This document shows, in pieces, positions 1-64,000 of a stretch of 64,000 bases of DNA. A model generated the notes under the pieces. It was not told the origin of the DNA. It saw nothing but the letters and a program-made list of their open reading frames with translations, and did not search any database. Position numbers and translations under genes: made by a program. The stretch spans positions 1 through 64,000 of IMG/VR virus record IMGVR_UViG_3300046454_000714; one strand, 5' to 3'. The stretch's first letter is position 1, and the number at the start of each line of letters is the position of its first letter. This stretch comes from a virus.

Positions 1-1
1 T

Positions 2-268
2 GCGGCGCCACTCCAGTGCAGGGGTTGCGGCGGCACCGCCGGCCCGTTCGTCACCAAGGACGGCCACTGCGAGGACTGCGCCGACGCCGAGGCTGCACTG
101 CGCAGCGCGCTGGAAGACGGTGGCTGGCTCGACGCCAAGGCCGACCGCCTCATGGGCGCCTACGCCGCCGTCATCCTCGGCCGGACCGCCAGCACGCTCC
201 GCACCGTCCCCGGCTGCGAGAGCGCCGCCCGCATCGTCGACAACACGGCGCGGGGGATGCGCCGATGA
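2..268 (+). CDS. Zinc-ribbon protein, 5' truncated
   Basis: Open reading frame entering from the left edge and ending in TGA that overlaps the next start (ATGA). The visible part has a CRGCGGT motif followed by CEDC, which looks like a four-cysteine zinc ribbon, then about 55 helical residues rich in Ala and Arg. No specific function recognised. The overlap places it in the same operon as the recombination nuclease that follows. Confidence 0.6.
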   Translation, partial: AAPLQCRGCGGTAGPFVTKDGHCEDCADAEAALRSALEDGGWLDAKADRLMGAYAAVILGRTASTLRTVPGCESAARIVDNTARGMRR

Positions 269-1101
269 CCACCACAGTTGAAGCGCCGGCCGAGGTCGAG
301 CCCGGGATGTACGACATCCCCGCCGCGCTCTACCACAGTGACCCGGTGCCCGGCGGAAGCCTCTCCTCGACCGGCGCCCGGAAGCTGGCCACCGAATGCC
401 CGGCCGCGTTCAAGCACTGGCTCGACAACCCGGAGCCGGCCAAGAAGGAGTTCGACTTCGGCACCGCCGCGCACAAGGTCGTCCTCGATGACGGGCCCGA
501 GCTGGTGCTCGTCGACAAGGAGATCTGGAACACCAACGAGGTCAAAGCGCGCGTCGCCGAGATCCGGGCCGCAGGCAACATCCCGCTCAAGCAGCGCGAC
601 CTCGACAAGGTCCACGCCATGGCCAAGGTGCTGCGCGAACACCCCGAGGCCGCCGAGCTGCTGGAGCCGGGCAGCGGCGTCGCCGAACAGTCCCTGTTCT
701 GGAACGACCACGGCATCTGGCGCCGGGCCCGCATCGACTGGCTGCGCCACGACGGAACGATCGTCGACTACAAGTCGGCGCGGTCGGCGAACCCGTCGAA
801 GCTGGCCAACCACCTCTTCGAAAACGGTTACCACCAGCAGCAGGAGTACTACCGCGACGGCGCCCTGGAACTCGGACTCACCGAGCTCGTCTGCTCGTTC
901 AAGTTCATCTTCCAGGAGAAGGAAGAGCCGTTCCTCGTCTCCGTGATTGAGCTGGACGCTGCCGCCTGCGCCATCGGCCGCCACCTCAACGAGGTCGCCC
1001 TCAACGCCTACGCCCTCTGCCGCCAGTCCGGCGAGTGGCCCGGATATCTGCAGACCCCTCTCATCTCGCCGCCCGCCTGGCTTGAGCGCCAGTACCGCTA
1101 G
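265..1101 (+). CDS. RecE/YqaJ-like PD-(D/E)XK exonuclease (DUF3799 type)
   Basis: 278 residues from the ATG that overlaps the upstream stop. The family degrades duplex DNA 5' to 3' to give single strands for phage recombination or replication. Visible features are the N-terminal LSSTGARKLA region with the PAAFKHWL segment, the FGTAAHKVVL motif, and the nuclease core where RARIDWL is followed by IVDYKSA (D...D-x-K), then a conserved GYHQQQEYY segment. The reading frame extends further upstream, but that part has no family resemblance and overlaps the previous gene, so the ATG at 265 is preferred. It pairs naturally with the downstream ATPase as a recombination module. Confidence 0.85.
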   Translation: MTTTVEAPAEVEPGMYDIPAALYHSDPVPGGSLSSTGARKLATECPAAFKHWLDNPEPAKKEFDFGTAAHKVVLDDGPELVLVDKEIWNTNEVKARVAEIRAAGNIPLKQRDLDKVHAMAKVLREHPEAAELLEPGSGVAEQSLFWNDHGIWRRARIDWLRHDGTIVDYKSARSANPSKLANHLFENGYHQQQEYYRDGALELGLTELVCSFKFIFQEKEEPFLVSVIELDAAACAIGRHLNEVALNAYALCRQSGEWPGYLQTPLISPPAWLERQYR

Positions 1102-1113
1102 GAGATCACCACC

Positions 1114-2088
1114 ATGAACCAGCCCCTCGGCCAGCCCGTCCGTACCGGACGCCAGCAGCCGCAGACCGACGAGTACGACGACGGTCCGTTCACCTTCCGG
1201 CCCGCCACCCGCGACCGCGTGAAGGCCCGCATGTCCATCCAGGGAGTCGCCGGCTGCGGCAAGACCTGGACGGCCCTCAACGTCGCCCACGGCCTCAACG
1301 GTGGTGAGCGGTTCGCTGTCATCGACACCGAGCGCGAGTCCGCCTCGCTGTACCTCGGCGTCAACGGCATCCACTTCGACTCGCTGAACATGCACCGCTA
1401 CGACCCGCGCGACCTCGTCAAGGCGCTCGCCTCCGCCGCACAGGCCGGCTTCGGAACGATCGTCGTCGACTCCCTCTCCCACTTCTGGAAGGGCACCGAC
1501 GGCACCCTCGACCAGGTCGAGAAGGCCAAGTCGAAGTACGGCGGCAACAGCTTCGCGGGGTGGAAGGACGGCACCCCGATGCAGAACGAAATGATCGACG
1601 CCCTCCTGTCGTACCCGGGGCACGTCATCGCGACGATGCGCTCCCACACCGAGTGGGTGCTTCAGGAGAACGACCGCGGGCGTAAGGAGCCCGTCGCGGT
1701 CGGGATGCGCGCCGAGCAGCGCAAGGGCGTCGAGTACGAGTTCAGCATCGTCGCCGAGATGGACATCACCAACCGGATGCGGTTCCTCAAGTCCCGCTGC
1801 CCGGTCTTCCACCAGCAGGTACTGGAGAAGCCGGACGGCATCCAGGACATCGCCAAGCCGCTCCTCGACTGGCTGAACGACGGCACCGAGACCGTCGACT
1901 CGGCCACCTACGTCGACGACGCGCAGGCACAGGACGCCACCGCCGACAGCCTCCTCGCCCTGTACCGCGAGGTCGAGAACCGCGGACTCCTCGCGACGCC
2001 GCTCATGCACCCGGACACCGCCAAGCCGACCAACCTCGGCGCCTACATCAAGGAGCGCGGCATCGCGCTCAAGAACGCCCAGCAGTAG
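1114..2088 (+). CDS. RecA-like phage ATPase (AAA_24 / Sak4-like)
   Basis: 324 residues with AGGAG 8 bp before the ATG. A Walker A motif GVAGCGKT lies at about residues 44-51, a FAVIDTERE segment follows, and IVVDSLSHFW is the Walker B strand. Later HVIATMRSHTEW resembles the sensor strand of RecA-fold single-strand annealing ATPases. Family members help load or anneal recombining strands next to RecE-type nucleases, as here. The C-terminal 80 residues are less conserved and may bind DNA or a partner. Assignment to the ATPase family is firm; Sak4-like function is inferred from context. Confidence 0.85.
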   Translation: MNQPLGQPVRTGRQQPQTDEYDDGPFTFRPATRDRVKARMSIQGVAGCGKTWTALNVAHGLNGGERFAVIDTERESASLYLGVNGIHFDSLNMHRYDPRDLVKALASAAQAGFGTIVVDSLSHFWKGTDGTLDQVEKAKSKYGGNSFAGWKDGTPMQNEMIDALLSYPGHVIATMRSHTEWVLQENDRGRKEPVAVGMRAEQRKGVEYEFSIVAEMDITNRMRFLKSRCPVFHQQVLEKPDGIQDIAKPLLDWLNDGTETVDSATYVDDAQAQDATADSLLALYREVENRGLLATPLMHPDTAKPTNLGAYIKERGIALKNAQQ

Positions 2089-2103
2089 CCCGCACATACC
2101 GGA

Positions 2104-2132
2104 GGCCGGCCCGCGGGCATTGCGGGCCGGCC
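2104..2132 (+). terminator. Intergenic GC hairpin
   Basis: Perfect 11-bp inverted repeat (2104-2114 with 2122-2132) and 7-nt loop between the ATPase gene and the next gene. There is no T-run, so it may attenuate or protect RNA rather than terminate fully. Confidence 0.5.
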
Positions 2133-2158
2133 CCTCGATCCGACAAGGAAACCACGTC

Positions 2159-2449
2159 ATGACCAACCTCTGGCGCCGCGTCCTCGCGGGCCTCACCCAC
2201 ACCGGCCCCGGCTACGACCCCATCCACGACGAGGCCGTCGAGATGCAGACCGCGCTCGGCCTGCTCTCCGACCGCTATCTGCAAATCGCCGACCAGGCCA
2301 GCAGCGAGGCCGCCCGGGCGCGGGCCGTGCAGATCCGGCAGGCCGGCAACGACATCCGGCACACCCTCATCCACGGCCGCATCCCCAGCTACCTGATGGC
2401 CGACGCCGAGCTGGAGCAGTACGGCGCACCCGAGGAGGCGACCCGATGA
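2159..2449 (+). CDS. Hypothetical protein
   Basis: 96 residues; start chosen at the ATG after AAGGAAACC. Mostly helical (EMQTALGLLSDRYLQIADQA), with no recognised domain. Its stop overlaps the start of the ASCH-domain gene (ATGA), so the two are probably translationally coupled. Confidence 0.65.
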   Translation: MTNLWRRVLAGLTHTGPGYDPIHDEAVEMQTALGLLSDRYLQIADQASSEAARARAVQIRQAGNDIRHTLIHGRIPSYLMADAELEQYGAPEEATR

Positions 2450-2841
2450 AGGCGCTCACCGTCAGGCAGCCCTGGAGCGGTGCGATCGCCCATCAGAACA
2501 AGAGGGTCGAGAACCGCACCTGGCCGCTCCCGTCGAAGTACTGGGGCGCCCGCATCCTCATCCACGCCGGAGCCCAGCGGGACCGGTTCGCGGTCGTCTA
2601 CGGAGACCACCTCGACGTGTACTCGGCGATCGTCGCGGTCGCCACCGTGACCGGCTGCCACTACTCGGAGGACGGCCGCTGCTGCGGGCCGTGGGGCGAG
2701 GAGAACGTCTACCACTGGGAGCTGGCCGACGTCACCGCACTGCCCGAGCCGGTCCCGGCCAAGGGGGCGCTCGGGTTCTGGACGCCCGACGAGGAGACCG
2801 TCAACGCCGCACTCCGGCAGGAGACGGGGGTGGCGTGGTGA
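2446..2841 (+). CDS. ASCH-domain protein
   Basis: 131 residues. The opening MKALTVRQPWSGAI, the KRVENRTW segment and the ILIHAGA strand are the hallmark of ASCH/PUA-fold proteins, which bind RNA or modified nucleic acid. A central GCHY...CCGPWG stretch and GALGFW near the end also fit the family. Phages often carry one near replication or modification genes; its substrate is unknown. It overlaps both neighbours. Confidence 0.85.
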   Translation: MKALTVRQPWSGAIAHQNKRVENRTWPLPSKYWGARILIHAGAQRDRFAVVYGDHLDVYSAIVAVATVTGCHYSEDGRCCGPWGEENVYHWELADVTALPEPVPAKGALGFWTPDEETVNAALRQETGVAW

Positions 2842-3596
2842 AGCGCTGGTACGTGGGCCAGCCCACGAAACGCGGCGGCGTTCACCCGCCCCGCACCTCC
2901 GTCAACCGGATCGGCGGGCCCTCCTCCGCGATGCGCCGTCAAGGCCAGCGCATCGACGACAAGCAGATCCTCGCCGGTTACGTCCAGCTCAAGCCGGGCG
3001 TCCTCGTCGTCTGGGAGCGCCAGCCCTGGCGCATCCTCTCCGTCGACGAACGGCCCGACGACCTGTGGGGTGACGGGCACGAGGAGCGTTTCGCCAACGA
3101 GGTCGCCACCTGGGAGCGCTGGCGGCGCGGCGACAAGCCGGAACGCGCCACCTGGCGCGAGCGGCCCTTCGTCATCCAGCTCGTACCCGTCGCCGACCCG
3201 AAAGCCACGCCGCGCCACCTCATCGCGCCCGGCGGCCACTCCTGGGACGTGCTGCCCGAGCACTACTCGGTGTGCGTCGCCTGCGGGGAACTCCCGCCCT
3301 GCGCACACGAGGAAGCCGACCGGGAAGCCGACCGGATTGCGGCCCGAAACGACGCACTGATGGACATCCCAGCTGGTCACTGCCTCGGCTGCGGCGAATA
3401 CATCACCGCCCGCCAGAACGCGGCCCGCTTCCCCGGCCCCAACCTGTGGCGCCCCGACCTCCCCGAAAACTCCGCGGTGTTCCACGCCCGACAGGAGTGC
3501 TCCGGCGAAGTCGACCGGTACCGGCGTCAGTGGGAAGCCCGCGGCAACACCGACACCCAGCCCGCGCTGTTCGCCGACGAGGAGAACGCCTCATGA
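2838..3596 (+). CDS. Hypothetical protein with two zinc-ribbon motifs
   Basis: 252 residues from a GTG overlapping the ASCH gene stop. An N-terminal beta-rich part (YVQLKPGVLVVWERQPWRI) is followed by CVACGELPPC and CLGCGEY cysteine pairs at about residues 150-195, suggesting metal binding. No enzyme motif seen. It overlaps the next gene by 4 bp, within the early operon between recombination and methyltransferase genes. Confidence 0.65.
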   Translation: MKRWYVGQPTKRGGVHPPRTSVNRIGGPSSAMRRQGQRIDDKQILAGYVQLKPGVLVVWERQPWRILSVDERPDDLWGDGHEERFANEVATWERWRRGDKPERATWRERPFVIQLVPVADPKATPRHLIAPGGHSWDVLPEHYSVCVACGELPPCAHEEADREADRIAARNDALMDIPAGHCLGCGEYITARQNAARFPGPNLWRPDLPENSAVFHARQECSGEVDRYRRQWEARGNTDTQPALFADEENAS

Positions 3597-3931
3597 CGCA
3601 CATCCAACCCGCCTTCGACGGCCCGCACCTCGCCGCCTCAGCCCCGCCCGCCACCCGCCGCGTCATGGACGACTACGAGGCGTGGGAGTCGATCGTCCGC
3701 CCGCACTACGTGGCCGCCGCCAAAACCGGCGACTCCTTCCTCTTCTGGAAGATCGCCCAAGCCAACGACCTCCCCGAGCCGCCCAACCAGCGCCTCGACT
3801 GGGCACGCCTCGCATCCGCGCTCCACCGCGACCACATCACCCGGCCCGACGGCTTCGGCCTCGCCCGCGATAAGAGCGCCTGCCGTCGCTGGCGGGGGAC
3901 CGTCGAAGCCATGCAGGGGAGGGCGGCATGA
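3593..3931 (+). CDS. Hypothetical protein
   Basis: 112 residues, helical, with a basic C-terminus (DKSACRRWRG). Starts and ends in ATGA overlaps, the second with the methyltransferase gene, so it may assist that enzyme. No known domain. Confidence 0.6.
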   Translation: MTHIQPAFDGPHLAASAPPATRRVMDDYEAWESIVRPHYVAAAKTGDSFLFWKIAQANDLPEPPNQRLDWARLASALHRDHITRPDGFGLARDKSACRRWRGTVEAMQGRAA

Positions 3932-5451
3932 ACGCCTTCTACGAGGACGATGCCGTCCAGCTGCACCTCGGTGACTGCCTCGACATCCTGCCGACCCTCG
4001 CCGACGCATCCGTCGACGCCGTGGTGACTGACGCGCCCTACGAGATTTCGATGATGAACCGCGCCTGGGACTCGACGGGCATCGCCTACAACGTCGACGT
4101 CTGGCGCCACTGCTGGCGCGTACTGAAGCCCGGCGGCCACCTGCTCGCCTTCGGCGGCACCCGCACCTACCACCGCATGACCGTCGCCATCGAAGACGCC
4201 GGATTCGAGATCCGCGACAGCCTCCACTGGATCTACGGAAGCGGCTTCCCCAAGGGGCAGGACATCGCCAAGTCCATCGACCGGCGCCGCGACGACCGAC
4301 AGCAGGTGCTGCAGGTCACGGCATGGCTGGCTGAGGTCATAGCCGCCACTGGATGGACGACCCGCCAGATGAACGAACTGTTCGGCTTTCAGAGCCAAGC
4401 AGGCCACTGGGTGACACAGGGCGTTGCTGCCGCAGTCCCCACGCCAGAGCAGTGGGTTCGGCTCCGTACCGAGATCGGCTTCGACGACGCCGAGATCCTT
4501 CCCCTGGTCGAGGCGCTGACGGGACGCAAGGGCGAGTTGGGCGAGGCATGGGCCCAGCGCGAGGTGATCGGACGGCGACACGCGGCCGAGCGCAAGAGCG
4601 ATCACCTGTACGGCGACTACAGCGGCGACGACCGGATCACCGCCCCCGCGACCGACGCCGCCCGGAAGTGGCAGGGCTGGAACACAGCGCTGAAACCGGC
4701 GCACGAGCCGATCGTCCTCGCCCGTAAGACAACCGGCTTCAACACGACCGCCGCCAACGTCCTGGAGCACGGCACGGGCGCCCTCCACGTCGACGTCTGC
4801 CGGACCATGGCCGGGCAGGACTACCGCGAGAAGTGCGCGTCCGTCGTCGGCATCGACAGCCCCCGCAACGGCGACACCCTCGGCGAGTGGACCGGGGCCC
4901 GCGAGGACTCCGCACATGCGGCCGGACGGTGGCCGACAAACGTGCTCCTCGGTCACGGGTCCGACTGCGTCGACGGCGGAGACTGTCAGCCCGGATGCCC
5001 CGTCGCGGAGATGGACGCACAGAGCGGCGTCAGCACGAGCCCGACCGGCTCCGTGAAGGGGCAGCGGCGCAGTGGCGGAATCATGGGACAGGCGGCCGGA
5101 AGCAAGATCAGCAACAGTGGCCACGGCGACACTGGAGGCGCATCCCGGTATTTCCCGATCTTCCGGTATGAGGCGAAAGCCCCGAAGGTCGAACGCCCCC
5201 GCCTCGCCGACGGCACCGCGCACACCACGGTCAAGCCGCTCACCCTCATGCGCTGGCTGGTCCGCCTCGTCACCCCGCCCGGCGGAACTGTCCTCGACCC
5301 GTTCGCGGGCTCCGGCACCACGTTGGAGGCCTGCCGACTGGAGAGCTTCCAATCCATCGGCATCGAGAAGGACCCGGCGCACGCCGAACTGTGCAAGATC
5401 CGCCTCGCCAAGCCGTACATGACGGACCTCTTCAGCGGGGGTGCGGCGTGA
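3928..5451 (+). CDS. Beta-class site-specific DNA methyltransferase (N4/N6 type)
   Basis: 507 residues. Catalytic motif IV appears as DAPY at residues 35-38 near the N-terminus, and the SAM-binding motif I, DPFAGSGTT, lies near residue 457. That IV-before-I order defines the beta group of amino-methyltransferases. Between them sits a long variable region, including a helical segment around residues 125-215 (TRQMNELFGFQSQAGHW), probably the target-recognition part. Such solitary phage enzymes protect DNA from host restriction. The last base of the stop is shared with the next ATG. Confidence 0.9.
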   Translation: MNAFYEDDAVQLHLGDCLDILPTLADASVDAVVTDAPYEISMMNRAWDSTGIAYNVDVWRHCWRVLKPGGHLLAFGGTRTYHRMTVAIEDAGFEIRDSLHWIYGSGFPKGQDIAKSIDRRRDDRQQVLQVTAWLAEVIAATGWTTRQMNELFGFQSQAGHWVTQGVAAAVPTPEQWVRLRTEIGFDDAEILPLVEALTGRKGELGEAWAQREVIGRRHAAERKSDHLYGDYSGDDRITAPATDAARKWQGWNTALKPAHEPIVLARKTTGFNTTAANVLEHGTGALHVDVCRTMAGQDYREKCASVVGIDSPRNGDTLGEWTGAREDSAHAAGRWPTNVLLGHGSDCVDGGDCQPGCPVAEMDAQSGVSTSPTGSVKGQRRSGGIMGQAAGSKISNSGHGDTGGASRYFPIFRYEAKAPKVERPRLADGTAHTTVKPLTLMRWLVRLVTPPGGTVLDPFAGSGTTLEACRLESFQSIGIEKDPAHAELCKIRLAKPYMTDLFSGGAA

Positions 5452-5582
5452 TGCACACGGTCTTCTCGAACCTGTGGTGGGTGTGGCCCGCCCTGATCTT
5501 CGCCGGTGCGCTCGGCGTCATCGTCGGCGCTGTGCTCAACCGGCGCGCCACCACCCGCCACAACCGCGGGAGGCGGACGTGA
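5451..5582 (+). CDS. Small single-pass membrane protein
   Basis: 43 residues; residues 8-30 (WWVWPALIFAGALGVIVGAV) form one transmembrane helix, followed by a basic tail. Start overlaps the methyltransferase stop. Function unknown; first of three consecutive tiny membrane proteins. Confidence 0.6.
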   Translation: MHTVFSNLWWVWPALIFAGALGVIVGAVLNRRATTRHNRGRRT

Positions 5583-5734
5583 ACCCCGAACGCGCCACCG
5601 GCCTCAACGCGCCCGCCAACTGGTACATCAACCAGCTCGCCACCTACGGCTGGCCCGTCCTCGCCATCACCGCCATCGTGCTCATCGCCGCCTGGTGCGG
5701 CCTCGTCGCCTACCTCAACCGGGGGCGGTCATGA
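5579..5734 (+). CDS. Small single-pass membrane protein
   Basis: 51 residues from a GTG overlapping the upstream stop. One membrane helix at about residues 22-45 (GWPVLAITAIVLIAAW). Function unknown. Confidence 0.6.
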   Translation: MNPERATGLNAPANWYINQLATYGWPVLAITAIVLIAAWCGLVAYLNRGRS

Positions 5735-6039
5735 ACCCCGACCTGTACGCGGCGTGGTTGACCGCCGGCAGCAACCTGCAGCCCGTCGGGGCGTGGCTCG
5801 GCCGGAACTGGATCTGGCTCGGCGCCGCAGTGGTGGCCGCCGGATTCGCCTGGTGGGCGCTGCGGCGGGAACTCCGGGGCGCCGGCGACCAGGTCGCCGC
5901 CATCCTCGCCGACCAGCCCCAGCCCCAGCCCGGCACTGACGCGGGGCTGTACCTCGACTGCGTCGCCATCTACGACGACTGCGACGAACTCGACCGCCTC
6001 CGCGACCTCATCGACCAGCACCGGAAGGAGAAGCCGTGA
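5731..6039 (+). CDS. Membrane-anchored small protein
   Basis: 102 residues; a membrane helix near residues 27-45 (WIWLGAAVVAAGFAWWAL), then an acidic, probably cytosolic, tail with DCVAIYDDCDELDRL. No known domain. Overlaps both neighbours by 4 bp. Confidence 0.6.
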   Translation: MNPDLYAAWLTAGSNLQPVGAWLGRNWIWLGAAVVAAGFAWWALRRELRGAGDQVAAILADQPQPQPGTDAGLYLDCVAIYDDCDELDRLRDLIDQHRKEKP

Positions 6040-6914
6040 CCACCGCCACCGATACCATCCCCGCACACGGCACCGACGCCCGCTACAAGGGCAACCGCAC
6101 CGGCACCCGGCCGCCCTGCCGGTGCAAGCTGTGCCAGCGCGGCCACCGGCGCGCCGACCTGGAACGGGAACTCCGCCGCCAACGCGGCGAACGCAGCCTC
6201 GTTCCCGTCGCCGAAGTCCTGCCGCACATCCTGATGCTGCGAGCGACCGGCATGAGCCAAACCATGATCGCCCGAGAGGCCGGCGTCGCCCAGTCCGCCA
6301 TCTCCTACGTCACCACCGGCCGCAACAAAACCTGCCAGGCGGACGTGGCCCGCCGGATCCTCACCGTCCGGCCGCACCGCTTCGACGGCAACGCCGAACG
6401 CCCCGCCATCGGATCCATCCGACGCGTCCGCGCCCTCTACAGCCTCGGCCACGGGCGCGCCGACATCTCCACACGCAGCGGCCTCAGCATCGCCAGCATC
6501 AGCCTCCTCGCCGAAGCCCGCTGGAACGTCATCGACAACAAGGCGGCCACCGCCCTCGCCGAGACCTACCGGCAACTCGTCCACCAGCGCGGCACCAACT
6601 GGAAGAACGAACGACGGGCCGCCCGCGAAGGCTGGGCGCCACCCGGCGCCTGGGACGACATCGACAACCCCGACTGTGAGCCAGACGCACCAGCCGTCCA
6701 GCTCAACTTCCACGAGCGCGCCCAGCTCCGCCGCGAAGAGATCATCCACTTCGCCTGGCACGGCGACACCCCCGAACAGATCCTCACCCGGCTCGACCAC
6801 GAGGTGTCTATCTCCACCGTCCGCCAGATCGTCCAGGAATGGCGCAGCGGCGAGAAGCGCGTGCGGCCCCAGCAGGAGAAGACGGCCAAGGCCGGGCTGG
6901 GGGCTGCGGCGTGA
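6036..6914 (+). CDS. Multi-HTH DNA-binding protein
   Basis: 292 residues. It opens with the actinobacterial HGT-x-A-x-Y...CRCKLC motif, a short cysteine cluster. Three helix-turn-helix-like segments follow: MSQTMIAREAGVAQSAISYV (about 75-94), RADISTRSGLSIASISLLA (about 145-165) and TPEQILTRLDHEVSISTVRQI (about 248-268). Probably a sequence-specific DNA-binding regulator or recombination accessory factor. It sits between the membrane genes and the C5 methyltransferase and overlaps both. Confidence 0.65.
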   Translation: MTTATDTIPAHGTDARYKGNRTGTRPPCRCKLCQRGHRRADLERELRRQRGERSLVPVAEVLPHILMLRATGMSQTMIAREAGVAQSAISYVTTGRNKTCQADVARRILTVRPHRFDGNAERPAIGSIRRVRALYSLGHGRADISTRSGLSIASISLLAEARWNVIDNKAATALAETYRQLVHQRGTNWKNERRAAREGWAPPGAWDDIDNPDCEPDAPAVQLNFHERAQLRREEIIHFAWHGDTPEQILTRLDHEVSISTVRQIVQEWRSGEKRVRPQQEKTAKAGLGAAA

Positions 6915-8458
6915 CGCTCCGCATCGGCTCCCTGTTCACCGGCACCGGCGCCCTCGACCTGGCCGTCATGGACGCCTACGACGCCGACGTCCTCTGGCAC
7001 TCGCAATACGAGCCGCCGGACAAGAAGGGCAAGGAAGACGCCAACCAGTACGCCGCCCGCATCCTCGCCCGCCACTGGCCGACCATCCCCAACCTCGGCG
7101 ACATCACCAAAGTCGACTGGCCGGCCGTCCTCGACGAGCACGGGCCCATCGACATCCTCACCGGCGGCTTTCCCTGCCAAGACGTCTCATCCGCCGGCAA
7201 GCGCGTCGGCCTCGTACCTGATTCCCGCTCCGGACTGTGGAACCACATGGCCCGCGCCATCGCAGTCCTCCAACCACGATTGGTGATCATCGAAAATGTC
7301 GAAGGGCTCCTCTCAGCACCGGCTGCCAGCGACATGGAACCCTGCCCGAACTGTGTGGGAGACCGACACCCTGGGCCTCTACTGCGGGCATGCGGAGCCG
7401 TACTTGGAGACCTGGCCGGCCTCGGGTTCCATGCGGAATGGGCGCGCGTCGCAGCGTCGGAGGTCGGCGCTCCCCACCAGCGCAAACGGGTCTTCGTCTA
7501 CGCCTGGCCCGCTGATGTCGACCCCAGTGGCCTCGGACGGTGGGACCGATCGGGGCTCCTCGGCGGGTTGGGGACTTCGGGACGAGGCGCGGAAGCTGAT
7601 GCCCACCCCGCGGACCTCGGACACGAACGGGATCGGGACGCACGGCGCCGGGGGCATGGACCTGCGGACCGCAGTGTCGATGCTTCCGACGCCCAGAGCG
7701 CGGGATGGGAAGGGTGCGGGCTACGAGGACGATCTGCCGTCAACAGTGAACCGGCTGCTCCCGACGCCCACGGCGTCGAATCCCAACGACGGGGAGTCAT
7801 TGGAGTCCTGGGAGGCCAGGCGGCAGCGGAACCTGGCGAAGGGGATCAACGGGAACGGGCAGGGCACACCGCTCGCGATAGCGGTACGGCAACTGCCGAA
7901 CCCGACTGCCCCACCTGCGGGTGCCCCGAGTCCATCCACGACGCCGGAGGATTCTGCGCTGGCTGCCACGGCTGCACCGATCCCGAACTCGGACGGCCCG
8001 ATGAAGTTGCTGCCAACCCCGGCCGCATCGTTCCCCGGCACGACGGCGAACTTCCGGCCGGACGGGACGCCGTACAGCGAGGGCTACGGGATGACGCTCC
8101 TCGATGCGGTGCGGCTTCTTCCGACGCCCAGGGCGTCGGACAGCGAGAGGACGTCCTCAACCTACGGCCGGGGCAACCCGACCTTGACTGGGGCGATTAC
8201 GGACCCGCCATCCGCCGATGGGAAACAGTCCTCGGACGACGAGCCCCCTGGCCAACCGACGCTCTGGGGCGACTGAGCCCCGTCTTCACCGAATGGCTCA
8301 TGGGCCTCCCTGACGGCTGGGTCACCGACACCCCCGGACTCACCCGCGCCGCCATGCTCCGCGCCCTCGGCAACGGGGTCGTCCGTAGGCAAGCCGTCGC
8401 CGCCATCCGGCTCCTGCACGAGCGGGCCGTCAGTGACGACCAACGGGCCGCCGCATGA
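6911..8458 (+). CDS. C5 cytosine DNA methyltransferase
   Basis: 515 residues from a GTG. Motif I is GSLFTGTGALDL, motif IV is GGFPCQDVSSAG with catalytic Cys89, motif VI is ENVEGL near residue 128, and a QRKRVF segment is motif VIII. The end has SPVFTEWLMGLPDGWVTD and LRALGNGV, motifs IX-X. It transfers methyl to cytosine C5 from SAM, probably to evade restriction. The roughly 230-residue stretch before motif IX is odd: rich in Gly, Arg, Asp and Ala with a CPTCGC...CAGCHGC cysteine cluster, and the same DNA looks protein-like in another frame (see the 7296-8276 entry). Confidence 0.88.
   Translation: MTLRIGSLFTGTGALDLAVMDAYDADVLWHSQYEPPDKKGKEDANQYAARILARHWPTIPNLGDITKVDWPAVLDEHGPIDILTGGFPCQDVSSAGKRVGLVPDSRSGLWNHMARAIAVLQPRLVIIENVEGLLSAPAASDMEPCPNCVGDRHPGPLLRACGAVLGDLAGLGFHAEWARVAASEVGAPHQRKRVFVYAWPADVDPSGLGRWDRSGLLGGLGTSGRGAEADAHPADLGHERDRDARRRGHGPADRSVDASDAQSAGWEGCGLRGRSAVNSEPAAPDAHGVESQRRGVIGVLGGQAAAEPGEGDQRERAGHTARDSGTATAEPDCPTCGCPESIHDAGGFCAGCHGCTDPELGRPDEVAANPGRIVPRHDGELPAGRDAVQRGLRDDAPRCGAASSDAQGVGQREDVLNLRPGQPDLDWGDYGPAIRRWETVLGRRAPWPTDALGRLSPVFTEWLMGLPDGWVTDTPGLTRAAMLRALGNGVVRRQAVAAIRLLHERAVSDDQRAAA
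7296..8276 (+). other. Second protein-like frame inside the methyltransferase gene
   Basis: A 326-codon frame, different from the methyltransferase frame, carries repeated LLPTPxASD-type units (LMPTPRTSD, MLPTPRARDGKG, LLPTPTASNPND, LLPTPAAS, LLPTPRASDSE) and an ETWPASGSMRNGRAS segment. From memory, both features belong to the variable region of other actinobacterial and phage C5 methyltransferases. So the two frames of this segment each resemble a known version of the family. It may be a relic of frame switching, true dual coding, or coincidence of a repetitive GC-rich template. No independent start signal was identified. Confidence 0.4.
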
Positions 8459-8541
8459 CCGCCCACCCCCGTCCGCGTGCCGGGCCCTGACACCCATCCC
8501 GCACATCGGCCGGACATGCACCCCAAGGCAGGACATAGCGA

Positions 8542-8561
8542 AGCCCCGCCGTGGCGGGGCT
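8542..8561. terminator. Hairpin between convergent genes
   Basis: AGCCCCGC / GCGGGGCT stem between the rightward methyltransferase gene and the leftward GIY-YIG gene. It lacks a T-run but is placed to separate convergent transcripts. Confidence 0.5.
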
Positions 8562-8580
8562 GGGAGGAGACGAGGTGACG

Positions 8581-9060
8581 TCAGTCGGACTTGACCACGA
8601 GCTCGCGCGTCTCGCCAAGGGCGGCCAGGGCGCGCTCGTAGAAGTCCAGCGACACGATCATGGCGTAGCGCTGCCCGTGGTTGAGCAGAGCAGTCGGCTG
8701 ATCGCGGTGCGCAACAGTGCAGACCACGCTGGTCAGCTTGGGGCGCGCGAGGGACAGCGAAATCTCCCTGACGCCATCCTCTGTCACGACATCTCGGATG
8801 TTCCGTCGGTCCACGCGCGGCGAGTAGATGCGGTTGAACTCGGGGTCTTCCGCACGCACGGCCTCTTCCTCGGTTTTGGCCGCGGTCGGCCGATCGTCGA
8901 ACCACTCCACCTCGCGGCGGGCAACCCGCGGCCACCACTCCTTCAGTTTGGAGTGCTGCTCGAAGCGCACCTCGGGCTGATGGCTGATGCCTATGTACAG
9001 CAAAACGCCGCCCTCGTCGAAGAGTCGGTACAGGGCGGTGCGGTGGTCATCGAGCCACAT
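8581..9060 (-). CDS. GIY-YIG nuclease fused to Phd/YefM-like antitoxin domain
   Basis: 159 residues. The N-terminal 75 residues match a GIY-YIG fold: ALYRLFD...LLYIGIS, later RFEQH, and PEFN as the closing motif. The C-terminal 55 residues (EISLSLARPKLTSVV...PTALLNHGQRYAMIVS...FYERAL) follow the Phd/YefM antitoxin pattern, a DNA-binding and autoregulatory fold. I infer a nuclease with a built-in operator-binding domain; it could be a mobile endonuclease or a regulator. It is followed leftward by the hairpin at 8542 and preceded by an HTH gene in the same leftward unit. Confidence 0.65.
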   Translation of the reverse strand: MWLDDHRTALYRLFDEGGVLLYIGISHQPEVRFEQHSKLKEWWPRVARREVEWFDDRPTAAKTEEEAVRAEDPEFNRIYSPRVDRRNIRDVVTEDGVREISLSLARPKLTSVVCTVAHRDQPTALLNHGQRYAMIVSLDFYERALAALGETRELVVKSD

Positions 9061-9075
9061 GGGCGGTCTCCTCGG

Positions 9076-9339
9076 TCAGGCCGGGGATTCGGCTCCCGGC
9101 TCGGCTTTCTTCCTGCTGGTGACGGTCGGCTCGCGCAGCGGCGCAAGGTCGTACTTGCGGGCAATGCGGCGGATCGTTTCGTAGCTGTAGTCCGTGGCTT
9201 TCGCCACGGCGGCCGGCTTCATGCCGCCACGAAGGGCGTCCACTACGGCCGCCTCGAAGTCCTTCGCGGCGGTCTGCTCGGTCGTTCGCTTCGCGGTGGC
9301 TGCCTGCTTCAGGCGGGTCACGACTTCCTCCTCGGTCAT
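9076..9339 (-). CDS. Small HTH DNA-binding protein
   Basis: 87 residues from MTEEEVVTRLKQAA. The segment GGMKPAAVAKATDYSYETIR is a helix-turn-helix that resembles transcriptional regulator or Hin-type domains, followed by a basic tail. An upstream ATG at 9396 is in frame but lies inside the perfect inverted repeat, so 9339 is preferred. Probably it or the neighbouring fusion protein binds that repeat. 15 bp separate it from the GIY-YIG gene. Confidence 0.6.
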   Translation of the reverse strand: MTEEEVVTRLKQAATAKRTTEQTAAKDFEAAVVDALRGGMKPAAVAKATDYSYETIRRIARKYDLAPLREPTVTSRKKAEPGAESPA

Positions 9340-9360
9340 GGCGGCATGGTCCCACGGCGA

Positions 9361-9425
9361 TGTGGCCACATCCAGTTGCACAACAGTAGCCAACATTCAT
9401 GTGGCCAAGTGTATGTTGGCTACTG
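9361..9425. promoter_or_regulatory. Divergent control region with 13-bp inverted repeat
   Basis: CAGTAGCCAACAT at 9384-9396 is matched exactly by ATGTTGGCTACTG at 9413-9425, with a 16-bp spacer. A 10-bp palindrome TGTGGCCACA lies at 9361-9370 and a related GTGGCCA at 9401-9407. The region separates leftward HTH/nuclease genes from the rightward replication genes, so it is a good candidate operator. I could not fix -35/-10 boxes with confidence. Confidence 0.6.
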
Positions 9426-9516
9426 CGAGATGCGCCAGTCGCATCACTCGCCTCCATGAGGGCTGTCCCAGCGCGGCAGTCAGAGCCAGAGACACCCCTC
9501 CCGAGAGAAGAGACAG

Positions 9517-10389
9517 ATGGGTTACCACCTCCGCCGTCAGTTGCGCGAAGCGCTTGGGCCAGGCGTCACGGGCCTTCAGCGTGCCGTGGCTCTGGAGATT
9601 GCGGACGATGCCAACGAGGACACCCGGCGTAGCTGGGTCGCCCTTGAGGACTTGGCGCGCTGGACCGGCGCCAAGGACGCGGTGGTGGTGCGCAACGCGC
9701 TCAAGCGGCTCGCCGCAGCCGGCTGGGAGTTCCGTACCCCGATCGGCAAGGGGAAGGACGGCCGCACCCTTTACGCCGTACCCGGCACCCGGATGACTTT
9801 CGTCGTTCCCCACTTCGAAGAGGTAGTCACCGCTACCTCTAAGGGGGAGCCACCGCTACCCCAAGGGGGAGCAGGGGCTACCCCTTCTAGGGGTGAAGGG
9901 GTAGCAGGGGCACCTTCAGAAGGTGCCGGGGCTCACTCAGAAGGTGCCGGGGCTACCCCCTTCTCCTCATACTCCTCAGCTCCTCAAGAAGAAGTAGTAG
10001 CTACGCAAGAGGTAGCCGTGGCTACCCCTTTGCCTGCGGTCCGCGAGATCACCGCCGACGAGAAGCTTGAGTTCGGCCGCTTCTGGACCTATCACCCGAA
10101 AAGCAAGGACTACGACAAAACCCTTGAGGCCTGGACCGCTGCCGTCCTCGACGGAGCGGACCCCGTCGCCATCTCTGCTGCCGCCCTCGCCTACGCCCGC
10201 GAGATGGCGAGTGAGCCCTTCCAGTACGTCAAGCACTCCGCCAACTGGCTCAAGCAGCGCCGCTACGCGGACAAGCACGCTCCCGAGCCGGACGCCAACG
10301 GCAGGCCCCAACTCCGCGCCGTCTCCGGCGGCTGGCGCCCCTTCCAGAACCCCGAAGACCAAGACGTCTACGACGCACCCCTCATCTAA
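9517..10389 (+). CDS. Lambda O-like replication initiator
   Basis: 290 residues. The N-terminus is a winged-helix-like domain (TRRSWVALEDLARWTGAKDA, then VRNALKRLAAAGWEF). A low-complexity Gly/Ala/Glu/Ser linker at about residues 105-170 is encoded by iteron-like DNA, and a C-terminal domain (ADEKLEFGRFWTYHPKSKDY...ANWLKQRRY) resembles replisome-organiser tails. Its position immediately before a DnaC-type ATPase mirrors lambda O and P. Expected to bind the origin inside its own gene and recruit helicase through the next product. RBS GAGAAGAGA lies before the ATG. Confidence 0.7.
   Translation: MGYHLRRQLREALGPGVTGLQRAVALEIADDANEDTRRSWVALEDLARWTGAKDAVVVRNALKRLAAAGWEFRTPIGKGKDGRTLYAVPGTRMTFVVPHFEEVVTATSKGEPPLPQGGAGATPSRGEGVAGAPSEGAGAHSEGAGATPFSSYSSAPQEEVVATQEVAVATPLPAVREITADEKLEFGRFWTYHPKSKDYDKTLEAWTAAVLDGADPVAISAAALAYAREMASEPFQYVKHSANWLKQRRYADKHAPEPDANGRPQLRAVSGGWRPFQNPEDQDVYDAPLI
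9832..10026. repeat. Iteron cluster, candidate replication origin
   Basis: GCTACC occurs at 9832, 9855, 9877, 9952 and 10021, and inverted (GGTAGC) at 9900 and 10011. An 18-bp direct repeat TCAGAAGGTGCCGGGGCT occurs at 9916-9933 and 9937-9954, exactly 21 bp apart (two helical turns). All lie in the linker-coding part of the initiator gene, the arrangement known for lambda-type origins. Confidence 0.6.
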
Positions 10390-10397
10390 GGAGCCTC

Positions 10398-11183
10398 ATG
10401 TCCGACGAATGGAGTCCACCTAGCCAGCGCCGCCGCGGCCTCGATCTTGCCGCGCTCGGCGTACCACCCGGCCGCTACGTGCACCCGGAGGTGTCCGAGT
10501 TCCTCGACTTCCCCGGAGGTGACCGCGACGGTGCCGCCCGCATCGAGGCCTACCTTCACCGGGAGGCCGGCCTGGATTCCCTACAGACCGCCGAGGTCGA
10601 GTTCGTTCGCCAGCACTTCCTCAAGTGCGCCGAGGAGCAGCGGCAGAAGTGCATCGCCCACTTCGAAACCAAGGTGCCCCGCCGCTACGCCTCCGCCCAG
10701 CCCAACCCGATCGCCCGCGCCTGGGCGCAGTCCATAGTCACCAACCCCGAGGAGACGCGCTCGCTGCTGGTCGTCGGCCCCACCGGCACCGGCAAGACGC
10801 ACTACGCCTACTCGGTACTCCGTGCAATCGCCGAGACGGGCCGGCCTACCGGATGGGACGCACTCACCGCAGCCGACCTGTACGCCGGCCTCCGGCCCCG
10901 CGCCGGTCGGGACAGCGAGGCCACCTTCGAGTCGATCGCCGGCACGGACGTCCTGTTCGTTGACGACCTCGGGGCGGCGAAGCTCTCCGAGTGGACCGAA
11001 GAGGTCACCTACCGGCTGATCAACCACCGGTACGAGCAGTGCCGCCCCAGCATCTTCACCAGCAACGTCCCCCCGACGCAACTGCGTGACGTCCTCGGTG
11101 AGCGCATTGCCTCCCGCCTCACCGAGATGTGCGAGCGGGTCGCACTCAAGGGTGACGACCGCCGGAAGGGGATGGCGGCGTGA
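10398..11183 (+). CDS. DnaC/IstB-like helicase-loader ATPase
   Basis: 261 residues. Walker A is GPTGTGKT at about residues 127-134, Walker B is VLFVDDLGA, and FTSNVPP is the sensor-1 strand; SRLTEM near the end is the arginine-finger helix of DnaC/IstB proteins. It should load the replicative helicase at the origin defined by the upstream initiator. The N-terminal 120 residues probably contact helicase or initiator. AAGGAG precedes the ATG 8 bp after the initiator stop, so the two are co-transcribed. Confidence 0.85.
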   Translation: MSDEWSPPSQRRRGLDLAALGVPPGRYVHPEVSEFLDFPGGDRDGAARIEAYLHREAGLDSLQTAEVEFVRQHFLKCAEEQRQKCIAHFETKVPRRYASAQPNPIARAWAQSIVTNPEETRSLLVVGPTGTGKTHYAYSVLRAIAETGRPTGWDALTAADLYAGLRPRAGRDSEATFESIAGTDVLFVDDLGAAKLSEWTEEVTYRLINHRYEQCRPSIFTSNVPPTQLRDVLGERIASRLTEMCERVALKGDDRRKGMAA

Positions 11184-11518
11184 ATGCTCCCCTGACCTAC
11201 GACGATGTCCGCGGCCTCAAGCAGGACGGCGAGCTCGGCAAGTTCATCAAGTTCCACATGGGTGAAGCCCAGCGTGCCGCCGCCTACCGCCGCGGTCTGG
11301 TGCTGCGCTACCCGGAACTCGCCGCGAAGCTCGCCCAGCCGCCGATCGGCTTCTCGTCGCCCGAAAAGTGGAACGGCTACATCCCGCCGGCGACCGACTG
11401 CACCGGTGCCATGAACACCGCCCGCTGCCGCCCCGCCCTCATCGCGCTCGTTGCGGAAGCCGAACGGCGCCGCGACCAGCCGAAGGAGACCGCGGCGGAA
11501 CTTGAGGAGGCGGCGTGA
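11180..11518 (+). CDS. Hypothetical protein
   Basis: 112 residues from a GTG overlapping the helicase-loader stop. Helical start (VRGLKQDGELGKFIKFHMG) and a MNTARCRPALIALVAEAE segment. No recognised family; position suggests a replication accessory role. Confidence 0.6.
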   Translation: MNAPLTYDDVRGLKQDGELGKFIKFHMGEAQRAAAYRRGLVLRYPELAAKLAQPPIGFSSPEKWNGYIPPATDCTGAMNTARCRPALIALVAEAERRRDQPKETAAELEEAA

Positions 11519-11697
11519 ACGCCAACCGGCCGCCAGCCCAGCGCCTGCGAGAACTCCGCACCTGGGCTCGCACCGCCGCCTGCTGCCCCACCTGCCAGGT
11601 TGCACCAGGAACGCCCTGCCACCGCGGCGGCACAGCCCTCCCGGGCGGAGCCGTCCACGCCCGCCGCTACCAGGAAGCCGAGGTCACCGCCGCATGA
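11515..11697 (+). CDS. Phage zinc-binding small protein
   Basis: 60 residues, GTG start. CPTCQVAPGTPCHRGG followed by VHARR is the pattern of a common actinophage and plasmid zinc-binding motif with Cys and His ligands. Overlaps both neighbours; probably binds nucleic acid. Confidence 0.65.
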   Translation: MNANRPPAQRLRELRTWARTAACCPTCQVAPGTPCHRGGTALPGGAVHARRYQEAEVTAA

Positions 11698-12029
11698 ACG
11701 CCTATGAGCGCCTGATGGCGGAGGCGGTCCCGACCGGCAGCTTCGGTCGCGCCCGGCCCCCCAAGCGGCAGTGCACCGAACCGGCTCCCCGTTGGACGCC
11801 CGCGGAGCAGGCCGCCCACCGCGCCACCCTCGACGCCGCCCTGGACGGCTTCGAACTGGTCGACGACTACGCCAGCAACAAGCGCGACCGCTACCGCGAG
11901 CAGCGCACACACCTGCGGCTAGTCGCCCCCGCCCCGACCCCGCCGCCCGACACGTGCACCTGCGCCAAGTGCGGCGGCAACCCCGCCAGCCGCGTTGAGC
12001 ACCGACCCCAGGAAGGAACCGCCGCATGA
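11694..12029 (+). CDS. Hypothetical protein with C-terminal cysteine cluster
   Basis: 111 residues. A central helix (RATLDAALDGFELVDDYASN) is followed by a proline linker and CTCAKCGG, a possible metal site. No family recognised. Overlaps the next gene by 4 bp. Confidence 0.55.
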   Translation: MNAYERLMAEAVPTGSFGRARPPKRQCTEPAPRWTPAEQAAHRATLDAALDGFELVDDYASNKRDRYREQRTHLRLVAPAPTPPPDTCTCAKCGGNPASRVEHRPQEGTAA

Positions 12030-12517
12030 CCACCTATCGCCCGACCCGAAGCTGCCCCCACCCCCTGTGTCGCCCGCTCCACCTGATCGCCGCCGCAGGG
12101 GCACTCCTTGCCGTCGCCGCCGTCGCCCCGTACAGCCCGTGGATCCTCGGCCTGCTCGCGGTCGGCGCCCTCTTCTCGGTCGGCATTTACCAGCTCGTGC
12201 ACCGCCAGACCATGGTCGCCAGCGTCAAGGAGGAGCTGAACCAGTCGGTCACGATCACGACCCGTCCGGCGTGGGTGCGCGCTGCGGTCGCCATGGACGT
12301 GATCTGGACTGTGCTCGTTCTGGCGACGCTCGCGTCCGTGCTCACCGACCGTTCGGCCTCCGGCCTGGGGGAGCCGAGCCGCCCCGCGCTGCTGGCGGCT
12401 GTGGCGGTCGGCGTCGCCCTCACCGTGACCGCGGAGGGCCTGCACCGGCGGGCGGTGCGTATCCAGCGGGTTCAGCCCGCCACCCCCGCCCCGCACCGCG
12501 ACAGCACCGCCGCCTAG
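12026..12517 (+). CDS. Multi-pass membrane protein
   Basis: 163 residues with hydrophobic segments at about 20-38 (HLIAAAGALLAVAAVA), 40-58, 88-108 (AVAMDVIWTVLVLATLASVL) and 118-137. The N-terminus has a CPHPLC pair. Possibly an actinobacterial small integral membrane protein of unknown role; no transporter motif. Confidence 0.6.
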   Translation: MTTYRPTRSCPHPLCRPLHLIAAAGALLAVAAVAPYSPWILGLLAVGALFSVGIYQLVHRQTMVASVKEELNQSVTITTRPAWVRAAVAMDVIWTVLVLATLASVLTDRSASGLGEPSRPALLAAVAVGVALTVTAEGLHRRAVRIQRVQPATPAPHRDSTAA

Positions 12518-12539
12518 CCACCCACCGAAGGAGATCCGC

Positions 12540-12950
12540 ATGAGCAGCCCCGCCACCCAACAGCCCGACACCTTCGACCAGTTCGAGCCGCCCGAGGTTC
12601 GCATCGCCCGCTGGGAGGCCGCCGCGCTTGCTGCTGGCCGCGAGGTCGACCGCAATGCCCTGCGTGCCTACATGGCCGTTGCGGATGCCGAGTTGAAGGC
12701 GCTCGCCGACAACTGGGCCCAGTCCGTTGCCAGCTCCGACATGGAGATCCGTCGGCTGAGGGCCCGCATCTGGTGGTTGGAGCGGCCGATGGTCGAGGCG
12801 AAGCGCAACGAGGTCCGCAGCAGCTACACAGCGCTGATTGCGCAGGCCGAGCAGGACCGCGATCCCGAGGGCAAGTTCGACGTCGAGTGCCGGCTGCGTG
12901 AGCGCGAGGAGCAGTGGGCGGCCGAGGACGCCTCCGCCCCGACCCCGTGA
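12540..12950 (+). CDS. Coiled-coil hypothetical protein
   Basis: 136 residues, strongly preceded by AAGGAG. Almost wholly alpha-helical with heptad character (residues about 40-125, e.g. MEIRRLRARIWWLERPMVEA). No enzyme motif. Transcription of this unit may be modulated by the hairpin just downstream. Confidence 0.65.
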   Translation: MSSPATQQPDTFDQFEPPEVRIARWEAAALAAGREVDRNALRAYMAVADAELKALADNWAQSVASSDMEIRRLRARIWWLERPMVEAKRNEVRSSYTALIAQAEQDRDPEGKFDVECRLREREEQWAAEDASAPTP

Positions 12951-12957
12951 ACGCCGC

Positions 12958-12986
12958 GACCCGGGCGGGGTGTAGCCGCCCGGGTC
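12958..12986 (+). terminator. Intergenic GC hairpin
   Basis: Perfect 11-bp stem GACCCGGGCGG / CCGCCCGGGTC with a 7-nt loop. No T-run. Confidence 0.5.
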
Positions 12987-13022
12987 TGCCCCGAACCCTA
13001 TCCAGCCGCAAGGGAGCACCTG

Positions 13023-13316
13023 ATGCCTGACCGCACCTCCCGTACCCCGCCTCCCCGCCGCCGCCCGTCGACGCGCAAGTACCTGACCGCCGATGCCGAG
13101 CGGATCATCGCCGACTGCTACCCCGGGCAGGTGCTGGCGGCGGTCATCGAGCGGGCGGTGCGTGCGATGGCGGTGCGGGACGGGCTGCTGACGGCGAAGA
13201 CGGGCAAGCCGCGGGCGGCCGCGAAGGCCCCGTCCGCCGCCCCCAGTTCGCCTCTGGCGGCCTCAGGGCCCGTCGAGGCCCCCCGCGCCCTCCCGGACGC
13301 TCCCGACGGCTCCTAG
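13023..13316 (+). CDS. Hypothetical basic protein
   Basis: 97 residues; Pro/Arg-rich start, then a helical segment (ADAERIIADCYPGQVLAAVIERAVRAMAVR) and an Ala/Pro tail. Could be a small DNA-binding protein; no family recognised. RBS AAGGGAG. Confidence 0.5.
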   Translation: MPDRTSRTPPPRRRPSTRKYLTADAERIIADCYPGQVLAAVIERAVRAMAVRDGLLTAKTGKPRAAAKAPSAAPSSPLAASGPVEAPRALPDAPDGS

Positions 13317-13376
13317 GGCCGTTTACGGCTTCCGACTCGATCCACCCCCAACCAACCACCGATCAAGGAGCAGGAC

Positions 13377-13673
13377 ATGACCGTCAACCCGAGCATCACC
13401 ACCGACCGAGTCCTCCAGGAAGTCCTCGCCGAGCGCATCCGGCAGGACGGCCTCTGGGGTGAGCAGAACTGGCACGACTTCGAAGGCATCTCGGTCCTCA
13501 CCGAAGAAGTCGGCGAAGCCGCCAAGGCCGCGAACGAGGCCAACTTCAAGTCGGGCAAGACCCCCGGCGACTACAGCCACCTGCGCGAAGAGCTGATTCA
13601 GGTGGCCGCCGTCGCGGTCAACCACGTCGAGATCATCGACCGCCGGACCGCAGCGAAGGCCGAGGCCGCCTGA
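13377..13673 (+). CDS. MazG-like nucleotide pyrophosphohydrolase
   Basis: 98 residues. The LTEEVGEAAKAANEAN helix with paired acids and the later LREELIQVAAVAVNHVE helix are the metal-binding EExxE and ExxD-type elements of the all-alpha NTP pyrophosphatase fold. Such phage enzymes hydrolyse (d)NTPs or alarmones to shape nucleotide pools during infection. AAGGAG precedes the ATG. A second MazG-like gene lies at 39793. Confidence 0.75.
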   Translation: MTVNPSITTDRVLQEVLAERIRQDGLWGEQNWHDFEGISVLTEEVGEAAKAANEANFKSGKTPGDYSHLREELIQVAAVAVNHVEIIDRRTAAKAEAA

Positions 13674-13766
13674 TGCCGCGCCACATCCGCGCCACCGCCT
13701 GACTCCCGCCCCGCCCCTGGCCGTCGTCTTCCCGGCGGCGGCCGGCCTCACCCGAAGGAGCACCGT

Positions 13767-15416
13767 GTGACCACCGACCCGCAGACCGCCCGCTACCGCC
13801 ACCGCACCACCGAAGTCGAAGCCGTCCAGTGGACCGGCAGCAACGCCGACGTCCTGCGCGCTTTCTGCGGGCCGGACTTCGACGAGATCGCCCCCGAGGA
13901 CCGCACCGAGAACCCGGACGCTTCCGCCGCCGTGCGGGAGTCGAAGCACGGCACTTGGCGCGGCCTGGAGCCGGGCTACTGGGTGGTGAAGATCGGCGAG
14001 GAGTTCTACGAGGAGTCGCCCGCCGACTTCGCCGCACAGTTCGAGCCCGTCCCGGCGCCCGCCGCCGACCGGGCCGTAGGCGTGGCCGACGCGATCCGCA
14101 CCTTCCCGTTCGACAACTTCGGCATGGACGACGTGTCGTTCGCCCTCGAAGACGACCCCGAGGCGCAGGAGTGGGTGCCTGCGCTCGCCGATGCGGTCCT
14201 TGCCACGCTGCCCGCGACCACCGCGCAGGCAGTCGAGTTGCGGGACTACTGGCATGCGGAGGCGATGAGCGCGACCACCCGCATCATCGAACTGGAAGGC
14301 CAGCTGGAGGAGTCGCGCCGCGCTGCTGCCGAGCCCGCCGCCGACCGGCCCGCCGGGGAGGCGTACCGCCTCGCCGTCTCGGCTGCGCTCCGTCTCGGCA
14401 CGGGGGCTACCTGGGAGGCGATCCGCGACCGGGCCGAAGACCTGACGGCCGAGGTCGCGGAACTGACCGAAGCTCGGCGCCGAGTCCTCGACCGGCCCGC
14501 CGACGAACTACCCGCCACGCCGGATGCAGGCTTCGTGCTGTGGCTGGACGCGTCGGACGGATCAGTTCCCACACACGACGGCATCCGCTGGCCCGACGGC
14601 ACCGCCACGCTGCACCACCGCCACTTCGGGTACACGACCACGCACCCGGACCCCGAGGCTGCCCGGCAGTCGGCGCACGGCAAGCAGGGGCGCCTCGCCT
14701 GGCCCGCGCCCGCCGCCGCGTCTGTCGGGCAGGCAGCACACACCACACGAAGCGCTGGGTGGCGTGCCGTCGTCAGCCCCCGCACCCTGCACGCAATCGC
14801 CGTACACCTGGACGCCCGCGCAGTTTCGATCCTGCGGCCGGAGAGCGACGTGTACGCCGAGTGGCAGGCCGTCGCCGCCGAGCTGCGTCGCATGGCCGAC
14901 GAGACGCAGCAGCAGACCGAGACGCCGTGCGGGCCCGCACCCGACCAGTGCGACCCGGAGACGGGCGAGCCGTGCGACGTCCACGAGGTCGAGCGAGCCC
15001 ACGCCGAAGGCGATCACGAGCACTGCGGCAAGGAGTGCGAGGTCGCGATGCCGTCCGAGCAGCTCCGTAACGCGATCCTCTGCCGCGCCATCCCCGGGTC
15101 GGCCGGGATGCTCGACGAGTTGCTGCGCCGGGCCGCCGTTGTCCCGGCTGGGGCTGGCGAGGACCCGGCACACGAGACGCGCGAGGCCGAGGCGCACCCG
15201 CCGACCCGCACGTGGAAGGTCGAGTCCCCCCGCCGCGACAAATGGGCCAGCTGGGGCGCCACGCACGACGAACGCGTCTGGGCTGCCGCGAGCTACGACG
15301 ACGTCATCGAGATTGCACCCCAGCGTCCGTTCCGCCTCGTCCGCGCCACCACCACCTACGCCGTCGAGGCCGAACACCAGCCCGCCGCCGTGTCCCAGCC
15401 CGGCAAGGAGCACTGA
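13767..15416 (+). CDS. Large multidomain hypothetical protein
   Basis: 549 residues, GTG start after GAAGGAG. Residues 8-95 (TEVEAVQWTGSNADVLRAF ... GYWVVKIGEEFYE) match a small domain common in phage early proteins. Later parts contain helical linkers (residues 150-240), a Trp-rich patch around FVLWLDASDGS, a Cys/His cluster (CDPETGEPCDVHEVE...HCGKEC, about 390-430) and a C-terminal module (TWKVESPRRDKWASWG). It looks assembled from several small domains used singly in neighbouring genes. No catalytic motif found. Confidence 0.6.
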   Translation: MTTDPQTARYRHRTTEVEAVQWTGSNADVLRAFCGPDFDEIAPEDRTENPDASAAVRESKHGTWRGLEPGYWVVKIGEEFYEESPADFAAQFEPVPAPAADRAVGVADAIRTFPFDNFGMDDVSFALEDDPEAQEWVPALADAVLATLPATTAQAVELRDYWHAEAMSATTRIIELEGQLEESRRAAAEPAADRPAGEAYRLAVSAALRLGTGATWEAIRDRAEDLTAEVAELTEARRRVLDRPADELPATPDAGFVLWLDASDGSVPTHDGIRWPDGTATLHHRHFGYTTTHPDPEAARQSAHGKQGRLAWPAPAAASVGQAAHTTRSAGWRAVVSPRTLHAIAVHLDARAVSILRPESDVYAEWQAVAAELRRMADETQQQTETPCGPAPDQCDPETGEPCDVHEVERAHAEGDHEHCGKECEVAMPSEQLRNAILCRAIPGSAGMLDELLRRAAVVPAGAGEDPAHETREAEAHPPTRTWKVESPRRDKWASWGATHDERVWAAASYDDVIEIAPQRPFRLVRATTTYAVEAEHQPAAVSQPGKEH

Positions 15417-15417
15417 C

Positions 15418-15645
15418 ATGGCCTGGGCCCACGACCAGCGGAAGCATCCACTCGACGTCGAGTGGATGCTCCAGATCCAGCACAAGCCCGGCGACTGGTG
15501 GCACGACCACACCCGCAACCTCTACTCGCGCCAGAAGGCCTACGCGTTCATGGCCGAGCGGCAGGCCGCCAACCCGACATGCAAGTACCGGCTCATCCGG
15601 ATGACGACCACCTACAAGATCGAACCTAAGACGGTGCGCCCGTGA
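15418..15645 (+). CDS. Small hypothetical protein
   Basis: 75 residues, Trp-, His- and Tyr-rich, ending KYRLIRMTTTYKIEP. This resembles the end of the preceding large protein (RLVRATTTYAVE), suggesting a duplicated domain. Overlaps the next GTG start. Confidence 0.6.
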   Translation: MAWAHDQRKHPLDVEWMLQIQHKPGDWWHDHTRNLYSRQKAYAFMAERQAANPTCKYRLIRMTTTYKIEPKTVRP

Positions 15646-15926
15646 CCGGCGTCGCCGCCTACGTCGCCCTTGTGTTCGTGCTGCCTGCGCTCGCCCTGGG
15701 CCACCACATGGAGGACTTTCCGCCGCTGCTGTGGTGGCGGTGGGCGCGGGCAGCGCGGGGCCGTGGGGGCTGCTGTGCGCCCGCTGGAGCGCTTCAGGGG
15801 GCGTTTCGGCTCCCGGGCGACCTCCGGGCGGCTCCTGGGCCCGCAGAGACGCCCACAGGGCGTCCAGGGCCGAGCTGGGCGCGCGGCGACACCGACCACC
15901 GAACCGACATTGGAGAAGCCGCATGA
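15642..15926 (+). CDS. Hypothetical protein with N-terminal membrane helix
   Basis: 94 residues, GTG start. Residues 3-20 are hydrophobic (GVAAYVALVFVLPALALG); the rest is low-complexity Arg/Gly/Pro and may be poorly conserved. It is kept because it overlaps precisely with both neighbours. Confidence 0.4.
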   Translation: MTGVAAYVALVFVLPALALGHHMEDFPPLLWWRWARAARGRGGCCAPAGALQGAFRLPGDLRAAPGPAETPTGRPGPSWARGDTDHRTDIGEAA

Positions 15927-16513
15927 CGATCGCAGTCGACTTTGATGGAGTGATCCACGCCTACAGCAAGGGCTGGCAGGACGGCAGCATCTACGACAAG
16001 CCGCTCCCCGACGCGCTCGCCGCTCTCGAACTCCTCATGGAGCGCGACGCCGTGTTCATCCACACCACCCGCAACCCGCGTCAGGTCGCCCGCTGGATCG
16101 AGCGCGAATCCTGGCACGACATCGACTGCACCACCCACCTACCGCGCACCTGGTACGGCCGCCGTAAGCCGTTCTGGAACACGCGCGGCCTGCTACTGGT
16201 CACCAACTGGAAGCTCGCCGCCAACGTCTACATCGATGACCGGGCGCACCGCTTCGAGGCGTGGCCCAAGACCATGGTCGCCCTCGGCGAACCCGCCGAA
16301 CTCTGGCCCGGCCCCCAGGCCGACGTGTGCGACGTCGTATCGGTCGGTGGGGACCGGTGCACCCGCGACGCAGACCACCGGCAGCACTCCTTCGAGATCG
16401 GCGACCCGGTACGCGAGGCCATCCGGCAGGCGCGCGGCGACGACTGGGCGCCACAGACACCGATCACATTCGGGCCGTGCAACGACGAGTTGGACGGCGG
16501 TGAGCAGCGATGA
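15923..16513 (+). CDS. HAD-superfamily phosphatase-like protein
   Basis: 196 residues. DFDGVIH at residues 5-11 is HAD motif I (DxDG), HTTRNPR is the motif II region, and NVYIDDRAHRF supplies the acidic motif IV. It is probably a small phosphatase acting on nucleotides or polynucleotide ends. C-terminal 65 residues hold CDVVSVGGDRC and are of unknown role. Overlaps the SLOG gene downstream. Confidence 0.75.
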   Translation: MTIAVDFDGVIHAYSKGWQDGSIYDKPLPDALAALELLMERDAVFIHTTRNPRQVARWIERESWHDIDCTTHLPRTWYGRRKPFWNTRGLLLVTNWKLAANVYIDDRAHRFEAWPKTMVALGEPAELWPGPQADVCDVVSVGGDRCTRDADHRQHSFEIGDPVREAIRQARGDDWAPQTPITFGPCNDELDGGEQR

Positions 16514-16992
16514 TCGCCACCGTCATCCTCCTCGCCGGAGGCCGCGAACTCACCGAACCCGGTGTCGTGCCCGGCGCCCTCGCCGACATCGCCTTCAACA
16601 TCGCCGACGGTCCGATCATCGTCCGCCACGGCGCCTGTCCCGGCGAGAACTCCGCCGACCAAGCCGCATCCGACTGGATCAACGAGGTCGGCCACCGGCA
16701 CGGCGTCACCGAAGACCCCATGCCCGCCGACTGGGACCTCTGCGCGCCCAACTGCCCGACCGACCCGGGGCATCGGCGGCGGAAGAAGCCCGGCGACACC
16801 GCACACCCCGGCCTCCTCGACGACTACTGCCCCGGCGCCGGACCCCGCCGCAACGCCGCCATGGTCGCCAAGCTGCCGCGACCCGAGTGGATGGTCGCCT
16901 TCCCGGAGCCCGGCCAGCCCAACTACGGCACCAACGGCTGCATCCGCCTCGCCCAACAAGCGGGCATCACCGTCCGGAGGATCACCACCTGA
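16510..16992 (+). CDS. SLOG/DUF2493-like nucleotide-binding protein
   Basis: 160 residues. LLAGGRELTEP at the start, IVRHGACPGENSADQAASDW and PADWD followed by GPRRNAAMV are typical of the YspA/DUF2493 branch of the SLOG fold, which binds nucleotide-derived ligands. Insertion of a CAPNCPTD segment is unusual. Role in phages unknown; its partner HAD protein suggests nucleotide or NAD-type metabolism. Confidence 0.7.
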   Translation: MIATVILLAGGRELTEPGVVPGALADIAFNIADGPIIVRHGACPGENSADQAASDWINEVGHRHGVTEDPMPADWDLCAPNCPTDPGHRRRKKPGDTAHPGLLDDYCPGAGPRRNAAMVAKLPRPEWMVAFPEPGQPNYGTNGCIRLAQQAGITVRRITT

Positions 16993-17324
16993 TGCCGCCC
17001 CGCCTAGCCCAAGACCTCCCCGTCTCCCGCATCGTCGGCGCCCACATCCACGCCCTCCGCACCGCACGCGGCTGGCCCCTCCGCGAAGTCGCGCGACAGA
17101 CCGCGGCAGCAGGGAAGCCGATCGGCTACAGCACCATCGGCCGCATCGAAAACGGCCGCGACCAGCACGAGCCAGCCGTCGCCGTCATCGTCGACGACCT
17201 CGTCGCACTCGCCGCCGTCTTCGGACTCCGACCCGAACAACTCCTCACCGCACCCGACTGCTTCGTTTGCATGGACAACCCGCCGCCCGGGTTCGCCTGC
17301 CGCACCTGCCAAGCCGAAGCGTGA
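16992..17324 (+). CDS. XRE-family HTH regulator with zinc ribbon
   Basis: 110 residues. IVGAHIHALRTARGWPLREVARQ with YSTIGRIENGR is a Cro/CI-type helix-turn-helix, and the tail CFVCMDNPP...FACRTC is a zinc ribbon. A likely transcriptional regulator of nearby genes. The ATG overlaps the upstream stop by one base. Confidence 0.7.
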   Translation: MPPRLAQDLPVSRIVGAHIHALRTARGWPLREVARQTAAAGKPIGYSTIGRIENGRDQHEPAVAVIVDDLVALAAVFGLRPEQLLTAPDCFVCMDNPPPGFACRTCQAEA

Positions 17325-17373
17325 CCGCCGTCCTCCCGCCCGCCTGCACGACCACACACCACCGGAGACACAC

Positions 17374-17913
17374 ATGACCGCCGCACCCCGCCACTTCCAA
17401 CTCCACCGCGACGCCGACGTCTCAGGCGTCAGCGGCCTCGGCCACGTCGCCGACGGCGTCATCTTCAGCGACGGACACGCCGCCGTCCACTGGCTCGGCC
17501 GCTGGCCCACCACCACCCCGCACCCCGACGGCATCGTCTCCGTCAAGGGCGTCCACGGCCACGGCGGCGCCACCCGCATCGTCCTGCTCGACAGCCCCGA
17601 AGCACGGCTCGCCCGCATTGCCGAAGCCCACAGCGAGCACCTCGGCGACGGCGGCTTCACCTTCGGCGACTGCAACGAATGCGGCCACGTCTGGCCGTGC
17701 CCGACCTACGCATGGGCCACCGCCGAGCGCGACCCGCTCGCCACCTGGGACCCCGCCGACGACGAACCGCAGCTCGAACCGTGCACCGCCTGCCTCCTAC
17801 CGAAAGGCGACGCGCCCGTCGAACGCTGCATCGTCGAAGGCCCGCACGACACGCACGTCACCGCGATGGGGCGGCGTTGGACCGATGCGCACCTGACCAG
17901 CGACCAGCCGTGA
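17374..17913 (+). CDS. Conserved actinophage hypothetical protein
   Basis: 179 residues. The N-terminal HRDADVSGVSGLGHVADGV and AVHWLGRWPT pattern is one I recognise from many actinobacterial and phage proteins of unknown function. The second half has CNECGHVWPC and CTACLL cysteine pairs. GGAGACAC precedes the ATG. Confidence 0.6.
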   Translation: MTAAPRHFQLHRDADVSGVSGLGHVADGVIFSDGHAAVHWLGRWPTTTPHPDGIVSVKGVHGHGGATRIVLLDSPEARLARIAEAHSEHLGDGGFTFGDCNECGHVWPCPTYAWATAERDPLATWDPADDEPQLEPCTACLLPKGDAPVERCIVEGPHDTHVTAMGRRWTDAHLTSDQP

Positions 17914-18080
17914 CCGGCCCGTCCAACCCCCGCCGCGAACACGCCGGCAAGCGAGGCCGCAACTGGGAGACCGTCATCGTCCGCCCCAGCGAAACCGTGG
18001 TCGAAGACGACGATGAGGAACTCGCCCCACCACCGCTCGCCAACCGGGAGACACGACGCGCAGCACGGAGGAAGACATGA
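17910..18080 (+). CDS. Small basic hypothetical protein
   Basis: 56 residues, GTG start; acidic middle (EDDDEEL) and a basic C-terminus (ETRRAARRKT). Coupled by overlaps on both sides; function unknown. Confidence 0.5.
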   Translation: MTGPSNPRREHAGKRGRNWETVIVRPSETVVEDDDEELAPPPLANRETRRAARRKT

Positions 18081-18331
18081 CCGAGCAACCCGCATCCACA
18101 GCACCGCCCGTCGAGCAGCGGCTGGCCACACTCCGGGCCGCCTGCATCAGCCTCACCGCCCGCGGCTTCGACAGCCTGTCCGCGACCTGGGTCCTCCAAC
18201 TCCTCGACGGCCCGACCGAAGCAGCCGCCACCCGCGCCACCCCGTGCCCGGCCTGCTCGCGCGCCGACCAGGCCGGACTTGCACCCGCCGAACAGCACCC
18301 CGCCTGCGTCGATGAGGAGCACGGCCCATGA
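18077..18331 (+). CDS. Hypothetical protein
   Basis: 84 residues with a CPACSRADQAG motif near residue 57 and a C-terminal Cys. Helical N-terminal half. No known family. Confidence 0.5.
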   Translation: MTEQPASTAPPVEQRLATLRAACISLTARGFDSLSATWVLQLLDGPTEAAATRATPCPACSRADQAGLAPAEQHPACVDEEHGP

Positions 18332-18696
18332 CCTTCCCACCCGTCCCCGTCGACACCCACCGGTGGGACGGCACCCGCAACCTCCCCGCCTGGCTCGACC
18401 GGCACCATCACTGGGACGGCCCCCGGCTCGTCATCCACACCCTCGACGGTGATGCCCGCCCCCAGCCTGGGTGGACGTTCATTCACTGGTCGGACGATGC
18501 TGTCGCCGTCTGCACACCGCGGATCGCCGACCGCGAGTACGGGCCCGACGGGCCGTGGGTGCGGGCGGAGCGCGCCGAGGCCGTCATCGGCCGGGTGCAG
18601 GACGCGGCAGCCCTCCACCGGCAGCGGCCGTTCAGCACCGCAGAGCTGTATGCCGTGATCGAAGGCGCCCTCGCCGCACCTCAGGAGACCCCGTGA
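18328..18696 (+). CDS. Hypothetical protein
   Basis: 122 residues; Trp/His-rich N-terminus (HRWDGTRNLPAWLDRHHHWD) and a helical C-terminus. It resembles small actinophage proteins of unknown function. ATGA overlap upstream. Confidence 0.5.
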   Translation: MTFPPVPVDTHRWDGTRNLPAWLDRHHHWDGPRLVIHTLDGDARPQPGWTFIHWSDDAVAVCTPRIADREYGPDGPWVRAERAEAVIGRVQDAAALHRQRPFSTAELYAVIEGALAAPQETP

Positions 18697-18971
18697 CCTA
18701 CATCGACACCGCCCGCACCGCCCTCGAAGCCCGATGCCCCGGCCAGGACCCCGCCATCCTCGACCTGTACCTGCTCCTCGCCCTGATCAAAGGCGCCGAG
18801 GTGACACTCCGGGATGTTCACGACGCGTGGGCTGTGTGGCGGTCACGGAGCCGGCCCGGCCACCCGTTGATCGTTCCCTTCGAGCAGCTCACCCCAGACG
18901 TACAAGACCTTGACCGGCCCTTCGCCGACGCCATCGCATCCGCCGCACCCGACGAGGAGTACGCACGATGA
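18693..18971 (+). CDS. Small conserved actinobacterial protein (DUF7701-like)
   Basis: 92 residues, GTG start. YIDTARTALEARCPG...LLDLYLLLALIKGAEVT-type helices followed by DVHDAWAVWRS and HPLIVPFEQL fit a small actinobacterial domain of unknown function. Overlaps both neighbours. Confidence 0.55.
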   Translation: MTYIDTARTALEARCPGQDPAILDLYLLLALIKGAEVTLRDVHDAWAVWRSRSRPGHPLIVPFEQLTPDVQDLDRPFADAIASAAPDEEYAR

Positions 18972-19399
18972 CCGACATCCAGCAGATCCGCCCGCAGACC
19001 ACCGACGAGCAGCTCAAGGAGTTGTTCAGCCGCACCGCGAAGCTCAACGACGCGATGTCCGCACTTCTCGACCCCAGGTGGGGCGCCAACGTCGGCATCC
19101 TCCCCAAGGATCACCCGCTGTACCCGAAGGCGCTGGAGCCCCTCCCGAGCGCCTTCGGCCACAAGGTGAGCAAGCAGGAGCAGGCCGCGCCCGTCGACTG
19201 GCAGGCCGTCGTCCAGCGGCGCGAGCGCGAGCTGAAGGAGGTCGGCGAGGCGCGGCATCGAGCCGAGGCCGCCATCGCTCGCGTGCGCCAGCTGGCCGCC
19301 GAGCAGCAAACCGAGGGCACGAACGGCGAACCGTGCGACGCCGACACGCTCTGGCCGTCCGAAATCCTCGCCGCCCTCGACCAGCGCAAGGAGGGCTGA
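18968..19399 (+). CDS. Hypothetical coiled-coil protein
   Basis: 143 residues; helical N-terminus, DRxG-free middle, and a coiled coil around residues 82-118 (RRERELKEVGEARHRAEAAI). No recognised function. Confidence 0.55.
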   Translation: MTDIQQIRPQTTDEQLKELFSRTAKLNDAMSALLDPRWGANVGILPKDHPLYPKALEPLPSAFGHKVSKQEQAAPVDWQAVVQRRERELKEVGEARHRAEAAIARVRQLAAEQQTEGTNGEPCDADTLWPSEILAALDQRKEG

Positions 19400-19401
19400 C
19401 A

Positions 19402-20244
19402 ATGCCCACACCCGACGAGCGGCGGGAAGCAGCCGAACGCGACATGCTCGCCGTCTACCCGCCGGACGCCGAACGCAGTGACATCGGCACCGAGTTCGTC
19501 CGGCAGATCGACCACCCGAACGAGGAAGGCGTTGCAGCCTGGGAGACGGACCTCGCCGGAGAGAACACCGCGCTGTGGAACGAACTCCACCGCCGCGACA
19601 CCGAGTCCGACACTCCCGAGCTGACCGCCGAGGAGGCCCGCGATCTCGCCGACGACCTCGGTCTCCAGCTCTACCGGGCGCAGGATGCCCTCGCGTTCAT
19701 CGAGGAGTGCTGCGTGATCGCCGAGCGGTCGGGGCGCACGATCACCGTGGCCGATGTGCGGACGTGGCTGAAGGGTGCGCAGTGCGGGCGGCAGCTGGCG
19801 ACCGACGGGCTCGACGTCGACCCCGCCGCGCCGCCGGTGCACCTCGTCACCTGGACCGGGGCCGCGAACAACGGCGAAGAATGTCCGCGAACAACCCCGG
19901 ACAACTCCGTCGCCAGGAGCGATGCGGCGGACAACTCGGCGCTGCGGGAGCAGTTGATCACGGCCATTCGCAGCGAGACGCACTCCGGCAAGGGCCCGTT
20001 CGCTGAAGTGCCGCGCATCGCCGACGCCGTACTCGCCGTCATTCGCCCCCTCGGCAAGTTCCTCGGCGACATGCACCGTGACGCCGAAGCCGACCTGTCC
20101 CGCGTCATCGACCTGTATGAACAGTGGTGCAAGGACGGGCCGCCACCCCTCGGCACATCCGTCAGCCGGTGGTGGGATCGGCGACTCGTCGAACTGCGGC
20201 ACGCGATCGTTGAGCCCGTCGACCCGCCCAAGGCTCAGCAGTGA
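19402..20244 (+). CDS. Hypothetical protein
   Basis: 280 residues, acidic, with a helical segment (EEARDLADDLGLQLYRAQDALAF) and a Trp-rich C-terminus (VSRWWDRRLVELRHAI). It may combine two actinophage domains. No catalytic motif. The stop overlaps the next GTG. Confidence 0.55.
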   Translation: MPTPDERREAAERDMLAVYPPDAERSDIGTEFVRQIDHPNEEGVAAWETDLAGENTALWNELHRRDTESDTPELTAEEARDLADDLGLQLYRAQDALAFIEECCVIAERSGRTITVADVRTWLKGAQCGRQLATDGLDVDPAAPPVHLVTWTGAANNGEECPRTTPDNSVARSDAADNSALREQLITAIRSETHSGKGPFAEVPRIADAVLAVIRPLGKFLGDMHRDAEADLSRVIDLYEQWCKDGPPPLGTSVSRWWDRRLVELRHAIVEPVDPPKAQQ

Positions 20245-20381
20245 GTGACCGCCCGCACTGGCTGGCCGAGGAGATCCGCGTCCAACGCGGCGCCGCCCTC
20301 ATCTGCATCGCGCTCGCGGGGCTGACACTCCTCAACTGGACGCTCACCGCCCTGCTCTGGATCCTCCACCACACCCTCTGA
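20241..20381 (+). CDS. Tiny membrane protein
   Basis: 46 residues from GTG overlapping the upstream stop. Residues 18-42 (AALICIALAGLTLLNWTLTA) form one membrane helix. Function unknown. Confidence 0.5.
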   Translation: MSDRPHWLAEEIRVQRGAALICIALAGLTLLNWTLTALLWILHHTL

Positions 20382-20396
20382 CCGACAGGAGATCTG

Positions 20397-20675
20397 ATGA
20401 GCCGCAACGTCCGCCTCAGCAAGGAACTCGCCGCCCAGATCCGTGCCGCCGCCGCCAAACTCGACGTCACCGACCTGCCCGCGGACGCCGACAGCGCGCA
20501 GGAGATCATCCTGGACCTTCACGACGCTGTCGTCGAACTCCGGGCACCGATCCGCGCCCTCCTCGAAGCAGCCACCGCAGACGGCGACGAAGACATGCGC
20601 GAGGTGCCCGCCAACGCGGACCGGGCGCTGCGACGGCTCGCCAACGAACTGGCGCACGCGGCGGAAGAGGACTGA
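20397..20675 (+). CDS. Hypothetical acidic helical protein
   Basis: 92 residues, AGGAG before the ATG. Helical throughout (LSKELAAQIRAAAAKLD). Last gene of the long rightward operon, ending just before a strong terminator. Confidence 0.6.
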   Translation: MSRNVRLSKELAAQIRAAAAKLDVTDLPADADSAQEIILDLHDAVVELRAPIRALLEAATADGDEDMREVPANADRALRRLANELAHAAEED

Positions 20676-20696
20676 GGCGGGACCGAGAGACGGCGA

Positions 20697-20727
20697 AGCC
20701 CCGCACCATCAGGTGCGGGGCTCTTTT
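20697..20727 (+). terminator. Intrinsic terminator
   Basis: AGCCCCGCACC (20697-20707), 4-nt loop, GGTGCGGGGCT (20712-20722), then CTTTT. Perfect 11-bp stem with a T-run; it ends the 9.5-20.7 kb operon. Confidence 0.85.
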
Positions 20728-20741
20728 GCGTGCACGCAGCC

Positions 20742-20803
20742 TTGGCCACTCTTGGCCATTCGTGGCCAGCGTTCCGCTAGCCTCGTGTACAAGTCGTGTA
20801 CAG
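20742..20803 (+). promoter_or_regulatory. Operator-like repeats upstream of toxin-antitoxin pair
   Basis: TGGCCA recurs three times at exact 10-bp intervals (20743, 20753, 20763), followed by two copies of TCGTGTACA (first copy ending 20792, second 20803) spaced 11 bp. GGGAGG at 20806-20811 is the RBS. Helically phased repeats next to an antitoxin start suggest autoregulation; GTGGCCA also occurs in the 9.4-kb control region. Confidence 0.55.
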
Positions 20804-20818
20804 ACCCGGGAGGCGACG

Positions 20819-21103
20819 ATGAGCGACCAGCCGTGGACCATCGAGCGGATCTGCGACGCGCTCGGCAACCCGACGCTCGCCCAACGGTTCCTGGGGGAGA
20901 TCAACCGGGCGCCGGCCTACGACCTCCTCGGCGTCTTCGCCAAGTGGCAGGGCATCGCCGAACGCACCCTCGCCGCCGTCGCCCGCGGCAAGGAGATCGC
21001 CGAACACGAGGCCCGCGGCGAAGAGCCCCCCGGCGAGTGGATCGACGTCACCGACCGCGTTCTCGCGGACGCTGCCCGAAACCGGGCCCAAGGCGCCGCC
21101 TGA
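20819..21103 (+). CDS. Putative antitoxin
   Basis: 94 residues. Starts WTIERICDALGNPTLAQRFL (HTH-like helices), then a helical acidic tail (GKEIAEHEARGEEPPGEW). No named family, but size, the phased repeats upstream and the RelE-like gene 18 bp downstream point to the antitoxin half of a type II module. It is flanked by its own terminators, an independent cassette. Confidence 0.5.
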   Translation: MSDQPWTIERICDALGNPTLAQRFLGEINRAPAYDLLGVFAKWQGIAERTLAAVARGKEIAEHEARGEEPPGEWIDVTDRVLADAARNRAQGAA

Positions 21104-21121
21104 CCTGCTTGGGTAGAAGCC

Positions 21122-21364
21122 GTGTACCGGCTTCTCTGCGATGAACCCCTCCTGGCCATCTGGGACAGCCTCCCCGACGACGCCAGTCGGCAGCTCACCG
21201 CCGCACTCTCCGACGTCTGCCACGAGCCGTACATCGAGACGGAACCCTGGGGCGTCGACGACGGCATCAACCGCATCCTCGAACGGCCACTGATCGCAGT
21301 CCGGCTCGCCGTCAACGAGCAAGCCCGCACCGTGCGCATCTACGCCATCGAATACCGGCACTGA
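21122..21364 (+). CDS. RelE/ParE-like toxin
   Basis: 80 residues, GTG start. YRLLCDEPLLAIWDSLPDD, a helix ending near DVCHEPY, then RPLIAVRLAVNEQARTVRIYAI gives the RelE/ParE order of strand, two helices and three strands. Toxins of this fold cleave ribosome-bound mRNA or inhibit gyrase. The C-terminal strand keeps RIYAIEY. As a plasmid-like addiction system it fits the phage-plasmid idea. Confidence 0.6.
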   Translation: MYRLLCDEPLLAIWDSLPDDASRQLTAALSDVCHEPYIETEPWGVDDGINRILERPLIAVRLAVNEQARTVRIYAIEYRH

Positions 21365-21369
21365 ACAAC

Positions 21370-21406
21370 GAAGGGCCCTGCTGCGGACGGCGCAGCAGGG
21401 CCCTTC
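21370..21406. terminator. Bidirectional hairpin
   Basis: Perfect 15-bp stem GAAGGGCCCTGCTGC / GCAGCAGGGCCCTTC with a 7-nt loop, between the convergent toxin and HTH genes. Confidence 0.75.
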
Positions 21407-21417
21407 GTCATGTTCGG

Positions 21418-21660
21418 CTACGCGGCTTCCTCCACTGCCGGCTTCTTCCCGGCGAGCACTTGCCGGACCCAGCCTTCCGACAGGCCGAGTCGTGCGGCCA
21501 GCTCCTCGACGGTCACCCCGCGCTGGTGCGCCCCGCGCAGGGCTGCGTTCCGTCGGGCTTTCAGCCGCTCGGCTGCTGCTTCACCGGCCAGCGTGTGCTC
21601 CAGCATGACCGCCAGTCGCAGCAGTAGTCGGCCCGCCGCGTTGTCCCACCTACGCCTCAC
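21418..21660 (-). CDS. Small HTH protein
   Basis: 80 residues. RGVTVEELAARLGLSEGWVRQVL is a clear helix-turn-helix; the first 45 residues are basic helices. Probably a DNA-binding regulator. Terminates at the shared hairpin at 21370. Confidence 0.55.
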   Translation of the reverse strand: MRRRWDNAAGRLLLRLAVMLEHTLAGEAAAERLKARRNAALRGAHQRGVTVEELAARLGLSEGWVRQVLAGKKPAVEEAA

Positions 21661-21783
21661 GCATGCCCCCTGTCATGATCGCGCCACCCCGCATGTAGGC
21701 CACGGTCGGGGGAGTGCGCAGCTGCCGCAAGGGCGCAAACGGCGCCACCCCGCCCGTGCTTTACGGCCGGGGCGGGAGGGGCG

Positions 21784-22086
21784 TCAGGTGGGAGATCCGC
21801 CGTCCTCGAACAGCATCGGGTCCGCGACCGGCCGGCCCGTGCCGAGATAGGTCGCCTCCCCGCCGTCGTACCGGCCGCCATGCTGTTCGACGATCGCCGC
21901 GACCTCCCGGTGGCGCGCTATGAGGTGGTCGATGCTGACGTCCCGGCCCGCCAGCAGCAGCCAGTCGGTGCTGTCCGGCAGCGGCTCACGGACGCGGGTC
22001 ACGAAGTCGGGCAGCTCCTGGGCGCAGCGGCGCGCGGTGGCCTCATCGGGGAAGTAGGCCCAGTGGGTGTACGGGATGTTGCTCAT
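21784..22086 (-). CDS. RraB-like ribonuclease E inhibitor family protein
   Basis: 100 residues. YFPDEATARRCAQELPD, DWLLLAGRDVS and VEQHGGRYDGGE reproduce the ribonuclease E inhibitor (RraB) fold, which binds RNase E and slows mRNA decay. In a phage it could protect transcripts, but this is inference. The gap to the next leftward gene (21661-21783) contains a GC-rich hairpin and no convincing ORF. Confidence 0.65.
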   Translation of the reverse strand: MSNIPYTHWAYFPDEATARRCAQELPDFVTRVREPLPDSTDWLLLAGRDVSIDHLIARHREVAAIVEQHGGRYDGGEATYLGTGRPVADPMLFEDGGSPT

Positions 22087-22108
22087 GCGTCGTTGATCCT
22101 TTCGTTGG

Positions 22109-22897
22109 TCATCGAGGGAACCTGATCAACCAGGCAGGCAGCGGCTTGTCGTCGCTGTGGTAGTGCTGAAGCGCGTACTTGAAGCTGAGGAGATCCACCT
22201 CGCGCACCGAGCGCAGAGCCTCTGGATCCTCCCGGCCCAACTGGGCGAGCGCTCGCTGCCGCTTATCCCGGTACACCTGCGGGCGCTTCCGCTCGAACTG
22301 CAGCAGCAGGCGGCGCACCTTGTCGTCGTTGAGCTTGTTCGCCGCCGCGTACAGCTGCTCCAAATCCGGCGGCAATTCGATCTCGCGCGCGACCTCGCCC
22401 GCGCGAGCGGCAGCGAGTGCGGTGGAGGATTTGCCTGCTTCTTCTTGCTGCTGGTTCGTCTTGTTAAACCCCGTGTTGTTAAAGAGTTCCTGGTCTTCGG
22501 GACTACTGAAGTCTGGAGGTTCTGAATCCTGGAACTCCTGGGAATCCGTACCTCCAGGCCGACCTGCATAGATGGGCTGATCGCAGATGTACGTCTCCGT
22601 CCGCCACCTCTGCCCACCCGGCGCCGGATCCTTCACCTCGATCCGCTCATGCTTCAGGTAGCCCTTCCGCTCCAGCTCCTGCATCGCCTTCCGCATCGCG
22701 TCCCGGCCCTCGACATCCGGATCGCCGGCACGCTTGGCCGCGTCCATCAGCATCTTGAACGTCATGTGGTAGCCGTCGGGGTAGCTGAGCAGGTCGACGA
22801 GCAGGCCCTTGGCGCGCCAACTCAGGCGCTGGCCCTGCGCGGTGGTGTTCGCCACCGGCACCCAGCCGCCGTCCGGCATCGTCCGTATCGTCCTCAC
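22109..22897 (-). CDS. Winged-helix replication-type protein
   Basis: 262 residues, GTG start. The N-terminus (LSWRAKGLLVDLLSYPDGYH ... AMRKAMQELERKGYLKHERI) is the winged-helix typical of phage and plasmid replication initiators or DnaD-like proteins. A disordered middle (residues about 110-150, Glu/Gln/Ser-rich) precedes a helical C-terminal domain (LLSFKYALQHYHSDDKPLPAW). Base composition in the linker is noticeably lower in GC. It is an alternative replication or regulatory factor to the O-like protein. Confidence 0.6.
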   Translation of the reverse strand: MRTIRTMPDGGWVPVANTTAQGQRLSWRAKGLLVDLLSYPDGYHMTFKMLMDAAKRAGDPDVEGRDAMRKAMQELERKGYLKHERIEVKDPAPGGQRWRTETYICDQPIYAGRPGGTDSQEFQDSEPPDFSSPEDQELFNNTGFNKTNQQQEEAGKSSTALAAARAGEVAREIELPPDLEQLYAAANKLNDDKVRRLLLQFERKRPQVYRDKRQRALAQLGREDPEALRSVREVDLLSFKYALQHYHSDDKPLPAWLIRFPR

Positions 22898-22993
22898 TGG
22901 ACCCCACCCGCCTGATGGCGGATGCGAGCACAGCCGTGTAGCTTCAAAGGGAACCTCAAGGGATCTGGCGGGCCACCGACCCGCTGATTCAGA

Positions 22994-23022
22994 AACGGCC
23001 GGGCCTCCACAGCCCGGCCGTT
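22994..23022 (-). terminator. Terminator hairpin for leftward gene
   Basis: Perfect 11-bp stem AACGGCCGGGC / GCCCGGCCGTT with a 7-nt loop, followed leftward by TTTC. Sits just after the stop of the 23034 gene. Confidence 0.7.
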
Positions 23023-23033
23023 CGCATGTCCGG

Positions 23034-23315
23034 CTACGCCTTCGGCAGCGTGATGTACTCGGCGGCTTCCAGCTCGGCCAGCAACTCGTCGAGATCCTCG
23101 GGTTCGCCCCCGCGAGCGCGGCGCTTCGACTCCGCCGCCTTCGCCGCGTCGAGATCGAAGTCGCCGTTCCTGGCGATCAATTCCATCAGGAGAGCGCGGC
23201 TCGCCATCGACAGGGAGTGGTTCCACACGATGGCATTCGGAATGCCGACATGCCCCTCCTCAACCTCGTCCTGCTCCACACCCTCGAAGCAGGCGGGACT
23301 CAATGTGATCTGCAC
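23034..23315 (-). CDS. Hypothetical winged-helix-like protein
   Basis: 93 residues, GTG start after GAGGAAGCATTC. SMASRALLMELIARNGDFDL parallels the LSWRAKGLLVDLLS helix of the neighbouring replication-type protein, so it may be a shortened paralogue or partner. The C-terminus is acidic (EDLDELLAELEAAEYI). Confidence 0.55.
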   Translation of the reverse strand: MQITLSPACFEGVEQDEVEEGHVGIPNAIVWNHSLSMASRALLMELIARNGDFDLDAAKAAESKRRARGGEPEDLDELLAELEAAEYITLPKA

Positions 23316-23346
23316 GAATGCTTCCTCTCGGTTGGCACTATGAGAA

Positions 23347-23376
23347 CGACCGGGCGGGGTGAATCCCGCCCGGTCG
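23347..23376 (-). terminator. Terminator-like hairpin
   Basis: Perfect 12-bp stem CGACCGGGCGGG / CCCGCCCGGTCG with a 6-nt loop downstream of the leftward 23395 gene. No T-run. Confidence 0.6.
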
Positions 23377-23394
23377 CTGGTGCTTTCTCGCTGC

Positions 23395-23838
23395 TCAGAC
23401 GGCAGTTGCGATCGCCAGACGCGCGGTACGGGCCATCTCCTTCATCCGCATCGCGAACGCGATCAGCTCATCGGCCGCCTCGTCCGTCATGTCCGGGGTC
23501 AGGTAGGCCTCGCGGGAGCCGTCCGTCACGGTAACGGCCGCGACGCGCAGACGCGGATCGTCGGCCGTCGGGTCCGAGTAGAGCTGCGCATACACCTCGA
23601 ACGCCGAGTACAAGTCGTCGGTCATCGTCGGCACCTGCACGCAGTCCGGGGTGCCGCGGTGACTGATGTCCTCGACCGCGGCGACACGCTCAGCGACGTG
23701 ATCAAGGACGCAGAAGTTCGGGTCCGAGATCTGGACCGTCTGGACGCGGCCCGGCCGGCCGATCGACGCCGGGACGAAACGCGGCGGGGGAGTGGCGGAC
23801 GTCGCGGGGGCAGGGATGGCGCAGCTTGCTACAGTCAT
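23395..23838 (-). CDS. Hypothetical protein
   Basis: 147 residues; GAGAGG lies upstream of the ATG. Pro-rich N-terminus, then mixed alpha/beta sequence (TMTDDLYSAFEVYAQLY, AYLTPDMTDEAADELI). No recognised family. Confidence 0.55.
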   Translation of the reverse strand: MTVASCAIPAPATSATPPPRFVPASIGRPGRVQTVQISDPNFCVLDHVAERVAAVEDISHRGTPDCVQVPTMTDDLYSAFEVYAQLYSDPTADDPRLRVAAVTVTDGSREAYLTPDMTDEAADELIAFAMRMKEMARTARLAIATAV

Positions 23839-23897
23839 GTCAGACCTCTCAGGCGTGAGTGGGTTGCTGATCAGCGGCTGGTACCGCTGGTTGAACT

Positions 23898-23922
23898 GGC
23901 CGGGCGTTGGTAGCGCCCGGCC
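23898..23922 (-). terminator. Terminator-like hairpin
   Basis: 9-bp perfect stem GGCCGGGCG / CGCCCGGCC with a 7-nt loop, downstream of the leftward endonuclease VII gene. Confidence 0.6.
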
Positions 23923-23932
23923 GTTCGCGTTC

Positions 23933-24511
23933 CTACTGCGGAAGCGATCGGGGCTTCGGTGTCTCGACCGCCTTGTTCGCGGCCCGGACGAGGGCGCCGA
24001 AGGCCTGATGGCTCATCTCCTCTCGAAGGATCTGCACGATCACAGAGGGCTGGTCCAGCGGCACGAGGGCGGCCCTGGGGTCGGGGCTGAACAGCGCCTT
24101 GTTGTACTTCCGCCACCGACGTAGCTCCTCGTGGAGCTGCTCGCGGTCGACGAGGATGTCGACCAGAGGATCCCGCTGATTTCGCATGAACCATGCACGG
24201 TGGAAGTAGCCCCTGAACCAGCCGCCAGGACCGCTACCAAACGGCGGGTGGATGTCAGGGTTTTCCAGCTGCCCAAGAGCGGTGTTGCACCAGCGGCAGA
24301 TCAGACCGCGCACGGCAGCATTGCCGTAGTGGTGGTCATGGTCGATGACGAGTCCCCGACGTGCGCCCTCTTGCGGCGGTTGGCCGCACGCTTCGCAGTT
24401 CCCACCGCTCCGCTCCCAGAGGGCCTCGAAGTCCTCGCACGTGAGCGCGTAAGTCTTGTGCGTATGGCAGTCGATGCCACTCTCGTGCTTCGACTTCCGT
24501 CGCAAATGCAT
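23933..24511 (-). CDS. Recombination endonuclease VII-like HNH nuclease
   Basis: 192 residues from the ATG preceded by GGAGGATGC. The core (DFEALWERSGGNCEACGQPP ... VIDHDHHYGNAAVRGLICRWCN) has the paired CxxC zinc site and the DHDH catalytic motif of the endonuclease VII family, which resolves branched DNA and is also used by homing nucleases. A longer frame upstream would run through the palindromic operator and is rejected. The C-terminal 80 residues are basic and family-variable. It stands divergently from the PPOX gene across that operator. Confidence 0.85.
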   Translation of the reverse strand: MHLRRKSKHESGIDCHTHKTYALTCEDFEALWERSGGNCEACGQPPQEGARRGLVIDHDHHYGNAAVRGLICRWCNTALGQLENPDIHPPFGSGPGGWFRGYFHRAWFMRNQRDPLVDILVDREQLHEELRRWRKYNKALFSPDPRAALVPLDQPSVIVQILREEMSHQAFGALVRAANKAVETPKPRSLPQ

Positions 24512-24532
24512 GCATCCTCCATGATCACCCTC

Positions 24533-24548
24533 ACTTGGATATCCAAGT
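24533..24548. promoter_or_regulatory. Palindromic operator, copy 1
   Basis: Perfect 16-bp palindrome ACTTGGATATCCAAGT in the gap between the endonuclease VII and PPOX genes. The same core recurs at 25997-26016 and, with two mismatches, at 25957-25970 (CTTGCATACCCAAG). The nearby GntR repressor is the obvious candidate ligand. Confidence 0.75.
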
Positions 24549-24625
24549 TGGCGCTCCGAAAGTAGCGCGGCTGTCGCGGAGCGTGCAAGTAGTGCGACGA
24601 ACTGGATGGTGGGTACCGTCACGGC

Positions 24626-25045
24626 ATGGGGTTGACGGATCAGGAGTTGCGCTCACGGTTCGCGCAGGCCAAGGTGCTTCGCCTCGGGACCGTCGACGCG
24701 GCCGGCAAGCCACACCTTGTGCCCGCCACCTTCGCCCTCGTCGGCGACGTCGTGGCCATTGCGGTCGACCACAAGCCGAAGCGGCACACCAACCTGAAGC
24801 GTCTTCGTAACGTCGAGGAGAACCCCGCCGTGACGCTCCTCGTTGACCACTTCGAAGAGGACTGGGACCGGCTCTGGTGGGTGCGCGCGGATGGCGATGC
24901 TCGTGTGATCCAAAATGAACTTGCATACGAACTTGTAGATGCATTGGTAGACAAGTACGAGCAGTATCGCGAGCGTCGCCCCTCCGGACCGGTGATTGAA
25001 ATTCACGTAAACCGCTGGTCAGGGTGGGTGGCCAAGCAGGAGTAG
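24626..25045 (+). CDS. PPOX-class F420-dependent oxidoreductase-like protein (TIGR03668 type)
   Basis: 139 residues. LRLGTVDAAGKPHLVPATFAL, AIAVDHKPKR and NPAVTLLVDHFEEDW follow the split-barrel flavin/F420-binding family seen in mycobacteria and streptomycetes. It probably reduces a small molecule using F420 or flavin. This is a host-metabolism type gene without an obvious phage role. Its 3' part has AT-richer codons (positions about 24905-24965) than its surroundings, which suggests transfer. Flanked by operator sites. Confidence 0.75.
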   Translation: MGLTDQELRSRFAQAKVLRLGTVDAAGKPHLVPATFALVGDVVAIAVDHKPKRHTNLKRLRNVEENPAVTLLVDHFEEDWDRLWWVRADGDARVIQNELAYELVDALVDKYEQYRERRPSGPVIEIHVNRWSGWVAKQE

Positions 25046-25064
25046 ACGCATCGCGGTGACATCC

Positions 25065-25086
25065 GGTTACGCTCACTTGCGTAACC
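25065..25086. promoter_or_regulatory. Inverted repeat upstream of the GntR gene
   Basis: GGTTACGC and GCGTAACC, 8-bp perfect arms with a 6-bp spacer, immediately before the gntR RBS. A candidate autoregulatory site, distinct in sequence from the TTGGATATCCAA palindromes. Confidence 0.5.
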
Positions 25087-25102
25087 ATCCGACAGGAGAG
25101 TG

Positions 25103-25879
25103 ATGACACCGAACCCGGCACGAGAGCACCCCTACGAGAGGGTCGCCAACGAATTGCGCGCGGAGATCCTCAGGGGAGACCTCGCGCCCGGCGCGAAGCT
25201 GCCGTCCGAAAATGACCTCAAGGACCGCTTCGGCGTCACGCGGGCCACGGCGCGGAAGGGCATCGCCCTTCTCCGCATGGAAGGCCTCGTCACCTCGTTC
25301 CAGGGGAAAGGCGCGTTCGTCCGCGAGCGCCCGCACGTGAGCATGCGTCAGACCGGCAGCATCTACCGTGCGCGCCGATCGACTGGCGAGGCGAACTACA
25401 ACGCCGAGGCGAAGGCGCAGGGGCAGAGGCCCAAGCAGGTGATTCGCGAGGTCGTCGAGACGGACGCGCCGGAGAAGGTCGCGGACCGTTTCGGCGTCGA
25501 GCCCGGCGCTCCGGTGGTAGTCCGCCGCCTGCTGTTTACGGTCGACGACCAGCCCATGCAGCTCTGCGATAGCTACTACGAGCGCTCCCTTGCGGCTGGC
25601 ACGCCGCTTGCCGAGGCCAGGCTCATCAAGGGTGGCGCCAACTCGTTCATCGAAAACCCGGACGGGCCGATCGGTCGACGCATCGTCCAGTTCATCGAAG
25701 ACCTCGACATCCGGATGCCGTACCCGCACGAGATCGAGCTACTCGACATCCCGGCTGGCGTGCCCGTGGCGAAGGTGATGCGCACCGCTTACGACTCGGC
25801 GGGCGACGTCCTGGAAGTGCTCGACTCGATTGTTCCGTGCGATCGGCACACCTTCCGATACGTGATCGATGTGCCGTAG
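25103..25879 (+). CDS. GntR-family repressor with UTRA ligand domain (KorSA/HutC type)
   Basis: 258 residues. The winged helix spans residues 8-75 (YERVANELRAEILRGDLAPG, KLPSENDLKDRFGVTRATAR, GLVTSFQGKGAFV). The C-terminal UTRA domain runs from about 95 to 255 (VEPGAPVVVRRLLFTVDDQP ... LLDIPAGVPVAKVMRTAYD). In actinomycete plasmids and AICEs, GntR/UTRA proteins such as KorSA and KorA repress transfer genes; a similar role fits the TraB-like gene found downstream. AGGAG lies before GTG-ATG; ATG is chosen for better spacing. Confidence 0.85.
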   Translation: MTPNPAREHPYERVANELRAEILRGDLAPGAKLPSENDLKDRFGVTRATARKGIALLRMEGLVTSFQGKGAFVRERPHVSMRQTGSIYRARRSTGEANYNAEAKAQGQRPKQVIREVVETDAPEKVADRFGVEPGAPVVVRRLLFTVDDQPMQLCDSYYERSLAAGTPLAEARLIKGGANSFIENPDGPIGRRIVQFIEDLDIRMPYPHEIELLDIPAGVPVAKVMRTAYDSAGDVLEVLDSIVPCDRHTFRYVIDVP

Positions 25880-25900
25880 TTCCTGCTCACGCTGCTGATG

Positions 25901-25932
25901 CCCTCAACCGCCTTGCGGTTGGGGGCTTTTTC
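25901..25932 (+). terminator. Intrinsic terminator
   Basis: CAACCGC / GCGGTTG stem extended by CCC/GGG, 3-nt loop, then CTTTTT. Ends the gntR transcript. Confidence 0.85.
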
Positions 25933-25996
25933 GTTGCGCCCGGGCTTGTCGCAGCACTTGCATACCCAAGCTGCACTGGCTACGGTTGCACCAGTC

Positions 25997-26016
25997 GAAC
26001 TTGGATATCCAAGTTC
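25997..26016. promoter_or_regulatory. Palindromic operator, copy 2
   Basis: Perfect 20-bp palindrome GAACTTGGATATCCAAGTTC upstream of the Xis-like gene; a degenerate copy lies at 25957-25970. Shares its core with 24533-24548, linking the PPOX/endonuclease VII and Xis promoters in one putative regulon. Confidence 0.75.
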
Positions 26017-26057
26017 GGAAACCAAGTCCTGACCTGCCCAAATGACCGGAGGCCTCT

Positions 26058-26315
26058 GTGCCCACGCCCAACGACGAACTCGCTGAAGAGCTCGCCCTGT
26101 TGCAGGGCGCGCTCAAGCCGGCAGAGGTCGCCAAGCTCCTGAAGGTCCACTCCGCGACCGTCTACCGCCTGATCGCCAGCGGTGAGTTGCCCTCCATCCG
26201 GATCGGCAGCGGCACCAAGCGCCGCACCGGCCTGAAGGTCCCGCAGTCCGCCGTCATCAAGTACCTGCGCAGCTCCCGTACCGCCCCGGCCCTGCCCGCC
26301 ACGGAGGTGGCCTGA
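26058..26315 (+). CDS. Excisionase/MerR-type HTH protein
   Basis: 85 residues, GTG start after GGAGG. LKPAEVAKLLKVHSATVYRLIA followed by LPSIRIG is the excisionase-family winged helix. Such proteins bend DNA for excision or regulate plasmid genes. No integrase is next to it here, so a regulatory role is as likely as excision. It leads the 26-35 kb operon. Confidence 0.75.
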   Translation: MPTPNDELAEELALLQGALKPAEVAKLLKVHSATVYRLIASGELPSIRIGSGTKRRTGLKVPQSAVIKYLRSSRTAPALPATEVA

Positions 26316-26316
26316 C

Positions 26317-26634
26317 ATGCCGATCACCACCGCAACCCCGCCCCGCACCCCGCAGTTCCACTACGCGTCGATGCGCAACGCCGAGCAGTCGGCCCGCAGC
26401 ATCTCGACGCAGTTGTCGGTGCGCGGCTTCCTCACCGGTCTCGCCGATGAGACATCGGCCGCCGAGTTCGCCAAGCTGAAGGCGACCCGCACCAGCTACT
26501 ACTTGCTCGCCCTGGCGCACCGGAACGCGGCCCGCCGCCTGGAGCGCGGCCAGCGCATCCGGTCCCGTGTCGAGCGGATCGTGCGGCCGGTTGTCCGTGG
26601 CGCGCTGCGAGTCGGCCGGGCGGTGACGGCATGA
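26317..26634 (+). CDS. Hypothetical protein
   Basis: 105 residues, helical, with a basic C-terminus (RGQRIRSRVERIVRPVVRGA). One base after the Xis-like stop. It may bind nucleic acid; no family recognised. Confidence 0.5.
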   Translation: MPITTATPPRTPQFHYASMRNAEQSARSISTQLSVRGFLTGLADETSAAEFAKLKATRTSYYLLALAHRNAARRLERGQRIRSRVERIVRPVVRGALRVGRAVTA

Positions 26635-26846
26635 GCACCGCAACCGCCGCCCCGGCCCTGACCCTCGCCGTGAACGTGTACCGGACTGCGTCGGCTCGTA
26701 CCGCGGAACTGTCGGCGGTCACGGATTCCCGCGACCTGACGCCGGGCGAGTCCGACTACCTGGCCCACGCGCAGGACATGCTGGCCGCCGCCAAGGCGAC
26801 CCTCGTCCGCGCCGGCCGCCTCGACCTCATCGGGGTGGTGGCATGA
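26631..26846 (+). CDS. Small hypothetical protein
   Basis: 71 residues, helical (YLAHAQDMLAAAKATLVRAG). ATGA overlaps on both sides. Function unknown. Confidence 0.5.
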   Translation: MSTATAAPALTLAVNVYRTASARTAELSAVTDSRDLTPGESDYLAHAQDMLAAAKATLVRAGRLDLIGVVA

Positions 26847-27079
26847 GCCCCGCCGACGTTGCCGCGCACATCGCGGCCCAGGGCCCGGTTCGCACCCGCC
26901 CCGTCGCAACTCCGCAGCGCACGGTCCTGGAGCGTTTCCCGGCTGGCGCCCCGCGGGGCCAGTGGCCGGCGGAGTCCTTCGCCGCGGACCGTCGCCGCGA
27001 GGGTGTTCCGGCCCGCGTGGTCATGGACCTCAACTCGGACGCGTTCCTCGTGATCGTCGAGGCCGGTGATCCCCGATGA
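26843..27079 (+). CDS. Small hypothetical protein
   Basis: 78 residues ending in a beta-like VVMDLNSDAFLVIV segment. Overlaps both neighbours. Function unknown. Confidence 0.5.
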   Translation: MSPADVAAHIAAQGPVRTRPVATPQRTVLERFPAGAPRGQWPAESFAADRRREGVPARVVMDLNSDAFLVIVEAGDPR

Positions 27080-27252
27080 GCTTCCCGATCCCGGACCCGT
27101 CGCCGGAGGAGGAGTTGGCGGCCAGCGTGGACGACATCTTCCTCGGCTGGTGGCCCGACGACTTGATGGCCATCGTCCGCGCCCCGTACACGGGTGGCGC
27201 CCTCGCCGCCTATGCGCACATCGACGGCGGCAAGTACCTGCCGCCGGAGTAG
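27076..27252 (+). CDS. Small acidic hypothetical protein
   Basis: 58 residues, ATG overlapping the previous stop; DDIFLGWWPDDLMAIVRAPY segment. The other frames across this stretch are less convincing. Confidence 0.5.
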   Translation: MSFPIPDPSPEEELAASVDDIFLGWWPDDLMAIVRAPYTGGALAAYAHIDGGKYLPPE

Positions 27253-27356
27253 CGCCCCCAAGACCGCCGCGGGTGGGTCGACAACCCCCCGTCCCCGCCC
27301 GCGGTGCCCAACCCCGCCCCACCCCATCCGCTCCTGCTGACCAGAGAGGCTCCGTC

Positions 27357-27596
27357 ATGTCTTCCACCGCCCACCCCACCGCCCAGTCGGCCCCGGCGAC
27401 GGCCACCGTCGAGCTCTTCTGGGTGATGACCGTACAGACGGCCGACGGTCGCGTGAACACCCGGACCGCCGTGCTCACGGTCCCGGTCGGGTTCACCCGC
27501 GCCGAGGCGTTCGGGTACGTCTTCGCGCAGTTCAAGGAGGCCTACGGCAGCCCACTCACGGTCCTTTTCTTCGACCTCGCCGAGAACAAGATCTAG
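27357..27596 (+). CDS. Small hypothetical protein
   Basis: 79 residues. WVMTVQTADGRVNTRTAVLTVP and RAEAFGYVFAQFKEAYG suggest a small alpha/beta fold. Upstream leader contains AGAGAGG. Function unknown. Confidence 0.5.
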   Translation: MSSTAHPTAQSAPATATVELFWVMTVQTADGRVNTRTAVLTVPVGFTRAEAFGYVFAQFKEAYGSPLTVLFFDLAENKI

Positions 27597-27641
27597 CTCC
27601 GCCCCACCCCCACTGCTCCTGCTGATCCGAAAGGGATCCCC

Positions 27642-27875
27642 ATGTCTCCGTTCGTCCTGTCCGACGCCGATCTGGCCGTCACGACCCAGCTGGCCGCGCG
27701 CCGTCGGGAGCGCACCACGGTCGCGGATGCGTTCACCGAGTTGTTCGGCGACGACTTCACCCGCGCCCTGTACCGGGAGACCACGTATGCGGTGCCGGAT
27801 TCGGAGCGGCAGACGTGCCCGGTGCACCAGGACTGGCGGATGGACTGCCAGCACCTGCACCTGAAGGCCGCCTGA
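27642..27875 (+). CDS. Small hypothetical protein with Cys/His C-terminus
   Basis: 77 residues; helical start, then CPVHQDWRMDCQHLH, a possible metal site. Its stop shares a base with the next ATG. Confidence 0.5.
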   Translation: MSPFVLSDADLAVTTQLAARRRERTTVADAFTELFGDDFTRALYRETTYAVPDSERQTCPVHQDWRMDCQHLHLKAA

Positions 27876-28027
27876 TGTCCGGCCGGAAGCGCGACGACGC
27901 GCCGCCGAAGCCCCCGCCGACGCCCGACCCCGCCGCAGTCGCCCGCGCCAAGCGTGAAGCGGACGCCCTGCGCACGACAGCCCGGGAGCTGCCGGAGATC
28001 GACCCCGCCGACGCCAAGTACTGGTAG
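27875..28027 (+). CDS. Small basic hypothetical protein
   Basis: 50 residues, Pro/Lys-rich then helical (AVARAKREADALRTTARE). No function recognised. Confidence 0.45.
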   Translation: MSGRKRDDAPPKPPPTPDPAAVARAKREADALRTTARELPEIDPADAKYW

Positions 28028-28053
28028 CCAACCCCGCCCCGAGAGAGGACGCC

Positions 28054-28251
28054 ATGTCTCGCTTCACAGTCACCCGCCGCGGCGCATCCGGCCCCGGCGA
28101 GGGCGGCCAGTACACGTACAGCACCCGCGCCGACAGCCCCGCCGAGGCGGTCGCCAAGACCGCCGCCAAGGCGGAGCGGCTGCATCACCGCATCAACCGG
28201 GGCGGCACCGTCCTCGACCCGGAACCCACCGACATCACCCGCATCGACTAG
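28054..28251 (+). CDS. Small hypothetical protein
   Basis: 65 residues with a GAGAGAGG leader. FTVTRRGASG ... STRADSPAEAVAKTAAKAE looks like a minimal beta-alpha unit. Unknown function. Confidence 0.5.
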   Translation: MSRFTVTRRGASGPGEGGQYTYSTRADSPAEAVAKTAAKAERLHHRINRGGTVLDPEPTDITRID

Positions 28252-28261
28252 GGAGCCCGCC

Positions 28262-28528
28262 ATGTCCAAGCCTTCCTGGCTACCGAGCCAGCTCGCCGAC
28301 CGCGCCAGCGCCGCCGACGCCCTTGGTGCCGCAGCCGACCAGTCCAACCTGTGCCGCAGCATCGCCGACGGCCTGCACGCCCAAGGTCGCGACCACTACG
28401 GCGACCCGACCCACACGGCGGCCGTCGTCGAAAGCCACCGGCTCGGCGAGATCGCGGAGGCGCACGGCTTCAACGGCCAGGACGTCATGGACGAAGCCGC
28501 CCGGCGCCGCGGCCTGACCACCACCTAG
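28262..28528 (+). CDS. Hypothetical helical protein
   Basis: 88 residues; LGEIAEAHGFNGQDVMDEAARRRG near the end resembles an HTH-like helix pair. No named family. Confidence 0.45.
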   Translation: MSKPSWLPSQLADRASAADALGAAADQSNLCRSIADGLHAQGRDHYGDPTHTAAVVESHRLGEIAEAHGFNGQDVMDEAARRRGLTTT

Positions 28529-28585
28529 ACGCCGTGGTGCGGGTCACCATCCCCCGGCCCGCGCCACGGCCTGCACGCCCATCCA

Positions 28586-28603
28586 CCCCACCCGCGGGTG
28601 GGG
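28586..28603. other. Self-complementary GC palindrome
   Basis: CCCCACCCG followed directly by CGGGTGGGG, an 18-bp perfect palindrome in the gap between two small genes. Could be a protein site or an RNA hairpin. Confidence 0.4.
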
Positions 28604-28643
28604 GCGCGCACCGCACCAACCCTTCAATCCGAGGAGATACCGC

Positions 28644-28811
28644 ATGACAAGCACTGAGTGGGACGCGATGGAACTCGGCGGACAAAACCGGTCCGCGTCG
28701 GGCGTGACCGAAGGCCCCGACGGCGACTTCACGGCCGTCGCCGACTCGGCCGAAGCCGAGCTGAGCGCCCAGTTCGGCGGGCGCTGGGCGGTGCTGGGCG
28801 ACGAGCGCTGA
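28644..28811 (+). CDS. Small acidic protein
   Basis: 55 residues, GAGGAG before the ATG. Acidic and Ala-rich (FTAVADSAEAELSAQFGG). Function unknown. Confidence 0.5.
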   Translation: MTSTEWDAMELGGQNRSASGVTEGPDGDFTAVADSAEAELSAQFGGRWAVLGDER

Positions 28812-28858
28812 ACCCCTGATCGCCGGGCGCGGGTCTCCCCCGTCTCGTGTCCGGCTCG

Positions 28859-28904
28859 CCGCGCTGGCGGGCGTCAACGGCTCCCCGCCGTTCCGCCAGC
28901 GCGG
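28859..28904 (+). terminator. Long intergenic hairpin
   Basis: Outer 12-bp perfect stem CCGCGCTGGCGG / CCGCCAGCGCGG with an inner 6-bp stem AACGGC / GCCGTT. It lies in the 184-bp gap 28812-28995, in which no convincing ORF was found. No T-run. Confidence 0.55.
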
Positions 28905-28995
28905 CCCAAGCCCCGGCCTGGCCGAACGCGGGCCACGCATCAACCGCAGACCGGGGCGCGCACCACCACCGACCGCCAAACCGAGAGGACCCCGC

Positions 28996-29148
28996 ATGAC
29001 ACGCAAGAACGAGGACGTCGACTTGACCACCCCGGAGAACGTCGCCAAGGGCCAGAAAGTCTACGACCGCATCGTCGCAGGCGAAATCCCCGCCGGGAAG
29101 GTCGGCCCGACGCTCGACGCCACCTACGGCCGCAAGCGCAAGGCCTGA
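28996..29148 (+). CDS. Small basic hypothetical protein
   Basis: 50 residues preceded by CCGAGAGGACC. Ends TYGRKRKA. Function unknown. Confidence 0.5.
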   Translation: MTRKNEDVDLTTPENVAKGQKVYDRIVAGEIPAGKVGPTLDATYGRKRKA

Positions 29149-29152
29149 GCCG

Positions 29153-29299
29153 ATGGCCCGCAAGGAGTGCGCGCAGTGCGTGGAGCACGCCCGCCTGCAC
29201 TCCGGCAACTGGCTCGGCATCGGGCGTGACAACGATCCGTGCCCGCCCTGTGAAGACCACGCCCGCAATGGGTGCGGCCTGGACCGCAAGGAGAAGTAG
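29153..29299 (+). CDS. Small cysteine-rich protein
   Basis: 48 residues with CAQC, CPPC and a further Cys, probably a zinc-binding fold. Its stop shares a base with the start of the homing endonuclease gene. Confidence 0.5.
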   Translation: MARKECAQCVEHARLHSGNWLGIGRDNDPCPPCEDHARNGCGLDRKEK

Positions 29300-29925
29300 T
29301 GCCAGGCAAGGCGAAGGACATTACAGGCGTGAAGTTCGGGCGCTTCCTGGTCGTCAAGCGAGACGGAAGCAACAGGGACGGTTCTGCGCGCTGGGAATGC
29401 GTCTGTGACTGCGGCACCCGCAAGACGGTCGGCGGCCGGGAGCTTTGGCGAGGAAGGACCATCTCTTGCGGATGCCTCAACGCGGAGATACTCGCCAACC
29501 GCGCCAGGACGCACGGAATGAGCGGCCATCCGGCGTACCAGTCGTGGGTGGAGATGCGCACCCGGTGCCACAACTCCAGCAGAGACAGCTACCAGGACTA
29601 CGGCGGTCGCGGCATTCGAGTCTGTGACCGCTGGCGCGATTCGTTCGAGAGCTTCTGGGCCGACATGGGGTCCACCTATGAGCCCGGCCTGACGATCGAC
29701 CGGATCGACGTGAACAAGGGCTACGAGCCCGGCAACTGTCAGTGGGCGACCCGTAAGCAGCAGAACCGAAACACCCGCCGCAACATGATGATCCAGTTTC
29801 GCGGTGAAACGCGCTGTCTTGGCGAGTGGTGCGAGCTGCTTGACCTTCCCTACCACTCGATCTACACGCGCCTCAGTCGCGGCTGGCCAGTCGAACGAGC
29901 CCTGACCGAACCGATCCACCGCTGA
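29299..29925 (+). CDS. HNH/AP2-type free-standing homing endonuclease
   Basis: 208 residues, GTG start. The N-terminus (GRFLVVKRDGSNRDG...WECVCDCG...SCGC) is the AP2/zinc DNA-binding region, followed by the HNH-like core WVEMRTRCHNSS ... YGGRGIRVCDRW ... LTIDRIDVNKGYEPGNCQWA and a C-terminal HTH-like segment (CLGEWCELLDLPYHSIYTRL). These proteins cut genomes lacking the gene and spread by repair. It interrupts a run of tiny genes that share a GAGAGGA leader, and is itself without that leader, as expected for an insertion. Confidence 0.85.
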   Translation: MPGKAKDITGVKFGRFLVVKRDGSNRDGSARWECVCDCGTRKTVGGRELWRGRTISCGCLNAEILANRARTHGMSGHPAYQSWVEMRTRCHNSSRDSYQDYGGRGIRVCDRWRDSFESFWADMGSTYEPGLTIDRIDVNKGYEPGNCQWATRKQQNRNTRRNMMIQFRGETRCLGEWCELLDLPYHSIYTRLSRGWPVERALTEPIHR

Positions 29926-29938
29926 CCAGCTGCCCGAT

Positions 29939-29959
29939 CCGCCCGTCTCGCACGGGCGG
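29939..29959 (+). terminator. Hairpin after homing endonuclease
   Basis: 8-bp perfect stem CCGCCCGT / ACGGGCGG with a 5-nt loop, 13 bp after the stop codon. Confidence 0.5.
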
Positions 29960-30007
29960 TGAGGGGAACCGCGCCAGCGCTTCCCACCCCAACCCGAGAG
30001 GAATCCC

Positions 30008-30178
30008 ATGGCATTCGGACGCAAGGCCGCCGAGAAGCTCGACTCCGCCGCCGCCGCACTCCACAAGGTCGGCGGGAAGGCCGGAGACGCCGTCGCCAAC
30101 ACCATCCTTGCCCCCGCCCGCTCCCGCATCAACGAGTCCTGCACCAACTGCGACAAGGGCAAGTGCAAGACCCACTGA
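30008..30178 (+). CDS. Small basic protein with C-terminal cysteines
   Basis: 56 residues, CCGAGAGGA leader. Helical Lys/Ala-rich body and a C-terminal CTNCDKGKCKTH, a possible zinc knuckle. Function unknown. Confidence 0.5.
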   Translation: MAFGRKAAEKLDSAAAALHKVGGKAGDAVANTILAPARSRINESCTNCDKGKCKTH

Positions 30179-30207
30179 CCGAACCAACCCCCGAGAGGAG
30201 CCCCCCC

Positions 30208-30720
30208 ATGCAGGTCAACACCTACGCCATCGGCCCGGCCCGACGCCCCGTCCTGGACCGGGTGTGCGCCATCGCCGACCAGGCCGCCGCGCTCGTCGAG
30301 AACGAGATGGGCGTGCGCCTGCACGGGGTGGAACTCCTCGTCACCGACACCTACTTCACCCGCCGCCTCGCCGGTGACGACGACGGCCTGTACGGCTGCA
30401 CCTTGTACGGCCTCGACCGGGTCCTCGCCGTCGTCAACGCCCAAGCCCACCTCACCGATCCGGCCGAGGTCGACAAGACCGTCATTCACGAACTCGTGCA
30501 CGCCGCGCAAATGCTGCGACCGGGCGTGCGGCGGGTCGAAAAGTTCCGCACCGACGAAGCCCTGTCCCGGCTCCCGGCCCCAGCCCTGGAGCAGTACGAC
30601 GCGTGGTGGGACGACAGCGAAGCCCAGGCCTGCGAGCTGGAGCGCCTCGCCGCCCACCTCGACCCCACCGCTGGGCCCGTTCGTATGGCCCGGCGCACAC
30701 CCATCCACACCATCGCCTGA
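30208..30720 (+). CDS. Zincin-type metallopeptidase-like protein
   Basis: 170 residues, CCGAGAGGAG leader. KTVIHELVHAAQM at about residues 89-101 contains the HExxH zinc motif, and a downstream Glu-rich helix (DSEAQACELERLAAH) can supply the third ligand. I recognise similar short actinobacterial proteins of unknown substrate. No signal peptide, so cytosolic. It may cleave a regulator, by analogy with ImmA, but there is no direct evidence. Confidence 0.7.
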   Translation: MQVNTYAIGPARRPVLDRVCAIADQAAALVENEMGVRLHGVELLVTDTYFTRRLAGDDDGLYGCTLYGLDRVLAVVNAQAHLTDPAEVDKTVIHELVHAAQMLRPGVRRVEKFRTDEALSRLPAPALEQYDAWWDDSEAQACELERLAAHLDPTAGPVRMARRTPIHTIA

Positions 30721-30737
30721 CCCGAGAGGAGCCCGTC

Positions 30738-31034
30738 ATGCACGCCTATCTGATCACCGCGAAGCCCGGCCGGCTGCACCTCGCTGCCCGGTTCGCGGGC
30801 CGGTGGGCGCTGCGGGCCCTCGCCCTGACCGTCATGTGCGCGCTGGGGGCGGTCGTGTTCGCGGTCCGCTTCGCACGCCCGGTCATCAACTACGCGGCCA
30901 CCCGCATGGCGTGGCTGGAGCTGTGGGCCGCCTCGGTGACCGGGATCGGGCCGCTCGGGGCCGCTTTCGGCGCTGGGTTCACCGACGAACTCATCAAGGA
31001 ATTCCACCGCGCCCGCACCGGCGCGCCCGCCTGA
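30738..31034 (+). CDS. Membrane protein
   Basis: 98 residues, CCGAGAGGAG leader. Membrane helices at about 25-48 (ALRALALTVMCALGAVVFAV) and 65-85. Near the transfer module, so it may be a small Spd-like protein; not established. Confidence 0.5.
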   Translation: MHAYLITAKPGRLHLAARFAGRWALRALALTVMCALGAVVFAVRFARPVINYAATRMAWLELWAASVTGIGPLGAAFGAGFTDELIKEFHRARTGAPA

Positions 31035-31046
31035 GAGGAGCACCGC

Positions 31047-31502
31047 ATGAAGAAGTACAGCGTGACCTGGCCGGTACGCCCGTCCGGCACCTACAGCGTC
31101 TATGCCCACGCCATCGACCCTACCGACGCGGTCCGTGCCGCCGCCGAACGGGACATGCCGACCGCGCCCGGCTACACCCTCGCCTTCGACTATGAGCCGG
31201 AGGTGTGGCGCCTCAAGTGGCCGTACCGGATGCGCTCGCAGCACGTTGCAGGCCCCGAGTTCCAGGACGAGGTGGACGGCGAGGTCGGCTTCACGCCGGA
31301 GCCGCTCGATCTGAACGCGATCGCCGCCGACGTCGTGTCCGTGATCCGCGTCTGCGACGCCCACGACCACTGCAAGGACGTGACCCGAACTGCAGTCGGC
31401 CAGATCGTCGGCAACCTGATCCCGGCCGAGGCTGAGCGAGTCCTGGCCATCGTCGCCGCCGAGACCAGCGAGATCAACGCGTACACGGGCGGGTGGGCCT
31501 GA
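31047..31502 (+). CDS. Hypothetical protein
   Basis: 151 residues, GAGAGGAG leader. N-terminal half is beta-rich (YSVTWPVRPSGTYSVYAHAI), C-terminal half helical with CDAHDHCKD. Its stop shares a base with the next ATG. Confidence 0.5.
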   Translation: MKKYSVTWPVRPSGTYSVYAHAIDPTDAVRAAAERDMPTAPGYTLAFDYEPEVWRLKWPYRMRSQHVAGPEFQDEVDGEVGFTPEPLDLNAIAADVVSVIRVCDAHDHCKDVTRTAVGQIVGNLIPAEAERVLAIVAAETSEINAYTGGWA

Positions 31503-31708
31503 TGCCGATCACGTTCCGTAAGAGCTTCCGGATCCTGCCCGGCGTCCGCGTCAACGTCAGCCGGAACAGCCGGTCGATCACGTTCGGCGGCAAGAACACG
31601 CCGCACTACACGCGCAGCAGCACCGGCCGCCGCACCACGTCGTGGAACCTCCCCGGCGGATTCGGCTGGCGCAAGACCACGACCCGACGCAGCCGAGGAG
31701 GCCGCTGA
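31502..31708 (+). CDS. DUF4236-like small protein
   Basis: 68 residues. FRKSFRILPGVRVNVSRNS followed by a Gly-rich and Arg-rich segment fits DUF4236, a short beta-rich domain of unknown function found in many bacteria and mobile elements. Very basic. Confidence 0.7.
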   Translation: MPITFRKSFRILPGVRVNVSRNSRSITFGGKNTPHYTRSSTGRRTTSWNLPGGFGWRKTTTRRSRGGR

Positions 31709-31709
31709 C

Positions 31710-31919
31710 ATGCGTTTTCTCGCCGCCCTGAACGGCCGGTACACGCTCCGCCAGTCGGCTCTGATCCTGCTGCCGACCATCGCCATGCTGCTCGTCGCGC
31801 AGTCCATCGCGATGGCGGCCGGTGCCGGTCACTTGCCCGCAGAGGTGATCGCCCTGACTGCCACCTTCGGCACCTTCTTCGCGATGACGACCGTCATCAA
31901 CCGCCGCACCCGCACCTGA
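31710..31919 (+). CDS. Small two-helix membrane protein
   Basis: 69 residues; hydrophobic segments at about 15-37 (LILLPTIAMLLVAQSIAMAA) and 42-61. Lies directly before the DUF2637 gene and is probably part of the transfer unit. Confidence 0.5.
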   Translation: MRFLAALNGRYTLRQSALILLPTIAMLLVAQSIAMAAGAGHLPAEVIALTATFGTFFAMTTVINRRTRT

Positions 31920-31941
31920 ACCGAGAGGACACCGAACCGTC

Positions 31942-33291
31942 ATGACCGTCAGCCCGCCCCAGACGAACGGCCACAAGCGGCCGGCCCTGCCCGTAATCGG
32001 GGACTGGCGGCCGGTCACACCCCAGCCCGAGCCCGTCGAGGAACAGCGCAGCCCGGAGCCGGCCCCCGTTGAGACGCCGGAACTGGTCGCCAAGGCGCAG
32101 GCCGAGGCAATCCGCGCCCAAGCGTGGGCCGACGCCGAAGCCAGGCGGATCGCCGCCGAGGCTGAAGCGGACGCGGTGCGCGTCAAGGCGGAGGAGGAGG
32201 CGCGCAAGCTGCGGCTCGTCAACGACCGCGCCGAGCGCCGGGCTCGCGAGGAAGAAGCTGCGTCCGAGGAGCGCATCGCCGAGTCCAACCGGCGCCGCGA
32301 CGAGGCCGAGCGGGCCCGCATCGCCGCCGCCCACCAGGCCCGGATCGACGAGCAGGTTGAGGCCCAGAAGGCGAAGGTCGTCGCCAAGGCGGACAAGAAG
32401 TGGCGCGGCTGGGCCATCGCCTTCTACACCCTGTGCGCCGCCGTCGCCCTACCGGTCCAGATCTCCGCGTTCTGGGACGAGCGCAAGCCGTGGATGGCCG
32501 GCGCCCCTGTCCTTCTGGAGATCGCCGCTCTCGTTGTCGCGTTCGGTACCGCCGCCGCGGTGGCGAACAAGCGCCCGCACTGGCACTTCCGTCTGATCAC
32601 CTGGGTGCTCGCGTTCATCGCGGCCAGCGTCAACCTGTGGCACGGCATGCAGGAGTTCGACCCGGCAACCGCCGTCGGTACCGCGCTCGCCTCCGTGTTC
32701 GGGCCCGGCGTGTGGGACCTGCATGAGCACGGGCGGATCCGTAAGCGCGACGGCGTGCCGACCCGGCGGGAGCGGAAGGCGCAGGAGAGGGCGGCGAAGG
32801 ACGAGGTCAAGCGGGCAGCTGCCGAAGAGGCACAGCGCGCCGCCGAGAAGGAGGCTGCAGCCAAGGCCGCCGAGGAGGCTGCGAGGAAGCTCGCCGATCG
32901 TCGCGCGAAGCTCTTCTCGAAGGTGTGGGAGCACGCCGAGAAGCTCGCCACGGATCTTGGCGAGACAGCCGTGACCGAGGCCATCTGGGAGCGCGCCAAG
33001 CTCGACGTCGAGGGCGCGCGGCCGGGCGAGTCGGCGGAGGTTTTCCGCATGCGTAACGCCGCCGAAGCGAGGGTCTCGGCGGCCCGCGAGAAGCGCTCCG
33101 TGAGCGGATCAACACAGCAGGTCGCTTCGCAAGTGCTCGGCTCCAAGATGCCTCGCGTCTACAACCCGCCCGCACGCCCCGGACGGCGCACCAAGGGCGA
33201 CGTGAAATACGCGCCTGGCGCCAGCCGTCAGGCATCCATCGCGGCCCGTGAAGCCGTCGCCAAGAAGACCGCCCAGAAGGACCCGTCATGA
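31942..33291 (+). CDS. DUF2637 membrane protein (SpdB-like transfer/spread protein)
   Basis: 449 residues. Long Ala/Glu/Arg coiled coils flank a membrane block: residues about 50-145 are coiled coil, about 155-255 hold four hydrophobic segments (AIAFYTLCAAVALPVQIS, VLLEIAALVVAFGTAAAV, LITWVLAFIAASVNLW), and a second coiled coil follows. This is the DUF2637 architecture found next to TraB-type genes of actinomycete conjugative plasmids and ICEs. It probably forms part of the DNA-spread apparatus at the septum. Overlaps the translocase gene by 4 bp; CCGAGAGGA leader. Confidence 0.8.
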   Translation: MTVSPPQTNGHKRPALPVIGDWRPVTPQPEPVEEQRSPEPAPVETPELVAKAQAEAIRAQAWADAEARRIAAEAEADAVRVKAEEEARKLRLVNDRAERRAREEEAASEERIAESNRRRDEAERARIAAAHQARIDEQVEAQKAKVVAKADKKWRGWAIAFYTLCAAVALPVQISAFWDERKPWMAGAPVLLEIAALVVAFGTAAAVANKRPHWHFRLITWVLAFIAASVNLWHGMQEFDPATAVGTALASVFGPGVWDLHEHGRIRKRDGVPTRRERKAQERAAKDEVKRAAAEEAQRAAEKEAAAKAAEEAARKLADRRAKLFSKVWEHAEKLATDLGETAVTEAIWERAKLDVEGARPGESAEVFRMRNAAEARVSAAREKRSVSGSTQQVASQVLGSKMPRVYNPPARPGRRTKGDVKYAPGASRQASIAAREAVAKKTAQKDPS

Positions 33292-35387
33292 GCCTCGACA
33301 TGAACCCGGAACTCCCGCCCGGCTGGGACCTGACGAAGGTCATTCCCGGTGAGCTCGAAGTCCCCGACGACCTGTCCGGGGAACTCGACGACGACATCGC
33401 GCCCGGCATGCTCCTGCCCTACGAGCCGCGGCTGCCCGTCCTGCGGAAGACCGGGTCGGCGGCCATGGTCGTCGCCGCCACGACCGGGCGCGCGGTCGGA
33501 CTGTCGGCGCGCGGCGGCTGGACGGCGACCCGCTGGTTCGTCGCCGGCGCCCGCGCCGTCTCCTACCTCGGTTGGCGCTATGTCCGCACGCACGACTACC
33601 AGGAGGAGATCGGCGGCGTCACCTCGTCGGCCGACCACCGGCGCAACGTCGACCTCCGACACCGGCGGTGGAAATTCCTCGGGTGGGCGGCCGGCGCGAC
33701 GGCGGCGCTCAATCTGGCCGGCTGGTGGGCGCTCGTTGCCCAGGCCGGGATGGCCGCTTCGGACTCGTGGTGGATCACGCCGGGCGTGCTCGCCCTGTCC
33801 GTGGCCGCCGCCGTCAGCTGGTACGGGCGCTACCGGCTCGGCAACCCAGGCCTCGCGCCCGAGCAGGCGATGGCGGACCAGGACGACCCGGAGTCGGATG
33901 AGCCGTTCCCGCTCGGCGTATGCCAGTCGCCGAGCCAAGTCGAAGAGTGCGTGTCCCGCGCACTCGCCTGGGAAGGCATCGGCACCCGCGCGGTTCGCGT
34001 GCTCGGCTACCGCGGCTGGGGCTGGGAGATCGACGTCATCCTCAAGGGCGCGGCGCCGGAGCAGGTCAACGCCGTGATGAGCAAGCTGGACTCCCACTTC
34101 GGCATCGGCAAGGGGCAGACCCTCTGCGAGCCGGACCCGGAGGACAACTCGCACCTCACGCTGCGTCTCGTGCAGTCGGATCCGTTCGCCGACATGCCCC
34201 GCCCGGCCGTGCACTCGCCGAACAGTCTGTCCGTGAAGGATGCGGTGGTGTACGGCCGCTGCATGGACGGCACTCTCTTCGAGGCGCGCCTGCGCGGAAT
34301 GTTCATGATGATCATCGGTTCGTCCGGGTCGGCGAAGACCAAGGGCGCACTGCGCTGCCTCGCCGAGGTCATCACCGCATGCCGGGACGCCATCGCCATC
34401 GAGATGGACCCGGTCAAGGACGGAATCCGCGAGTTCTCCGAGGTCATGGCGCTGCCGCCGATCCGCGGGCCGAAGGAGTGCACGGAGAAGCTGCGCTGGC
34501 TGCGCGATATCGCGTCGGCCCGCAACCAGGTGAAGTCGGCCAAGGAGATGGGGGACCTGTGGGAGCCCACCCCCGAAGAGCCCGCCATCTTCGGCATCGT
34601 TGACGAGTTCATCTTCCTGCCGCGCGAGGCGAAGGAGCTCGCCATTGAGATCCTCCGCATCGGGCGCGAGACCGGCGTCTACCTCCTCTTCGCCGCCCAG
34701 GAAGCCACGCAGGACTCCCTCGGCGACGCCATCGCCAGCGCCGTCACCTACCGGGTGATGCTCGCCGCGCGCAGCGAGGACATCCCCCTCGTCCTGGGCA
34801 AGGGGGCTTCCGCGATGGGCTACCGCCCGGACCGGTTGCGCCCGGCCGTCGATGACGAGCGGGTGTACGACGCCGGCAAGTTCTACGTCGCCGGCCCCGG
34901 CTTCGACCGGCCGGTGTTGTGGCGGTGGAACCGGTTCGAGCGCGACCAGATCCGGCAGGCGGTCAAGGACCGCAAGGACGCCGGCCGCCCTTGGTTCGAC
35001 CATGCCAGCCTTGCCGCCGCCAACCTGCTGCACGTGATCCGTCGGGACGGGGTGGCGGGTGGGGCCTCTCTGGCTGACCGCCTCGTTGCCCTCGATGAGC
35101 AGGGCGGCGTGGAGGACGCGGCGGTGGTCGCCGTCCTGCTTCGGGCCTTCGGCGGCAAGACGTTCCTGCCGACGACCGAGGAACTGCTTCCCGCGCTTGC
35201 CGACGCAGGCGTCCAGATGGATGCGAATGGTCTTGCCCAGCTCTTCCGGAAGCATGCCCCGTCGGTGACTGCGAGCCGTCAGGAGTGGGATGGCCGGCCG
35301 CAGGTCCGCGGCTGGTCCCGGGAGTCCGTCGAGCAGGCCGCAGCAGGGCTGTTGGACCCGGCTATGGCCCGTCTACGGGCCGCCTAA
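33288..35387 (+). CDS. FtsK/TraB-type DNA translocase
   Basis: 699 residues. Two membrane segments lie at about 128-147 (FLGWAAGATAALNLAGWWAL) and 158-178. The motor domain has Walker A GSSGSAKT at 344-351 and Walker B IFGIVDEFIF near 433-443; LLFAAQEATQ is the downstream sensor strand. The C-terminal 120 residues are helical and could be the winged-helix DNA-reader. In actinomycetes one such protein moves double-stranded plasmid DNA between mycelial cells. An alternative is a phage FtsK-like translocase for segregation. Position after a DUF2637 gene supports transfer. Repeats lie at its 3' end. Confidence 0.85.
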   Translation: MSLDMNPELPPGWDLTKVIPGELEVPDDLSGELDDDIAPGMLLPYEPRLPVLRKTGSAAMVVAATTGRAVGLSARGGWTATRWFVAGARAVSYLGWRYVRTHDYQEEIGGVTSSADHRRNVDLRHRRWKFLGWAAGATAALNLAGWWALVAQAGMAASDSWWITPGVLALSVAAAVSWYGRYRLGNPGLAPEQAMADQDDPESDEPFPLGVCQSPSQVEECVSRALAWEGIGTRAVRVLGYRGWGWEIDVILKGAAPEQVNAVMSKLDSHFGIGKGQTLCEPDPEDNSHLTLRLVQSDPFADMPRPAVHSPNSLSVKDAVVYGRCMDGTLFEARLRGMFMMIIGSSGSAKTKGALRCLAEVITACRDAIAIEMDPVKDGIREFSEVMALPPIRGPKECTEKLRWLRDIASARNQVKSAKEMGDLWEPTPEEPAIFGIVDEFIFLPREAKELAIEILRIGRETGVYLLFAAQEATQDSLGDAIASAVTYRVMLAARSEDIPLVLGKGASAMGYRPDRLRPAVDDERVYDAGKFYVAGPGFDRPVLWRWNRFERDQIRQAVKDRKDAGRPWFDHASLAAANLLHVIRRDGVAGGASLADRLVALDEQGGVEDAAVVAVLLRAFGGKTFLPTTEELLPALADAGVQMDANGLAQLFRKHAPSVTASRQEWDGRPQVRGWSRESVEQAAAGLLDPAMARLRAA

Positions 35388-35490
35388 CCCCCGTCTTTGC
35401 CCCGTCTATGGCCCGACTAGGCGATCAAGAGAAGCCGCAGGTAGCCGGGCCATAGACGGGTCTTAGTCGGGCCAAAGACGGCCCATAGAC
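35364..35490. repeat. Repeat cluster downstream of traB-like gene, candidate clt/oriT
   Basis: Variants of CCGTCTATGGCCC occur in both orientations: CCGTCTTTGCCC near 35391, CCCGTCTATGGCCCGACTA at 35401-35419, then CGGGCCATAGACGGG (35446-35460), TAGTCGGGCCAAAGACGG (35464-35481) and GGCCCATAGAC (35480-35490). A related TATGGCCCGTCTA overlaps the end of the translocase gene. This fills the 150-bp gap 35388-35537. Actinomycete clt loci consist of short repeats read by TraB, so this is the natural candidate. Confidence 0.6.
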
Positions 35491-35537
35491 ACCCTATTGA
35501 TCCACATATGCGAAGTTCTTGAGAGGGAGTCCCGATC

Positions 35538-36173
35538 ATGGCAGCGAAGCGTCCCGCAAGGCGGCAGCCGGCCCGCCGCAAAGCCCCGGCGCGCCGCCGC
35601 ACCACCGCGACCGCCACCCGACGGAAACACCCCGCCCGACGCGTCAAAATCCCCCGCAAAGGACCGCTCACCGCCCGCCTCGGCAACTGGCTCGTCCTGC
35701 GAGTCATCGCCCCCATGGTCGACACCCGGCGGGATGAGATCCGCTCCCGCAAGGACGCCGCGATCCTCCGCGCCACCCACGAGGGCTGCAAGGTCTGCCA
35801 CGGCAACGGACAGATCTTCACCAAGGGCAAGGACGGCTCCTTCACCGGATCGAAGCCCTGCACGGCCAAGCCGACCAAGGAGAAGGTCTCCCGCTGGGAG
35901 GTCAACAAGGCCGCCCGCATGGGGGGCGACCGGCGGACCGGACTCATTGGCTACTCGTGCCCCTGCGGCAAGAAGGAGAAGCCCCGCTACCGCGACGCCA
36001 AGGAAGCCACCAAGGCCCTGCGCGGCCACGAGAAGCAGAAGCACGGCGGCAAGAGCGTCGGCGGCACCTGGTACGCACAGCAGACCGCGGCGGCAGCCCT
36101 CGCCCCCTCGCAGCCCGCACCCGCACCCAAGACCAGCATGCGTAAGGCGCCGGCGAAGGCAGGCACCCCGTGA
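35538..36173 (+). CDS. Basic zinc-finger-like protein
   Basis: 211 residues with a very Arg/Lys/Pro-rich N-terminus (first 50 residues), a CKVCHGNG motif of DnaJ zinc-finger type at about residue 83, and CPCGKKEK near 147. A nucleic-acid-binding protein by composition. Preceded by GAGAGGGAG just after the repeat cluster, so it may belong to the transfer unit. Function unknown. Confidence 0.6.
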   Translation: MAAKRPARRQPARRKAPARRRTTATATRRKHPARRVKIPRKGPLTARLGNWLVLRVIAPMVDTRRDEIRSRKDAAILRATHEGCKVCHGNGQIFTKGKDGSFTGSKPCTAKPTKEKVSRWEVNKAARMGGDRRTGLIGYSCPCGKKEKPRYRDAKEATKALRGHEKQKHGGKSVGGTWYAQQTAAAALAPSQPAPAPKTSMRKAPAKAGTP

Positions 36174-36373
36174 CCCCGACTCTTCTGTGCCCGCGCGGCT
36201 GCGGAACCGGCTTCGCCTCGATCACCAACGAGTTCGAGCCGCTCCAAGGCCGCGGCAACAACGGCATGGCGATCATGACCGTCACCGGCGAATGCAACGG
36301 CTGCGGACTCCTCTGCGACAACGAGATCGAAGGCCGACTCGAAGAACTCACCATCGTCACCCGAAACGGATAG
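36170..36373 (+). CDS. Small zinc-ribbon protein
   Basis: 67 residues, GTG start. CPRGCG and CNGCGLLC motifs suggest a four-cysteine zinc ribbon. Overlaps the upstream gene. Confidence 0.55.
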   Translation: MTPTLLCPRGCGTGFASITNEFEPLQGRGNNGMAIMTVTGECNGCGLLCDNEIEGRLEELTIVTRNG

Positions 36374-36396
36374 CCCACCCGAAGGAGACCCGCACC

Positions 36397-36885
36397 ATGC
36401 TCGACCTGCCCGAGCCGAAGCCCACCGCCACCGCGACCGGGCAGGACCGCAACGCCATCATCGACCAGCGCGCCGACCAGTTCCTCGCCGCCATCAACGA
36501 CGCCGCAGCCACCTACTACCGCGACGACAGCCCGACCCCCACCGTCGGCACCACCCCACCCGTACCCCAGCCCGGCCGGCCGCCGATGAGCCAGAGAGCC
36601 ACCGACGCCAGCGCGTTGATGCTGTCCGGCGGCATCGCCTCCGTGTTCGTCAGCGGCGGCATCAGCCTCATCCTCTGGTCGTCCGGGCACGCCGATTCGA
36701 CCGTCATCGCCTGGATGAGTGCTGGCCCGCCCATGGCCTTCCTGTCGCTGAAAGCCCTCATCAAGGGCGTCAAGCGCGCGACCGTACCCGACATCCACGT
36801 GCACAACTACAGCGGGCCCGTCACCCAGCACCACCGCACCTCGAACAACCGCAGCATCTGGAACAAGAACATCAACAGCCAGTGA
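36397..36885 (+). CDS. Membrane protein, possible Spd-like
   Basis: 162 residues, GAAGGAG before the ATG. Hydrophobic segments at about 75-95 (LMLSGGIASVFVSGGISLIL) and 103-120; the C-terminus is His/Asn-rich (VHNYSGPVTQHHRTSNN). Architecture and location resemble small spread proteins of Streptomyces plasmids. Tentative. Confidence 0.55.
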   Translation: MLDLPEPKPTATATGQDRNAIIDQRADQFLAAINDAAATYYRDDSPTPTVGTTPPVPQPGRPPMSQRATDASALMLSGGIASVFVSGGISLILWSSGHADSTVIAWMSAGPPMAFLSLKALIKGVKRATVPDIHVHNYSGPVTQHHRTSNNRSIWNKNINSQ

Positions 36886-36897
36886 AGGAGCCCCGCC

Positions 36898-37143
36898 ATG
36901 TTCCATCCCGAGCTCGGCCCGATCGCCCGCCTGTTCATCGCCGTCGCCGTGTTCGCCCCGTCGCTGTCCGCCGGATACGCCGTGACCGTCGCCCTGATGG
37001 CGGTCGGCGTGCCGGAGATTGTCGCCGCGGTTCCGGCGGCGCTCACCGCCCTCGCCGGGATTCTCGCCCTCACCTACGGCGCCGAGTCCCTCGCCAACTG
37101 GCGGGCCGACGCGGTCGCCACGAAGGGAGCAGCGGGCGCCTGA
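36898..37143 (+). CDS. Two-helix membrane protein
   Basis: 81 residues, AAGGAG leader. Hydrophobic at about 10-37 and 40-62 (IVAAVPAALTALAGILALTY). Last rightward gene before the 37-kb regulatory switch. Function unknown. Confidence 0.55.
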   Translation: MFHPELGPIARLFIAVAVFAPSLSAGYAVTVALMAVGVPEIVAAVPAALTALAGILALTYGAESLANWRADAVATKGAAGA

Positions 37144-37335
37144 TCAGCCAGCGACAGAGCCCCAGCCTTCCTCGGCCGGGGCTTTCGTCGTATCGGGTAC
37201 GGCGCGCGCCATCCACCGTCCGTCGGTGAGGCATTTCGGCGGCATGTGGGGTGCGAGGCCCAGCGACAGCAGCAGCTGGTAGCCCTCGGCGGTCTCCGCC
37301 TCGTCGTCGCCCTGCACGGTGAAACGTAAGGCCAT
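37144..37335 (-). CDS. Small hypothetical protein
   Basis: 63 residues on the minus strand; FTVQGDDEAETAEGYQLLLS looks protein-like and the gene follows the leftward repressor. No good RBS is visible, so support is moderate. Confidence 0.4.
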   Translation of the reverse strand: MALRFTVQGDDEAETAEGYQLLLSLGLAPHMPPKCLTDGRWMARAVPDTTKAPAEEGWGSVAG

Positions 37336-37388
37336 GACGGCAGTGTGGCGCGGGCGGTGGGGGAGCGGGGCGGGAATCGGGAAGCGGG

Positions 37389-37664
37389 CTACTCGGCTGG
37401 CGGGTCGGCCCGTTTGCCCGTGGTGCGCCCCTTGGCGATCTGGTGGGCGCGGACGCGGTGGACTCCCAGCTCCTTGCCGATCTGGTCGTAGCTGAGCCCG
37501 GTCTCGTGCATCTCCTGAACGGCGCCCTGCCGGATCTCCTGGAGCCAGTGCTGTAGCTCAGGGATCGCTTGGAGCGCAGCCCCGACGCTCTTGGCGCGCT
37601 CGGTCGGATCTCCCTGCTCGGCAAGGTGCTTGAGGTTCTCGAAGGGGCTCGGCGGCGTCGTCAT
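37389..37664 (-). CDS. HTH repressor-like protein, probably leaderless
   Basis: 91 residues. ETGLSYDQIGKELGVHRVRAHQIAKG is a sigma-region-4-like helix-turn-helix. On the minus strand TACAAT (complement of 37671-37676) with TTGCAA 16 bp upstream forms a good promoter whose start would fall at the ATG itself, so the mRNA is probably leaderless. Three operator-like repeats lie in the same 50 bp and overlap the divergent promoter. It is a likely switch repressor for genes to the right. Confidence 0.65.
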   Translation of the reverse strand: MTTPPSPFENLKHLAEQGDPTERAKSVGAALQAIPELQHWLQEIRQGAVQEMHETGLSYDQIGKELGVHRVRAHQIAKGRTTGKRADPPAE

Positions 37665-37668
37665 GGAT

Positions 37669-37716
37669 CGATTGTAAGGGGTGGCTTGACGATTGCAAGG
37701 GGACCCCTTACGATTG
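37669..37716. promoter_or_regulatory. Divergent promoter-operator switch
   Basis: Rightward promoter TTGACG (37686-37691), 17 bp, TACGAT (37709-37714). Repeats CGATTGTAAGGGG (37669-37681), CGATTGCAAGGGG (37690-37702) and inverted CCCCTTACGATTG (37704-37716) cover it; the second and third form a GGGGACCCC-centred palindrome in the spacer. The leftward promoter for the repressor is embedded in the first repeat. Confidence 0.75.
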
Positions 37717-37750
37717 AGGCATCGCCAAGGGAACCAGCAGGGGAGACGGC

Positions 37751-38071
37751 ATGAAGACCAAGGCCCGCATCGACTGGACGAATGTCGTCAACTTCGACAA
37801 CTACGGCAGCTTCTGGGGATACGACACCGTCGAAGACGCCGAGATCGGCATCGAGCAGGCCCAGATCATCGGTCAAGACATCGACGAGTGGCATGCCACC
37901 GACCGCAGCGGACTCCTCATGCGGATCGTCCGGATCGCCGACCCCGAGTTCCTCGACACCATCGCCATCTTCCCCGCCGAGTGCACCGACTGCGGCGCCC
38001 CCGTCACGTCGGTCAAGTGGGTCACCGACGAGCACCACGCCAAGTGCCCCCGGCGGGACCCGAACTTCTGA
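37751..38071 (+). CDS. Hypothetical protein with C-terminal cysteines
   Basis: 106 residues, first gene under the 37.7-kb promoter, with GGGGAGACGGC before the ATG. Acidic N-terminal half, then CTDCGAPV...CPRR, a possible zinc site. Function unknown. Confidence 0.6.
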   Translation: MKTKARIDWTNVVNFDNYGSFWGYDTVEDAEIGIEQAQIIGQDIDEWHATDRSGLLMRIVRIADPEFLDTIAIFPAECTDCGAPVTSVKWVTDEHHAKCPRRDPNF

Positions 38072-38079
38072 CCCGCCCC

Positions 38080-38101
38080 GCCCGGCCTTTCGAGGCCGGG
38101 C
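38080..38101 (+). terminator. Hairpin with TTCG tetraloop
   Basis: GCCCGGCCT, TTCG, AGGCCGGGC: 9-bp stem capped by the stable UUCG loop. Lies between the first and second genes of the operon; likely attenuator. Confidence 0.6.
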
Positions 38102-38135
38102 CCCACCACCGAACCGCCGCGCTCAAGGAGTTCCG

Positions 38136-38546
38136 TTGACTGTCGCCGACCTGAAGTCGTTTCCCGAGTCCAGCGTCCCCGCCGCCTTCGATCGCGGTCA
38201 CCTGCACAGCCCGGACATGGGCTACATGCAGTACGCCCTGAAAGGGCGCTACGACTACCGGCCCGGCAACGATTTCGAGCCCATGGCGGAGGCCCCGCGC
38301 GGCGACGCTAAGGCGTGGGCCTGGTGGTGGCGCAACACCGCGCGGATCGACGTACCCGACTACCTCGGGCTGCACGTCGGCGACGAGATCACCATCCGCC
38401 ACGTGATTTCCACGGGCCCTGGTGTCGTGATCGAGACCCACCGATGCGGCGCCGTAGTCCGCTACCCGATGCCCAAGGGCGCCAACAAGCCGCACGACGA
38501 GATGTACGTCCGCCGCCGCAACTGCTCCGGCCACTGGTACCCGTAG
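38136..38546 (+). CDS. Hypothetical protein, TTG start
   Basis: 136 residues. AAGGAG at 38125-38130 positions the TTG at 38136 as start. Trp-rich middle (AKAWAWWWRNTARID) and a beta-rich end (GDEITIRHVISTGPGVVIE). Unknown function. Confidence 0.55.
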   Translation: MTVADLKSFPESSVPAAFDRGHLHSPDMGYMQYALKGRYDYRPGNDFEPMAEAPRGDAKAWAWWWRNTARIDVPDYLGLHVGDEITIRHVISTGPGVVIETHRCGAVVRYPMPKGANKPHDEMYVRRRNCSGHWYP

Positions 38547-38555
38547 GAGGTTGCC

Positions 38556-38831
38556 GTGATCGCCCGCCCGCCGTACACCATCCCGGTCCCGGATGCGGTC
38601 GCCGACCTCGCCGCCCGGCAACTCCCCGGCCGGGTGCTCGAAGCCGTCGACGAGGCCGGACTGTGCGGGCGACTGCTCACCGGACGGACGCTGGCCGCCT
38701 GCCCGGCTGTGGTCCGCGCCGAACCCGCGATACGGCTGCACGCCCGACTCGCGTGGGCCAACAAACGACTCGCCGCCCACAACCCGGGGCTCGTACACGG
38801 CTGGGGCGACCTGCCCGGCCTCAACCGATAG
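38556..38831 (+). CDS. Hypothetical protein
   Basis: 91 residues, GTG start after GGAGG. Helical (AVADLAARQLPGRVLEAVDE; LHARLAWANKRLAAHNPG). No known family. Confidence 0.5.
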   Translation: MIARPPYTIPVPDAVADLAARQLPGRVLEAVDEAGLCGRLLTGRTLAACPAVVRAEPAIRLHARLAWANKRLAAHNPGLVHGWGDLPGLNR

Positions 38832-38840
38832 GAACGCCTG

Positions 38841-39383
38841 ATGGCCGACGAGAAGACGCCCAAGCAGCTCAAAGCAGAACAACTCCAGCAGCAAGCCGAC
38901 CGACTCTCAGCCGAAGCGCAACAGCGGAGTGAGCGCGCGCACGGCATGTACGGCCGGTTCGCTGGTGGCCAGCCGCTCCTCTCTGGCCATCACTCGTACC
39001 GCAGCGCCCGCCGCGCCAAGGATCGCGCTGACGCCGCCTCCGACCGTGCCATCGACGCTTACAAGGCGGCCGAGAGCGCCCAAGCGAAGGCGAAGTGGGC
39101 GAAGGCGGACGCCGACGCGCGAGCCGAGATAACCGACACCGTCGCCACCCGGTCCCGGCCTTGGGAGCCCACCGACTTCCAGGTCGGCGACATCGTCACC
39201 GTCCGCGTCTTCGAGACGAGCACCAGCACCTACCGCGTCAAGCGGGTCAACAAGAAGACGCTCACCCTCGATGGCGGCGGAGGCGGATGGGACGACCCCA
39301 AGCGCGAATACGACCGCGTACTCTCCCGCACCCGCGACGGTGCCACCATCACCAACCCTGCCGAAACGGAGGACGTTCAGTGA
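38841..39383 (+). CDS. DUF3560-like coiled-coil protein
   Basis: 180 residues. The N-terminal coiled coil leading into GRFAGGQPLLSGHHSYRSARRAKDRAD matches the plasmid-associated DUF3560 signature (F-x-GGQP-hydrophobic-GHHS). The C-terminal half is a small beta domain (VGDIVTVRVFETSTSTYRVK). DUF3560 proteins occur on conjugative plasmids and are of unknown function; shorter here than full-length members. Confidence 0.65.
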   Translation: MADEKTPKQLKAEQLQQQADRLSAEAQQRSERAHGMYGRFAGGQPLLSGHHSYRSARRAKDRADAASDRAIDAYKAAESAQAKAKWAKADADARAEITDTVATRSRPWEPTDFQVGDIVTVRVFETSTSTYRVKRVNKKTLTLDGGGGGWDDPKREYDRVLSRTRDGATITNPAETEDVQ

Positions 39384-39796
39384 TCCGCGAAGACCGATTC
39401 CTGATCAGCCGCAAGCCGTTCGCTATCGACCTGTCCACCGTCACCGGCAGCCAGCACCCACGCGGTGATCTCTACGCCTTCAGCGGCACCGCGAACGCCG
39501 TCTGGTTCCGGCGGCAGGGCGGCGTCACAAAGGCCTGCCTCGGCTTGCTGAAGTTGTGGAGCCACTACCTGCCGGCCCCGCTCAACCTCGACGACCCGCA
39601 CGCGGTCCTGTCCGCCGACCTCGACGGCCGCTACGGCGGTGACTGCCACGGCCGGTGGGACGGCGAACGGTACTGGGGCGCGCAAGAACCCTTCGTGCAG
39701 TCGCTCCACCTGACCCTGCTCGAACCGATGCTCGCCAACTATCCGGCAATCCCCGACGGCCACGACGGCTGGTGGACGTTCCAGGAACCCCGGTGA
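39380..39796 (+). CDS. Hypothetical protein
   Basis: 138 residues, GTG start. Beta-rich (FAIDLSTVTGSQHPRGDLYAF) and Trp-rich near the end. Overlaps both neighbours. Unknown. Confidence 0.5.
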   Translation: MIREDRFLISRKPFAIDLSTVTGSQHPRGDLYAFSGTANAVWFRRQGGVTKACLGLLKLWSHYLPAPLNLDDPHAVLSADLDGRYGGDCHGRWDGERYWGAQEPFVQSLHLTLLEPMLANYPAIPDGHDGWWTFQEPR

Positions 39797-40197
39797 CCGC
39801 CCCGACCGAGCCTGCCCCGGCGCCCATACCGGAGCCGCCCGCTTCGACCGCTGGTGGGGCGACCGCGACATCAACCGAGACGAGAACTGACGTGCAGACC
39901 ATCCGCGACATCCAGGCCGCAGCCTGGGAAAACAAGCTCGCGAAAGGCTTCAACATCAGCGACGTGGCCTTGGAGTTCGGCCTCCTAACCGCCGAAATCG
40001 GCGAAGCCTTCACCGCCTGGCGCAAAGACCTCCCCGACTACGGGGAAGAACTCGCCGACATCTTCCTCTACCTCGTCGCCGTAGCGGAAATGACCGGCAT
40101 CGACCTCGCCGACGCCGTCACGCACAAGATGGCGATCAACGCCGCCCGCACCTACCGGGCCAACCACAACGGTGTACCCATCCGAGACGAGGACTGA
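39793..40197 (+). CDS. Second MazG-like pyrophosphohydrolase
   Basis: 134 residues. After a Pro/Thr-rich 35-residue leader, LLTAEIGEAFTAWRKD and YGEELADIFLYLVAVAEMTGID give the metal-binding E..E and EELAD helices of the MazG fold, ending with KMAINAARTYR. It is longer and only distantly similar to the gene at 13377. Likely hydrolyses nucleotides. The real start could be the internal GTG before QTIRDIQ. Confidence 0.75.
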   Translation: MTAPTEPAPAPIPEPPASTAGGATATSTETRTDVQTIRDIQAAAWENKLAKGFNISDVALEFGLLTAEIGEAFTAWRKDLPDYGEELADIFLYLVAVAEMTGIDLADAVTHKMAINAARTYRANHNGVPIRDED

Positions 40198-40199
40198 GC

Positions 40200-40412
40200 A
40201 TGCCGATCCCCGAACACGATCTCTACGCCCCGTGTCCCCACGAGAAGCCGCGCACCGAGTGCAGGGAGCAGAGCTGCCGCGACTACCTGCGCGCCGTCGA
40301 GGCCGAGGAATACGTGCGCGCCGACAACTCGGCCGAGGCGTGGGAAGAGGACTGGGACAGCTCGCCGCAACTCGGCGGCATGGGCGAAGAACTGCGACAG
40401 GGGGACCAATGA
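40200..40412 (+). CDS. Small acidic protein with cysteines
   Basis: 70 residues; CPHEKPRTECREQSC near the N-terminus, a possible zinc site, then acidic helices. Function unknown. Confidence 0.5.
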   Translation: MPIPEHDLYAPCPHEKPRTECREQSCRDYLRAVEAEEYVRADNSAEAWEEDWDSSPQLGGMGEELRQGDQ

Positions 40413-40651
40413 CCGCCGACCCGTTCAACATCCCGACGGGCCCGATCAACTTCGAGCCCCTCGACTACCGGCCGTCCGCCGAGCAAGAGGCCATCCTCCG
40501 CAGCATCCTCGCCGCTGCCGAAGTCGAGCTGGGCGCCTACGACGAACGGATCCTGCGATGGCTCGCGCAGTTCGCGGACTGGGGGACGTTCGCCGTCATC
40601 GCATCGTGGATCGCGCGGGCGGCAGACCCGACCACGAAGGAGACCTCATGA
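40409..40651 (+). CDS. Small hypothetical protein
   Basis: 80 residues; the end (ERILRWLAQFADWGTFAVIASWI) is the helical tail typical of many short actinophage proteins. Overlaps both neighbours. Confidence 0.5.
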   Translation: MTADPFNIPTGPINFEPLDYRPSAEQEAILRSILAAAEVELGAYDERILRWLAQFADWGTFAVIASWIARAADPTTKETS

Positions 40652-41142
40652 CCGCCGCCTGGCCGTTCGGCGACGACGCCGACGAACACGACCCGCTGAC
40701 CAAGCTCCGCATCCCCGTCACCGGCGCCCACCCGATGTGGCGGTACATCGCCACCTTCGACCGCGACTCGGAGGCGCGGCCCACCGACCTCGAAGCGCAG
40801 CAACTCGCCTCCTACATCGAGCAGTACAAGGTCTACTTCTTCGGTGCCGACGGCTGGTACAAGCGCAAGCTGGAAGAGAAGCCGTTGGACGTCGACGCGG
40901 TCACGAGGATCTTCCACAAGTGGGGCGACGGCGACTGGTCCTACCGGATCGACACCTGGCAGTACGGGGCGTTCTGGATTCCGGTCGCGCCACGTCTGCG
41001 GCTCGGCCAGCACGACGACGCCAAGGTCGGACCGCTCACCCTCGTCCAGGTCATGGACCGCGACAAGCGCATGCACACCGAATACCCCAGCAAGGACTGG
41101 GCGGAATGGAAGGCCGCACACCCGGAGGTGTTCCCGACATGA
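40648..41142 (+). CDS. Hypothetical protein
   Basis: 164 residues; mixed alpha/beta with aromatic stretches (YIEQYKVYFFGADGWYKRKL). No family recognised. ATGA overlap upstream and downstream. Confidence 0.5.
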   Translation: MTAAWPFGDDADEHDPLTKLRIPVTGAHPMWRYIATFDRDSEARPTDLEAQQLASYIEQYKVYFFGADGWYKRKLEEKPLDVDAVTRIFHKWGDGDWSYRIDTWQYGAFWIPVAPRLRLGQHDDAKVGPLTLVQVMDRDKRMHTEYPSKDWAEWKAAHPEVFPT

Positions 41143-41369
41143 GCAAGATGCTGCCGATCGGCGCGAGGGTCCGCGTCACCCCGATCACCATCACCCACCT
41201 CGACGGAACCTCCAGCACCGACGAGCCGTACAACGCCGTCATCGTCGGCTACGACATGGGCCGCACCAAGTACCGCCTCGACAGGGAAATCTGGGACGGC
41301 CTCTACGCCACCGGCGGCCACACCTGGGCATTCCGAAAGGAAGTCGCTGCAGCGGGAGACGCCCCGTGA
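41139..41369 (+). CDS. Small beta-rich protein
   Basis: 76 residues; IGARVRVTPITITH and YNAVIVGYDMGRTKYRLD suggest an SH3-like barrel. Function unknown. Confidence 0.5.
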   Translation: MSKMLPIGARVRVTPITITHLDGTSSTDEPYNAVIVGYDMGRTKYRLDREIWDGLYATGGHTWAFRKEVAAAGDAP

Positions 41370-41449
41370 ACCGCCCCCCGTCCGCGAAAGCCGCCGTTGC
41401 CGGGCTGCTCGCCTGGGAACAGCGGGCGACGAGGAAGCCGCGCACATGA
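41366..41449 (+). CDS. Very short ORF
   Basis: 27 residues from a GTG overlapping the previous stop and ending in an ATGA overlap with the next gene. The coupling at both ends is the only support. Confidence 0.3.
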   Translation: MNRPPSAKAAVAGLLAWEQRATRKPRT

Positions 41450-41637
41450 CCCTGATCCACACCCACGCCGACGACCTGCGCCTTGGCGATGTCATCGTCC
41501 ACGCTGACGGCGAAACCACCGTCCGCGAACTCGACCGCAGCGCCCCACCCGCCATCGTCGTCAACCCCGGCAGCAGCGACCAGATGAGCGGCTACCTGTG
41601 GGAACGCGTGCAAGTCCGGCGCGAGGAGCAGCCGTGA
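41446..41637 (+). CDS. Small hypothetical protein
   Basis: 63 residues; LRLGDVIVHADGETTVREL looks like a small beta fold. Overlaps both neighbours. Unknown function. Confidence 0.5.
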   Translation: MTLIHTHADDLRLGDVIVHADGETTVRELDRSAPPAIVVNPGSSDQMSGYLWERVQVRREEQP

Positions 41638-41855
41638 CTGCCCCCGCCCCGACGCTCGCCGACGAATACCCGATCCCGGGCGTCCGGTTCGAGAACGGCC
41701 GCACCGAACACCACGTCCGCCGGCCCGAGGAGCAGCGGTGGTGGGACCTGCTGCACGCCGCCTGCGGGAAGAGCGGATACCGGGCGACCGGGTACGTCGT
41801 CGGGGCGGTCCGGGACTGCCGGGGATGCGCGCTGGCTGTGGAGTGCGGCACCTGA
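41634..41855 (+). CDS. Small hypothetical protein with cysteines
   Basis: 73 residues, GTG start. HAACGKSGY and CRGCALAVECG cysteines resemble WhiB-like spacing only loosely; no claim of family. Function unknown. Confidence 0.45.
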   Translation: MTAPAPTLADEYPIPGVRFENGRTEHHVRRPEEQRWWDLLHAACGKSGYRATGYVVGAVRDCRGCALAVECGT

Positions 41856-41946
41856 CTGCGCCAATGGCCCACCGTGTCAACGGCGTGCAGCATCATTGGC
41901 TCAGTAGTGCCCCCGTTCCCCGCACCACCGCCGGAGGAGCTGCACC

Positions 41947-42654
41947 ATGCACGACCACACCCCCGACGACGACGGCTACATCTGGCCGACATGCGTCACC
42001 CCTCGCTGCGGCCGACAGTTGTGGGCCGACGAGCTTGACCGGTGGGCGTGCCGGCCCTGCGGCGACATCACCTTGACCCGCATCGCTGAACTCCCCGCCC
42101 TGTTCCGGCAGCTCGACACGACGGCCGCCCTGATGCGCGGCGCCCGACGCCCGGGCGGTGGCGGCTCGGGCTCGAAGACGCCGCCGATCCCGCCCCGGCT
42201 CGAAGTCCTCTCCCTGGTCGGCCCTGGCGGTGTGGCGGCCCGCCTGTCGGCGATCGAGGACGCCTGGCGGAAGGTGCTCGACTGGACGGTCTCACCGTGG
42301 CGCGGCTCCCCGGCGCAGGCCGTGCCGCAGCTCGCCAAGTTCGTGGGCGACAACCTGTTGTGGGCGTGCGGTAGTTACGAGGAGGTCGGGCAGGACATCG
42401 ACGACCTGCGCAGGCTGCACGGCGAGATGAAGGCCATCGTCGACGACGAGCGGCGGCCCGGGCGGGTGCAGATCGGCAACTGCCCTGTGCGCCTCGACGA
42501 CGGGCCGTGCTGGACGCCGCTCACCGCCCGCGCCGACAGTCACCGCGTCCACTGCCCGGGCTGCAAGACGAAGTGGGAGACGATCGGGGAGTGGCGGGAA
42601 CTGCGGGCCGCGCAAGAAGCCGTGCTCGCCGAAGCGGCAGGAGTCGCGGCGTGA
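41947..42654 (+). CDS. Actinophage protein with terminal zinc ribbons
   Basis: 235 residues, GGAGGAG before the ATG. N-terminal C-x4-C...C-x2-C (CVTPRCG ... CRPCG) and C-terminal CPV...CW...CPGCKTKW ribbons flank a helical middle. Related proteins are common in Streptomyces phages; function unknown, probably nucleic-acid binding. Starts a new overlapping gene run. Confidence 0.6.
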   Translation: MHDHTPDDDGYIWPTCVTPRCGRQLWADELDRWACRPCGDITLTRIAELPALFRQLDTTAALMRGARRPGGGGSGSKTPPIPPRLEVLSLVGPGGVAARLSAIEDAWRKVLDWTVSPWRGSPAQAVPQLAKFVGDNLLWACGSYEEVGQDIDDLRRLHGEMKAIVDDERRPGRVQIGNCPVRLDDGPCWTPLTARADSHRVHCPGCKTKWETIGEWRELRAAQEAVLAEAAGVAA

Positions 42655-42884
42655 CGGATCGCAATGAGGCTCGGCAGCGACTGATCGAGACTCTCAACGA
42701 AGAGCACAACCCCTCCTACTTCGGCGACGATTCACGCGATGCCGAGCGGCTCGTCAACGACTTCGCCCACGAACTCGCCGAGCAGATCCGCAACGCACCC
42801 GAGCCCTCCCAGGCATGGGACGACCACTACTTCAAGGGCGAGGAAAACGCAGCGAATCTGATCGACCCAGAGGTGCAGCCATGA
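42651..42884 (+). CDS. Small acidic helical protein
   Basis: 77 residues, GTG start, acidic (RDAERLVNDFAHELAEQIRN). Function unknown. Confidence 0.5.
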   Translation: MTDRNEARQRLIETLNEEHNPSYFGDDSRDAERLVNDFAHELAEQIRNAPEPSQAWDDHYFKGEENAANLIDPEVQP

Positions 42885-43078
42885 GTGAGCGATCCGAGAA
42901 CTTCATCTGGACCAGCGGCATCCTGGCCCTCGGCCTCGCTGGCTTGGGCACCGGGGCGTGGGTGACTACAGTCGGAGGCAGGTACATCGCCCCGGGCGCA
43001 CTGGCCGTACTCTGTGGAATCTTCCTGGTCTTCATGGCCTTCGCGGGGCGGCGACACGAAGACGGTGTTGGATCGTGA
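42881..43078 (+). CDS. Two-helix membrane protein
   Basis: 65 residues; hydrophobic at about 9-30 and 34-55 (YIAPGALAVLCGIFLVFMAF). Function unknown. Confidence 0.55.
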   Translation: MSERSENFIWTSGILALGLAGLGTGAWVTTVGGRYIAPGALAVLCGIFLVFMAFAGRRHEDGVGS

Positions 43079-43302
43079 GCGACGACTTCGTAGCCCGCTA
43101 CTACCAGTACCACCGGCTCCACGAAATGCCCTGCGAGGACATCGAGGACGCGATCGGCTTCCTCGCCGCAGGAGTCGACAATGGGAAATGCGTTCCGGAG
43201 GACGTCACCCAGCCAGACGGGACCGTGGTCCTGGACCATGCGCAGACCCTCAGGCGCATCGAGGCGATGCTCGAAGAGTGGCATCAGGAGTCGACCGCAT
43301 GA
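43075..43302 (+). CDS. Small hypothetical protein
   Basis: 75 residues, GTG start, acidic and helical (CEDIEDAIGFLAAGVD). Overlaps the DUF6221 gene. Confidence 0.5.
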   Translation: MSDDFVARYYQYHRLHEMPCEDIEDAIGFLAAGVDNGKCVPEDVTQPDGTVVLDHAQTLRRIEAMLEEWHQESTA

Positions 43303-43682
43303 GCCAGATAGCCGATTTCCTCCGCGCCCGCTACGCCGAGGATGCGACTGCGGTCCGGGCGAACTGGAACGGCAAGGGCATCACCTCCGAGCGATACCAC
43401 GGCACACCCATCGACCCGGTACGCCTCCTCGACGACATCGAGGCCAAGGTCGCGCTCGTCGACGACCTGCTTGCCGAGCGGCATGAAGTCGTGGACGGCG
43501 ACTGCTGGTACACATGCGCCGCCGCAACCGAGGAACGGGACGGCGGGACAACCTGCGACGACGATCGGCTCGGCAAGCCCTGCGACTGCGGACGCGACGA
43601 CCGCGTCAACCGACGACTCGCCATCTTGGCCCGGCAGTTCGCCGGGCACCCGGATCACAAGGGGGAGGAGTGGGCGCCGTGA
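43299..43682 (+). CDS. DUF6221 family protein
   Basis: 127 residues. ADFLRARYAEDA at the start, a LLDDIEAKVALVDDLL helix, a Cys cluster (CDDDRLGKPCDCG) and the ending LAILARQFAGHPDHKGEEW fit DUF6221, a Streptomyces protein family of unknown function. A second copy begins at the right edge of the window. Confidence 0.75.
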   Translation: MSQIADFLRARYAEDATAVRANWNGKGITSERYHGTPIDPVRLLDDIEAKVALVDDLLAERHEVVDGDCWYTCAAATEERDGGTTCDDDRLGKPCDCGRDDRVNRRLAILARQFAGHPDHKGEEWAP

Positions 43683-43954
43683 CAGCCCCGCCGTGGGGTC
43701 ATAAGCCGCCGCCCGTCGACGACGTCACCACCTACTGGAACAGCGCGCCGCCCAGCATGTCACCACGCTGCGGCTACTGGCTCACACGCCACCACGACGG
43801 CACCTGGCGGGCCAACCGGTGGATCCGGTGCGAGGGATATCACGCGGCAGCCGAACGGCTCGGGGTGTGGATCTGGGAGTACCTGCATGTGCTCCGGCCG
43901 CTCTTCGGCGAGGGCGATGCGGCGTCACTGACCTGCGCAAAGGCCCGCGAATAG
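43679..43954 (+). CDS. Hypothetical protein
   Basis: 91 residues, GTG start; Trp-rich (HDGTWRANRWIRCEGYHAAA). Last gene of the 42-44 kb overlapping run. Confidence 0.5.
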   Translation: MTAPPWGHKPPPVDDVTTYWNSAPPSMSPRCGYWLTRHHDGTWRANRWIRCEGYHAAAERLGVWIWEYLHVLRPLFGEGDAASLTCAKARE

Positions 43955-43987
43955 ATCCAAAAGCCGGTAGAATTGGGGCAGTTGAGA

Positions 43988-44016
43988 CCCCGGCGACCGT
44001 GCGACCGGTCCCGGGG
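43988..44016 (+). other. Leader hairpin upstream of GIY-YIG/HTH gene
   Basis: Outer stem CCCCGG / CCGGGG and inner stem GACCG / CGGTC in the 89-bp gap before the next gene; a TAGAAT hexamer at 43968-43973 could be its -10 box, but no convincing -35 was found. Confidence 0.35.
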
Positions 44017-44043
44017 CGTGGCCGACCTTCAGAGGAGATCGAC

Positions 44044-44865
44044 ATGGGTCAGGGTAACGCCTTCACCCCGCAATCAATCAAAGATCAACACGCAGGGATT
44101 CGCCGCAGCGTCGCCCCGCTGCTAGCGATGATCGACACAGAAGACCCAGCCTTCAAGCACATCGCTGCGGCGCTGGAATCCATGAAGACGGCAGGTGTCG
44201 AACTCGACGAGGCGGCCATCTCGATCGCCGTGAAGCTCGGCAAGCAGAAGTACACCGAGGCGCAGCCGGAGGCGTGGAAGAAGCGGCACAACGAGCCGGA
44301 GCGCAAGTCCATCGTCTACTACATCCGGCGAGGCGACCTCATAAAGATCGGCACAACAGTCGACCCGTTCCGCCGCTTCAGCGGTCTGCGCCCCGACGAA
44401 ATCCTCGCCTTCGAGCCAGGAGGGCCAGAGCTGGAAGCATCGCGGCATCGCCAGTTCAGCGCATGCCGAGTCACCAAGAGGGGCGAGTACTTCCGCCCGA
44501 GCGCTGCCCTGAAAGGCCACATCGAGAGCCTGCGCGAACAGCACGGACCGCCGGACCCTGCGTGGCCCACCGTCGCAACCCTCGGCTCGGGAAGCATTCG
44601 CAAGAAGCAGCCAGTTGAGCTTCCGGAACCCACGACAGGCGAGATGGCCACCGCCCCCCAAGCGGCCAAGCTGCTCAACATGAGCGTCAGCACCATCCAC
44701 GGCTGGGCACATCGAGGCGTCATCAAGGCCGCCGGTAAGGACGTTCACGGCCGCCCCAAGTACTTCGTCGAGCAGATGAGGTTCCTGATCGACAAGAACC
44801 GATCCTGGATGAACCACCGACCCCGCCGGGCGGCCGGTGACCAGGAAGTTCAGTCAGTGGCTTGA
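44044..44865 (+). CDS. GIY-YIG/T5orf172-type nuclease with HTH domain
   Basis: 273 residues, GAGGAG leader. Residues about 88-165 carry the GIY-YIG pattern: VYYIRRGDLIKIGTTVDPFRRF, ELEASRHRQF as the catalytic Arg/Glu helix, and GEYF. The C-terminal 60 residues (MATAPQAAKLLNMSVSTIHG, WAHRGVIKAA) form a MerR-type helix-turn-helix. The first 80 residues are helical. Possibly a mobile endonuclease or DNA-binding nuclease with its own targeting domain. Confidence 0.7.
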   Translation: MGQGNAFTPQSIKDQHAGIRRSVAPLLAMIDTEDPAFKHIAAALESMKTAGVELDEAAISIAVKLGKQKYTEAQPEAWKKRHNEPERKSIVYYIRRGDLIKIGTTVDPFRRFSGLRPDEILAFEPGGPELEASRHRQFSACRVTKRGEYFRPSAALKGHIESLREQHGPPDPAWPTVATLGSGSIRKKQPVELPEPTTGEMATAPQAAKLLNMSVSTIHGWAHRGVIKAAGKDVHGRPKYFVEQMRFLIDKNRSWMNHRPRRAAGDQEVQSVA

Positions 44866-44923
44866 CAAGCCGGACTGTAAGTCCAATTCTTGATCGTGGA
44901 ACACGAGTCACATCACGCTTCTG

Positions 44924-44953
44924 GAGCCCCCGCCGAATCAATGGCGGGGGCTC
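44924..44953 (+). terminator. Terminator-like hairpin
   Basis: Perfect 11-bp stem GAGCCCCCGCC / GGCGGGGGCTC with an 8-nt loop. A TTGACA hexamer at 44862-44867 overlaps the upstream stop, but its -10 partner (AATTCT) is weak. Confidence 0.6.
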
Positions 44954-44975
44954 TCGCGTTGCCTGGGGAGGTGAC

Positions 44976-45257
44976 GTGGTCGCCTACCCGAACCCTGACC
45001 GGCTTGAGATTCACTTCGCTCAGCTCACAGGCAGCCGCGAACTCGGAGACCTCTGGGAAGCGGCCCGCGTCGCCGAGGTGAAGCCGGGAACGATTCGCGT
45101 CTGGGTCACGCGCGGAAAGATCGCGCCAGTCCTCGACGGTGAGGCAGGACAGTACTTCCACCTCCCCACCGTGCGACAGGCAGCAGAAGGCGGAGCCAAG
45201 CACCGGCCCGCCGACCCCGCAGCCAACAGTCGCGGCCCCCACGCCCACGCCGCCTGA
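44976..45257 (+). CDS. Small HTH protein
   Basis: 93 residues; GTG chosen because GGGGAGG ends 4 bp before it. GDLWEAARVAEVKPGTIRVWVT plus KIAPVLDGEAGQYFHLPTVR fits the helix-turn-helix and wing of MerR/excisionase-like domains, as in the tail of the preceding GIY-YIG protein. Confidence 0.6.
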   Translation: MVAYPNPDRLEIHFAQLTGSRELGDLWEAARVAEVKPGTIRVWVTRGKIAPVLDGEAGQYFHLPTVRQAAEGGAKHRPADPAANSRGPHAHAA

Positions 45258-45323
45258 CGGCCCCCAACTCCTGCGCGGCGGTGCGCAGGCCGGGCCTTGA
45301 AGCGCTCAGCGCTCGGCCCACAC

Positions 45324-45359
45324 GTCCGCCCCGGCCCTCAGCGGGAAGCCGGGGCGGAC
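45324..45359 (+). terminator. Terminator-like hairpin in the 45258-45477 gap
   Basis: Perfect 12-bp stem GTCCGCCCCGGC / GCCGGGGCGGAC. A second smaller stem CGGGGCT / AGCCCCG lies at 45373-45400. The 220-bp gap otherwise holds no convincing gene. Confidence 0.55.
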
Positions 45360-45477
45360 GAAGACCACAGACCGGGGCTGGCCGCTCACTCCGAGCCCCG
45401 AACGTCCCGCCGTCCACCCCTACGCCGGGCGGCGGGACTTGACCACCACCACCAACACCACAACTGCAGGAGTCGGA

Positions 45478-45699
45478 ATGACCATCCAGACCAACACATA
45501 CGAAGCCCGCATCGACGAGCCCGGTAATGGCGTCAAGACCAAGAAGGTCGACGCCGCGTACTTCGCCCTCGAAGACCGGCTCATCGAGTTCAAGGACACC
45601 GACCACAAGACCGTGTACGCCGTCCGCTGGGACCTCTTGCTCTCCGTCGAACGTGTAGAACTCACAGGCGGCCCGGTTCTGGCCGACTCCACGAACTAG
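45478..45699 (+). CDS. Small hypothetical protein
   Basis: 73 residues; the sequence around FALEDRLIEFKDTDHKTVYAV looks like a small beta barrel. Preceded by GCAGGAG. Function unknown. Confidence 0.55.
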   Translation: MTIQTNTYEARIDEPGNGVKTKKVDAAYFALEDRLIEFKDTDHKTVYAVRWDLLLSVERVELTGGPVLADSTN

Positions 45700-45708
45700 G
45701 CGCGGGGC

Positions 45709-45744
45709 GCCCGTCGCTCGGAACCCATGCTCCGGGCGACGGGC
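45709..45744 (+). terminator. Terminator-like hairpin
   Basis: 9-bp perfect stem GCCCGTCGC / GCGACGGGC with an 18-nt loop, 10 bp after the stop at 45699. Confidence 0.5.
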
Positions 45745-45766
45745 CCCACCAGCCCTGAGGGACGCC

Positions 45767-45892
45767 ATGCGCCGGACTGTCATCACCGCCCTGTTCGTCC
45801 TCGCCTGGATGGTCGGCCCCGTCGTCCACATCGCCGACGGGCCCGTCGCGCCCCGGCCGGTACTCGACGCGCCACACGGCGCCCGCCCGTAA
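45767..45892 (+). CDS. Tiny protein with N-terminal hydrophobic segment
   Basis: 41 residues; RRTVITALFVLAWMVGPVVH could be a signal peptide or membrane anchor. GAGGGA precedes the ATG. Function unknown. Confidence 0.45.
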   Translation: MRRTVITALFVLAWMVGPVVHIADGPVAPRPVLDAPHGARP

Positions 45893-45902
45893 GGAGACCG
45901 CC

Positions 45903-46022
45903 GTGGCCGACGAACACGTCCTCACCGTCACCGTCGAAGCATCCGGCGAAGTCACCCCCGCACCCCAGAAGCCCGACGCCGTCGAGCCCACCACGGAAGA
46001 CGAGGAACTGACCGATGGCTGA
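45903..46022 (+). CDS. Short acidic protein
   Basis: 39 residues from GTG after AAGGAG; the 3' end overlaps the tail-fibre gene start by 8 bp. Acidic and Pro/Glu-rich. Possibly a small tail-associated protein. Confidence 0.5.
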   Translation: MADEHVLTVTVEASGEVTPAPQKPDAVEPTTEDEELTDG

Positions 46023-46413
46023 AGGACTCTCCACCACCCTGGTCTCCAACTGGCTCAACACCCTGCGCGCCGCAGGTGCGGCCTTCGGCCCGGTCGCCGC
46101 CGAGTACGCACAGCTCCACACCGCCAACCCGGGGGCGGCCGGCACGACGGCGATCAGCGCTGGCTCCGCGACCCGCGTCATCTTCACGCACGCCGCGTCG
46201 TCCGCCGGCTCCGCGCTCGCGCTCACCGGCACCAACCCGGCGTGGACCAACGGCGGGACGAGCGAGACCCTCACGGACATCTCCGTGTGGACCGCGGTGA
46301 CCGGCGGAACGTTCCTGTACTCGGTGGCGCTCACCGCGAGTAAAGCTTGGGCGTCTGCGGACACCTTCACTTTGCAATCTTTGGGCGTCAGCCTCGCCGC
46401 TCAAGCTTCATGA
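46015..46413 (+). CDS. Tail fibre-type structural protein
   Basis: 132 residues. The pattern LRAAGAAFGPVAAEYAQLHTA, a GAAGTTAIS turn, and TDISVWTA resembles short phage tail-fibre or baseplate proteins common in actinophages. It leads the host-contact gene cluster; co-located with the repeat protein that follows. Confidence 0.65.
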   Translation: MAEGLSTTLVSNWLNTLRAAGAAFGPVAAEYAQLHTANPGAAGTTAISAGSATRVIFTHAASSAGSALALTGTNPAWTNGGTSETLTDISVWTAVTGGTFLYSVALTASKAWASADTFTLQSLGVSLAAQAS

Positions 46414-46451
46414 TCCTTAAGGTGGCATAGCGGCGGATCGGAGACGTCGCC

Positions 46452-47951
46452 ATGACGACCTTCACCGACGACTTCAACAGGGCCGACGGAAGCCCAGGCG
46501 CCAACTGGACTGCCGTGTCCGGCACCTGGTCGATCGTCTCCAACCAGCTCTCCTCGGGGTCCGCAGGCGGCACCATCGTCATCCGCGCGACCGGCGCAAT
46601 GGCCACCAACGACAACAGCACACAGATCACGATCGCTGCGACCGCAGCGCTCAGTCACGGCGTGTTCTGCCGCGGTAACACGGGCTTCACGCAGGGCTAT
46701 CTGTGGCGCAACGACGGCACGAGCTGGAACCTCTTCTCGAACGTGGGCGGCAGCTTCACCTCCATCGGCTCCTTCGCCGGAGCAGCCGTCGCAGGCGACA
46801 TCGCCAAGGTCCAGGCGATCGGATCGACGATCACCGGCTACGTCAACGGCGTCGCCCGCGTCACCGTCACCAACACGGCCGTCACCACCGGTACGACCGT
46901 CGGCATTCGCGCCGAGTCGAGCAACTCGCTGAGGTTCGACAACTTCACCGGCGCTGACGCCACCTCCGGAGTCTCCGGCGATGCGGCACTGGCTGCCACC
47001 GCCACGCTCTCCGCAACCGGCACCCGCTCCACCAGTGGTGACGCGGCCCTGGCCTCCACCGCAGCCTTCACCGCGGCGGGCGTGCGGTCCACCACTGCCG
47101 ACGCAGCCCTCAACACGACGGCCACCCTGGCCGCTTCGGGAATCCGTACCACAGCAGGCGATGCGGCACTCACGGCCACAGCCAGCCTCACCGCATCCGG
47201 GGTGCGCACCACCAGTGGCGACAGCGGACTGACCGCCACGGCCAGCCTCACCGCCAGCGGAACCCGCTCGACATCCACCGGCGCGGCCCTCGCCGCAACG
47301 GCAGCCCTGACTGCGAGCGGAGCCGTAACCACCAACGGCGACGCCGCCCTTGCAGCGACGGCAACCCTGACCGCCGCCGGGCAGCGGACGACGGCCGGCG
47401 ATACCGCCCTCACCGCCACCGCATCGTTCACGGCGGACGGGCAGCGCACCACTACCGCCGACGCGGGCCTCGCAGCCACCGCCTCCCTATCCGCGAGTGG
47501 CACCCGCAGCGCCGCGGCCGACGCCAGCCTCGCCGCAACGGCAGACCTGACCGCGCAGGGACAGGTCACCCACAATGCTGCCGCCGCCCTCGCAGCCACA
47601 GCCACCTTCACGGCCGACGGAAGCATCGGCGCGGCGCCAGTCGCCGGGGACGCCGCCCTGAACGCGGCGGCCACCTTCACTGCGGCCGGTATCCGGACGG
47701 CATCTGCGGCAGCCAGCCTCACCGTGACCGCGGCACTCACCGCAGCAGGCACCACGACGCTCGCAGGCACGGCAGGCATTGCCGTCACGGCCACGCTCAC
47801 AGCGAGCGGGACAGTGCAGTCCGCCCACGACGACATCGACGTCACCGTTGGCGCTCCCTACAGCCCGTGGTCCGTCGGTGCTCCGCAGCGTGAGGCGTGG
47901 CCCGTGGCCGAACCGCAGCACGCACCCTGGCTCGTCGGCCAACCCCAGTGA
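46452..47951 (+). CDS. Tail-fibre/adhesin with LamG-like head and 14 tandem repeats
   Basis: 499 residues. Residues 5-170 look like a concanavalin/LamG-type jelly roll (DDFNRADGSPGANWTAVSG, then SNSLRFDNFTGAD). Residues about 175-457 consist of fourteen units of about 20 residues with the consensus xGDAALAATATLTASGxRTT; unit 11 is 3 residues longer. The C-terminus has PYSPWSVGAP, REAWPVAEP and HAPWLVGQP motifs. It is probably an extended receptor-binding fibre. Repeat number may vary between relatives. No signal peptide. Confidence 0.7.
   Translation: MTTFTDDFNRADGSPGANWTAVSGTWSIVSNQLSSGSAGGTIVIRATGAMATNDNSTQITIAATAALSHGVFCRGNTGFTQGYLWRNDGTSWNLFSNVGGSFTSIGSFAGAAVAGDIAKVQAIGSTITGYVNGVARVTVTNTAVTTGTTVGIRAESSNSLRFDNFTGADATSGVSGDAALAATATLSATGTRSTSGDAALASTAAFTAAGVRSTTADAALNTTATLAASGIRTTAGDAALTATASLTASGVRTTSGDSGLTATASLTASGTRSTSTGAALAATAALTASGAVTTNGDAALAATATLTAAGQRTTAGDTALTATASFTADGQRTTTADAGLAATASLSASGTRSAAADASLAATADLTAQGQVTHNAAAALAATATFTADGSIGAAPVAGDAALNAAATFTAAGIRTASAAASLTVTAALTAAGTTTLAGTAGIAVTATLTASGTVQSAHDDIDVTVGAPYSPWSVGAPQREAWPVAEPQHAPWLVGQPQ
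46974..47822 (+). repeat. Coding tandem repeat, 14 x ~60 bp
   Basis: In-frame units of 20 codons inside the fibre gene. Protein units are more alike than DNA units, indicating an old array kept by selection and not a recent slippage product. Confidence 0.75.
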
Positions 47952-48262
47952 AGGCGGTGGACATGCAACTCCCCGCCACCACCACCGAGTTCATCCACGT
48001 CCCCGTCACCCCACCGGTCGGAGTCGACGTCACCGGCACCCCGCCCAAGCTGGCAATCCTGCCCGTGTCCAATCGGGCCAACCCGGCGGCCGGCGACTGG
48101 ATGACCGGGACGTGGGGCGCCGGACCGGAAGCGTTGCTCCTCGTCGGACCCGACGGTGGGGCGGTCGCGCTCACCGTCGGCGACTACCGGGTCTACGTGT
48201 CCTTCGATCCGCCCGGCAGCGAAAACATCGTCCGCCAGTCCGGCTACCTCAGCATCACCTGA
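47948..48262 (+). CDS. Hypothetical tail-associated protein
   Basis: 104 residues, GTG overlapping the fibre stop; ATG at 47963 is an alternative. Beta-rich (LAILPVSNRANPAAGDWMTG, ALTVGDYRVYVSFDPPGSE), like small baseplate or fibre accessory proteins. Confidence 0.55.
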   Translation: MKAVDMQLPATTTEFIHVPVTPPVGVDVTGTPPKLAILPVSNRANPAAGDWMTGTWGAGPEALLLVGPDGGAVALTVGDYRVYVSFDPPGSENIVRQSGYLSIT

Positions 48263-48280
48263 ACGCCCACCCCATCACGC

Positions 48281-48299
48281 CTGCGGCCAGCTACCGCAG
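48281..48299. repeat. Palindromic repeat, copy 1
   Basis: CTGCGGCCAGCTACCGCAG, an imperfect palindrome repeated exactly at 50606-50624. Both copies lie just before a terminator hairpin and the start of a new gene. Confidence 0.6.
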
Positions 48300-48302
48300 G
48301 AA

Positions 48303-48335
48303 GGAAACCCCGGCGTTCCTGGCGCCGGGGTTTCC
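48303..48335 (+). terminator. Terminator-like hairpin
   Basis: 13-bp perfect stem GGAAACCCCGGCG / CGCCGGGGTTTCC with a 7-nt loop. Confidence 0.65.
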
Positions 48336-48354
48336 GCACACCCAGGAGACGAAC

Positions 48355-48957
48355 ATGGCCCGCATGCAGATCCTCCAACTCCCCGCAGGTGCCGGAGACG
48401 ACCGGCCGCCCTTCGTGCTCGTCGTCGACGAGTACCAGCCCCGGCGCTACGTTCTCGGCACCGGCCAGACCGAGCAGATCGTCGGCGAGTTCGACGGCAT
48501 TGCCGAACGCATCGGCGCCCGCGCTGTGCTCACCTTCGTCGAAACCGTCGACATCCCTGCCAGCGAGAACGCCGTACAGGCCGAACCCCTGTCGCACGTC
48601 GACGACTTCACGGACCTCAGCGAAGCCAAGCAGCTGATCGTTGCGTGCGACGAGGCCCGCATGTGGGCGCGTCACGGCTACGAGATCGGCCAACGCCACT
48701 GCGGCTGGTCAGACCACGGCGTCGCACCCGACTGGCTCACCGAAGGCTGGCCGTACAGCTTCGACTCCTGCGAACACCTCAAGCAGGCTGCGGAGTTGGA
48801 TGAAGCCGTCACCCGCGTGCGTGCCGTGTCGACCGAGCCGGAGGCCATGAACGCCCATCAGGAGCGGGCCGACGTCTGGAGGAACGGCTACGAACTCGGT
48901 GTCCTCGCGGCGAAGTCCGCCCTTCGACCGCGCAACGAGCCGACGGCGAAGCCGTGA
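48355..48957 (+). CDS. Hypothetical protein
   Basis: 200 residues, CAGGAG leader. N-terminal alpha/beta half (FVLVVDEYQPRRYVLGTGQTE) and helical second half (WRNGYELGVLAAKSALR). No family recognised; its position after the fibre genes is the only clue. Confidence 0.55.
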   Translation: MARMQILQLPAGAGDDRPPFVLVVDEYQPRRYVLGTGQTEQIVGEFDGIAERIGARAVLTFVETVDIPASENAVQAEPLSHVDDFTDLSEAKQLIVACDEARMWARHGYEIGQRHCGWSDHGVAPDWLTEGWPYSFDSCEHLKQAAELDEAVTRVRAVSTEPEAMNAHQERADVWRNGYELGVLAAKSALRPRNEPTAKP

Positions 48958-49403
48958 GAAACGGCATGATGCCGTCCACCGCAGCACTCGCAGCCACCTT
49001 CTGGGCGCTCGTCGGCTGGGCGCTCGTCGCCCTAGCGGTCGCCTCGCAGTTCAGCGGGAACCCAATCGCCGTCAGCGACACCGTCGGCGCAGGCGCAGGG
49101 GCGCTGGTCTTCAACTGTTTCGCATGGATCGCATGGACCAGTCGAACGAGGCCTACTCCCGCGCTGCCGCCGCGCCCGAACTACACGACGATCGCCGTCC
49201 TCGAACACGACCTGCTCGGCATCCCGCCCGAGCCCGGAACGGTGGCAGCCGCCGTCATCGGGTTGCGCAAGGCGGTCGCGAACTGCACGGCACACCAGCC
49301 CGTCGACCTCACCACGCTCGGCCAGGTCGGACGGCGAGGCGTGTGCACGCGCTGCGGATGCGACATGGTGCAGAACGGCGACGGCGAATGGGCCAAGACG
49401 TGA
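48954..49403 (+). CDS. Membrane protein with zinc-ribbon tail
   Basis: 149 residues, GTG start. Two membrane helices (about 8-28 and 46-64) are followed by a helical segment and CTRCGCDM. Overlaps both neighbours. Function unknown. Confidence 0.5.
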   Translation: MRNGMMPSTAALAATFWALVGWALVALAVASQFSGNPIAVSDTVGAGAGALVFNCFAWIAWTSRTRPTPALPPRPNYTTIAVLEHDLLGIPPEPGTVAAAVIGLRKAVANCTAHQPVDLTTLGQVGRRGVCTRCGCDMVQNGDGEWAKT

Positions 49404-49651
49404 AGAAGCGCAAGGCGCCCAACCGGCAGCTCCGCGGACCGCGCGCCACACTGCCCCGCACCGAGACGCCCGAGCCACCGCCATGCGGACCCAACCCGTA
49501 CCCCGAAGTCAGCAGCGACCCATGGTGGGCGCACAACAGCCACGCCTGCACCTGCTGGCACCAGCACGACGAATGCCCATGCAGCCTCGCAGCCCACGAA
49601 GCGAGCCACCTCGCAGCCGACTGCCCCTGCAAGTTCTACGGAGAACGATGA
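49400..49651 (+). CDS. Cysteine-rich small protein
   Basis: 83 residues from a GTG overlapping the upstream stop (ATG at 49388 is an alternative). Basic N-terminus, then CTCWHQHDECPCSLAAHEAS and CPCKFYG, a dense Cys/His cluster likely to bind zinc. Confidence 0.55.
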   Translation: MKKRKAPNRQLRGPRATLPRTETPEPPPCGPNPYPEVSSDPWWAHNSHACTCWHQHDECPCSLAAHEASHLAADCPCKFYGER

Positions 49652-49953
49652 CCGCCAACCCGGCAGGCCTCACCTACACCCTCCACGTCGCCACGACAGA
49701 CGGACGCCTCGCCATGGTCGACATCACCGACGCCGTCACCCGCGCCCACTTCGTAGTCACCCAGCCCGACGGCACACTCGGCATCACCGGCATCCACGAC
49801 GCACTACCCGGAGACGCCGACGCCAGCGCCGCCCACCGCATCATGCTCGTCACCTGCCAGAACCCGGCAGGCAACGGCCAAGTCCCCATCGCCGTCGACC
49901 CCGAAGCCGCGCGAGTGCTCGACGTCATCGAGGCGCAGCGGGCCAACGCCTGA
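49648..49953 (+). CDS. Hypothetical protein
   Basis: 101 residues, beta-rich (YTLHVATTDGRLAMVDITDA; GTLGITGIHDALPG). ATGA overlap upstream. Function unknown. Confidence 0.5.
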   Translation: MTANPAGLTYTLHVATTDGRLAMVDITDAVTRAHFVVTQPDGTLGITGIHDALPGDADASAAHRIMLVTCQNPAGNGQVPIAVDPEAARVLDVIEAQRANA

Positions 49954-50029
49954 CGCTGACCTGATCAGTCACCTCACGTCGGCCAACCACTAACCCCCAA
50001 GCCGGACAGACTGCGGACGGGGGAGCGCG

Positions 50030-50212
50030 ATGGATACCGAGACGCGAGTGTGCACGTTCCTCGCTGCCGCCTCCTGGCTTGTGGCCGTAGTCGCTCTCAT
50101 CGATTGGGCTCTGGGCAACTCGACCGCTCCCGCAGGGATCGTCACCTTCGCTCTCGTGGGCGCAGTCCTGACCCTTGTAGCGGTGACGCTGCGGAAGCAG
50201 GACGGGCGCTGA
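50030..50212 (+). CDS. Two-helix membrane protein
   Basis: 60 residues with GGGGGAG before the ATG. Helices at about 7-27 and 34-54 (GIVTFALVGAVLTLVAVTL). Shares a base with the HNH gene start. Confidence 0.55.
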   Translation: MDTETRVCTFLAAASWLVAVVALIDWALGNSTAPAGIVTFALVGAVLTLVAVTLRKQDGR

Positions 50213-50601
50213 TGCCCAGACGAACCGGATGGCGCGTCTGCTCAACACCCGACTGCCCCGAGTTCAGTGACAAGGGCGGACGCTGCGACGACCACCGTCG
50301 CGAAGCTGAACAACGGCGAGGCACCGCACGACAGCGCGGCTACACCGGCGAACACGAGACCAGGTTCCGGCCCGCAGTCCTAGCCCGCGACCCCATCTGC
50401 GTCTGCCCCGGCTGCAACCAGTGCACCATCCCCGGCGAATGCTGCGACCGCGCCAGCATCCACGCAGACCACTGGCCCATCGACCGACGCGACCTCGTCG
50501 CACAAGGCCTCGACGCCAACGACCCCAAGCACGGCCGCGGCCTCTGCCCCCACTGCCACGGCAGCGCCACCGCCCAACACCAAGGGCCCTGGTTCACCTA
50601 G
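50212..50601 (+). CDS. HNH endonuclease
   Basis: 129 residues. CSTPDCPEFSD at the N-terminus, HADHWPIDRRDLVAQGLDAN and NDPKHGRGLCPHCHGSATA make the HNH core with flanking zinc cysteines. HNH genes beside terminase often encode the nuclease needed for efficient packaging of cohesive-end phages, but homing is also possible. A second HNH gene follows. Confidence 0.8.
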   Translation: MPRRTGWRVCSTPDCPEFSDKGGRCDDHRREAEQRRGTARQRGYTGEHETRFRPAVLARDPICVCPGCNQCTIPGECCDRASIHADHWPIDRRDLVAQGLDANDPKHGRGLCPHCHGSATAQHQGPWFT

Positions 50602-50605
50602 CACC

Positions 50606-50624
50606 CTGCGGCCAGCTACCGCAG
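50606..50624. repeat. Palindromic repeat, copy 2
   Basis: Exact copy of CTGCGGCCAGCTACCGCAG seen at 48281-48299. Confidence 0.6.
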
Positions 50625-50627
50625 ACA

Positions 50628-50659
50628 GGACGCCCCGAGCCTCCCGGCCCGGGGCGTCC
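50628..50659 (+). terminator. Terminator-like hairpin
   Basis: 10-bp stem GGACGCCCCG / CGGGGCGTCC between the two HNH genes. Confidence 0.6.
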
Positions 50660-50677
50660 GCCATTCCGGGAGACGGC

Positions 50678-51202
50678 ATGACCAGCACAACGCGTGCGCG
50701 CATCACCACCTGTACCAAGCCCGGATGCGGCCGACCTCATCGGGCCCGAGGCCTGTGCTCCACCTGCTACAACCGCACGTACCAACCCAACCGGCACGCT
50801 GCCGTGCCCACCACGTGCACCGCATGCGGCGCCTCGATGCGGCGGCCACGCAAGGCCGACCGCCGGCCCACCTGCTCCATAGCCTGCCGCCGCATCGTGC
50901 AGTTCGGACCAGCAGCCGCACGGACAGGCAGCTACGACTGGAGCACTGATGCGGCGAAGCGGGCAGAGCTTGCCGGCGCCGCGGTCATCGACCGGTTCGA
51001 CCGACTCCAGGTCTTCGAGCGCGACGGCTGGGTCTGCTACCGGTGCGAGCGGTCGACCGACCCGGACGCCTCCCCGTTCGACGTGACGAGCCCGACCGTC
51101 GACCATGTCGTGCCGCTATCGAAGGGCGGCGAGCACACCCTGGCCAACGTCCGCTGCTGCTGCCTGGGCTGCAACAGCTCCAAGCAGGACCACGCAGCGT
51201 AG
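50678..51202 (+). CDS. HNH endonuclease with extra zinc fingers
   Basis: 174 residues, GGGAG leader. N-terminal CTKPGCGRPHRARGLCSTCY and CTACGASMRRP...CSIAC zinc ribbons precede the HNH core CYRCERSTD ... PTVDHVVPLSKGGEHTLANV ... CLGCNSSK. It sits immediately upstream of the terminase genes and the repeat-bearing gap, so it is the better candidate for the packaging-associated HNH. Confidence 0.85.
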   Translation: MTSTTRARITTCTKPGCGRPHRARGLCSTCYNRTYQPNRHAAVPTTCTACGASMRRPRKADRRPTCSIACRRIVQFGPAAARTGSYDWSTDAAKRAELAGAAVIDRFDRLQVFERDGWVCYRCERSTDPDASPFDVTSPTVDHVVPLSKGGEHTLANVRCCCLGCNSSKQDHAA

Positions 51203-51403
51203 CCAAAGCCGTGGCTGAGGGTGGGGGGTTGGGGTATCGATCCGGACAAATCCGGACCTTCGGGGAGGGACCTCGGAATCCATACGGGTCGCCAAATTCA
51301 AACGATCTTCGACGTGATCTTCAAGTGTGACCCTCTGTGACATTCGCCGTGCCGCAACGGCAGGCGTGAGTGCGTGCCGCAACGGCACTGAGGAGTGATC
51401 GAT
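51203..51403. promoter_or_regulatory. Gap before terminase with paired repeats; candidate packaging/late control site
   Basis: GTGCCGCAACGGCA occurs at 51349-51362 and 51374-51387, 25 bp apart; each contains the palindrome TGCCG-CAA-CGGCA. TCCGGAC is repeated near 51240, and TGTGAC twice around 51327-51341. No ORF here is convincing. A cos or pac site, or a late-gene operator, is expected in this position. Confidence 0.5.
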
Positions 51404-51859
51404 ATGCCCGCCAATGGACCACTGCCGAAGGACCCCGGTCAGCGACGCCGGCGCAACGCCGACTTCGTAGCACCGACGACCCTTCCGGCCGACGGGCCTG
51501 ACGGACCGACCCCTGAACTGCCAGGCGGCCACGACTACGACAGTCGCACGCTCGCCTGGTACGAGACGTGGCGGAACAGCCCGCAGGCTGCAACGTTCCT
51601 GATGACGGACTGGCAGCGGCTGCACATGCTGGCCGAGCTGGTTCAGCAGTACTGGGAGGAACCCAGGAAGGATCTGCTCTCGGAGATCCGGCTGAATGAG
51701 GCTTCCCTCGGAGGCACGGCCGCAGACCGCATTCGGCTTCGCTGGACCGTTGCCGAGCCGGACATCGAGCCCGCTGTACGCCGTTCTGCCGGCGCCCGCG
51801 GTGGGGCTTCTCGCCGTGACCGGGTTCTGAAGGTCGTCGATGGCCAGGCGGATAGCTGA
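51404..51859 (+). CDS. Terminase small subunit
   Basis: 151 residues; ATG chosen because the in-frame GTG at 51395 abuts the GAGGAG RBS. Central WYETWRNSPQAATFLMTDWQ and RLHMLAELVQQYWEEP match actinophage small terminases, which bind packaging DNA and regulate the large subunit. The basic C-terminus overlaps the large-subunit gene by 20 bp. Confidence 0.8.
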   Translation: MPANGPLPKDPGQRRRRNADFVAPTTLPADGPDGPTPELPGGHDYDSRTLAWYETWRNSPQAATFLMTDWQRLHMLAELVQQYWEEPRKDLLSEIRLNEASLGGTAADRIRLRWTVAEPDIEPAVRRSAGARGGASRRDRVLKVVDGQADS

Positions 51860-53459
51860 CCCGGACCGCTTCACCTCGCTCGGCTTCGAGGCCATCGACT
51901 GGATCGAGCACTACCTCTGCCACGGGCCCGGCGACGTACAGGGCGAGCCGTTGCTCATCGACGACGAGATGGCCGCCTTCATCGCCAAGGCTTACCAGCT
52001 CGACCCGGTGACGGGCCGCCGCAAGGTCAACCGTGCGTTCCTGTCCCGACCGAAGGGCCGGGCCAAGAGCGAACTCGCCGGCGCGCTGGTGTGTTTTGAG
52101 GCCCTGGGGCCGTGCCGCTTCGACGGCTGGGATGCCGAGAGCGACCCGGTAGGCCGCGCACAGGTGTACCCGTTCATCCGCTGCCTCGCGACGGAAGAGA
52201 ACCAGGCGGGCAACACCTACGACAACGTCACCGCGATGCTGGAGCACCTCGTCGAGAACTTCGGCGACGAGTTCCCAGGCATCGACTTGGGTCGTTCGGC
52301 GCAGACATCGAGCCGCATCTTCATCGAGGGCGGCGGCGAGATCGTGCCGTCGACATCGTCGGGCGCGGCCAAGGATGGTGGCAAGGAGACGTTCGCCGTC
52401 TTCGATGAGATCCACCTCTACGTCCATCCCGAGTTGCGGGCGATGCACAAGACGGTGCGCCGCAACCTGGTGAAGCGGCGCAGGGCCGAGCCGTGGTCGC
52501 TGGAGACATCGACGATGTATGCGGTCGGCGAGAACTCGGTAGCTGAGGCGACGCACGAGTACCACAAGGCGGTCGTCTCGGGCCGGGTGCGCGACGGCGG
52601 CCTGCTCTTCGACCACCGCGAGGCCCCGCACGTCGAGGATCTGCACGACGACGACCAGCTCATGCCCGCGCTGGAGTTCGTGTACGGCGACGCGGCGAAG
52701 TGGATGGACCTGGAGCGGATCGCCAGCGACATGCGCGAGCCCGACACCGATCCGGCAGACGCCCGGCGCTACTTCCTCAACCAGCCCGGCACTGCCTCGG
52801 CGAAGGCCTTCGACCCGGGCCGCTGGCGGGAGTTGGCGGACTCGCGCTTCATCGTTCCGGCGAAGGAAGCGATCTCGATCGGCTTCGACGGCTCGAAGTG
52901 GAGCGACTCAACGGGCTTTGTGGCAACCCAGCTGGATACGGGCCACCAATGGGTGCTCGGCGTCTGGGAGTCGCCGGCGAACAAGCAGGAAGCCGAGTCG
53001 TGGGAAGTCCCTGAGGTCGAGGTCAACGCCGTCCTGGATGACGCGATGAACACGTGGCGGGTCGTGCGCCTGTACGCGGACCCGGCGTACTACGAGGAGA
53101 CGATCGCGGGCTGGGCCGGCAAGTACGGCCCGAAGGTGGTCACCGAGTGGTGGACGCACCGGCGCCGGCAGATGGCGTTCGCCCTGCGCGCGTACAAGAC
53201 GGCGATGACGGGCGGCGAGCTGTCGCACGACGGCAGTGACGCCTTCGCACGGCACATCGCCCAGGCGGTGAAGCGGAACGCGGGTGTGAAGGACGACGAG
53301 GGCAAGCCGATGTGGGTGATCCAGAAGGATCGCCACGATTCGCCCCGAAAGATCGACCTCGCGATGGCGGGCTGCCTGTCCTGGGAGGCCAGGCGGGACG
53401 CGATCAAGGCGGGCGGCAACGAGCCGCCGCGCTCCCGGAAAACAACTGTGATGCGCTGA
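51840..53459 (+). CDS. Terminase large subunit
   Basis: 539 residues. The ATPase has a variant Walker A (SRPKGRAKSE, about 69-78), conserved FIRCLATEENQA, and Walker B FAVFDEIH. The nuclease domain begins at AISIGFDGSKWSDSTGF, with further acids in YADPAYYEE. It cuts the concatemer and powers DNA into the prohead docked on the portal. Standard gene order follows. Confidence 0.92.
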   Translation: MARRIADPDRFTSLGFEAIDWIEHYLCHGPGDVQGEPLLIDDEMAAFIAKAYQLDPVTGRRKVNRAFLSRPKGRAKSELAGALVCFEALGPCRFDGWDAESDPVGRAQVYPFIRCLATEENQAGNTYDNVTAMLEHLVENFGDEFPGIDLGRSAQTSSRIFIEGGGEIVPSTSSGAAKDGGKETFAVFDEIHLYVHPELRAMHKTVRRNLVKRRRAEPWSLETSTMYAVGENSVAEATHEYHKAVVSGRVRDGGLLFDHREAPHVEDLHDDDQLMPALEFVYGDAAKWMDLERIASDMREPDTDPADARRYFLNQPGTASAKAFDPGRWRELADSRFIVPAKEAISIGFDGSKWSDSTGFVATQLDTGHQWVLGVWESPANKQEAESWEVPEVEVNAVLDDAMNTWRVVRLYADPAYYEETIAGWAGKYGPKVVTEWWTHRRRQMAFALRAYKTAMTGGELSHDGSDAFARHIAQAVKRNAGVKDDEGKPMWVIQKDRHDSPRKIDLAMAGCLSWEARRDAIKAGGNEPPRSRKTTVMR

Positions 53460-53474
53460 CGACGGGGGTGACCT

Positions 53475-54860
53475 ATGGCCCTCGATCTGGAACCGGATGC
53501 CTGGTTGAAGCGGCTGATCCACTGCCATGACGGTGACCTGCCGCAGTTGAGGCTGATGGACAGCTACTACGAGGGCACGCAGCCTCTGTCGTATTTGGCT
53601 CCGGAGATTCAGTCGGAACTCTCGGACCGGATGCGCCAACTGGTCATCAACTGGCCGCAGTTGGTCGTGGATGCCTTGGATGAGCGTCTGGACGTCGAGG
53701 GCTTCCGGTACGCGGACTCCGAGACGACCGCGGCGGATCTGTGGGACGTGTGGCAGGCCTCCGACATGGACGAGGGTTCGCAGCAGGCCCACGTGGATGC
53801 TCTGGCCCTGAAACGCTCCTACGTGATCATCGGCGCGAATGAGGACGACGAGGCGAACCCGATCGTGACCGCGGAGTCGGCGCTGGAGGTGTTCGCGGAG
53901 AGGGATCCGCGGACTCGCCAGGTGGTGGCGGCGGTGAAGCGTTGGGATGAGCCGTCGGCGGCCGGGTCGGCGCCGGTGAAGTGGGCGACGCTGTATCTGC
54001 CGAATGCGCGGATGACGTTCGAGCAGCAGAAGGGCGCTTGGGTCGAGGTCGACCGGGATGAGCACAACCTCGGCGAGGTGCTGGTTGTTCCGTTGGCGAA
54101 CCGGCCGCGACTGCGGCACCTGGATGGCACGTCCGAACTCCGCTCGGTCATCCCGATCTCGGACGCGGCCTGCAAGATCGCCTCGGACATGATGGTCAGC
54201 GCGGAGTATCACGCGATGCCGCGCCGGTGGGCGACGGGCATGTCGCGTGACGACTTCGCCGACGAGAACGGGCAACCGCTGGGCGCGATGTCGGCGCTGG
54301 CAGGCCGCATGTGGACGAACGAGAGCAACGAGGTGAAGTTCGGGCAGTTCCAGGAGGCCCAGCTCTCCAACTTCCACGAAACGATCAACGTTCTCGCCCG
54401 CCTGGTGGCCGCGATCACGGGCCTGCCTCCCGCATTCCTCGGCCTGGCGACGGATCAGCCTCCGTCTGCGGATGCGATCCGCGCGTCGGAGGCCCGCCTG
54501 GTGAAGCGCGCGGAGCGCCGTCAGCGTGCGTTCGGCGAAGCCTGGGAGCGGGTCATGCGCCTCGTTCTCCTGGTGCGGGACGGCGAGTTGGACCCGCGGA
54601 CCCGCAAGCTCGAAACCGTGTGGCGGGATCCGTCGACGCCGACGTTCGCGCAGAAGGCCGACGCGGTCGTCAAGCTGCACGCCTCCGGCATTCTGCCGAC
54701 GGAGCAGGCGTGGGAGGACTTGGGCTACAGCGCAGTGCAGCGGGCCCGGATGCGGGGCATGCAGGACGATGCCCTGACCCGGATGACGGCCATGGACCTG
54801 CACCAGATGTCGACAGCCCAGGATCCGGCGCCCGTTGAGGCGCCTCCCGTCGGCGGCTGA
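53475..54860 (+). CDS. Portal protein
   Basis: 461 residues. Features of SPP1/HK97-type portals: RLMDSYYEGTQPLSYLAPEI at the start, INWPQLVVDALDERLDVEGF, and the long stem/wing helices with ARLVAAITGLPPAFLGLATD (about 312-331). The C-terminus lists METHs typical of clip-crown regions. It forms the dodecameric ring at the capsid vertex. Followed 2 bp later by the MuF-like gene. Confidence 0.92.
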   Translation: MALDLEPDAWLKRLIHCHDGDLPQLRLMDSYYEGTQPLSYLAPEIQSELSDRMRQLVINWPQLVVDALDERLDVEGFRYADSETTAADLWDVWQASDMDEGSQQAHVDALALKRSYVIIGANEDDEANPIVTAESALEVFAERDPRTRQVVAAVKRWDEPSAAGSAPVKWATLYLPNARMTFEQQKGAWVEVDRDEHNLGEVLVVPLANRPRLRHLDGTSELRSVIPISDAACKIASDMMVSAEYHAMPRRWATGMSRDDFADENGQPLGAMSALAGRMWTNESNEVKFGQFQEAQLSNFHETINVLARLVAAITGLPPAFLGLATDQPPSADAIRASEARLVKRAERRQRAFGEAWERVMRLVLLVRDGELDPRTRKLETVWRDPSTPTFAQKADAVVKLHASGILPTEQAWEDLGYSAVQRARMRGMQDDALTRMTAMDLHQMSTAQDPAPVEAPPVGG

Positions 54861-54862
54861 TC

Positions 54863-56854
54863 GTGGCCGTCGAGACGCAGGCGCACCAGGACATCATCGA
54901 CGCCTATGGCCGGTCTCAGCAGCGGGCTGTCATCCAGACGACGGTGACGCTGCAGCGGCTGTGGAAGGAGCTTGCGGCCACGGATCTCTCACGGTCGTGG
55001 CTCGGGGGTCTGGGTGCGGCGATGGTGCGGGCCGTGTCGGCCGGCCAGTTGGTGGCGGCGTCGACGGGCCAGAAGTACATCGAGGCGATGGTCCGCGGGG
55101 ATGGGCTGGGCAACAACTACATGGAGCAGGCGTCGCATGTCGACGCCCGCTCGTTCTCGGGTGCCGCGTCGGACGGCCGGGCGCTGGACAGCCTGCTGTA
55201 TCTGCCGGTGATTCGCACGAAGACGCTGATCGGTAACGGGCTGACGTTGCAGGAGGCGATGCTCGGCGGCAGGGCCCAGCTCTTGCAGGTGGCCGCTTCG
55301 GAGGTCGCGGATGCGGGCCGTGGTGCGGCCAGTGTGTCGATGATCGCGAACCGGTCGGTGACGGGCTACGTGCGGACTGTCCGCTCGGGGGCCTGTGCGC
55401 GGTGCGCGATTCTCGCTGGCCGCTGGTACCGGTGGAATGCCGACTTCGAACGGCACAAGAGGTGCTTCCCCGCCGGTGTCGTCGTGTCAGGCCCGCGCAC
55501 GCTGGCGGCCACGCGGCGGCGGTATGAGGGGGAACTCGTCATCCTCACGACGGCGAGTGGCCAGGAGCTCCCCGCCACCGGCAATCACCCGATACTGACG
55601 CGACGCGGCTGGGTCGCTGCCAATCTCATCCAGGAAGGCGACGAGGTAGTCCGCAGCCTCCGGCCGGAGGGCGCTGCGCCCCTCGTAGTCCCAGATCATC
55701 AGCAGATGCCATCCCGCATCGAGGATGTATGGGCTACGGAGAGCGTGGCGGGCGTGCTTCGCGGCGTGCCAACCACCGCCGAGGATTTCCACGGCGACGG
55801 AGGCCACGGCGAAGTCGACGTTGTAGGGCCCAACCGCTTTCTGTGGGGTGAAGTCGAGGCAGCGCTCGCGCAGCATCTGGGCGAAGAGGTCCTCACCGTC
55901 GGAGCGTTGGGCTCGATCGGCATTCCGCTCTCGGCTCAGCGCGGCCACTTTGAGCGTGTCACCGGAGATCGGTTTGCCGCGGACGGCGTCATGGGCGGCC
56001 TGCGTGATCCTGGCCCGCTCCTCGGGGCTGGCCTTGGACATGCGCAGGGCATTGGCTTCAGCGCGGTCGCGGAGATGCGTCCCGGCCTGCTTGAGGTGGC
56101 GCCGCACGACGCCTCGCATGACGCCATAGCGGATGGATATGGACTGTTCGCTCTCTCCGCTCTCGTAGGCGGCAACGAGTTCAGCGGTGGGGAGATCTAT
56201 GGCGCAGGGCCGCGGTGGGATGCCGCGGGCCTGGCGGGCTCGATGGAAGACGCTGAGCGAGATGCCCGAGTTGGCCGCGAGCTCCTTGAGCGGCTCGCCG
56301 GACAGGTAGAGCTCGATCGCGTGGTCGAGGCGCGCAGGGTCAGTTGGTCCGGGCATGTGTATGACCTCAATTCGACAGAGGGCTGGTTCAACGCGAACGG
56401 CCTAATCGTATCTAACTGTCAGTGCTACGGGGTGCCAGCTACAGAGGCTCGCCCGGGCCGTCACACGAACCCGATGTCGTTCTTTCAGGGTCTGTCGCGC
56501 GCGGAGCAGGATCGCCGGTTCACGATCGGCGGCGCGGAGGCGATCCGGAACGGCGCCGACATCTACTCGGTGGTGAACGCGGGCCGTTCGACGATCACGC
56601 TGGACGCCTACGGCAAGAAGGTCGTGGCGACGCTCGAAGGCACGACGAAGCGCGGCGCGTTCTACCAGCAGATGCTGCGTGAGGCCGAGCAGCGCACCGG
56701 GCAGAGGTTCGCCCGGAACGGCTACGACCTGGAGCGTGGCCTGCCCCGCTTTCACCTGCGGACGCCACGGCTCACGCCCGGCGAGATCCTGCGTCTCTCG
56801 GATGACCGTAACGAGCTGATCCGCCTGCTACGGCGTTTCGGCTACCTGTCGTAG
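54863..56854 (+). CDS. MuF-like minor capsid protein interrupted by an intein
   Basis: 663 residues as translated, GTG start; about 345 after removal of the intein (residues 201-518). The N-extein is helical and ends in the metal-binding pair C178-x2-C181 and H198. The C-extein resumes at C519-Q-C521, so splicing restores C-x2-C...H-x2-C-x-C of the phage Mu F/VG15 family. The C-extein continues with TNPMSFFQGLSRAEQDRRF and a helical end. These proteins sit inside the head and may be injected. The gene is only functional if splicing occurs. Confidence 0.88.
   Translation: MAVETQAHQDIIDAYGRSQQRAVIQTTVTLQRLWKELAATDLSRSWLGGLGAAMVRAVSAGQLVAASTGQKYIEAMVRGDGLGNNYMEQASHVDARSFSGAASDGRALDSLLYLPVIRTKTLIGNGLTLQEAMLGGRAQLLQVAASEVADAGRGAASVSMIANRSVTGYVRTVRSGACARCAILAGRWYRWNADFERHKRCFPAGVVVSGPRTLAATRRRYEGELVILTTASGQELPATGNHPILTRRGWVAANLIQEGDEVVRSLRPEGAAPLVVPDHQQMPSRIEDVWATESVAGVLRGVPTTAEDFHGDGGHGEVDVVGPNRFLWGEVEAALAQHLGEEVLTVGALGSIGIPLSAQRGHFERVTGDRFAADGVMGGLRDPGPLLGAGLGHAQGIGFSAVAEMRPGLLEVAPHDASHDAIADGYGLFALSALVGGNEFSGGEIYGAGPRWDAAGLAGSMEDAERDARVGRELLERLAGQVELDRVVEARRVSWSGHVYDLNSTEGWFNANGLIVSNCQCYGVPATEARPGRHTNPMSFFQGLSRAEQDRRFTIGGAEAIRNGADIYSVVNAGRSTITLDAYGKKVVATLEGTTKRGAFYQQMLREAEQRTGQRFARNGYDLERGLPRFHLRTPRLTPGEILRLSDDRNELIRLLRRFGYLS
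55463..56416 (+). mobile_element. Intein in MuF metal site
   Basis: 318 residues, Cys201 to Asn518, followed by Cys519. Block A begins CFPAGVVV, block B is LPATGNHPILT (the TxxH region), block F/G is GHVYDLNSTEGWFNANGLIVSN. The usual penultimate His is Ser here, a known but less common variation. The sense strand has no LAGLIDADG or HNH domain between blocks B and F; it reads about 220 residues including AEDFHGDGGHGEVDVV. The endonuclease appears to be on the opposite strand (next entry). Confidence 0.85.
55487..56356 (-). CDS. Antisense homing endonuclease nested inside the intein (Vsr/DUF559-like)
   Basis: 289 codons on the minus strand, wholly within the intein. Start ATG has GAGG 8 bases upstream. 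Two HTH-like units come first (LSGEPLKELAANSGISLSVF, then ESGESEQSISIRYGVMRGVV), followed by a NUMOD-like SPEERARITQAAHDAVRGKP. The nuclease domain begins GEDLFAQML and has FTPQKAVGPYNVDFAV, VAVEILGGGWH and YILDAGWHLLMIWD. This matches the Glu, Asp and Glu positions of Vsr/DUF559 PD-(D/E)XK enzymes. Codons align exactly opposite sense codons, a register that favours long shadow ORFs, yet the domain match argues for a real gene. Confidence 0.7.
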   Translation of the reverse strand: MPGPTDPARLDHAIELYLSGEPLKELAANSGISLSVFHRARQARGIPPRPCAIDLPTAELVAAYESGESEQSISIRYGVMRGVVRRHLKQAGTHLRDRAEANALRMSKASPEERARITQAAHDAVRGKPISGDTLKVAALSRERNADRAQRSDGEDLFAQMLRERCLDFTPQKAVGPYNVDFAVASVAVEILGGGWHAAKHARHALRSPYILDAGWHLLMIWDYEGRSALRPEAADYLVAFLDEIGSDPAASRQYRVIAGGGELLATRRREDDEFPLIPPPRGRQRARA

Positions 56855-56933
56855 CCCGCAGGCCGCCGCATCACGACCCAAGTTTGGCCGCGCGCAAGGC
56901 GCGGTCTCTGATCCCGCAATGGGAGTTCCATCC

Positions 56934-57674
56934 ATGAGTGCGACTCGTACCCGCTGGCTGCCCGCTGCTCAGAGCGTGGGCTGGTTCCGGCTCAACCGTC
57001 ACGAAGACCCCGACCCCGCCGACCCGGAGCCTGCTCCGGACCCGGCAGCCGATCCGGCAGATCCGGATCCCGAGCCTGACCCGGCAGGCGACCCGGCGGA
57101 CCCCGAGCCTGATCCGGAGCCTGAAGGCGCGGACAAACTCGGCGATGAGGGCAAGAAGGCTCTCGACCGGATGAAGGCCGAGCGTGCCGCGGCCAAGAAG
57201 ACTGCCGCTGCCGAGAAGAAGCGCGCCGACGACCTTGCACGCAAGGTGCAGGAGTTCGAGGACGCGCAGAAGTCTGAGGCGGAAAAGCTCGCGGCGAAGG
57301 TCGAACGGTCTGCCCAGCGGGAGGCCAAGGCGACCGCGCGTGCCGTGGCGGCCGAAGTGCGGGCCGCGGCCGGCGAGTTCGCCGACCCGGGCGACGCCGT
57401 GGATGTGCTGATGCGCGACCCCAGCCAGTACGTCGACGCGGACGGCGAGATCGACATGGACGCCATCGAGACGGCCCTGACGGATCTGCTGGGCCGGAAG
57501 CCGCACTGGAAGAAGCCTGAGCCGGCCGCCCCGGTGGTTGAGCCGAAGCAGAAGCTGAAGCCGGATCCGGGCCAGGGCTCGCGTGGCGCTCCGGCTCCCG
57601 TGGACTACCGCACCGCCTCGAAGGAAGAGGTCGCTGCGGAGCTCGGCAAATTCGGCTACCGGCAGCGCGTGTGA
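56934..57674 (+). CDS. Capsid scaffolding protein
   Basis: 246 residues. Acidic Asp/Pro repeats (DPDPADPEPAPDP, residues 25-65) are followed by a long coiled coil (about 75-150; KKTAAAEKKRADDLARKVQE) and a basic end (HWKKPE...). This is the typical profile and position of a scaffold directly before the capsid gene. It is probably cleaved or released during maturation, perhaps by the Prp-like protein encoded next. Confidence 0.8.
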   Translation: MSATRTRWLPAAQSVGWFRLNRHEDPDPADPEPAPDPAADPADPDPEPDPAGDPADPEPDPEPEGADKLGDEGKKALDRMKAERAAAKKTAAAEKKRADDLARKVQEFEDAQKSEAEKLAAKVERSAQREAKATARAVAAEVRAAAGEFADPGDAVDVLMRDPSQYVDADGEIDMDAIETALTDLLGRKPHWKKPEPAAPVVEPKQKLKPDPGQGSRGAPAPVDYRTASKEEVAAELGKFGYRQRV

Positions 57675-57862
57675 TCACGGTCCGGGCCCGGTTGGGCGGC
57701 GGACGCACCTCGATTGAGGTGTCCGGTCACGACGAGCCTGCTGCTGGGGGTCGCGTCTGCGCCGCCGTGACGGCCATCACCCAAACCGCGCTGCTGGGCC
57801 TGGATCAGTACGCCCAGCAGTACCCGGACCAAGTGTCCATAGAGATCATCACTGAGGAGTGA
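57671..57862 (+). CDS. Prp-like cysteine protease
   Basis: 63 residues, GTG overlapping the scaffold stop. TSIEVSGHDEPAAGG, RVCAAVTAITQTALLGL and DQVSIEIITEE follow the ribosomal-processing cysteine protease Prp, whose catalytic His and Cys correspond to H20 and C30. The host enzyme trims ribosomal protein L27, and Prp of Staphylococcus is known to cleave phage scaffold and capsid. Here it lies between scaffold and capsid genes, so I infer a prohead protease. It is shorter than full-length Prp, which is about 105 residues. Confidence 0.65.
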   Translation: MITVRARLGGGRTSIEVSGHDEPAAGGRVCAAVTAITQTALLGLDQYAQQYPDQVSIEIITEE

Positions 57863-57864
57863 GA

Positions 57865-59196
57865 ATGACCCCCACCATGTCCGCGGTTCGCCCGCGGCTC
57901 CACCGCGCCCCGCGGCCGTGGTTCAAGCTGGACCGGCACGCCGGTGTCCGGCCGTCCCTGCCCGCCGGCATCCAGGCGATGCTGCAGAACGGCATCCTCG
58001 ACCGTGTCTTCCGCGACGCGCTGGTGCCGAACTTCCTGTTCCCTCAGATCGCAGACGCTGAGCCGTGGATGGGCGGGCTGGGCGACACGAAGACGTTCAC
58101 CCGCAAGGGTCTGCTCGCCCCGGTGACGACTCCGGTGACGGGTTCGGACCCGTCGGCGGCGACGTACAGCATCGAGCAGTGGTCCGTGACGATGGACCAG
58201 TACGCGAACTCGATGGACACCAACATGCTCGGCTCGGCGATGGCGCTGGCCAGCAAGTTCCTGGCGGACGTCGAGAACCTGGGCATCAACGCCGGGCAGA
58301 CCATCAACCAGGTGGCCCGCAACAAGCTGTACAAGGCGTATGCGGGCGGCCGGACCTGGGTGACCACGGCCGGCTCCTCGGACACGTCGATGATCGTCAA
58401 CTCGACGGACGGCTTCACCACCGTCATGGTCAACGGCGTCCCGACCGCCGTGTCCGCGTCGAACCCGCTGACCGTGTCGGTCGCGGGTGTCGCGAACACG
58501 GTGACCGGCGTCAACACCGGCACCAGCACGCTGACCCTGGGCACCGCCCGGGTGGATGTCGCCGGTGACTACGTGACCGCGGCGAACGCCCCGGTCTCGG
58601 TCCGGGCGACCGGTAACTCGCCCTACGACCTGTCGTCGTCGAACGTCGTGACGTTCGCGAACTTCCGGGCCGCGGTGGCGCGTCTGCGGAAGATGGCGGT
58701 TCCGACGGTGGGCGGCTACTACGTCGCCCACATCGACCCGGACACGGAGGCGCAGCTTTTCGCGGACGCCGACTTCAAGCAGGCCCTTCAGGGCCGCGTG
58801 GACTCGCCGATCTACACGGAGCTGTCCATTGGCCGGTTCGCGGGCATCGACTGGGTGCGCAACCTGGAGGCGCCGACCATCACCAACGGCGGCTCTGCGG
58901 GCACCCTGACGGTGCACCGGCCGATCGTGCTGGGTGCGAACGCGCTGATGTCGGCGCCGTTCGAGGGCACCAACACCCTTCTCGCCGGTACCGGCGTCGA
59001 GGACGTGCCGGAGATCCGCACCATCAACGCCGCCCCCGGTGTGGACGTCACCCTGCTGGTGCGCCCGGCGCAGGACCGGCTGCAGCAGGTCATCGCCTCG
59101 ACCTGGTCGTGGGTCGGCGACTACGGCGTTCCGTCGGACGCGGGCACGGGCGACGCGGCGCTGTACAAGCGCGGCGTCGTCATCGAGCACGCCTGA
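57865..59196 (+). CDS. Major capsid protein (P22-coat-like)
   Basis: 443 residues; ATG chosen with GAGGAG 5 bp upstream in place of the GTG at 57859. About 30 basic N-terminal residues (RPRLHRAPRPWFKLDRH) may be a removable propeptide. The body resembles P22-type coat proteins: ILDRVFRDALVPNFLFPQIA, DTKTFTRKGLL, a Thr/Val-rich insertion domain at about 155-245, and YVAHIDPDTEAQLFADADF. The end (DAALYKRGVVIEHA) fits the family. Confidence 0.9.
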   Translation: MTPTMSAVRPRLHRAPRPWFKLDRHAGVRPSLPAGIQAMLQNGILDRVFRDALVPNFLFPQIADAEPWMGGLGDTKTFTRKGLLAPVTTPVTGSDPSAATYSIEQWSVTMDQYANSMDTNMLGSAMALASKFLADVENLGINAGQTINQVARNKLYKAYAGGRTWVTTAGSSDTSMIVNSTDGFTTVMVNGVPTAVSASNPLTVSVAGVANTVTGVNTGTSTLTLGTARVDVAGDYVTAANAPVSVRATGNSPYDLSSSNVVTFANFRAAVARLRKMAVPTVGGYYVAHIDPDTEAQLFADADFKQALQGRVDSPIYTELSIGRFAGIDWVRNLEAPTITNGGSAGTLTVHRPIVLGANALMSAPFEGTNTLLAGTGVEDVPEIRTINAAPGVDVTLLVRPAQDRLQQVIASTWSWVGDYGVPSDAGTGDAALYKRGVVIEHA

Positions 59197-59204
59197 CCCC
59201 GTCT

Positions 59205-59244
59205 CCCTCCGGCGTGGACAACCCTGTCCGTCCGCGCCGGAGGG
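59205..59244 (+). terminator. Hairpin after capsid gene
   Basis: CCCTCCGGCG / CGCCGGAGGG stem directly after the capsid stop; partial terminators here commonly keep capsid mRNA more abundant than downstream messages. Confidence 0.6.
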
Positions 59245-59268
59245 CCTTCAGGAAGGAAGGAGAGCAGC

Positions 59269-59637
59269 ATGCGCGTGCGCGTACTGCAGCCGACGCGGTC
59301 GTATTGGAACTACGAGGTCCGCGAGTTCGGCGAGGGCGACGAGCTGGAGGGCGACCTCGCCCGCCATCTCGCCGCGAATGCCCCGGAGGGGGCTGTGAAG
59401 GTTACCGAGGCAGATCCGGAGCCCGAGCCGGAGCCGGAGGCGCCCGCCGAACCGCCCGAGGTGTCGGACCCGGGCGGCGATGAGCCGCCGGTGGACGGCA
59501 CCATCGACGACCTCATGGCCTGGGTGAACGACGACCGTGAGCGTGCCGTGCAGGCGCTGGCGGCGGAGCAGGCGAAGGACAAGCCGCGCAGCACCGTGGT
59601 GAAGCGGTTGACGGCGATGGCCGGCACCGAGGAGTAG
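59269..59637 (+). CDS. Small head-associated protein
   Basis: 122 residues, GGAAGGAAGGAG leader. Beta-rich start (VRVLQPTRSYWNYEVREFGE), acidic Pro/Glu linker, and a helical end. Position fits a head-decoration or connector accessory protein. Confidence 0.6.
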   Translation: MRVRVLQPTRSYWNYEVREFGEGDELEGDLARHLAANAPEGAVKVTEADPEPEPEPEAPAEPPEVSDPGGDEPPVDGTIDDLMAWVNDDRERAVQALAAEQAKDKPRSTVVKRLTAMAGTEE

Positions 59638-59649
59638 AGGGGGCCCGTC

Positions 59650-60279
59650 ATGTCCCCGACTCCTCTCGCCACGCAGACGGACCTTGAGGCCGCACTGCAG
59701 CGGACGTTGGACCCGGCGCAGGCGGCGATGGCTCTGCGTCGGGCGTCGGCGCGGGTGCGGAAGTACTGCCGCCAGGACTTCACGCTCGTCGAGAACCAGA
59801 CCATCACCCTGCCGGGTGGCGGGCGGGTGCTGCGGATTCCCCAACGGCCTCTGGTCGTTGATGACACGCATCCGCTGACGGTGGTCGAGCTGTTCGGGAT
59901 CTCCAATCAGGAGTACACGGCGCTGGAGGGCCGGGACTTCACGCGCATCGGCAGCGAGCTGACCCGCGGCGAAGCCTGGTGGGCGCCAACCAGACTGATG
60001 GGCTGGCCATTCATGCGACCCATGGGGATCTGGGCGCAACGCGTCCGGGTCACCCACAGCCACGGCGACGGCGAGGTCCCGGACGACGTCCTCGATGTCG
60101 TGCTCGATCTGGCGCAGATGAACATGACCAACCCGCAGGGCCTGCGCTCGGAGTCGATCGACGACTACCAGCGCACGTTCGCCTCCGAGACCATCGGCGG
60201 CGCACTGCTGACCGCGGACCACAAAGAGGCGCTGCGGCAGTACCGCGGCGGCTCGTTCTCCGTGGCGCCGGTGACCTGA
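59650..60279 (+). CDS. Head-tail connector (gp6/adaptor-like)
   Basis: 209 residues. LEAALQRTLDPAQAAMALRR ... VRKYCRQDFTLVENQTITLPG and DDVLDVVLDLAQMNMTNPQG are hallmarks of the HK97 gp6/SPP1 gp15 adaptor family, which binds below the portal. The ATG of the next gene overlaps the stop. Confidence 0.82.
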   Translation: MSPTPLATQTDLEAALQRTLDPAQAAMALRRASARVRKYCRQDFTLVENQTITLPGGGRVLRIPQRPLVVDDTHPLTVVELFGISNQEYTALEGRDFTRIGSELTRGEAWWAPTRLMGWPFMRPMGIWAQRVRVTHSHGDGEVPDDVLDVVLDLAQMNMTNPQGLRSESIDDYQRTFASETIGGALLTADHKEALRQYRGGSFSVAPVT

Positions 60280-60686
60280 TGACGGCCATCGACATCCAGC
60301 CTCTGCTCGCTGCGGGCCGCAACGCCCACAATCAGCTGCTGGTGGATACCTGCACCATCAGCCGGCCGGGGGCGCCGACGCTCAACCGCACCACAAGCGT
60401 TCTCACTCCGGGTTCGCCGACGGTCCTGTATTCGGGTGCCTGCCGGCTGAAGCCCCAGCGCGTCCCGAGGAACGAGGAGGCGGGGGAGCGGCTGACGGTG
60501 GTGGCCCGCTACGAGGTGGCTCTGCCGTTCGCGTCACTGGCCACCGACTCACTGCAGACCGGCGACACGGTGACGATCACGGCGTCCGGGGACACCAGGC
60601 TTGTCGGCGAGGTGTTCGCGGTGATGGCTGTCGACTTCAGCAGCACCGCGACGGCCTGGCGGATCACTGTCGAAGCGGCCACGTGA
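60279..60686 (+). CDS. Head closure protein (DUF6093 type)
   Basis: 135 residues. AHNQLLVDTCTISRPG, then the small beta barrel YSGACRLKPQ...YEVALPF...LQTGDTVTITAS, fits DUF6093 head-closure proteins, the next ring in the connector. Shares a base with the adaptor gene. Confidence 0.75.
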   Translation: MTAIDIQPLLAAGRNAHNQLLVDTCTISRPGAPTLNRTTSVLTPGSPTVLYSGACRLKPQRVPRNEEAGERLTVVARYEVALPFASLATDSLQTGDTVTITASGDTRLVGEVFAVMAVDFSSTATAWRITVEAAT

Positions 60687-60699
60687 CAGGGGGCGGCCG

Positions 60700-61110
60700 A
60701 TGACGACTCCTGCCGTCCTGCCGCACGTCGACGCGGTCACGGCCGCGCTCGAAACGGCTGGCCTGGTGGTCTACGTCGGCGGGGCACCCCCCGGCGTCTC
60801 CCCGACCGCCACCACCCCGTATGTCGTCCTCTACCCCGAGCCGGGCCGCGCGATGACTGCGTCGCTCGGCGACAACCGGACCGATTTCTCTGCTGTCGTC
60901 CAGCTGACGTGTGTGGGTCTGACGGCGGCGCAGGCCATGTCGGTGTCCGACCGGGCCATCGCCGCGCTGTCTGTCGTCCTGGCGGTCGCCGGGCGCGCGT
61001 CCTGGAAGCCGGAGTCCCTCGACGGGCAGCCGGTGCAGCGGGATGACGACGTAGTCCCGCCCAACTACTACGCACCCAGCCGGTACCGGCTGCGCTCAAT
61101 CCCCCTGTAG
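60700..61110 (+). CDS. Tail terminator-like protein
   Basis: 136 residues; PHVDAVTAALETAGLVVYVG, TTPYVVLYPEPGR and VVQLTCVGLTAAQAM match small tail-terminator proteins in order and pattern. Ends the head-tail interface set. Confidence 0.65.
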   Translation: MTTPAVLPHVDAVTAALETAGLVVYVGGAPPGVSPTATTPYVVLYPEPGRAMTASLGDNRTDFSAVVQLTCVGLTAAQAMSVSDRAIAALSVVLAVAGRASWKPESLDGQPVQRDDDVVPPNYYAPSRYRLRSIPL

Positions 61111-61122
61111 AGGAGTTCCTCC

Positions 61123-61452
61123 ATGGCAACCCTGACCACTCAGGTCATCAGCCTCGCGGGCCTCGGCGTGACTTACGGTGCCGCCGCCGCCTCGACGAAG
61201 GTCATCTGTGACGAGCGGACGTTCTTGCACGTCAAGAACGCCGCCGGTTCCAGCATGACCGTCACCCTGTCGTCGACCGCGAAGGTCCGCAGCCAGGCGG
61301 CGGCGGATGTCGTCGTCACCGTCCCGGCCACCACCGGCGACATGATGATCGGCCCCATCACGAAGGATCTGTTCGCCGGCGTCTCGGACGGCCTGGCCGC
61401 GGTCGCCTACTCGTCGACGACGTCGGTCACTGTCGCTGCCGTGCGCATCTGA
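61123..61452 (+). CDS. Virion structural protein, beta-rich
   Basis: 109 residues, Thr/Val/Ala-rich throughout, probably an Ig-like beta sandwich. Placed before the tail tube gene. It could be a minor tail or decoration protein. Confidence 0.6.
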   Translation: MATLTTQVISLAGLGVTYGAAAASTKVICDERTFLHVKNAAGSSMTVTLSSTAKVRSQAAADVVVTVPATTGDMMIGPITKDLFAGVSDGLAAVAYSSTTSVTVAAVRI

Positions 61453-61475
61453 CCCTCACCCGCCCCGTCTCGCCC

Positions 61476-61498
61476 GCCCCGCTGCCCGGGGCTTTTTT
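61476..61498 (+). terminator. Intrinsic terminator
   Basis: GCCCCG, 5-nt loop, CGGGGC, then six T bases, between the structural gene and tail tube gene. Confidence 0.8.
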
Positions 61499-61517
61499 CA
61501 TGCCCTGAGGAGGGTTC

Positions 61518-61997
61518 ATGTCTGACCTGATCAGCGATGGCAACACGAAGGTTTCGTGGGTGGGGTCCATCGCGAACATCAACGCGCCCACGACCACGGA
61601 GTTGAACGGCGGCTCCGACTGGACGCTGCGGATCACCCCGGACGGCCTGAAGGCCGACCCGGCGACCGCGGACGTCGACACCAGCTCACTCGGCTCGACG
61701 TTCACGACCAACCAGCCCGGCCGCCGCTCCTACACGGTGGAGGTCACGTTCAAGCGCGGCTCGACCACGATCGAAGACCAGCCGTACACGACGCTGACGT
61801 ACAACACCTCCGGCTACCTGGTGGTCCGCCGCGGTTCCGCGTTCGCGACCGCCTACGCTTCCGCGGACAAGGTCGAGGTGTACCCGGTGACCGCGGGTGA
61901 GGCGCAGAACATCGCCCCGGCCGCCAACGAGGTCTCGAAGTTCATGAGTCCGCTCAAGGTCACCTCGGACCCGGCGACGAGGGCCATCGTCGCCTGA
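61518..61997 (+). CDS. Major tail tube protein
   Basis: 159 residues, GAGGAGGG leader. KVSWVGSIANINAPTTTELN, DWTLRITPDGL and SYTVEVTFKRGST follow the siphophage tube protein. The gene is directly followed by the chaperones; shares a base with the next start. Confidence 0.85.
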   Translation: MSDLISDGNTKVSWVGSIANINAPTTTELNGGSDWTLRITPDGLKADPATADVDTSSLGSTFTTNQPGRRSYTVEVTFKRGSTTIEDQPYTTLTYNTSGYLVVRRGSAFATAYASADKVEVYPVTAGEAQNIAPAANEVSKFMSPLKVTSDPATRAIVA

Positions 61998-62473
61998 TGC
62001 CTGACATCTCGGAGCTCTTGGCAGGGGCGTCGCCGCGCGAGGTCACCGTGCAGGTGTGTCTTGCGGGCGACGTGGGCGCCGAACTTCAGGCGCTGGAAGC
62101 AGAGTTGGGCGAGTTGGGGGAGTGGCATTCGACGTCGCTGGGTGAAGTAAACCCGGCCTACGAGCTGCAGGAGCGCCTCACGGTGGCGCGCGAGCGGGCG
62201 CGGGAGGCTGCGGTCGAGTTCCGGTTCCGGGCGCTCGGGCATCGCGCCTACAGCAACCTACTGGCCGCCCATCCGGCGCCGGAGGGCTCGAAGGAGCCGT
62301 ATGACGCGGGGACGTTTCTGCCCGCAGTCCTGGCAGTCTGCTGTGTGGAGCCGTCGCTGACTCCGGCGCAGGTGGACCGGTTGCTGGACGTCGTCAACGA
62401 CGGCACCGCGCGGACCCTGTTCGCCGCGGCGCTCGCGGTGAACGAGGAGCCGAGCCCTGTCCCTTTCTCGTAG
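61997..62473 (+). CDS. Tail assembly chaperone, G-type
   Basis: 158 residues. Acidic/helical N-terminus and FRFRALGHRAYSNLLAAHPA ... GTFLPAVLAVCCVEPSLTPA match actinophage tail assembly chaperones. Near the end the slippery CCCTTTC lies just before the TAG; a -1 slip makes the longer product described in the next entries. It is a distant relative of the gene at 63228. Confidence 0.85.
   Translation: MPDISELLAGASPREVTVQVCLAGDVGAELQALEAELGELGEWHSTSLGEVNPAYELQERLTVARERAREAAVEFRFRALGHRAYSNLLAAHPAPEGSKEPYDAGTFLPAVLAVCCVEPSLTPAQVDRLLDVVNDGTARTLFAAALAVNEEPSPVPFS
62461..62467 (+). promoter_or_regulatory. -1 programmed frameshift site
   Basis: CCCTTTC, a canonical X-XXY-YYZ heptamer in the zero frame as C-CCT-TTC. 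Slipping gives CCC-TTT and continues CTC-GTA-GCC, bypassing the TAG at 62471-62473. Confidence 0.85.
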
Positions 62474-62826
62474 CCCGCCTGCGGGATCACCGGTTCCCGT
62501 ACCGGCGGGAAGTCGAGGCGGCCCGGGCGTGGAGTATCCCGCGCAGCATCCTCCTCGGCCGCCCGCAGCCGAGTCCCGGTGAGCCGTTGTGGCTGCCGGA
62601 AGACCGCTGGTGGGCGATGGCTCTGATGGAGGCCGAGTCGGGGCTGTGCGGGGACTGCGGGCATTCGCTCGCGGAGTCGACGCATGCCGACAACGAGTAC
62701 GCCTACGACGCGTCGATCACGAAATGCCATGCCTGTCTGGCCGGTGCACGCCGGGTGGCGGCGCATCAGGAAGACGGCGGCAAGACCGAGGGCCTGAAGG
62801 TCTCCGTATTTCGAAGGGAGTCGTGA
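62467..62826 (+). CDS. Tail assembly chaperone, GT-type extension (frameshift product)
   Basis: 119 residues in the -1 frame, made only as a fusion to the preceding protein (61997-62467 joined to 62467-62826, 276 residues). The sequence includes HRFPYRREVEAARAWSIPRS, PLWLPEDRWWAMALMEAESG and a zinc-type CGDCGHSL...CHACLAG, as in other actinophage T-domains. There is no independent RBS at its 5' end. Confidence 0.85.
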   Translation, partial: LVARLRDHRFPYRREVEAARAWSIPRSILLGRPQPSPGEPLWLPEDRWWAMALMEAESGLCGDCGHSLAESTHADNEYAYDASITKCHACLAGARRVAAHQEDGGKTEGLKVSVFRRES

Positions 62827-63203
62827 TGGCGGGTATCGACGTGATCGGCCTCACCGTGGTCGTGGACGACCTGGGGACCTTCGCGGAGCGACTGAGGGTG
62901 AACGTGGGGAAGGCCGTCACGGTCACCAGCCGGAAGGTGCGGGATGACGCGCGCAGCCGGATCCGGGGCCGCAAGTACTTGCCCGCCTACCCGTATTCGA
63001 TCACCTACGACGTCAAGGTCACGCCTGTGGGTGTCGAGGGCGAGATCGGCCCGGACAAGGGCCGGTCACAGGGCCCTCTCGGCAACATCATCGAGTACGG
63101 CACCAGCAAGAACGCACCCATTCCACACCTCGGCCCCGCACTGGATGCGAACGCCGAAGACCTGGTCACCGGCATCGAAATCGCCGTGCACCAGGCCATG
63201 TAA
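62826..63203 (+). CDS. HK97 gp10-like tail completion protein
   Basis: 125 residues; ATG shares a base with the chaperone stop. DDARSRIRGRKYLPAYPYSI and GNIIEYGTSKNAPIPHLGPAL are characteristic of the gp10/tail completion family. Its location after the chaperones, not before the tail terminator, is a departure from the usual order. Confidence 0.7.
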   Translation: MAGIDVIGLTVVVDDLGTFAERLRVNVGKAVTVTSRKVRDDARSRIRGRKYLPAYPYSITYDVKVTPVGVEGEIGPDKGRSQGPLGNIIEYGTSKNAPIPHLGPALDANAEDLVTGIEIAVHQAM

Positions 63204-63227
63204 CAGCACGTGAAGGACAGGGAACCC

Positions 63228-63830
63228 ATGACCACTTCGAGCAGGAAGCCGCCCGCGCGTCGGGCTGCGAAGCCCGCGCTGACGTTTGCCGACGTCCGCG
63301 CCAAGATTCAGCGGCCCCGGCGGGTCGTCGAACTCATCATGGACTCGACGGCCTCCGCAGAGCTCGACGCGTTCGATGCTCTGCTGGAGCGGGCGCAGCG
63401 CCACGACGAGACTCACGGCACGGAGACGGTGCGCGACGTCGCGAAGCAGTTGCAGGAGGTGGAGGCGCGGGCCGAGGAGTCCCGGGTGCGCTTCACCCTC
63501 GAAGCGATCACGCACCGGGCATATCAGGCCCTGCGGGCGGAGCATCCGCCGACGAAGGAGCAGATCGAAAGGGCTGCTGCGGCTGGCGGTGGCGAGGAAC
63601 CGGCATTCGATGGGGACACCTTCGCCCCGGCGCTCGTCGAAGCTCAACTGGTCGAGCCCAAGCCTGCCGACCAGGCGGAGTTCGCCGAGTTCTGGGACCA
63701 CCTGTCTGACGGCCAGCTCCTGCGGCTGTGGAACGCGGCGTTGCAACTCCAGTTCCAGTCCGGTGAGCTCGGGCCGCCGTCGCAGGCCGCCGCCGACATC
63801 CTGCGCTCCTTCGGGATGGCCACCGGCTGA
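63228..63830 (+). CDS. Second tail assembly chaperone-like protein
   Basis: 200 residues (GTG at 63210 is a possible earlier start). RVRFTLEAITHRAYQALRAE followed by FDGDTFAPALVEAQLVEP parallels the first chaperone (FRFRALGHRAYSNLLAAHP ... GTFLPAVLAVCCVEP), so the two are paralogous. Basic N-terminus of 20 residues. No frameshift site was identified at its end. Confidence 0.7.
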   Translation: MTTSSRKPPARRAAKPALTFADVRAKIQRPRRVVELIMDSTASAELDAFDALLERAQRHDETHGTETVRDVAKQLQEVEARAEESRVRFTLEAITHRAYQALRAEHPPTKEQIERAAAAGGGEEPAFDGDTFAPALVEAQLVEPKPADQAEFAEFWDHLSDGQLLRLWNAALQLQFQSGELGPPSQAAADILRSFGMATG

Positions 63831-63860
63831 CAGGACCATGTTCGGCCGGGGTGGGTGTCG

Positions 63861-64000
63861 TTACGGGCGCCACTCCTCGTGGTATCCCGGCCGGTCGGCG
63901 TAGGGCATGGCGAGTAGGCGCACCGTTGCGCAGGGGTACTGCGCTGGGAAGTGGTTGCAGATGTGGCAGTCCATGACGGTGCCGCCGCCGCTACCGGTTG
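63861..64000 (-). CDS. DUF6221 family protein, C-terminal part
   Basis: Minus-strand frame open from the right edge to a TAA. The sequence CHICNHFPAQYPCATVRLL followed by AMPYADRPGYHEEWRP is the highly typical DUF6221 ending. It opposes the late operon and sits where a tape measure gene would be expected, so it is probably an inserted accessory gene. Partial: the start lies outside the window. Confidence 0.7.
   Translation of the reverse strand, partial: TGSGGGTVMDCHICNHFPAQYPCATVRLLAMPYADRPGYHEEWRP

Follow-up and report, generated by a model that had tools for sequence, protein, structure and literature searches.

Sequence comparison suggests that the 64-kb stretch of viral DNA analysed here (the window) probably belongs to an integrative temperate Streptomyces phage with a plasmid-type module for double-stranded DNA transfer, whose translocase would bind a repeat array as its clt in a TraB-like manner. 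The module spans 30.7–36.2 kb, inside a genome with terminase, portal, capsid, tape-measure and endolysin genes; given the head and packaging operon, the transfer module sits in a phage, and the lysin and the integrase complete the gene set of a tailed temperate phage. Both the gene content and the phage genes around the module bear out the proposal of the initial annotation that a Streptomyces plasmid-type transfer set lies within a phage genome. The features, all positions being those of the window, are as follows.

25103–25879, + strand: GntR/UTRA regulator, candidate repressor of the module with a possible KorA-like role (Pfam UTRA 1e-20, GntR 2e-19)
30738–31034, + strand: small membrane protein of 98 aa with one hydrophobic segment, conserved first gene of the module
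31942–33291, + strand: DUF2637-like membrane protein, 449 aa (alignment to the pFP1 protein)
33288–35387, + strand: FtsK/TraB-type DNA translocase, 699 aa (AF2 model against the FtsK motor, NCBIfam, plasmid homologue)
35070–35357, + strand: predicted winged-helix domain at the C-terminus of the translocase, expected to read the repeats (AF2 topology, covariation with the array)
35358–35423, + strand: left arm of the array, six units of 11 bp (CCGnCTAnGGC-like)
35436–35442, + strand: CGCAGGT element at the centre of the array, recurrent in downstream windows
35438–35492, − strand: right arm of the array, five inverted units of 11 bp
35538–36173, + strand: Lys/Arg-rich, Cys-containing conserved protein downstream of the array, at the outer edge of the module (15 of 20 contexts, 53–74% identity)
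36397–36885, + strand: pZL12.70c homologue (42% over 158 aa, E 2e-13; phrog_19266)
51840–59196, + strand: head and packaging operon with terminase, portal, protease and major capsid (PHROGs matches)

The translocase and its membrane partners

The AF2 model of the translocase matched the FtsK motor 6t8g in Foldseek (E 9e-16, TM (target) 0.67), which identifies an FtsK/SpoIIIE-type motor by structure; the Pfam FtsK_SpoIIIE profile gave no match to the protein (P0001) at E<1. Its best NCBIfam model was plasmid_TraB (E 4e-9), at 35.6 bits far below the cutoff of 800. Since the pFP1-type plasmid homologue likewise falls under this cutoff (25.5 bits), the model appears to cover another branch; we suggest that the translocase works like TraB and do not claim membership of the plasmid_TraB equivalog. 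It shares 34% identity over 394 aa with the translocase of the NBC_00285 plasmid, and the best match of its motor in the phage database is the FtsK-like protein of phages such as Braelyn (about 30% identity), which we take to be a lytic Streptomyces phage of cluster BE. The membrane segments formerly ascribed to the translocase are less certain than first described: a simple hydropathy scan gave no clear membrane segment, although the model has long N-terminal helices of low confidence. The C-terminal domain was modelled with the topology helix-helix-strand-helix-helix-strand-strand-helix, that of a winged helix (pLDDT 77.8). Most of its structure matches are to winged-helix proteins, at weak scores (best E 0.12, Z 5.7); Foldseek returned nothing under E 0.001, and FtsK gamma was absent among the structure matches listed.

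The translocase and DUF2637-like reading frames lie where the initial annotation had them, and its small membrane genes are seen as hydrophobic segments in the 98-aa ORF and in a 69-aa ORF at 31710. The 449-aa protein aligns to a DUF2637-annotated protein of pFP1 (33% over 109 aa, E 5e-15) but is not matched by the Pfam DUF2637 profile (PF10935) at E<1, and the DUF2637 assignment is to that extent weaker than first given; against the profile cutoff of 22.8 bits, the pFP1 homologue scored 18.5 and the HF10 homologue 26.2. Pfam agrees with the domains earlier assigned to the GntR/UTRA protein, but the gene lies 6 kb upstream, outside the interval in which it had been described. Homologues of the DUF2637-like protein were present in 19 of 20 compared contexts and those of the 98-aa protein in 15 (38–88% identity). 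The module stays one unit across these contexts while neighbour genes turn over. Protein P0002 had no match in 50,697 phage records, and searches for close phage records yielded only short or 72%-identical matches.

The repeat array and its conservation

Directly after the translocase lie eleven units of an 11-bp repeat in strict register, six forward and five reverse (35358–35492), the first of them beginning 30 nt inside the translocase gene. The repeats in both orientations noticed at the outset are thus real, although the 13-mer then described extends this 11-bp unit by two bases; when the 13-mer was searched for loosely, with three mismatches allowed, the number of matches was not significant (35 against 29 expected). 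The array is the best lag-11 place of the window (z 7.3), and per-locus autocorrelation gave z values of 8.4, 6.2 and 2.4 at lags 11, 22 and 33. The corresponding means over 47 loci were 3.2, 2.1 and 1.6; at 19 of 50 loci lag 11 outranked all other lags, and at 26 of 51 the top hexamer surpassed every one of 50 shuffles. A chance origin of the array from GC-rich sequence was considered and rejected, coding control windows being dominated by periodicity 3, not 11. Of 51 downstream windows, 36 had the central CGCAGGT element, against a mean of 2.6 in shuffles and 1–3 in in-gene controls, and 42 had GCAGGT, among them that of pZL12, although pZL12 is without an array. Several loci retain the array but lack the full element (L013, L026, L066), and C replaces its T in L022, L028 and L042.

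An inverted repeat array follows the translocase in all 19 complete phage-type loci. A putative cis-acting repeat site is therefore present beside the translocase gene, and we regard it as a candidate clt, a role also proposed in the initial annotation and strengthened by the retention of the array in relatives and its coupling to the C-terminal domain. By inspection, most plasmid-type relatives, including the pFP1-type plasmids, have an array at the same place; some plasmid-type loci have weak repeats, one (L060) has no repeats, and the repeat unit varies between lineages, being for example of the TGCTC type in L046 and of the CGTCC type in L016. Phages of the Braelyn type differ in having no array (absent in both lytic-phage homologues examined), no DUF2637 partner annotated beside the translocase, and a position inside the plasmid clade. 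The translocase itself fell among its own phage-type sequences in a quick tree with SH-aLRT support only, in which several long outgroup branches make placement unsure. A kinship with the lytic-phage homologues, which the tree separates from the phage-type translocases, was accordingly rejected. Neither of the outcomes that the initial annotation had set against its own proposal, clustering with FtsK-like proteins of lytic phages or loss of the repeats where the gene is kept, was found.

Before counting, we dropped L006 (a near copy of L005), L007–L009, L019–L021 and L024 (same records as kept loci), and L037–L041 (copies of L013–L017). One search for relatives gave 36 match rows, from which 28 new loci were read; two copies and six rows without a locus were left out.

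Predicted recognition of the array by the translocase

The repeat unit tracks the C-terminal domain, and neither the motor nor the equally close downstream gene (partial Mantel r 0.57–0.85). Array and C-terminal domain were correlated given the motor (r 0.57–0.61, p 0.0005), against r 0.06–0.14 for array and motor given the C-terminal domain; among 17 loci the array correlated with the C-terminal domain at r 0.85 and with the downstream gene at r −0.11 (L005, in which no downstream gene was found, was left out). In four phage-type relatives the C-terminal domain and the array have been exchanged jointly, the genes on both sides being phage-type. L045 and L046, for example, compare at 84% in the motor and 58% in the downstream gene with unalignable C-terminal domains, and L044 and L017 at 83% in the motor, 28% in the C-terminal domain and 52% in the downstream gene; upstream-ORF values of L046 and L027 were not used in this comparison.

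We propose that the translocase, with help from the DUF2637-like and small membrane proteins, would assemble as a hexameric motor at the envelope or septum of the cell, and that its winged-helix C-terminal domain would dock on the 11-bp inverted array that follows the translocase gene. With each helical turn offering one contact, the motor would be loaded on circular, excised phage DNA. It would then drive this DNA into an adjacent hypha or compartment, in the way TraB acts from clt, and the GntR/UTRA protein probably holds the module off. Alternatively, translocase and array might serve the movement of phage DNA inside a single mycelium alone, across septa or for partition, which would be spreading and not conjugation. 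The virion genes already give the phage spread between hosts, and the Spd-type membrane partners known from Streptomyces plasmids act in intramycelial spreading (PMC4170104); plasmids, however, use a motor and site of this kind to pass DNA from donor to recipient (PMC3583192), and nothing in the sequence tells spreading from conjugation. We consider this restricted role unlikely, if the most serious of the alternatives.

Docking on the array is also what the coupling suggests, although the C-terminal domain adjoins the array, so that one crossover moves both, and their covariation might reflect inheritance as one segment without recognition. This seems improbable to us: no coupling is seen with the downstream gene, which lies equally near, and coupling persists once the four swapped loci are removed (r 0.59, p 0.002). 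Hitchhiking of the array with C-terminal coding DNA was rejected by a rerun on noncoding bases only with the last 15 residues removed, and is countered as well by the result for the other neighbour. A replication origin or partition site lying next to the translocase by chance is still harder to sustain; direct and inverted repeats are iteron-like, and RepA of pWTY27 binds such repeats (PMC3583192, in the text available), but this array follows the C-terminal domain and not its other neighbour, was exchanged jointly with that domain, and is positioned at the stop of the translocase gene in every complete phage-type locus. Least probable of all is a regulatory role, in which the array would serve the GntR repressor as operator or control the downstream gene; the array does lie directly upstream of the 35538 gene, and the genome has a GntR/UTRA regulator, but eleven helically phased units would exceed operator needs, GntR homologues occur in only 11 of 20 contexts (pFP1 included), and the array shows no correlation with the downstream gene.

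Integration, known systems and significance

One relative, whose translocase is 78% identical, is a prophage of 92.1 kb integrated between direct repeats of 35 bp (att), and the record of the window carries a tyrosine integrase, whose reading frame runs into the record end. The term phage-plasmid, used in the initial annotation, is therefore not supported. A tRNA attachment site was looked for and the 35-bp repeat found instead; the reading frames that flank it look like parts of one ABC-permease-like gene. The two ends of the window's record share no 13-base word in the 3 kb compared per side, the copy in Streptomyces sp. M41 forms a contig of its own (86,583 bp) whose ends do not overlap except for a single 15-base word, and no partition pair was seen among the proteins scanned, a subset of the ORFs.

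A precedent for the position of the array is the clt of pWTY27, which according to PMC3583192 comprises the last 16 bp of traA and 159 bp more, is made up of repeats in direct and inverted orientation, and serves as a binding site for TraA. It thus takes in the 3′ end of the translocase gene plus about 160 bp beyond, a location like that here, but its repeats are of 7 bp and of other sequence, and pWTY27 is not a phage. AICEs of the pSAM2 type likewise combine an integrase with a TraB-type translocase (available part of PMC3218068), but measure 11.9–36.2 kb in one survey (PMC9513070, as far as its text was available), against about 87–92 kb with virion genes here; according to the latter paper, even the archetypal pSAM2 has no described clt motif. 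PF01580, the profile used in an AICE survey (PMC3218068, same part), is escaped by the present translocase.

The pFP1-type plasmids (NC_006912, the NBC_00285 plasmid and HF10 plas1) have the same order of GntR gene, small genes, DUF2637-type protein, FtsK-like translocase and array, their inverted arrays carrying CCGCAGGTCA or TGCAGGTCA. They differ in that the 34% identity concerns the motor only, in another C-terminal domain and another repeat unit (CTCTAC in pFP1), and in an extra N-terminal FtsK_gamma in the NBC_00285 translocase; virion genes were not noted in their annotated stretches. pZL12 (GQ919031), said by Zhong et al. in 2010 to be a conjugative Streptomyces plasmid-phage, resembles the present phage as a circular phage record of about 90 kb with an FtsK-like gene, a GntR regulator and the shared gene pZL12.70c, which adjoins its FtsK-like gene. 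However, its FtsK-like protein is only remotely similar (family profile E 2e-15), no phased array stands right after that gene, ParA/ParB are annotated, and its head genes have no detectable relation to those here at E 1e-3.

A conjugative plasmid-phage is thus already known; the family described here appears to comprise many independent relatives, of which one or more are integrative. For each family member a candidate clt can be named from the position of the array immediately 3′ of the gene, its spacing of about 11 bp, its CGCAGGT core and its joint inheritance with the C-terminal 100 residues, so that the DNA target of the translocase becomes a family-wide prediction. With a DNA pump, a membrane partner and a docking site, this phage family may spread from cell to cell without virus particles, by mycelial transfer. 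We raise more tentatively the possibility of a virus with a dedicated movement machine, which would drive infecting or excised phage DNA, naked and double-stranded, across septa or hyphal contacts into neighbouring cells, bypassing lysis and receptors, and which lineages would retarget by swapping a cassette of the reading head of the motor and the docking array. As there are many relatives of what was a single well-studied plasmid-phage, pZL12, phage conjugation may become testable in culturable strains such as Streptomyces sp. M41.

Conservation of the translocase and its module

The window encodes a DUF2637-like protein together with a 699-aa translocase, and a candidate transfer site (clt), made up of 11-bp repeat units and referred to here as the array, lies at the end of the translocase gene:

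31942-35387: DUF2637-like protein and 699-aa translocase
35358-35423: six array units, forward
35436-35442: CGCAGGT element
35438-35492: five array units, reversed

The translocase is barely visible to sequence profiles. There was no match at E<1 to Pfam FtsK_SpoIIIE, the best model (NCBIfam plasmid_TraB) scored far below its cutoff, and the PHROG matches were FtsK/SpoIIIE-like families. An AlphaFold model of the protein (mean pLDDT 73.9) was matched by FtsK motor structures (6t8g, E 9e-16, TM 0.67 on target), and its C-terminal 100 residues, the predicted reader of the array, are predicted to have winged-helix topology, with weak structural matches to single families. The motor matched 89 records of cultured Streptomyces phages, and the 40 of these that were listed are annotated as FtsK-like and are about 30-32% identical; the DUF2637-like protein had no match among cultured phages. 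One plasmid translocase (L011, 4981-7572) carries FtsK_gamma in an odd position near its N-terminus (residues 20-73, E 2e-18), besides its C-terminal region.

Close relatives of the translocase were found both in viral contigs and in Streptomyces genomes. A homolog was present in 33 of 392 sampled Streptomyces genomes, and 8 of the 33 were phage-type, as assigned by an E value below 1e-270 and the motor tree. We compared gene content across 20 contexts (16 phage-type and 4 plasmid). The DUF2637-like gene and the translocase were each present in 19 of 20, and the gene for a 98-aa membrane protein at 30738 and the gene at 35538 were each present in 15 of 20 (15 of the 16 phage-type contexts). 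Most other neighbors were found in few of the 20; the module persists while surrounding genes change. The order in pFP1, a plasmid-type example, and related plasmids is GntR, small genes, DUF2637, translocase and array. The closest plasmid DUF2637-like protein (42%) belongs to the 125-kb plasmid of NBC_01310, where a GCGACG-type array and CCGCAGGTCA lie behind a gene annotated as DUF3631, near dnaB.

A phased array behind the translocase gene

The window array consists of 11 units of 11 bp, the first located 30 nt inside the translocase gene, and its 11-bp period is unmatched elsewhere in the 64-kb window (z 7.3 against all windows). Repeats follow the translocase stop in all 19 complete phage-type loci, a set that omits L018, whose locus is cut off by a contig end. 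Lag 11 gave the strongest autocorrelation in 14 of 15 complete loci with a phage-type C-terminal domain, and the second strongest in the other (L013). Mean autocorrelation z over 47 loci had its peaks at lags 11, 22 and 33, and in coding control windows from the same loci at multiples of 3. The distance from stop to next gene changes in steps of about 11 (153-154, 164-166 and 174-176 nt), as though units were added and removed whole. Of 51 downstream windows, 42 contained GCAGGT, against a mean of 8.1 and a maximum of 15 in shuffles, and 36 contained CGCAGGT, against a shuffle mean of 2.6 and 1-3 in in-gene control windows.

In the motor tree, the FtsK-like translocase of two lytic Streptomyces phages (L012 and L029) falls within the plasmid clade; neither array nor CGCAGGT element follows it. 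Given this placement and the missing array, a lytic phage probably acquired this translocase in a separate event and turned it to a different use.

Coupling and exchange of array and C-terminal domain

The repeat word varies between lineages: CGTCTA-like in the window's relatives, CGTCC in L016 and L044, CCGGTC in L018 and L026, TGCTC in L015, L046 and L047, GATC-centered in L017, and CTCTAC in pFP1. With the shared element masked and motor distance fixed, array distances tracked those of the C-terminal domain (partial Mantel r 0.57-0.61, p 0.0005, n=47), and the result stood when only noncoding bases were used and when the set was de-replicated to 39 loci. In the reverse test, between array and motor with the C-terminal domain fixed, the partial correlation was 0.06-0.14, and a coding control window against the C-terminal domain gave 0.13-0.15. 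When the downstream gene was added as another neighbor (17 loci), the array correlated at 0.85 with the C-terminal domain and at -0.11 with the downstream gene; omitting four loci with swapped domains, the values were 0.59 (p 0.002) and -0.07.

These four loci (L015, L046, L047 and L017) have a phage-type motor and downstream gene, yet their C-terminal domains are of plasmid type, with 37-49% identity to the domains of five plasmid-type loci used for comparison, and their repeat words match. Two of them were compared with near relatives. Between L045 and L046, the motor is 84% and the downstream gene 58% identical, and the C-terminal domain is unalignable (35% over 37 aa). For L044 and L017, the values are 56% for DUF2637, 83% for the motor and 52% for the downstream gene, against 28% over 86 aa for the C-terminal domain. 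Because the swapped loci sit in two separate groups of the motor tree, inspection of that tree suggests at least two exchanges of C-terminal domain and array. A phage portal gene lies nearby in two of the four (L046 and L047, from genomes G386 and G174).

Phage setting and candidate transfer route

The 64-kb window is part of an 87,527-bp virus record that ends with a tyrosine integrase, and the tailed-phage gene set appears complete (terminase large subunit, portal, head protease, major capsid protein, tape measure and endolysin). Eleven relative genomes were tested for a homolog of the portal. In five, it lies on the translocase contig, about 7-21 kb away; in the other six it is missing, sits on a different contig or lies far from the translocase. 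In one 10.1-Mb chromosome (G355), a 35-bp repeat occurs twice, 92,130 bp apart, and translocase, portal and integrase all lie between the copies; the module is therefore inside an integrated prophage. Frames on either side of this att repeat (L070 and L072) resemble halves of one ABC-permease-like gene, so integration probably interrupts that host gene. Besides its main integrase, the L004 record encodes a serine resolvase, a short tyrosine-recombinase-like ORF and a small GntR ORF (3340-3993, 8460-8906 and 8903-9160). The window also encodes an N6/N4 DNA methyltransferase (3928-5451), whose profile matches are split between two regions set apart within the protein, which suggests an insert.

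The Streptomyces plasmid-phage pZL12 reportedly has a transfer function, and the gene adjoining its FtsK-like gene has a homolog in the window (42% over 158 aa). Unlike pZL12, the window family is integrated in at least one member, has a different translocase lineage and possesses a conserved phased cis site, none being seen in pZL12. In the portions of the open-licence literature searched, we found no description of this phage family, the CGCAGGT element or the exchange of C-terminal domain and array.

In pWTY27, the translocase TraA binds a clt of direct and inverted repeats located where its own gene ends, and transfer needs both (PMC3583192). An account of Streptomyces plasmid TraB describes a hexamer assembled at clt on 8-bp repeats that directs double-stranded DNA transfer (PMC4170104). 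The window module matches these systems in both its components and their order. We conclude from sequence comparison that the array is the predicted loading site of the window translocase, and we infer from kinship that it would serve transfer of the phage. This candidate route may lead into another strain, only across the septa of one mycelium, or both.

Follow-up and report, generated by a model that had tools for sequence, protein, structure and literature searches.

A MuF-type head gene in a 64,000-nucleotide stretch of viral DNA (the window, that is, the whole stretch that was analyzed, itself part of an 87,527-base IMG/VR virus record) very probably carries a two-strand mobile element, in which a plus-strand intein in the MuF protein and a minus-strand homing endonuclease gene are written on the same base pairs. 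The computed evidence lies in the two open frames and the fold, in selection that differs between the strands, in precisely empty sites and a recent transfer, and in a codon bias for embedded signals. The features of the region are listed below, with a slash marking an insertion point.

53475-54860: SPP1-type portal gene, directly before the MuF-like gene
54863-56854, plus strand: MuF-like minor capsid/head morphogenesis gene (PHROG 1522), split in frame by the intein
55463-56416, plus strand: intein of 318 amino acids (C1...N318, +1 Cys), inserted at HKR/CQC, which corresponds to the MuF HPN/CRC motif
55463-55672, plus strand: N-terminal half of the splicing domain (blocks A and B; TGNH at residues 39-42), predicted with a confident fold
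55835-56197, plus strand: sense reading of the overlap core, intein residues 125-245, predicted to be disordered (pLDDT < 50; sense N/S 1.04)
56351-56368, plus strand: splicing block F, GHVYDL, whose antisense holds the nuclease start codon and Shine-Dalgarno sequence
56393-56416, plus strand: splicing block G, ANGLIVSN, up to the C-terminal splice junction
55487-56356, minus strand: antisense endonuclease gene, 289 codons, ATG start
56228-56338, minus strand: first helix-turn-helix (HTH) unit, nuclease residues 7-43 (AlphaFold2 helices H7-18, H23-30, and H34-43; weak HTH_23 match)
56087-56188, minus strand: second HTH unit, nuclease residues 57-90 (HTH_58, 2.6e-5; AlphaFold2 helices)
55685-55915, minus strand: Vsr/DUF559/MTES_1575-like nuclease core, nuclease residues 148-224
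56365-56368, minus strand: nuclease Shine-Dalgarno sequence GAGG, opposite the Asp-Leu codons (GAC CTC) of block F
56405-56410, minus strand: -10-like TACGAT, antisense of the block G Ile-Val codons ATC GTA, weak in the window (TACAAT in relatives)

The host gene was matched at 1e-69 to PHROG 1522, a head-protein family labeled "head maturation protease", and its homologues in Arthrobacter and other phages lack the intein. The initial annotation had placed a 318-residue intein with splicing blocks at 55463-56416, and such an element was indeed found there, beginning with Cys, ending with Ser-Asn, followed by Cys, and retaining intact blocks B (TGNH), F (GHVYDL), and G (LIVSN). The Pfam Intein_splicing profile matched it at 3e-7, which is under Pfam's curated cut-off, and a profile of the intein family matched solved inteins, including the Mja KlbA and Mtu RecA inteins, at values down to 3e-10. 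Across the family, the terminal Asn was conserved in 79 of 79 members and the first Cys in 75 of 79 (three having Ala1 and one lying in a masked or damaged stretch), with the +1 residue being Cys in 78/79 and Thr in 1/79; in block B, H42 was invariant and T39 nearly so. In the AlphaFold2 model of the window intein both ends were confident and residues 125-245 fell below a pLDDT of 50. Foldseek returned the Ssp DnaB and Mtu RecA inteins with a probability of 1.00, at TM-scores that were low because the middle of the model is disordered. These profile and model matches point to a HINT protein-splicing element, which would excise itself from the precursor. Four inteins (L065, L066, L077, and L026) seemingly start with Ala rather than Cys while keeping the +1 Cys, and in this respect resemble class 2 inteins such as Mja KlbA.

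On the opposite strand, the 289-codon ORF that had been proposed to cover 91% of the intein was recovered, with 870 of the 954 bp overlapped, and each of its codons is the exact reverse complement of an intein codon in the sense frame. Its own GAGG, which lies 8 nt ahead of the ATG, was confirmed, as were two HTH units and a Vsr/DUF559-like core containing the strings YNVDFAV, VEILGGGWH, and AGWHLLMIWD. The nuclease family profile also matched the two-HTH protein 2lvs. When the minus-strand product was compared with nuclease profiles, as had been suggested earlier, it scored above the gathering score of DUF559 and below the curated cut-off of MTES_1575, the latter being matched by 50 of 59 nuclease relatives at E values up to 0.01. 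Within the core, N179, D181, E190, and R207 were invariant across relatives, and E155 and H197 nearly invariant. The AlphaFold2 model of the window nuclease reached a pLDDT of 93, and its best PDB fold in Foldseek was Vsr (1cw0; E 9e-4, probability 1.00), the only one to pass E 0.001, with I-Bth0305I (3r3p; E 7e-3, probability 1.00) among the next. I-Bth0305I serves a group I intron as its homing endonuclease, and Vsr functions in repair; both share the predicted catalytic-domain fold of the window nuclease, but neither is encoded opposite an intein. Thus, as judged from sequence and model, a Vsr-type catalytic domain is present in the minus-strand protein. The endonuclease domain is not part of the splicing polypeptide, the core of which is predicted to be disordered and shows no constraint in the sense frame. 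Since disorder is predicted for the sense core and a nuclease fold for the minus-strand protein, the same bases would encode a linker when read in the sense direction and an enzyme when read in antisense.

The nuclease was found by tblastn in 129 phage records, from phages of Gordonia, Salmonella, Klebsiella, Pseudomonas, Vibrio, Aggregatibacter, and other hosts, and the named features under these matches were mostly head or MuF genes. In all records opened, except that of an Acinetobacter phage, the match lay antisense within one long gene. In IMG/VR, 332 relatives were matched with one search pattern. That the splicing element and the nuclease gene share base pairs on opposite strands, as had been suggested for the window, was borne out among these relatives: the sense frame was open through the whole nuclease in 95 of 96 nuclease-bearing loci, and always in the same codon register. 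A search made from the sense intein instead found the antisense nuclease intact in 78 of 80 loci, some of them at a GC content of 0.36-0.38, the other two ending at contig ends; this set consists of the best 80 of at least 533 relatives, and because one of its two search patterns lies within the overlap it is not wholly independent of the nuclease. A genome-contig search with a narrower alignment gave four loci, three of which show intein blocks A to G together with the antisense nuclease. Four loci (L040, L078, L079, and L089) were considered as possible nuclease pseudogenes and rejected, the C-terminus ending just somewhat early.

The window is GC-rich, DNA of this kind often leaves codon-aligned antisense frames open, and several other long spurious ORFs lie nearby, all of which would fit a minus-strand ORF that is a by-product of high GC content and codon-aligned antisense reading and yields no functional protein. 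The wider family argues against this explanation. Both frames are open also at a GC content of 0.36-0.46, the product has a coherent nuclease fold, and one homologous nuclease exists without any sense frame. In addition, when conditioned on the sense protein and the local codon use, the probability of finding no antisense stop was about 4e-3 to 3e-16 per locus (18 loci, GC 0.41-0.54). A tree of the relatives has long branches and is compatible with either a derived or an ancestral position of the AT-rich members and of the copy that lacks a sense frame.

Constraint on the two strands was compared in 18 disjoint pairs of homologous loci, with single-base codon changes classed in both frames; the pairs were aligned by the sense frame, so that any alignment bias would run against the antisense frame. 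In the exteins, N/S was 0.23 for the sense and 1.68 for the antisense frame, whereas in the overlap core the corresponding values were 1.04 and 0.24, and in blocks F and G they were again reversed, at 0.14 and 1.52. Consistently, codon position 3 was more variable than position 1 in the exteins of 18/18 pairs, whereas position 1, the antisense third position, was the more variable in the core of 17/18 pairs. Antisense-synonymous changes were in clear excess in the core (791 observed vs. 352 expected), whereas sense-synonymous changes were not (339 vs. 350). The strand switch between exteins and core refutes the GC by-product, which is thereby left with almost no credibility.

Among these inteins the sense reading has a conserved motif, DFHGD..GEVDVV, as would be expected if the sense core were a functional in-frame domain and the antisense conservation its mirror image. 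This motif, however, lies opposite the active-site strand of the nuclease (YNVDFA...VAVEI) and hence need not be an intein motif, and a functional sense core is highly improbable given its predicted disorder and the restriction of the synonymous excess to the antisense frame. In the overlap core, the antisense frame is the conserved one. Homologous inteins in which the sense frame alone stays open and conserved, which would have spoken against the proposed arrangement, were thus not what was observed: both frames stay open, the sense frame of the core seems to be only kept open, and sense constraint dominates at blocks A, B, F, and G. The two genes form an overlapping antisense pair; where they share base pairs, neither frame is interrupted and each is in use.

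The putative expression signals of the nuclease gene are embedded in the splicing motifs. The nuclease start codon lies opposite the His codon of block F, and across relatives the Shine-Dalgarno sequence lies opposite the Asp/Asn-Leu codons of that block. The block F Leu is encoded by CTC in 60 of 69 loci, compared with 24% in the exteins, and CTC is kept even in three loci whose exteins never use it (L002, L019, and L077); the block F His is CAT in 49/68. Upstream of the nuclease, minus-strand -10 boxes arise from block G codons just inside the splice junction. The wider clade of the window has TACAAT, often as TGnTACAAT; many elements ending in His-Asn have TGnTATAAT; and elements ending in Lys-Asn have TTGACA-17/18-TATAAT, wholly within the intein. 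GTA, a rare codon, encodes the Val before Ser-Asn or His-Asn in 31 of 48 cases, against an expected 9%. When the promoter score of each locus was tested against 400 synonymous recodings, p < 0.05 was reached at the intein C-terminal end in 72% of loci, at the intein N-terminal end in 9%, and in the exteins in 2%. Because the relatives share ancestry and are not independent, P values for this codon bias are too small; the three different -10 registers nevertheless argue against one inherited accident. In the window itself, TACGAT did not rise above its own synonymous null (p = 0.79), and a generic sigma70 promoter scan found none in 55400-57700. Across relatives, for which the comparison with synonymous recodings was more telling than the generic scan, the codon bias indicates that the antisense of block G holds a sigma70-like promoter, with a weak -10 in the window. 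In one clade (L054, L070, L080, L083, L091, and L093), Lys replaces the His or Ser that otherwise precedes the terminal Asn. Read on the minus strand, the VKN codons of this clade give TTGAC, a -35 box, and the promoter may therefore have shaped the splicing motif.

Closely related MuF exteins were found in 35 IMG/VR contigs, each counted once even when both of its sides were matched; the intein was present in five of them and the site was exactly empty (extein gap 0) in 30, the closest intein-less contig being 94.3% identical in N-extein DNA. Two loci, L084 and L085, carry an identical 960-bp intein between N-exteins that are 81.7% identical and downstream sides that are 91.9% identical, from which it appears that the intein and nuclease are a unit recently transferred as one. 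In L008 and L040, the exteins are 92-93% identical and the inteins 81% identical, which suggests the replacement of one intein allele by another. Nearly all insertions lie directly before the Cys of the MuF HPNCRC motif; those of L015 (RTE/T) and L023 (WV/CT) occupy other sites in the same MuF-type gene, indicating that the element has changed its site within one gene type. These distribution and transfer data point to expression of the nuclease and to cutting of the intein-less MuF allele.

A free-standing relative of the nuclease was found in Acinetobacter phages (L025:455-1348 and L167:2501-3391), where it is convergent with an intein-less MuF gene and touches the 3' end of that gene; in vB_AbaM_IME285 it is annotated as a hypothetical protein. 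Its codon-aligned sense frame contains 12-13 stops, and the nuclease sequence alone therefore does not hold the opposite frame open. A block F "fossil" upstream of these copies (HVHSL/HVYSR in L025 and L167, in the codon-aligned reading) was considered and found weak, because a start codon and ribosome-binding site alone would force part of these strings. As the free-standing copy shows that the nuclease family can exist outside an intein, and as cleavage activity is a prediction, the nuclease might be real yet not be the homing enzyme of this intein—for example, an independent nuclease, selfish or active in competition between phages, for which the intein is a permissive landing site. This is unlikely, though less so than the other alternatives weighed above, since all other nucleases examined lie opposite an open sense frame, mostly with clear intein blocks in a head gene, the insertion motif is the same in nearly all of them, and the empty alleles are exact. 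Joint recent transfer of intein and nuclease, together with the position of the free-standing copy beside an intein-less MuF gene, also speaks for a homing enzyme.

Protein splicing, antisense transcription, cleavage, and homing would all belong to the preferred two-strand mechanism. On its plus strand, the insert would be read as part of the MuF head protein, whereupon the two ends of the insert would fold into a HINT domain, excise themselves, and join the exteins, the long middle acting as an unstructured linker. The minus strand would carry a gene of its own, encoding a two-HTH homing endonuclease of the Vsr/DUF559 type; the Shine-Dalgarno sequence and start of this gene would lie in antisense block F and, in most relatives, its promoter in antisense block G. 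In co-infected cells the nuclease would cut intein-less MuF alleles at the conserved HPN/CRC codons, and repair after cleavage would copy the element into the empty allele.

Inteins are normally described with an endonuclease in frame, so that host protein and endonuclease are expressed together. Canonical in-frame LAGLIDADG and HNH inteins likewise place a splicing element in a conserved gene, carry a nuclease that promotes spread, and have precise empty sites; here, in contrast, a separate opposite-strand gene with its own start and ribosome-binding site encodes the nuclease, leaving the sense middle as a linker. The so-called fractured genes reportedly contain split inteins with a Vsr-like EDxHD endonuclease as its own gene, and would thus share with the present element an intein and a separately encoded Vsr-like endonuclease. 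In those genes, however, the host gene and intein are said to be split, with the nuclease gene between the halves, whereas here the intein is whole and the base pairs are shared. The ShiLan domain is a mobile insert in a phage gene that is open in the host frame and hides a nuclease in another frame, namely an out-of-frame HNH on the same strand, with no splicing domain or ribosome-binding site found (PMC11855218); the element described here differs in its use of the opposite strand, true intein, embedded ribosome-binding site, and promoter in relatives. Group I introns can carry homing endonuclease genes on the strand opposite the splicing element, as in Didymium L2066, but there the splicing is that of RNA in rDNA, and the nuclease gene, located in a peripheral segment of the RNA, overlaps no second protein-coding frame (PMC9548176). 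A search of open-access literature turned up no intein described as carrying an antisense endonuclease, with priority being uncertain, as a 2025 preprint by Gosselin et al. on actinophage inteins ("non-canonical architecture") may cover part of this. New here are the nuclease Shine-Dalgarno sequence and start in the antisense of block F, and the putative sigma70-like promoter in the antisense of block G.

Overall, these elements likely represent a widespread class in which intein and homing endonuclease lie on opposite strands, with motifs G and F doubling as antisense promoter and as ribosome-binding site and start, respectively. The arrangement is missed by annotation: the intein is marked in the capsid morphogenesis gene of Escherichia phage Snoke (L022), and not the nuclease, the nuclease alone is marked in one opened record (that of the free-standing Acinetobacter copy), and the remaining opened phage records annotate only a head protein, protease, or hypothetical protein. 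In this arrangement, about 950 bases do duty for two genes. If this reading is true, splicing and mobility would be expressed independently yet be physically inseparable, and the nuclease could be made at another time and level than the late head protein. A stop-free sense core forbids TTA, CTA, and TCA in the nuclease gene, so that the decay of either frame would be coupled to the other. The family would also offer a large natural collection of antisense gene pairs that overlap fully and have known folds, in which questions of dual coding and gene overprinting may become testable.
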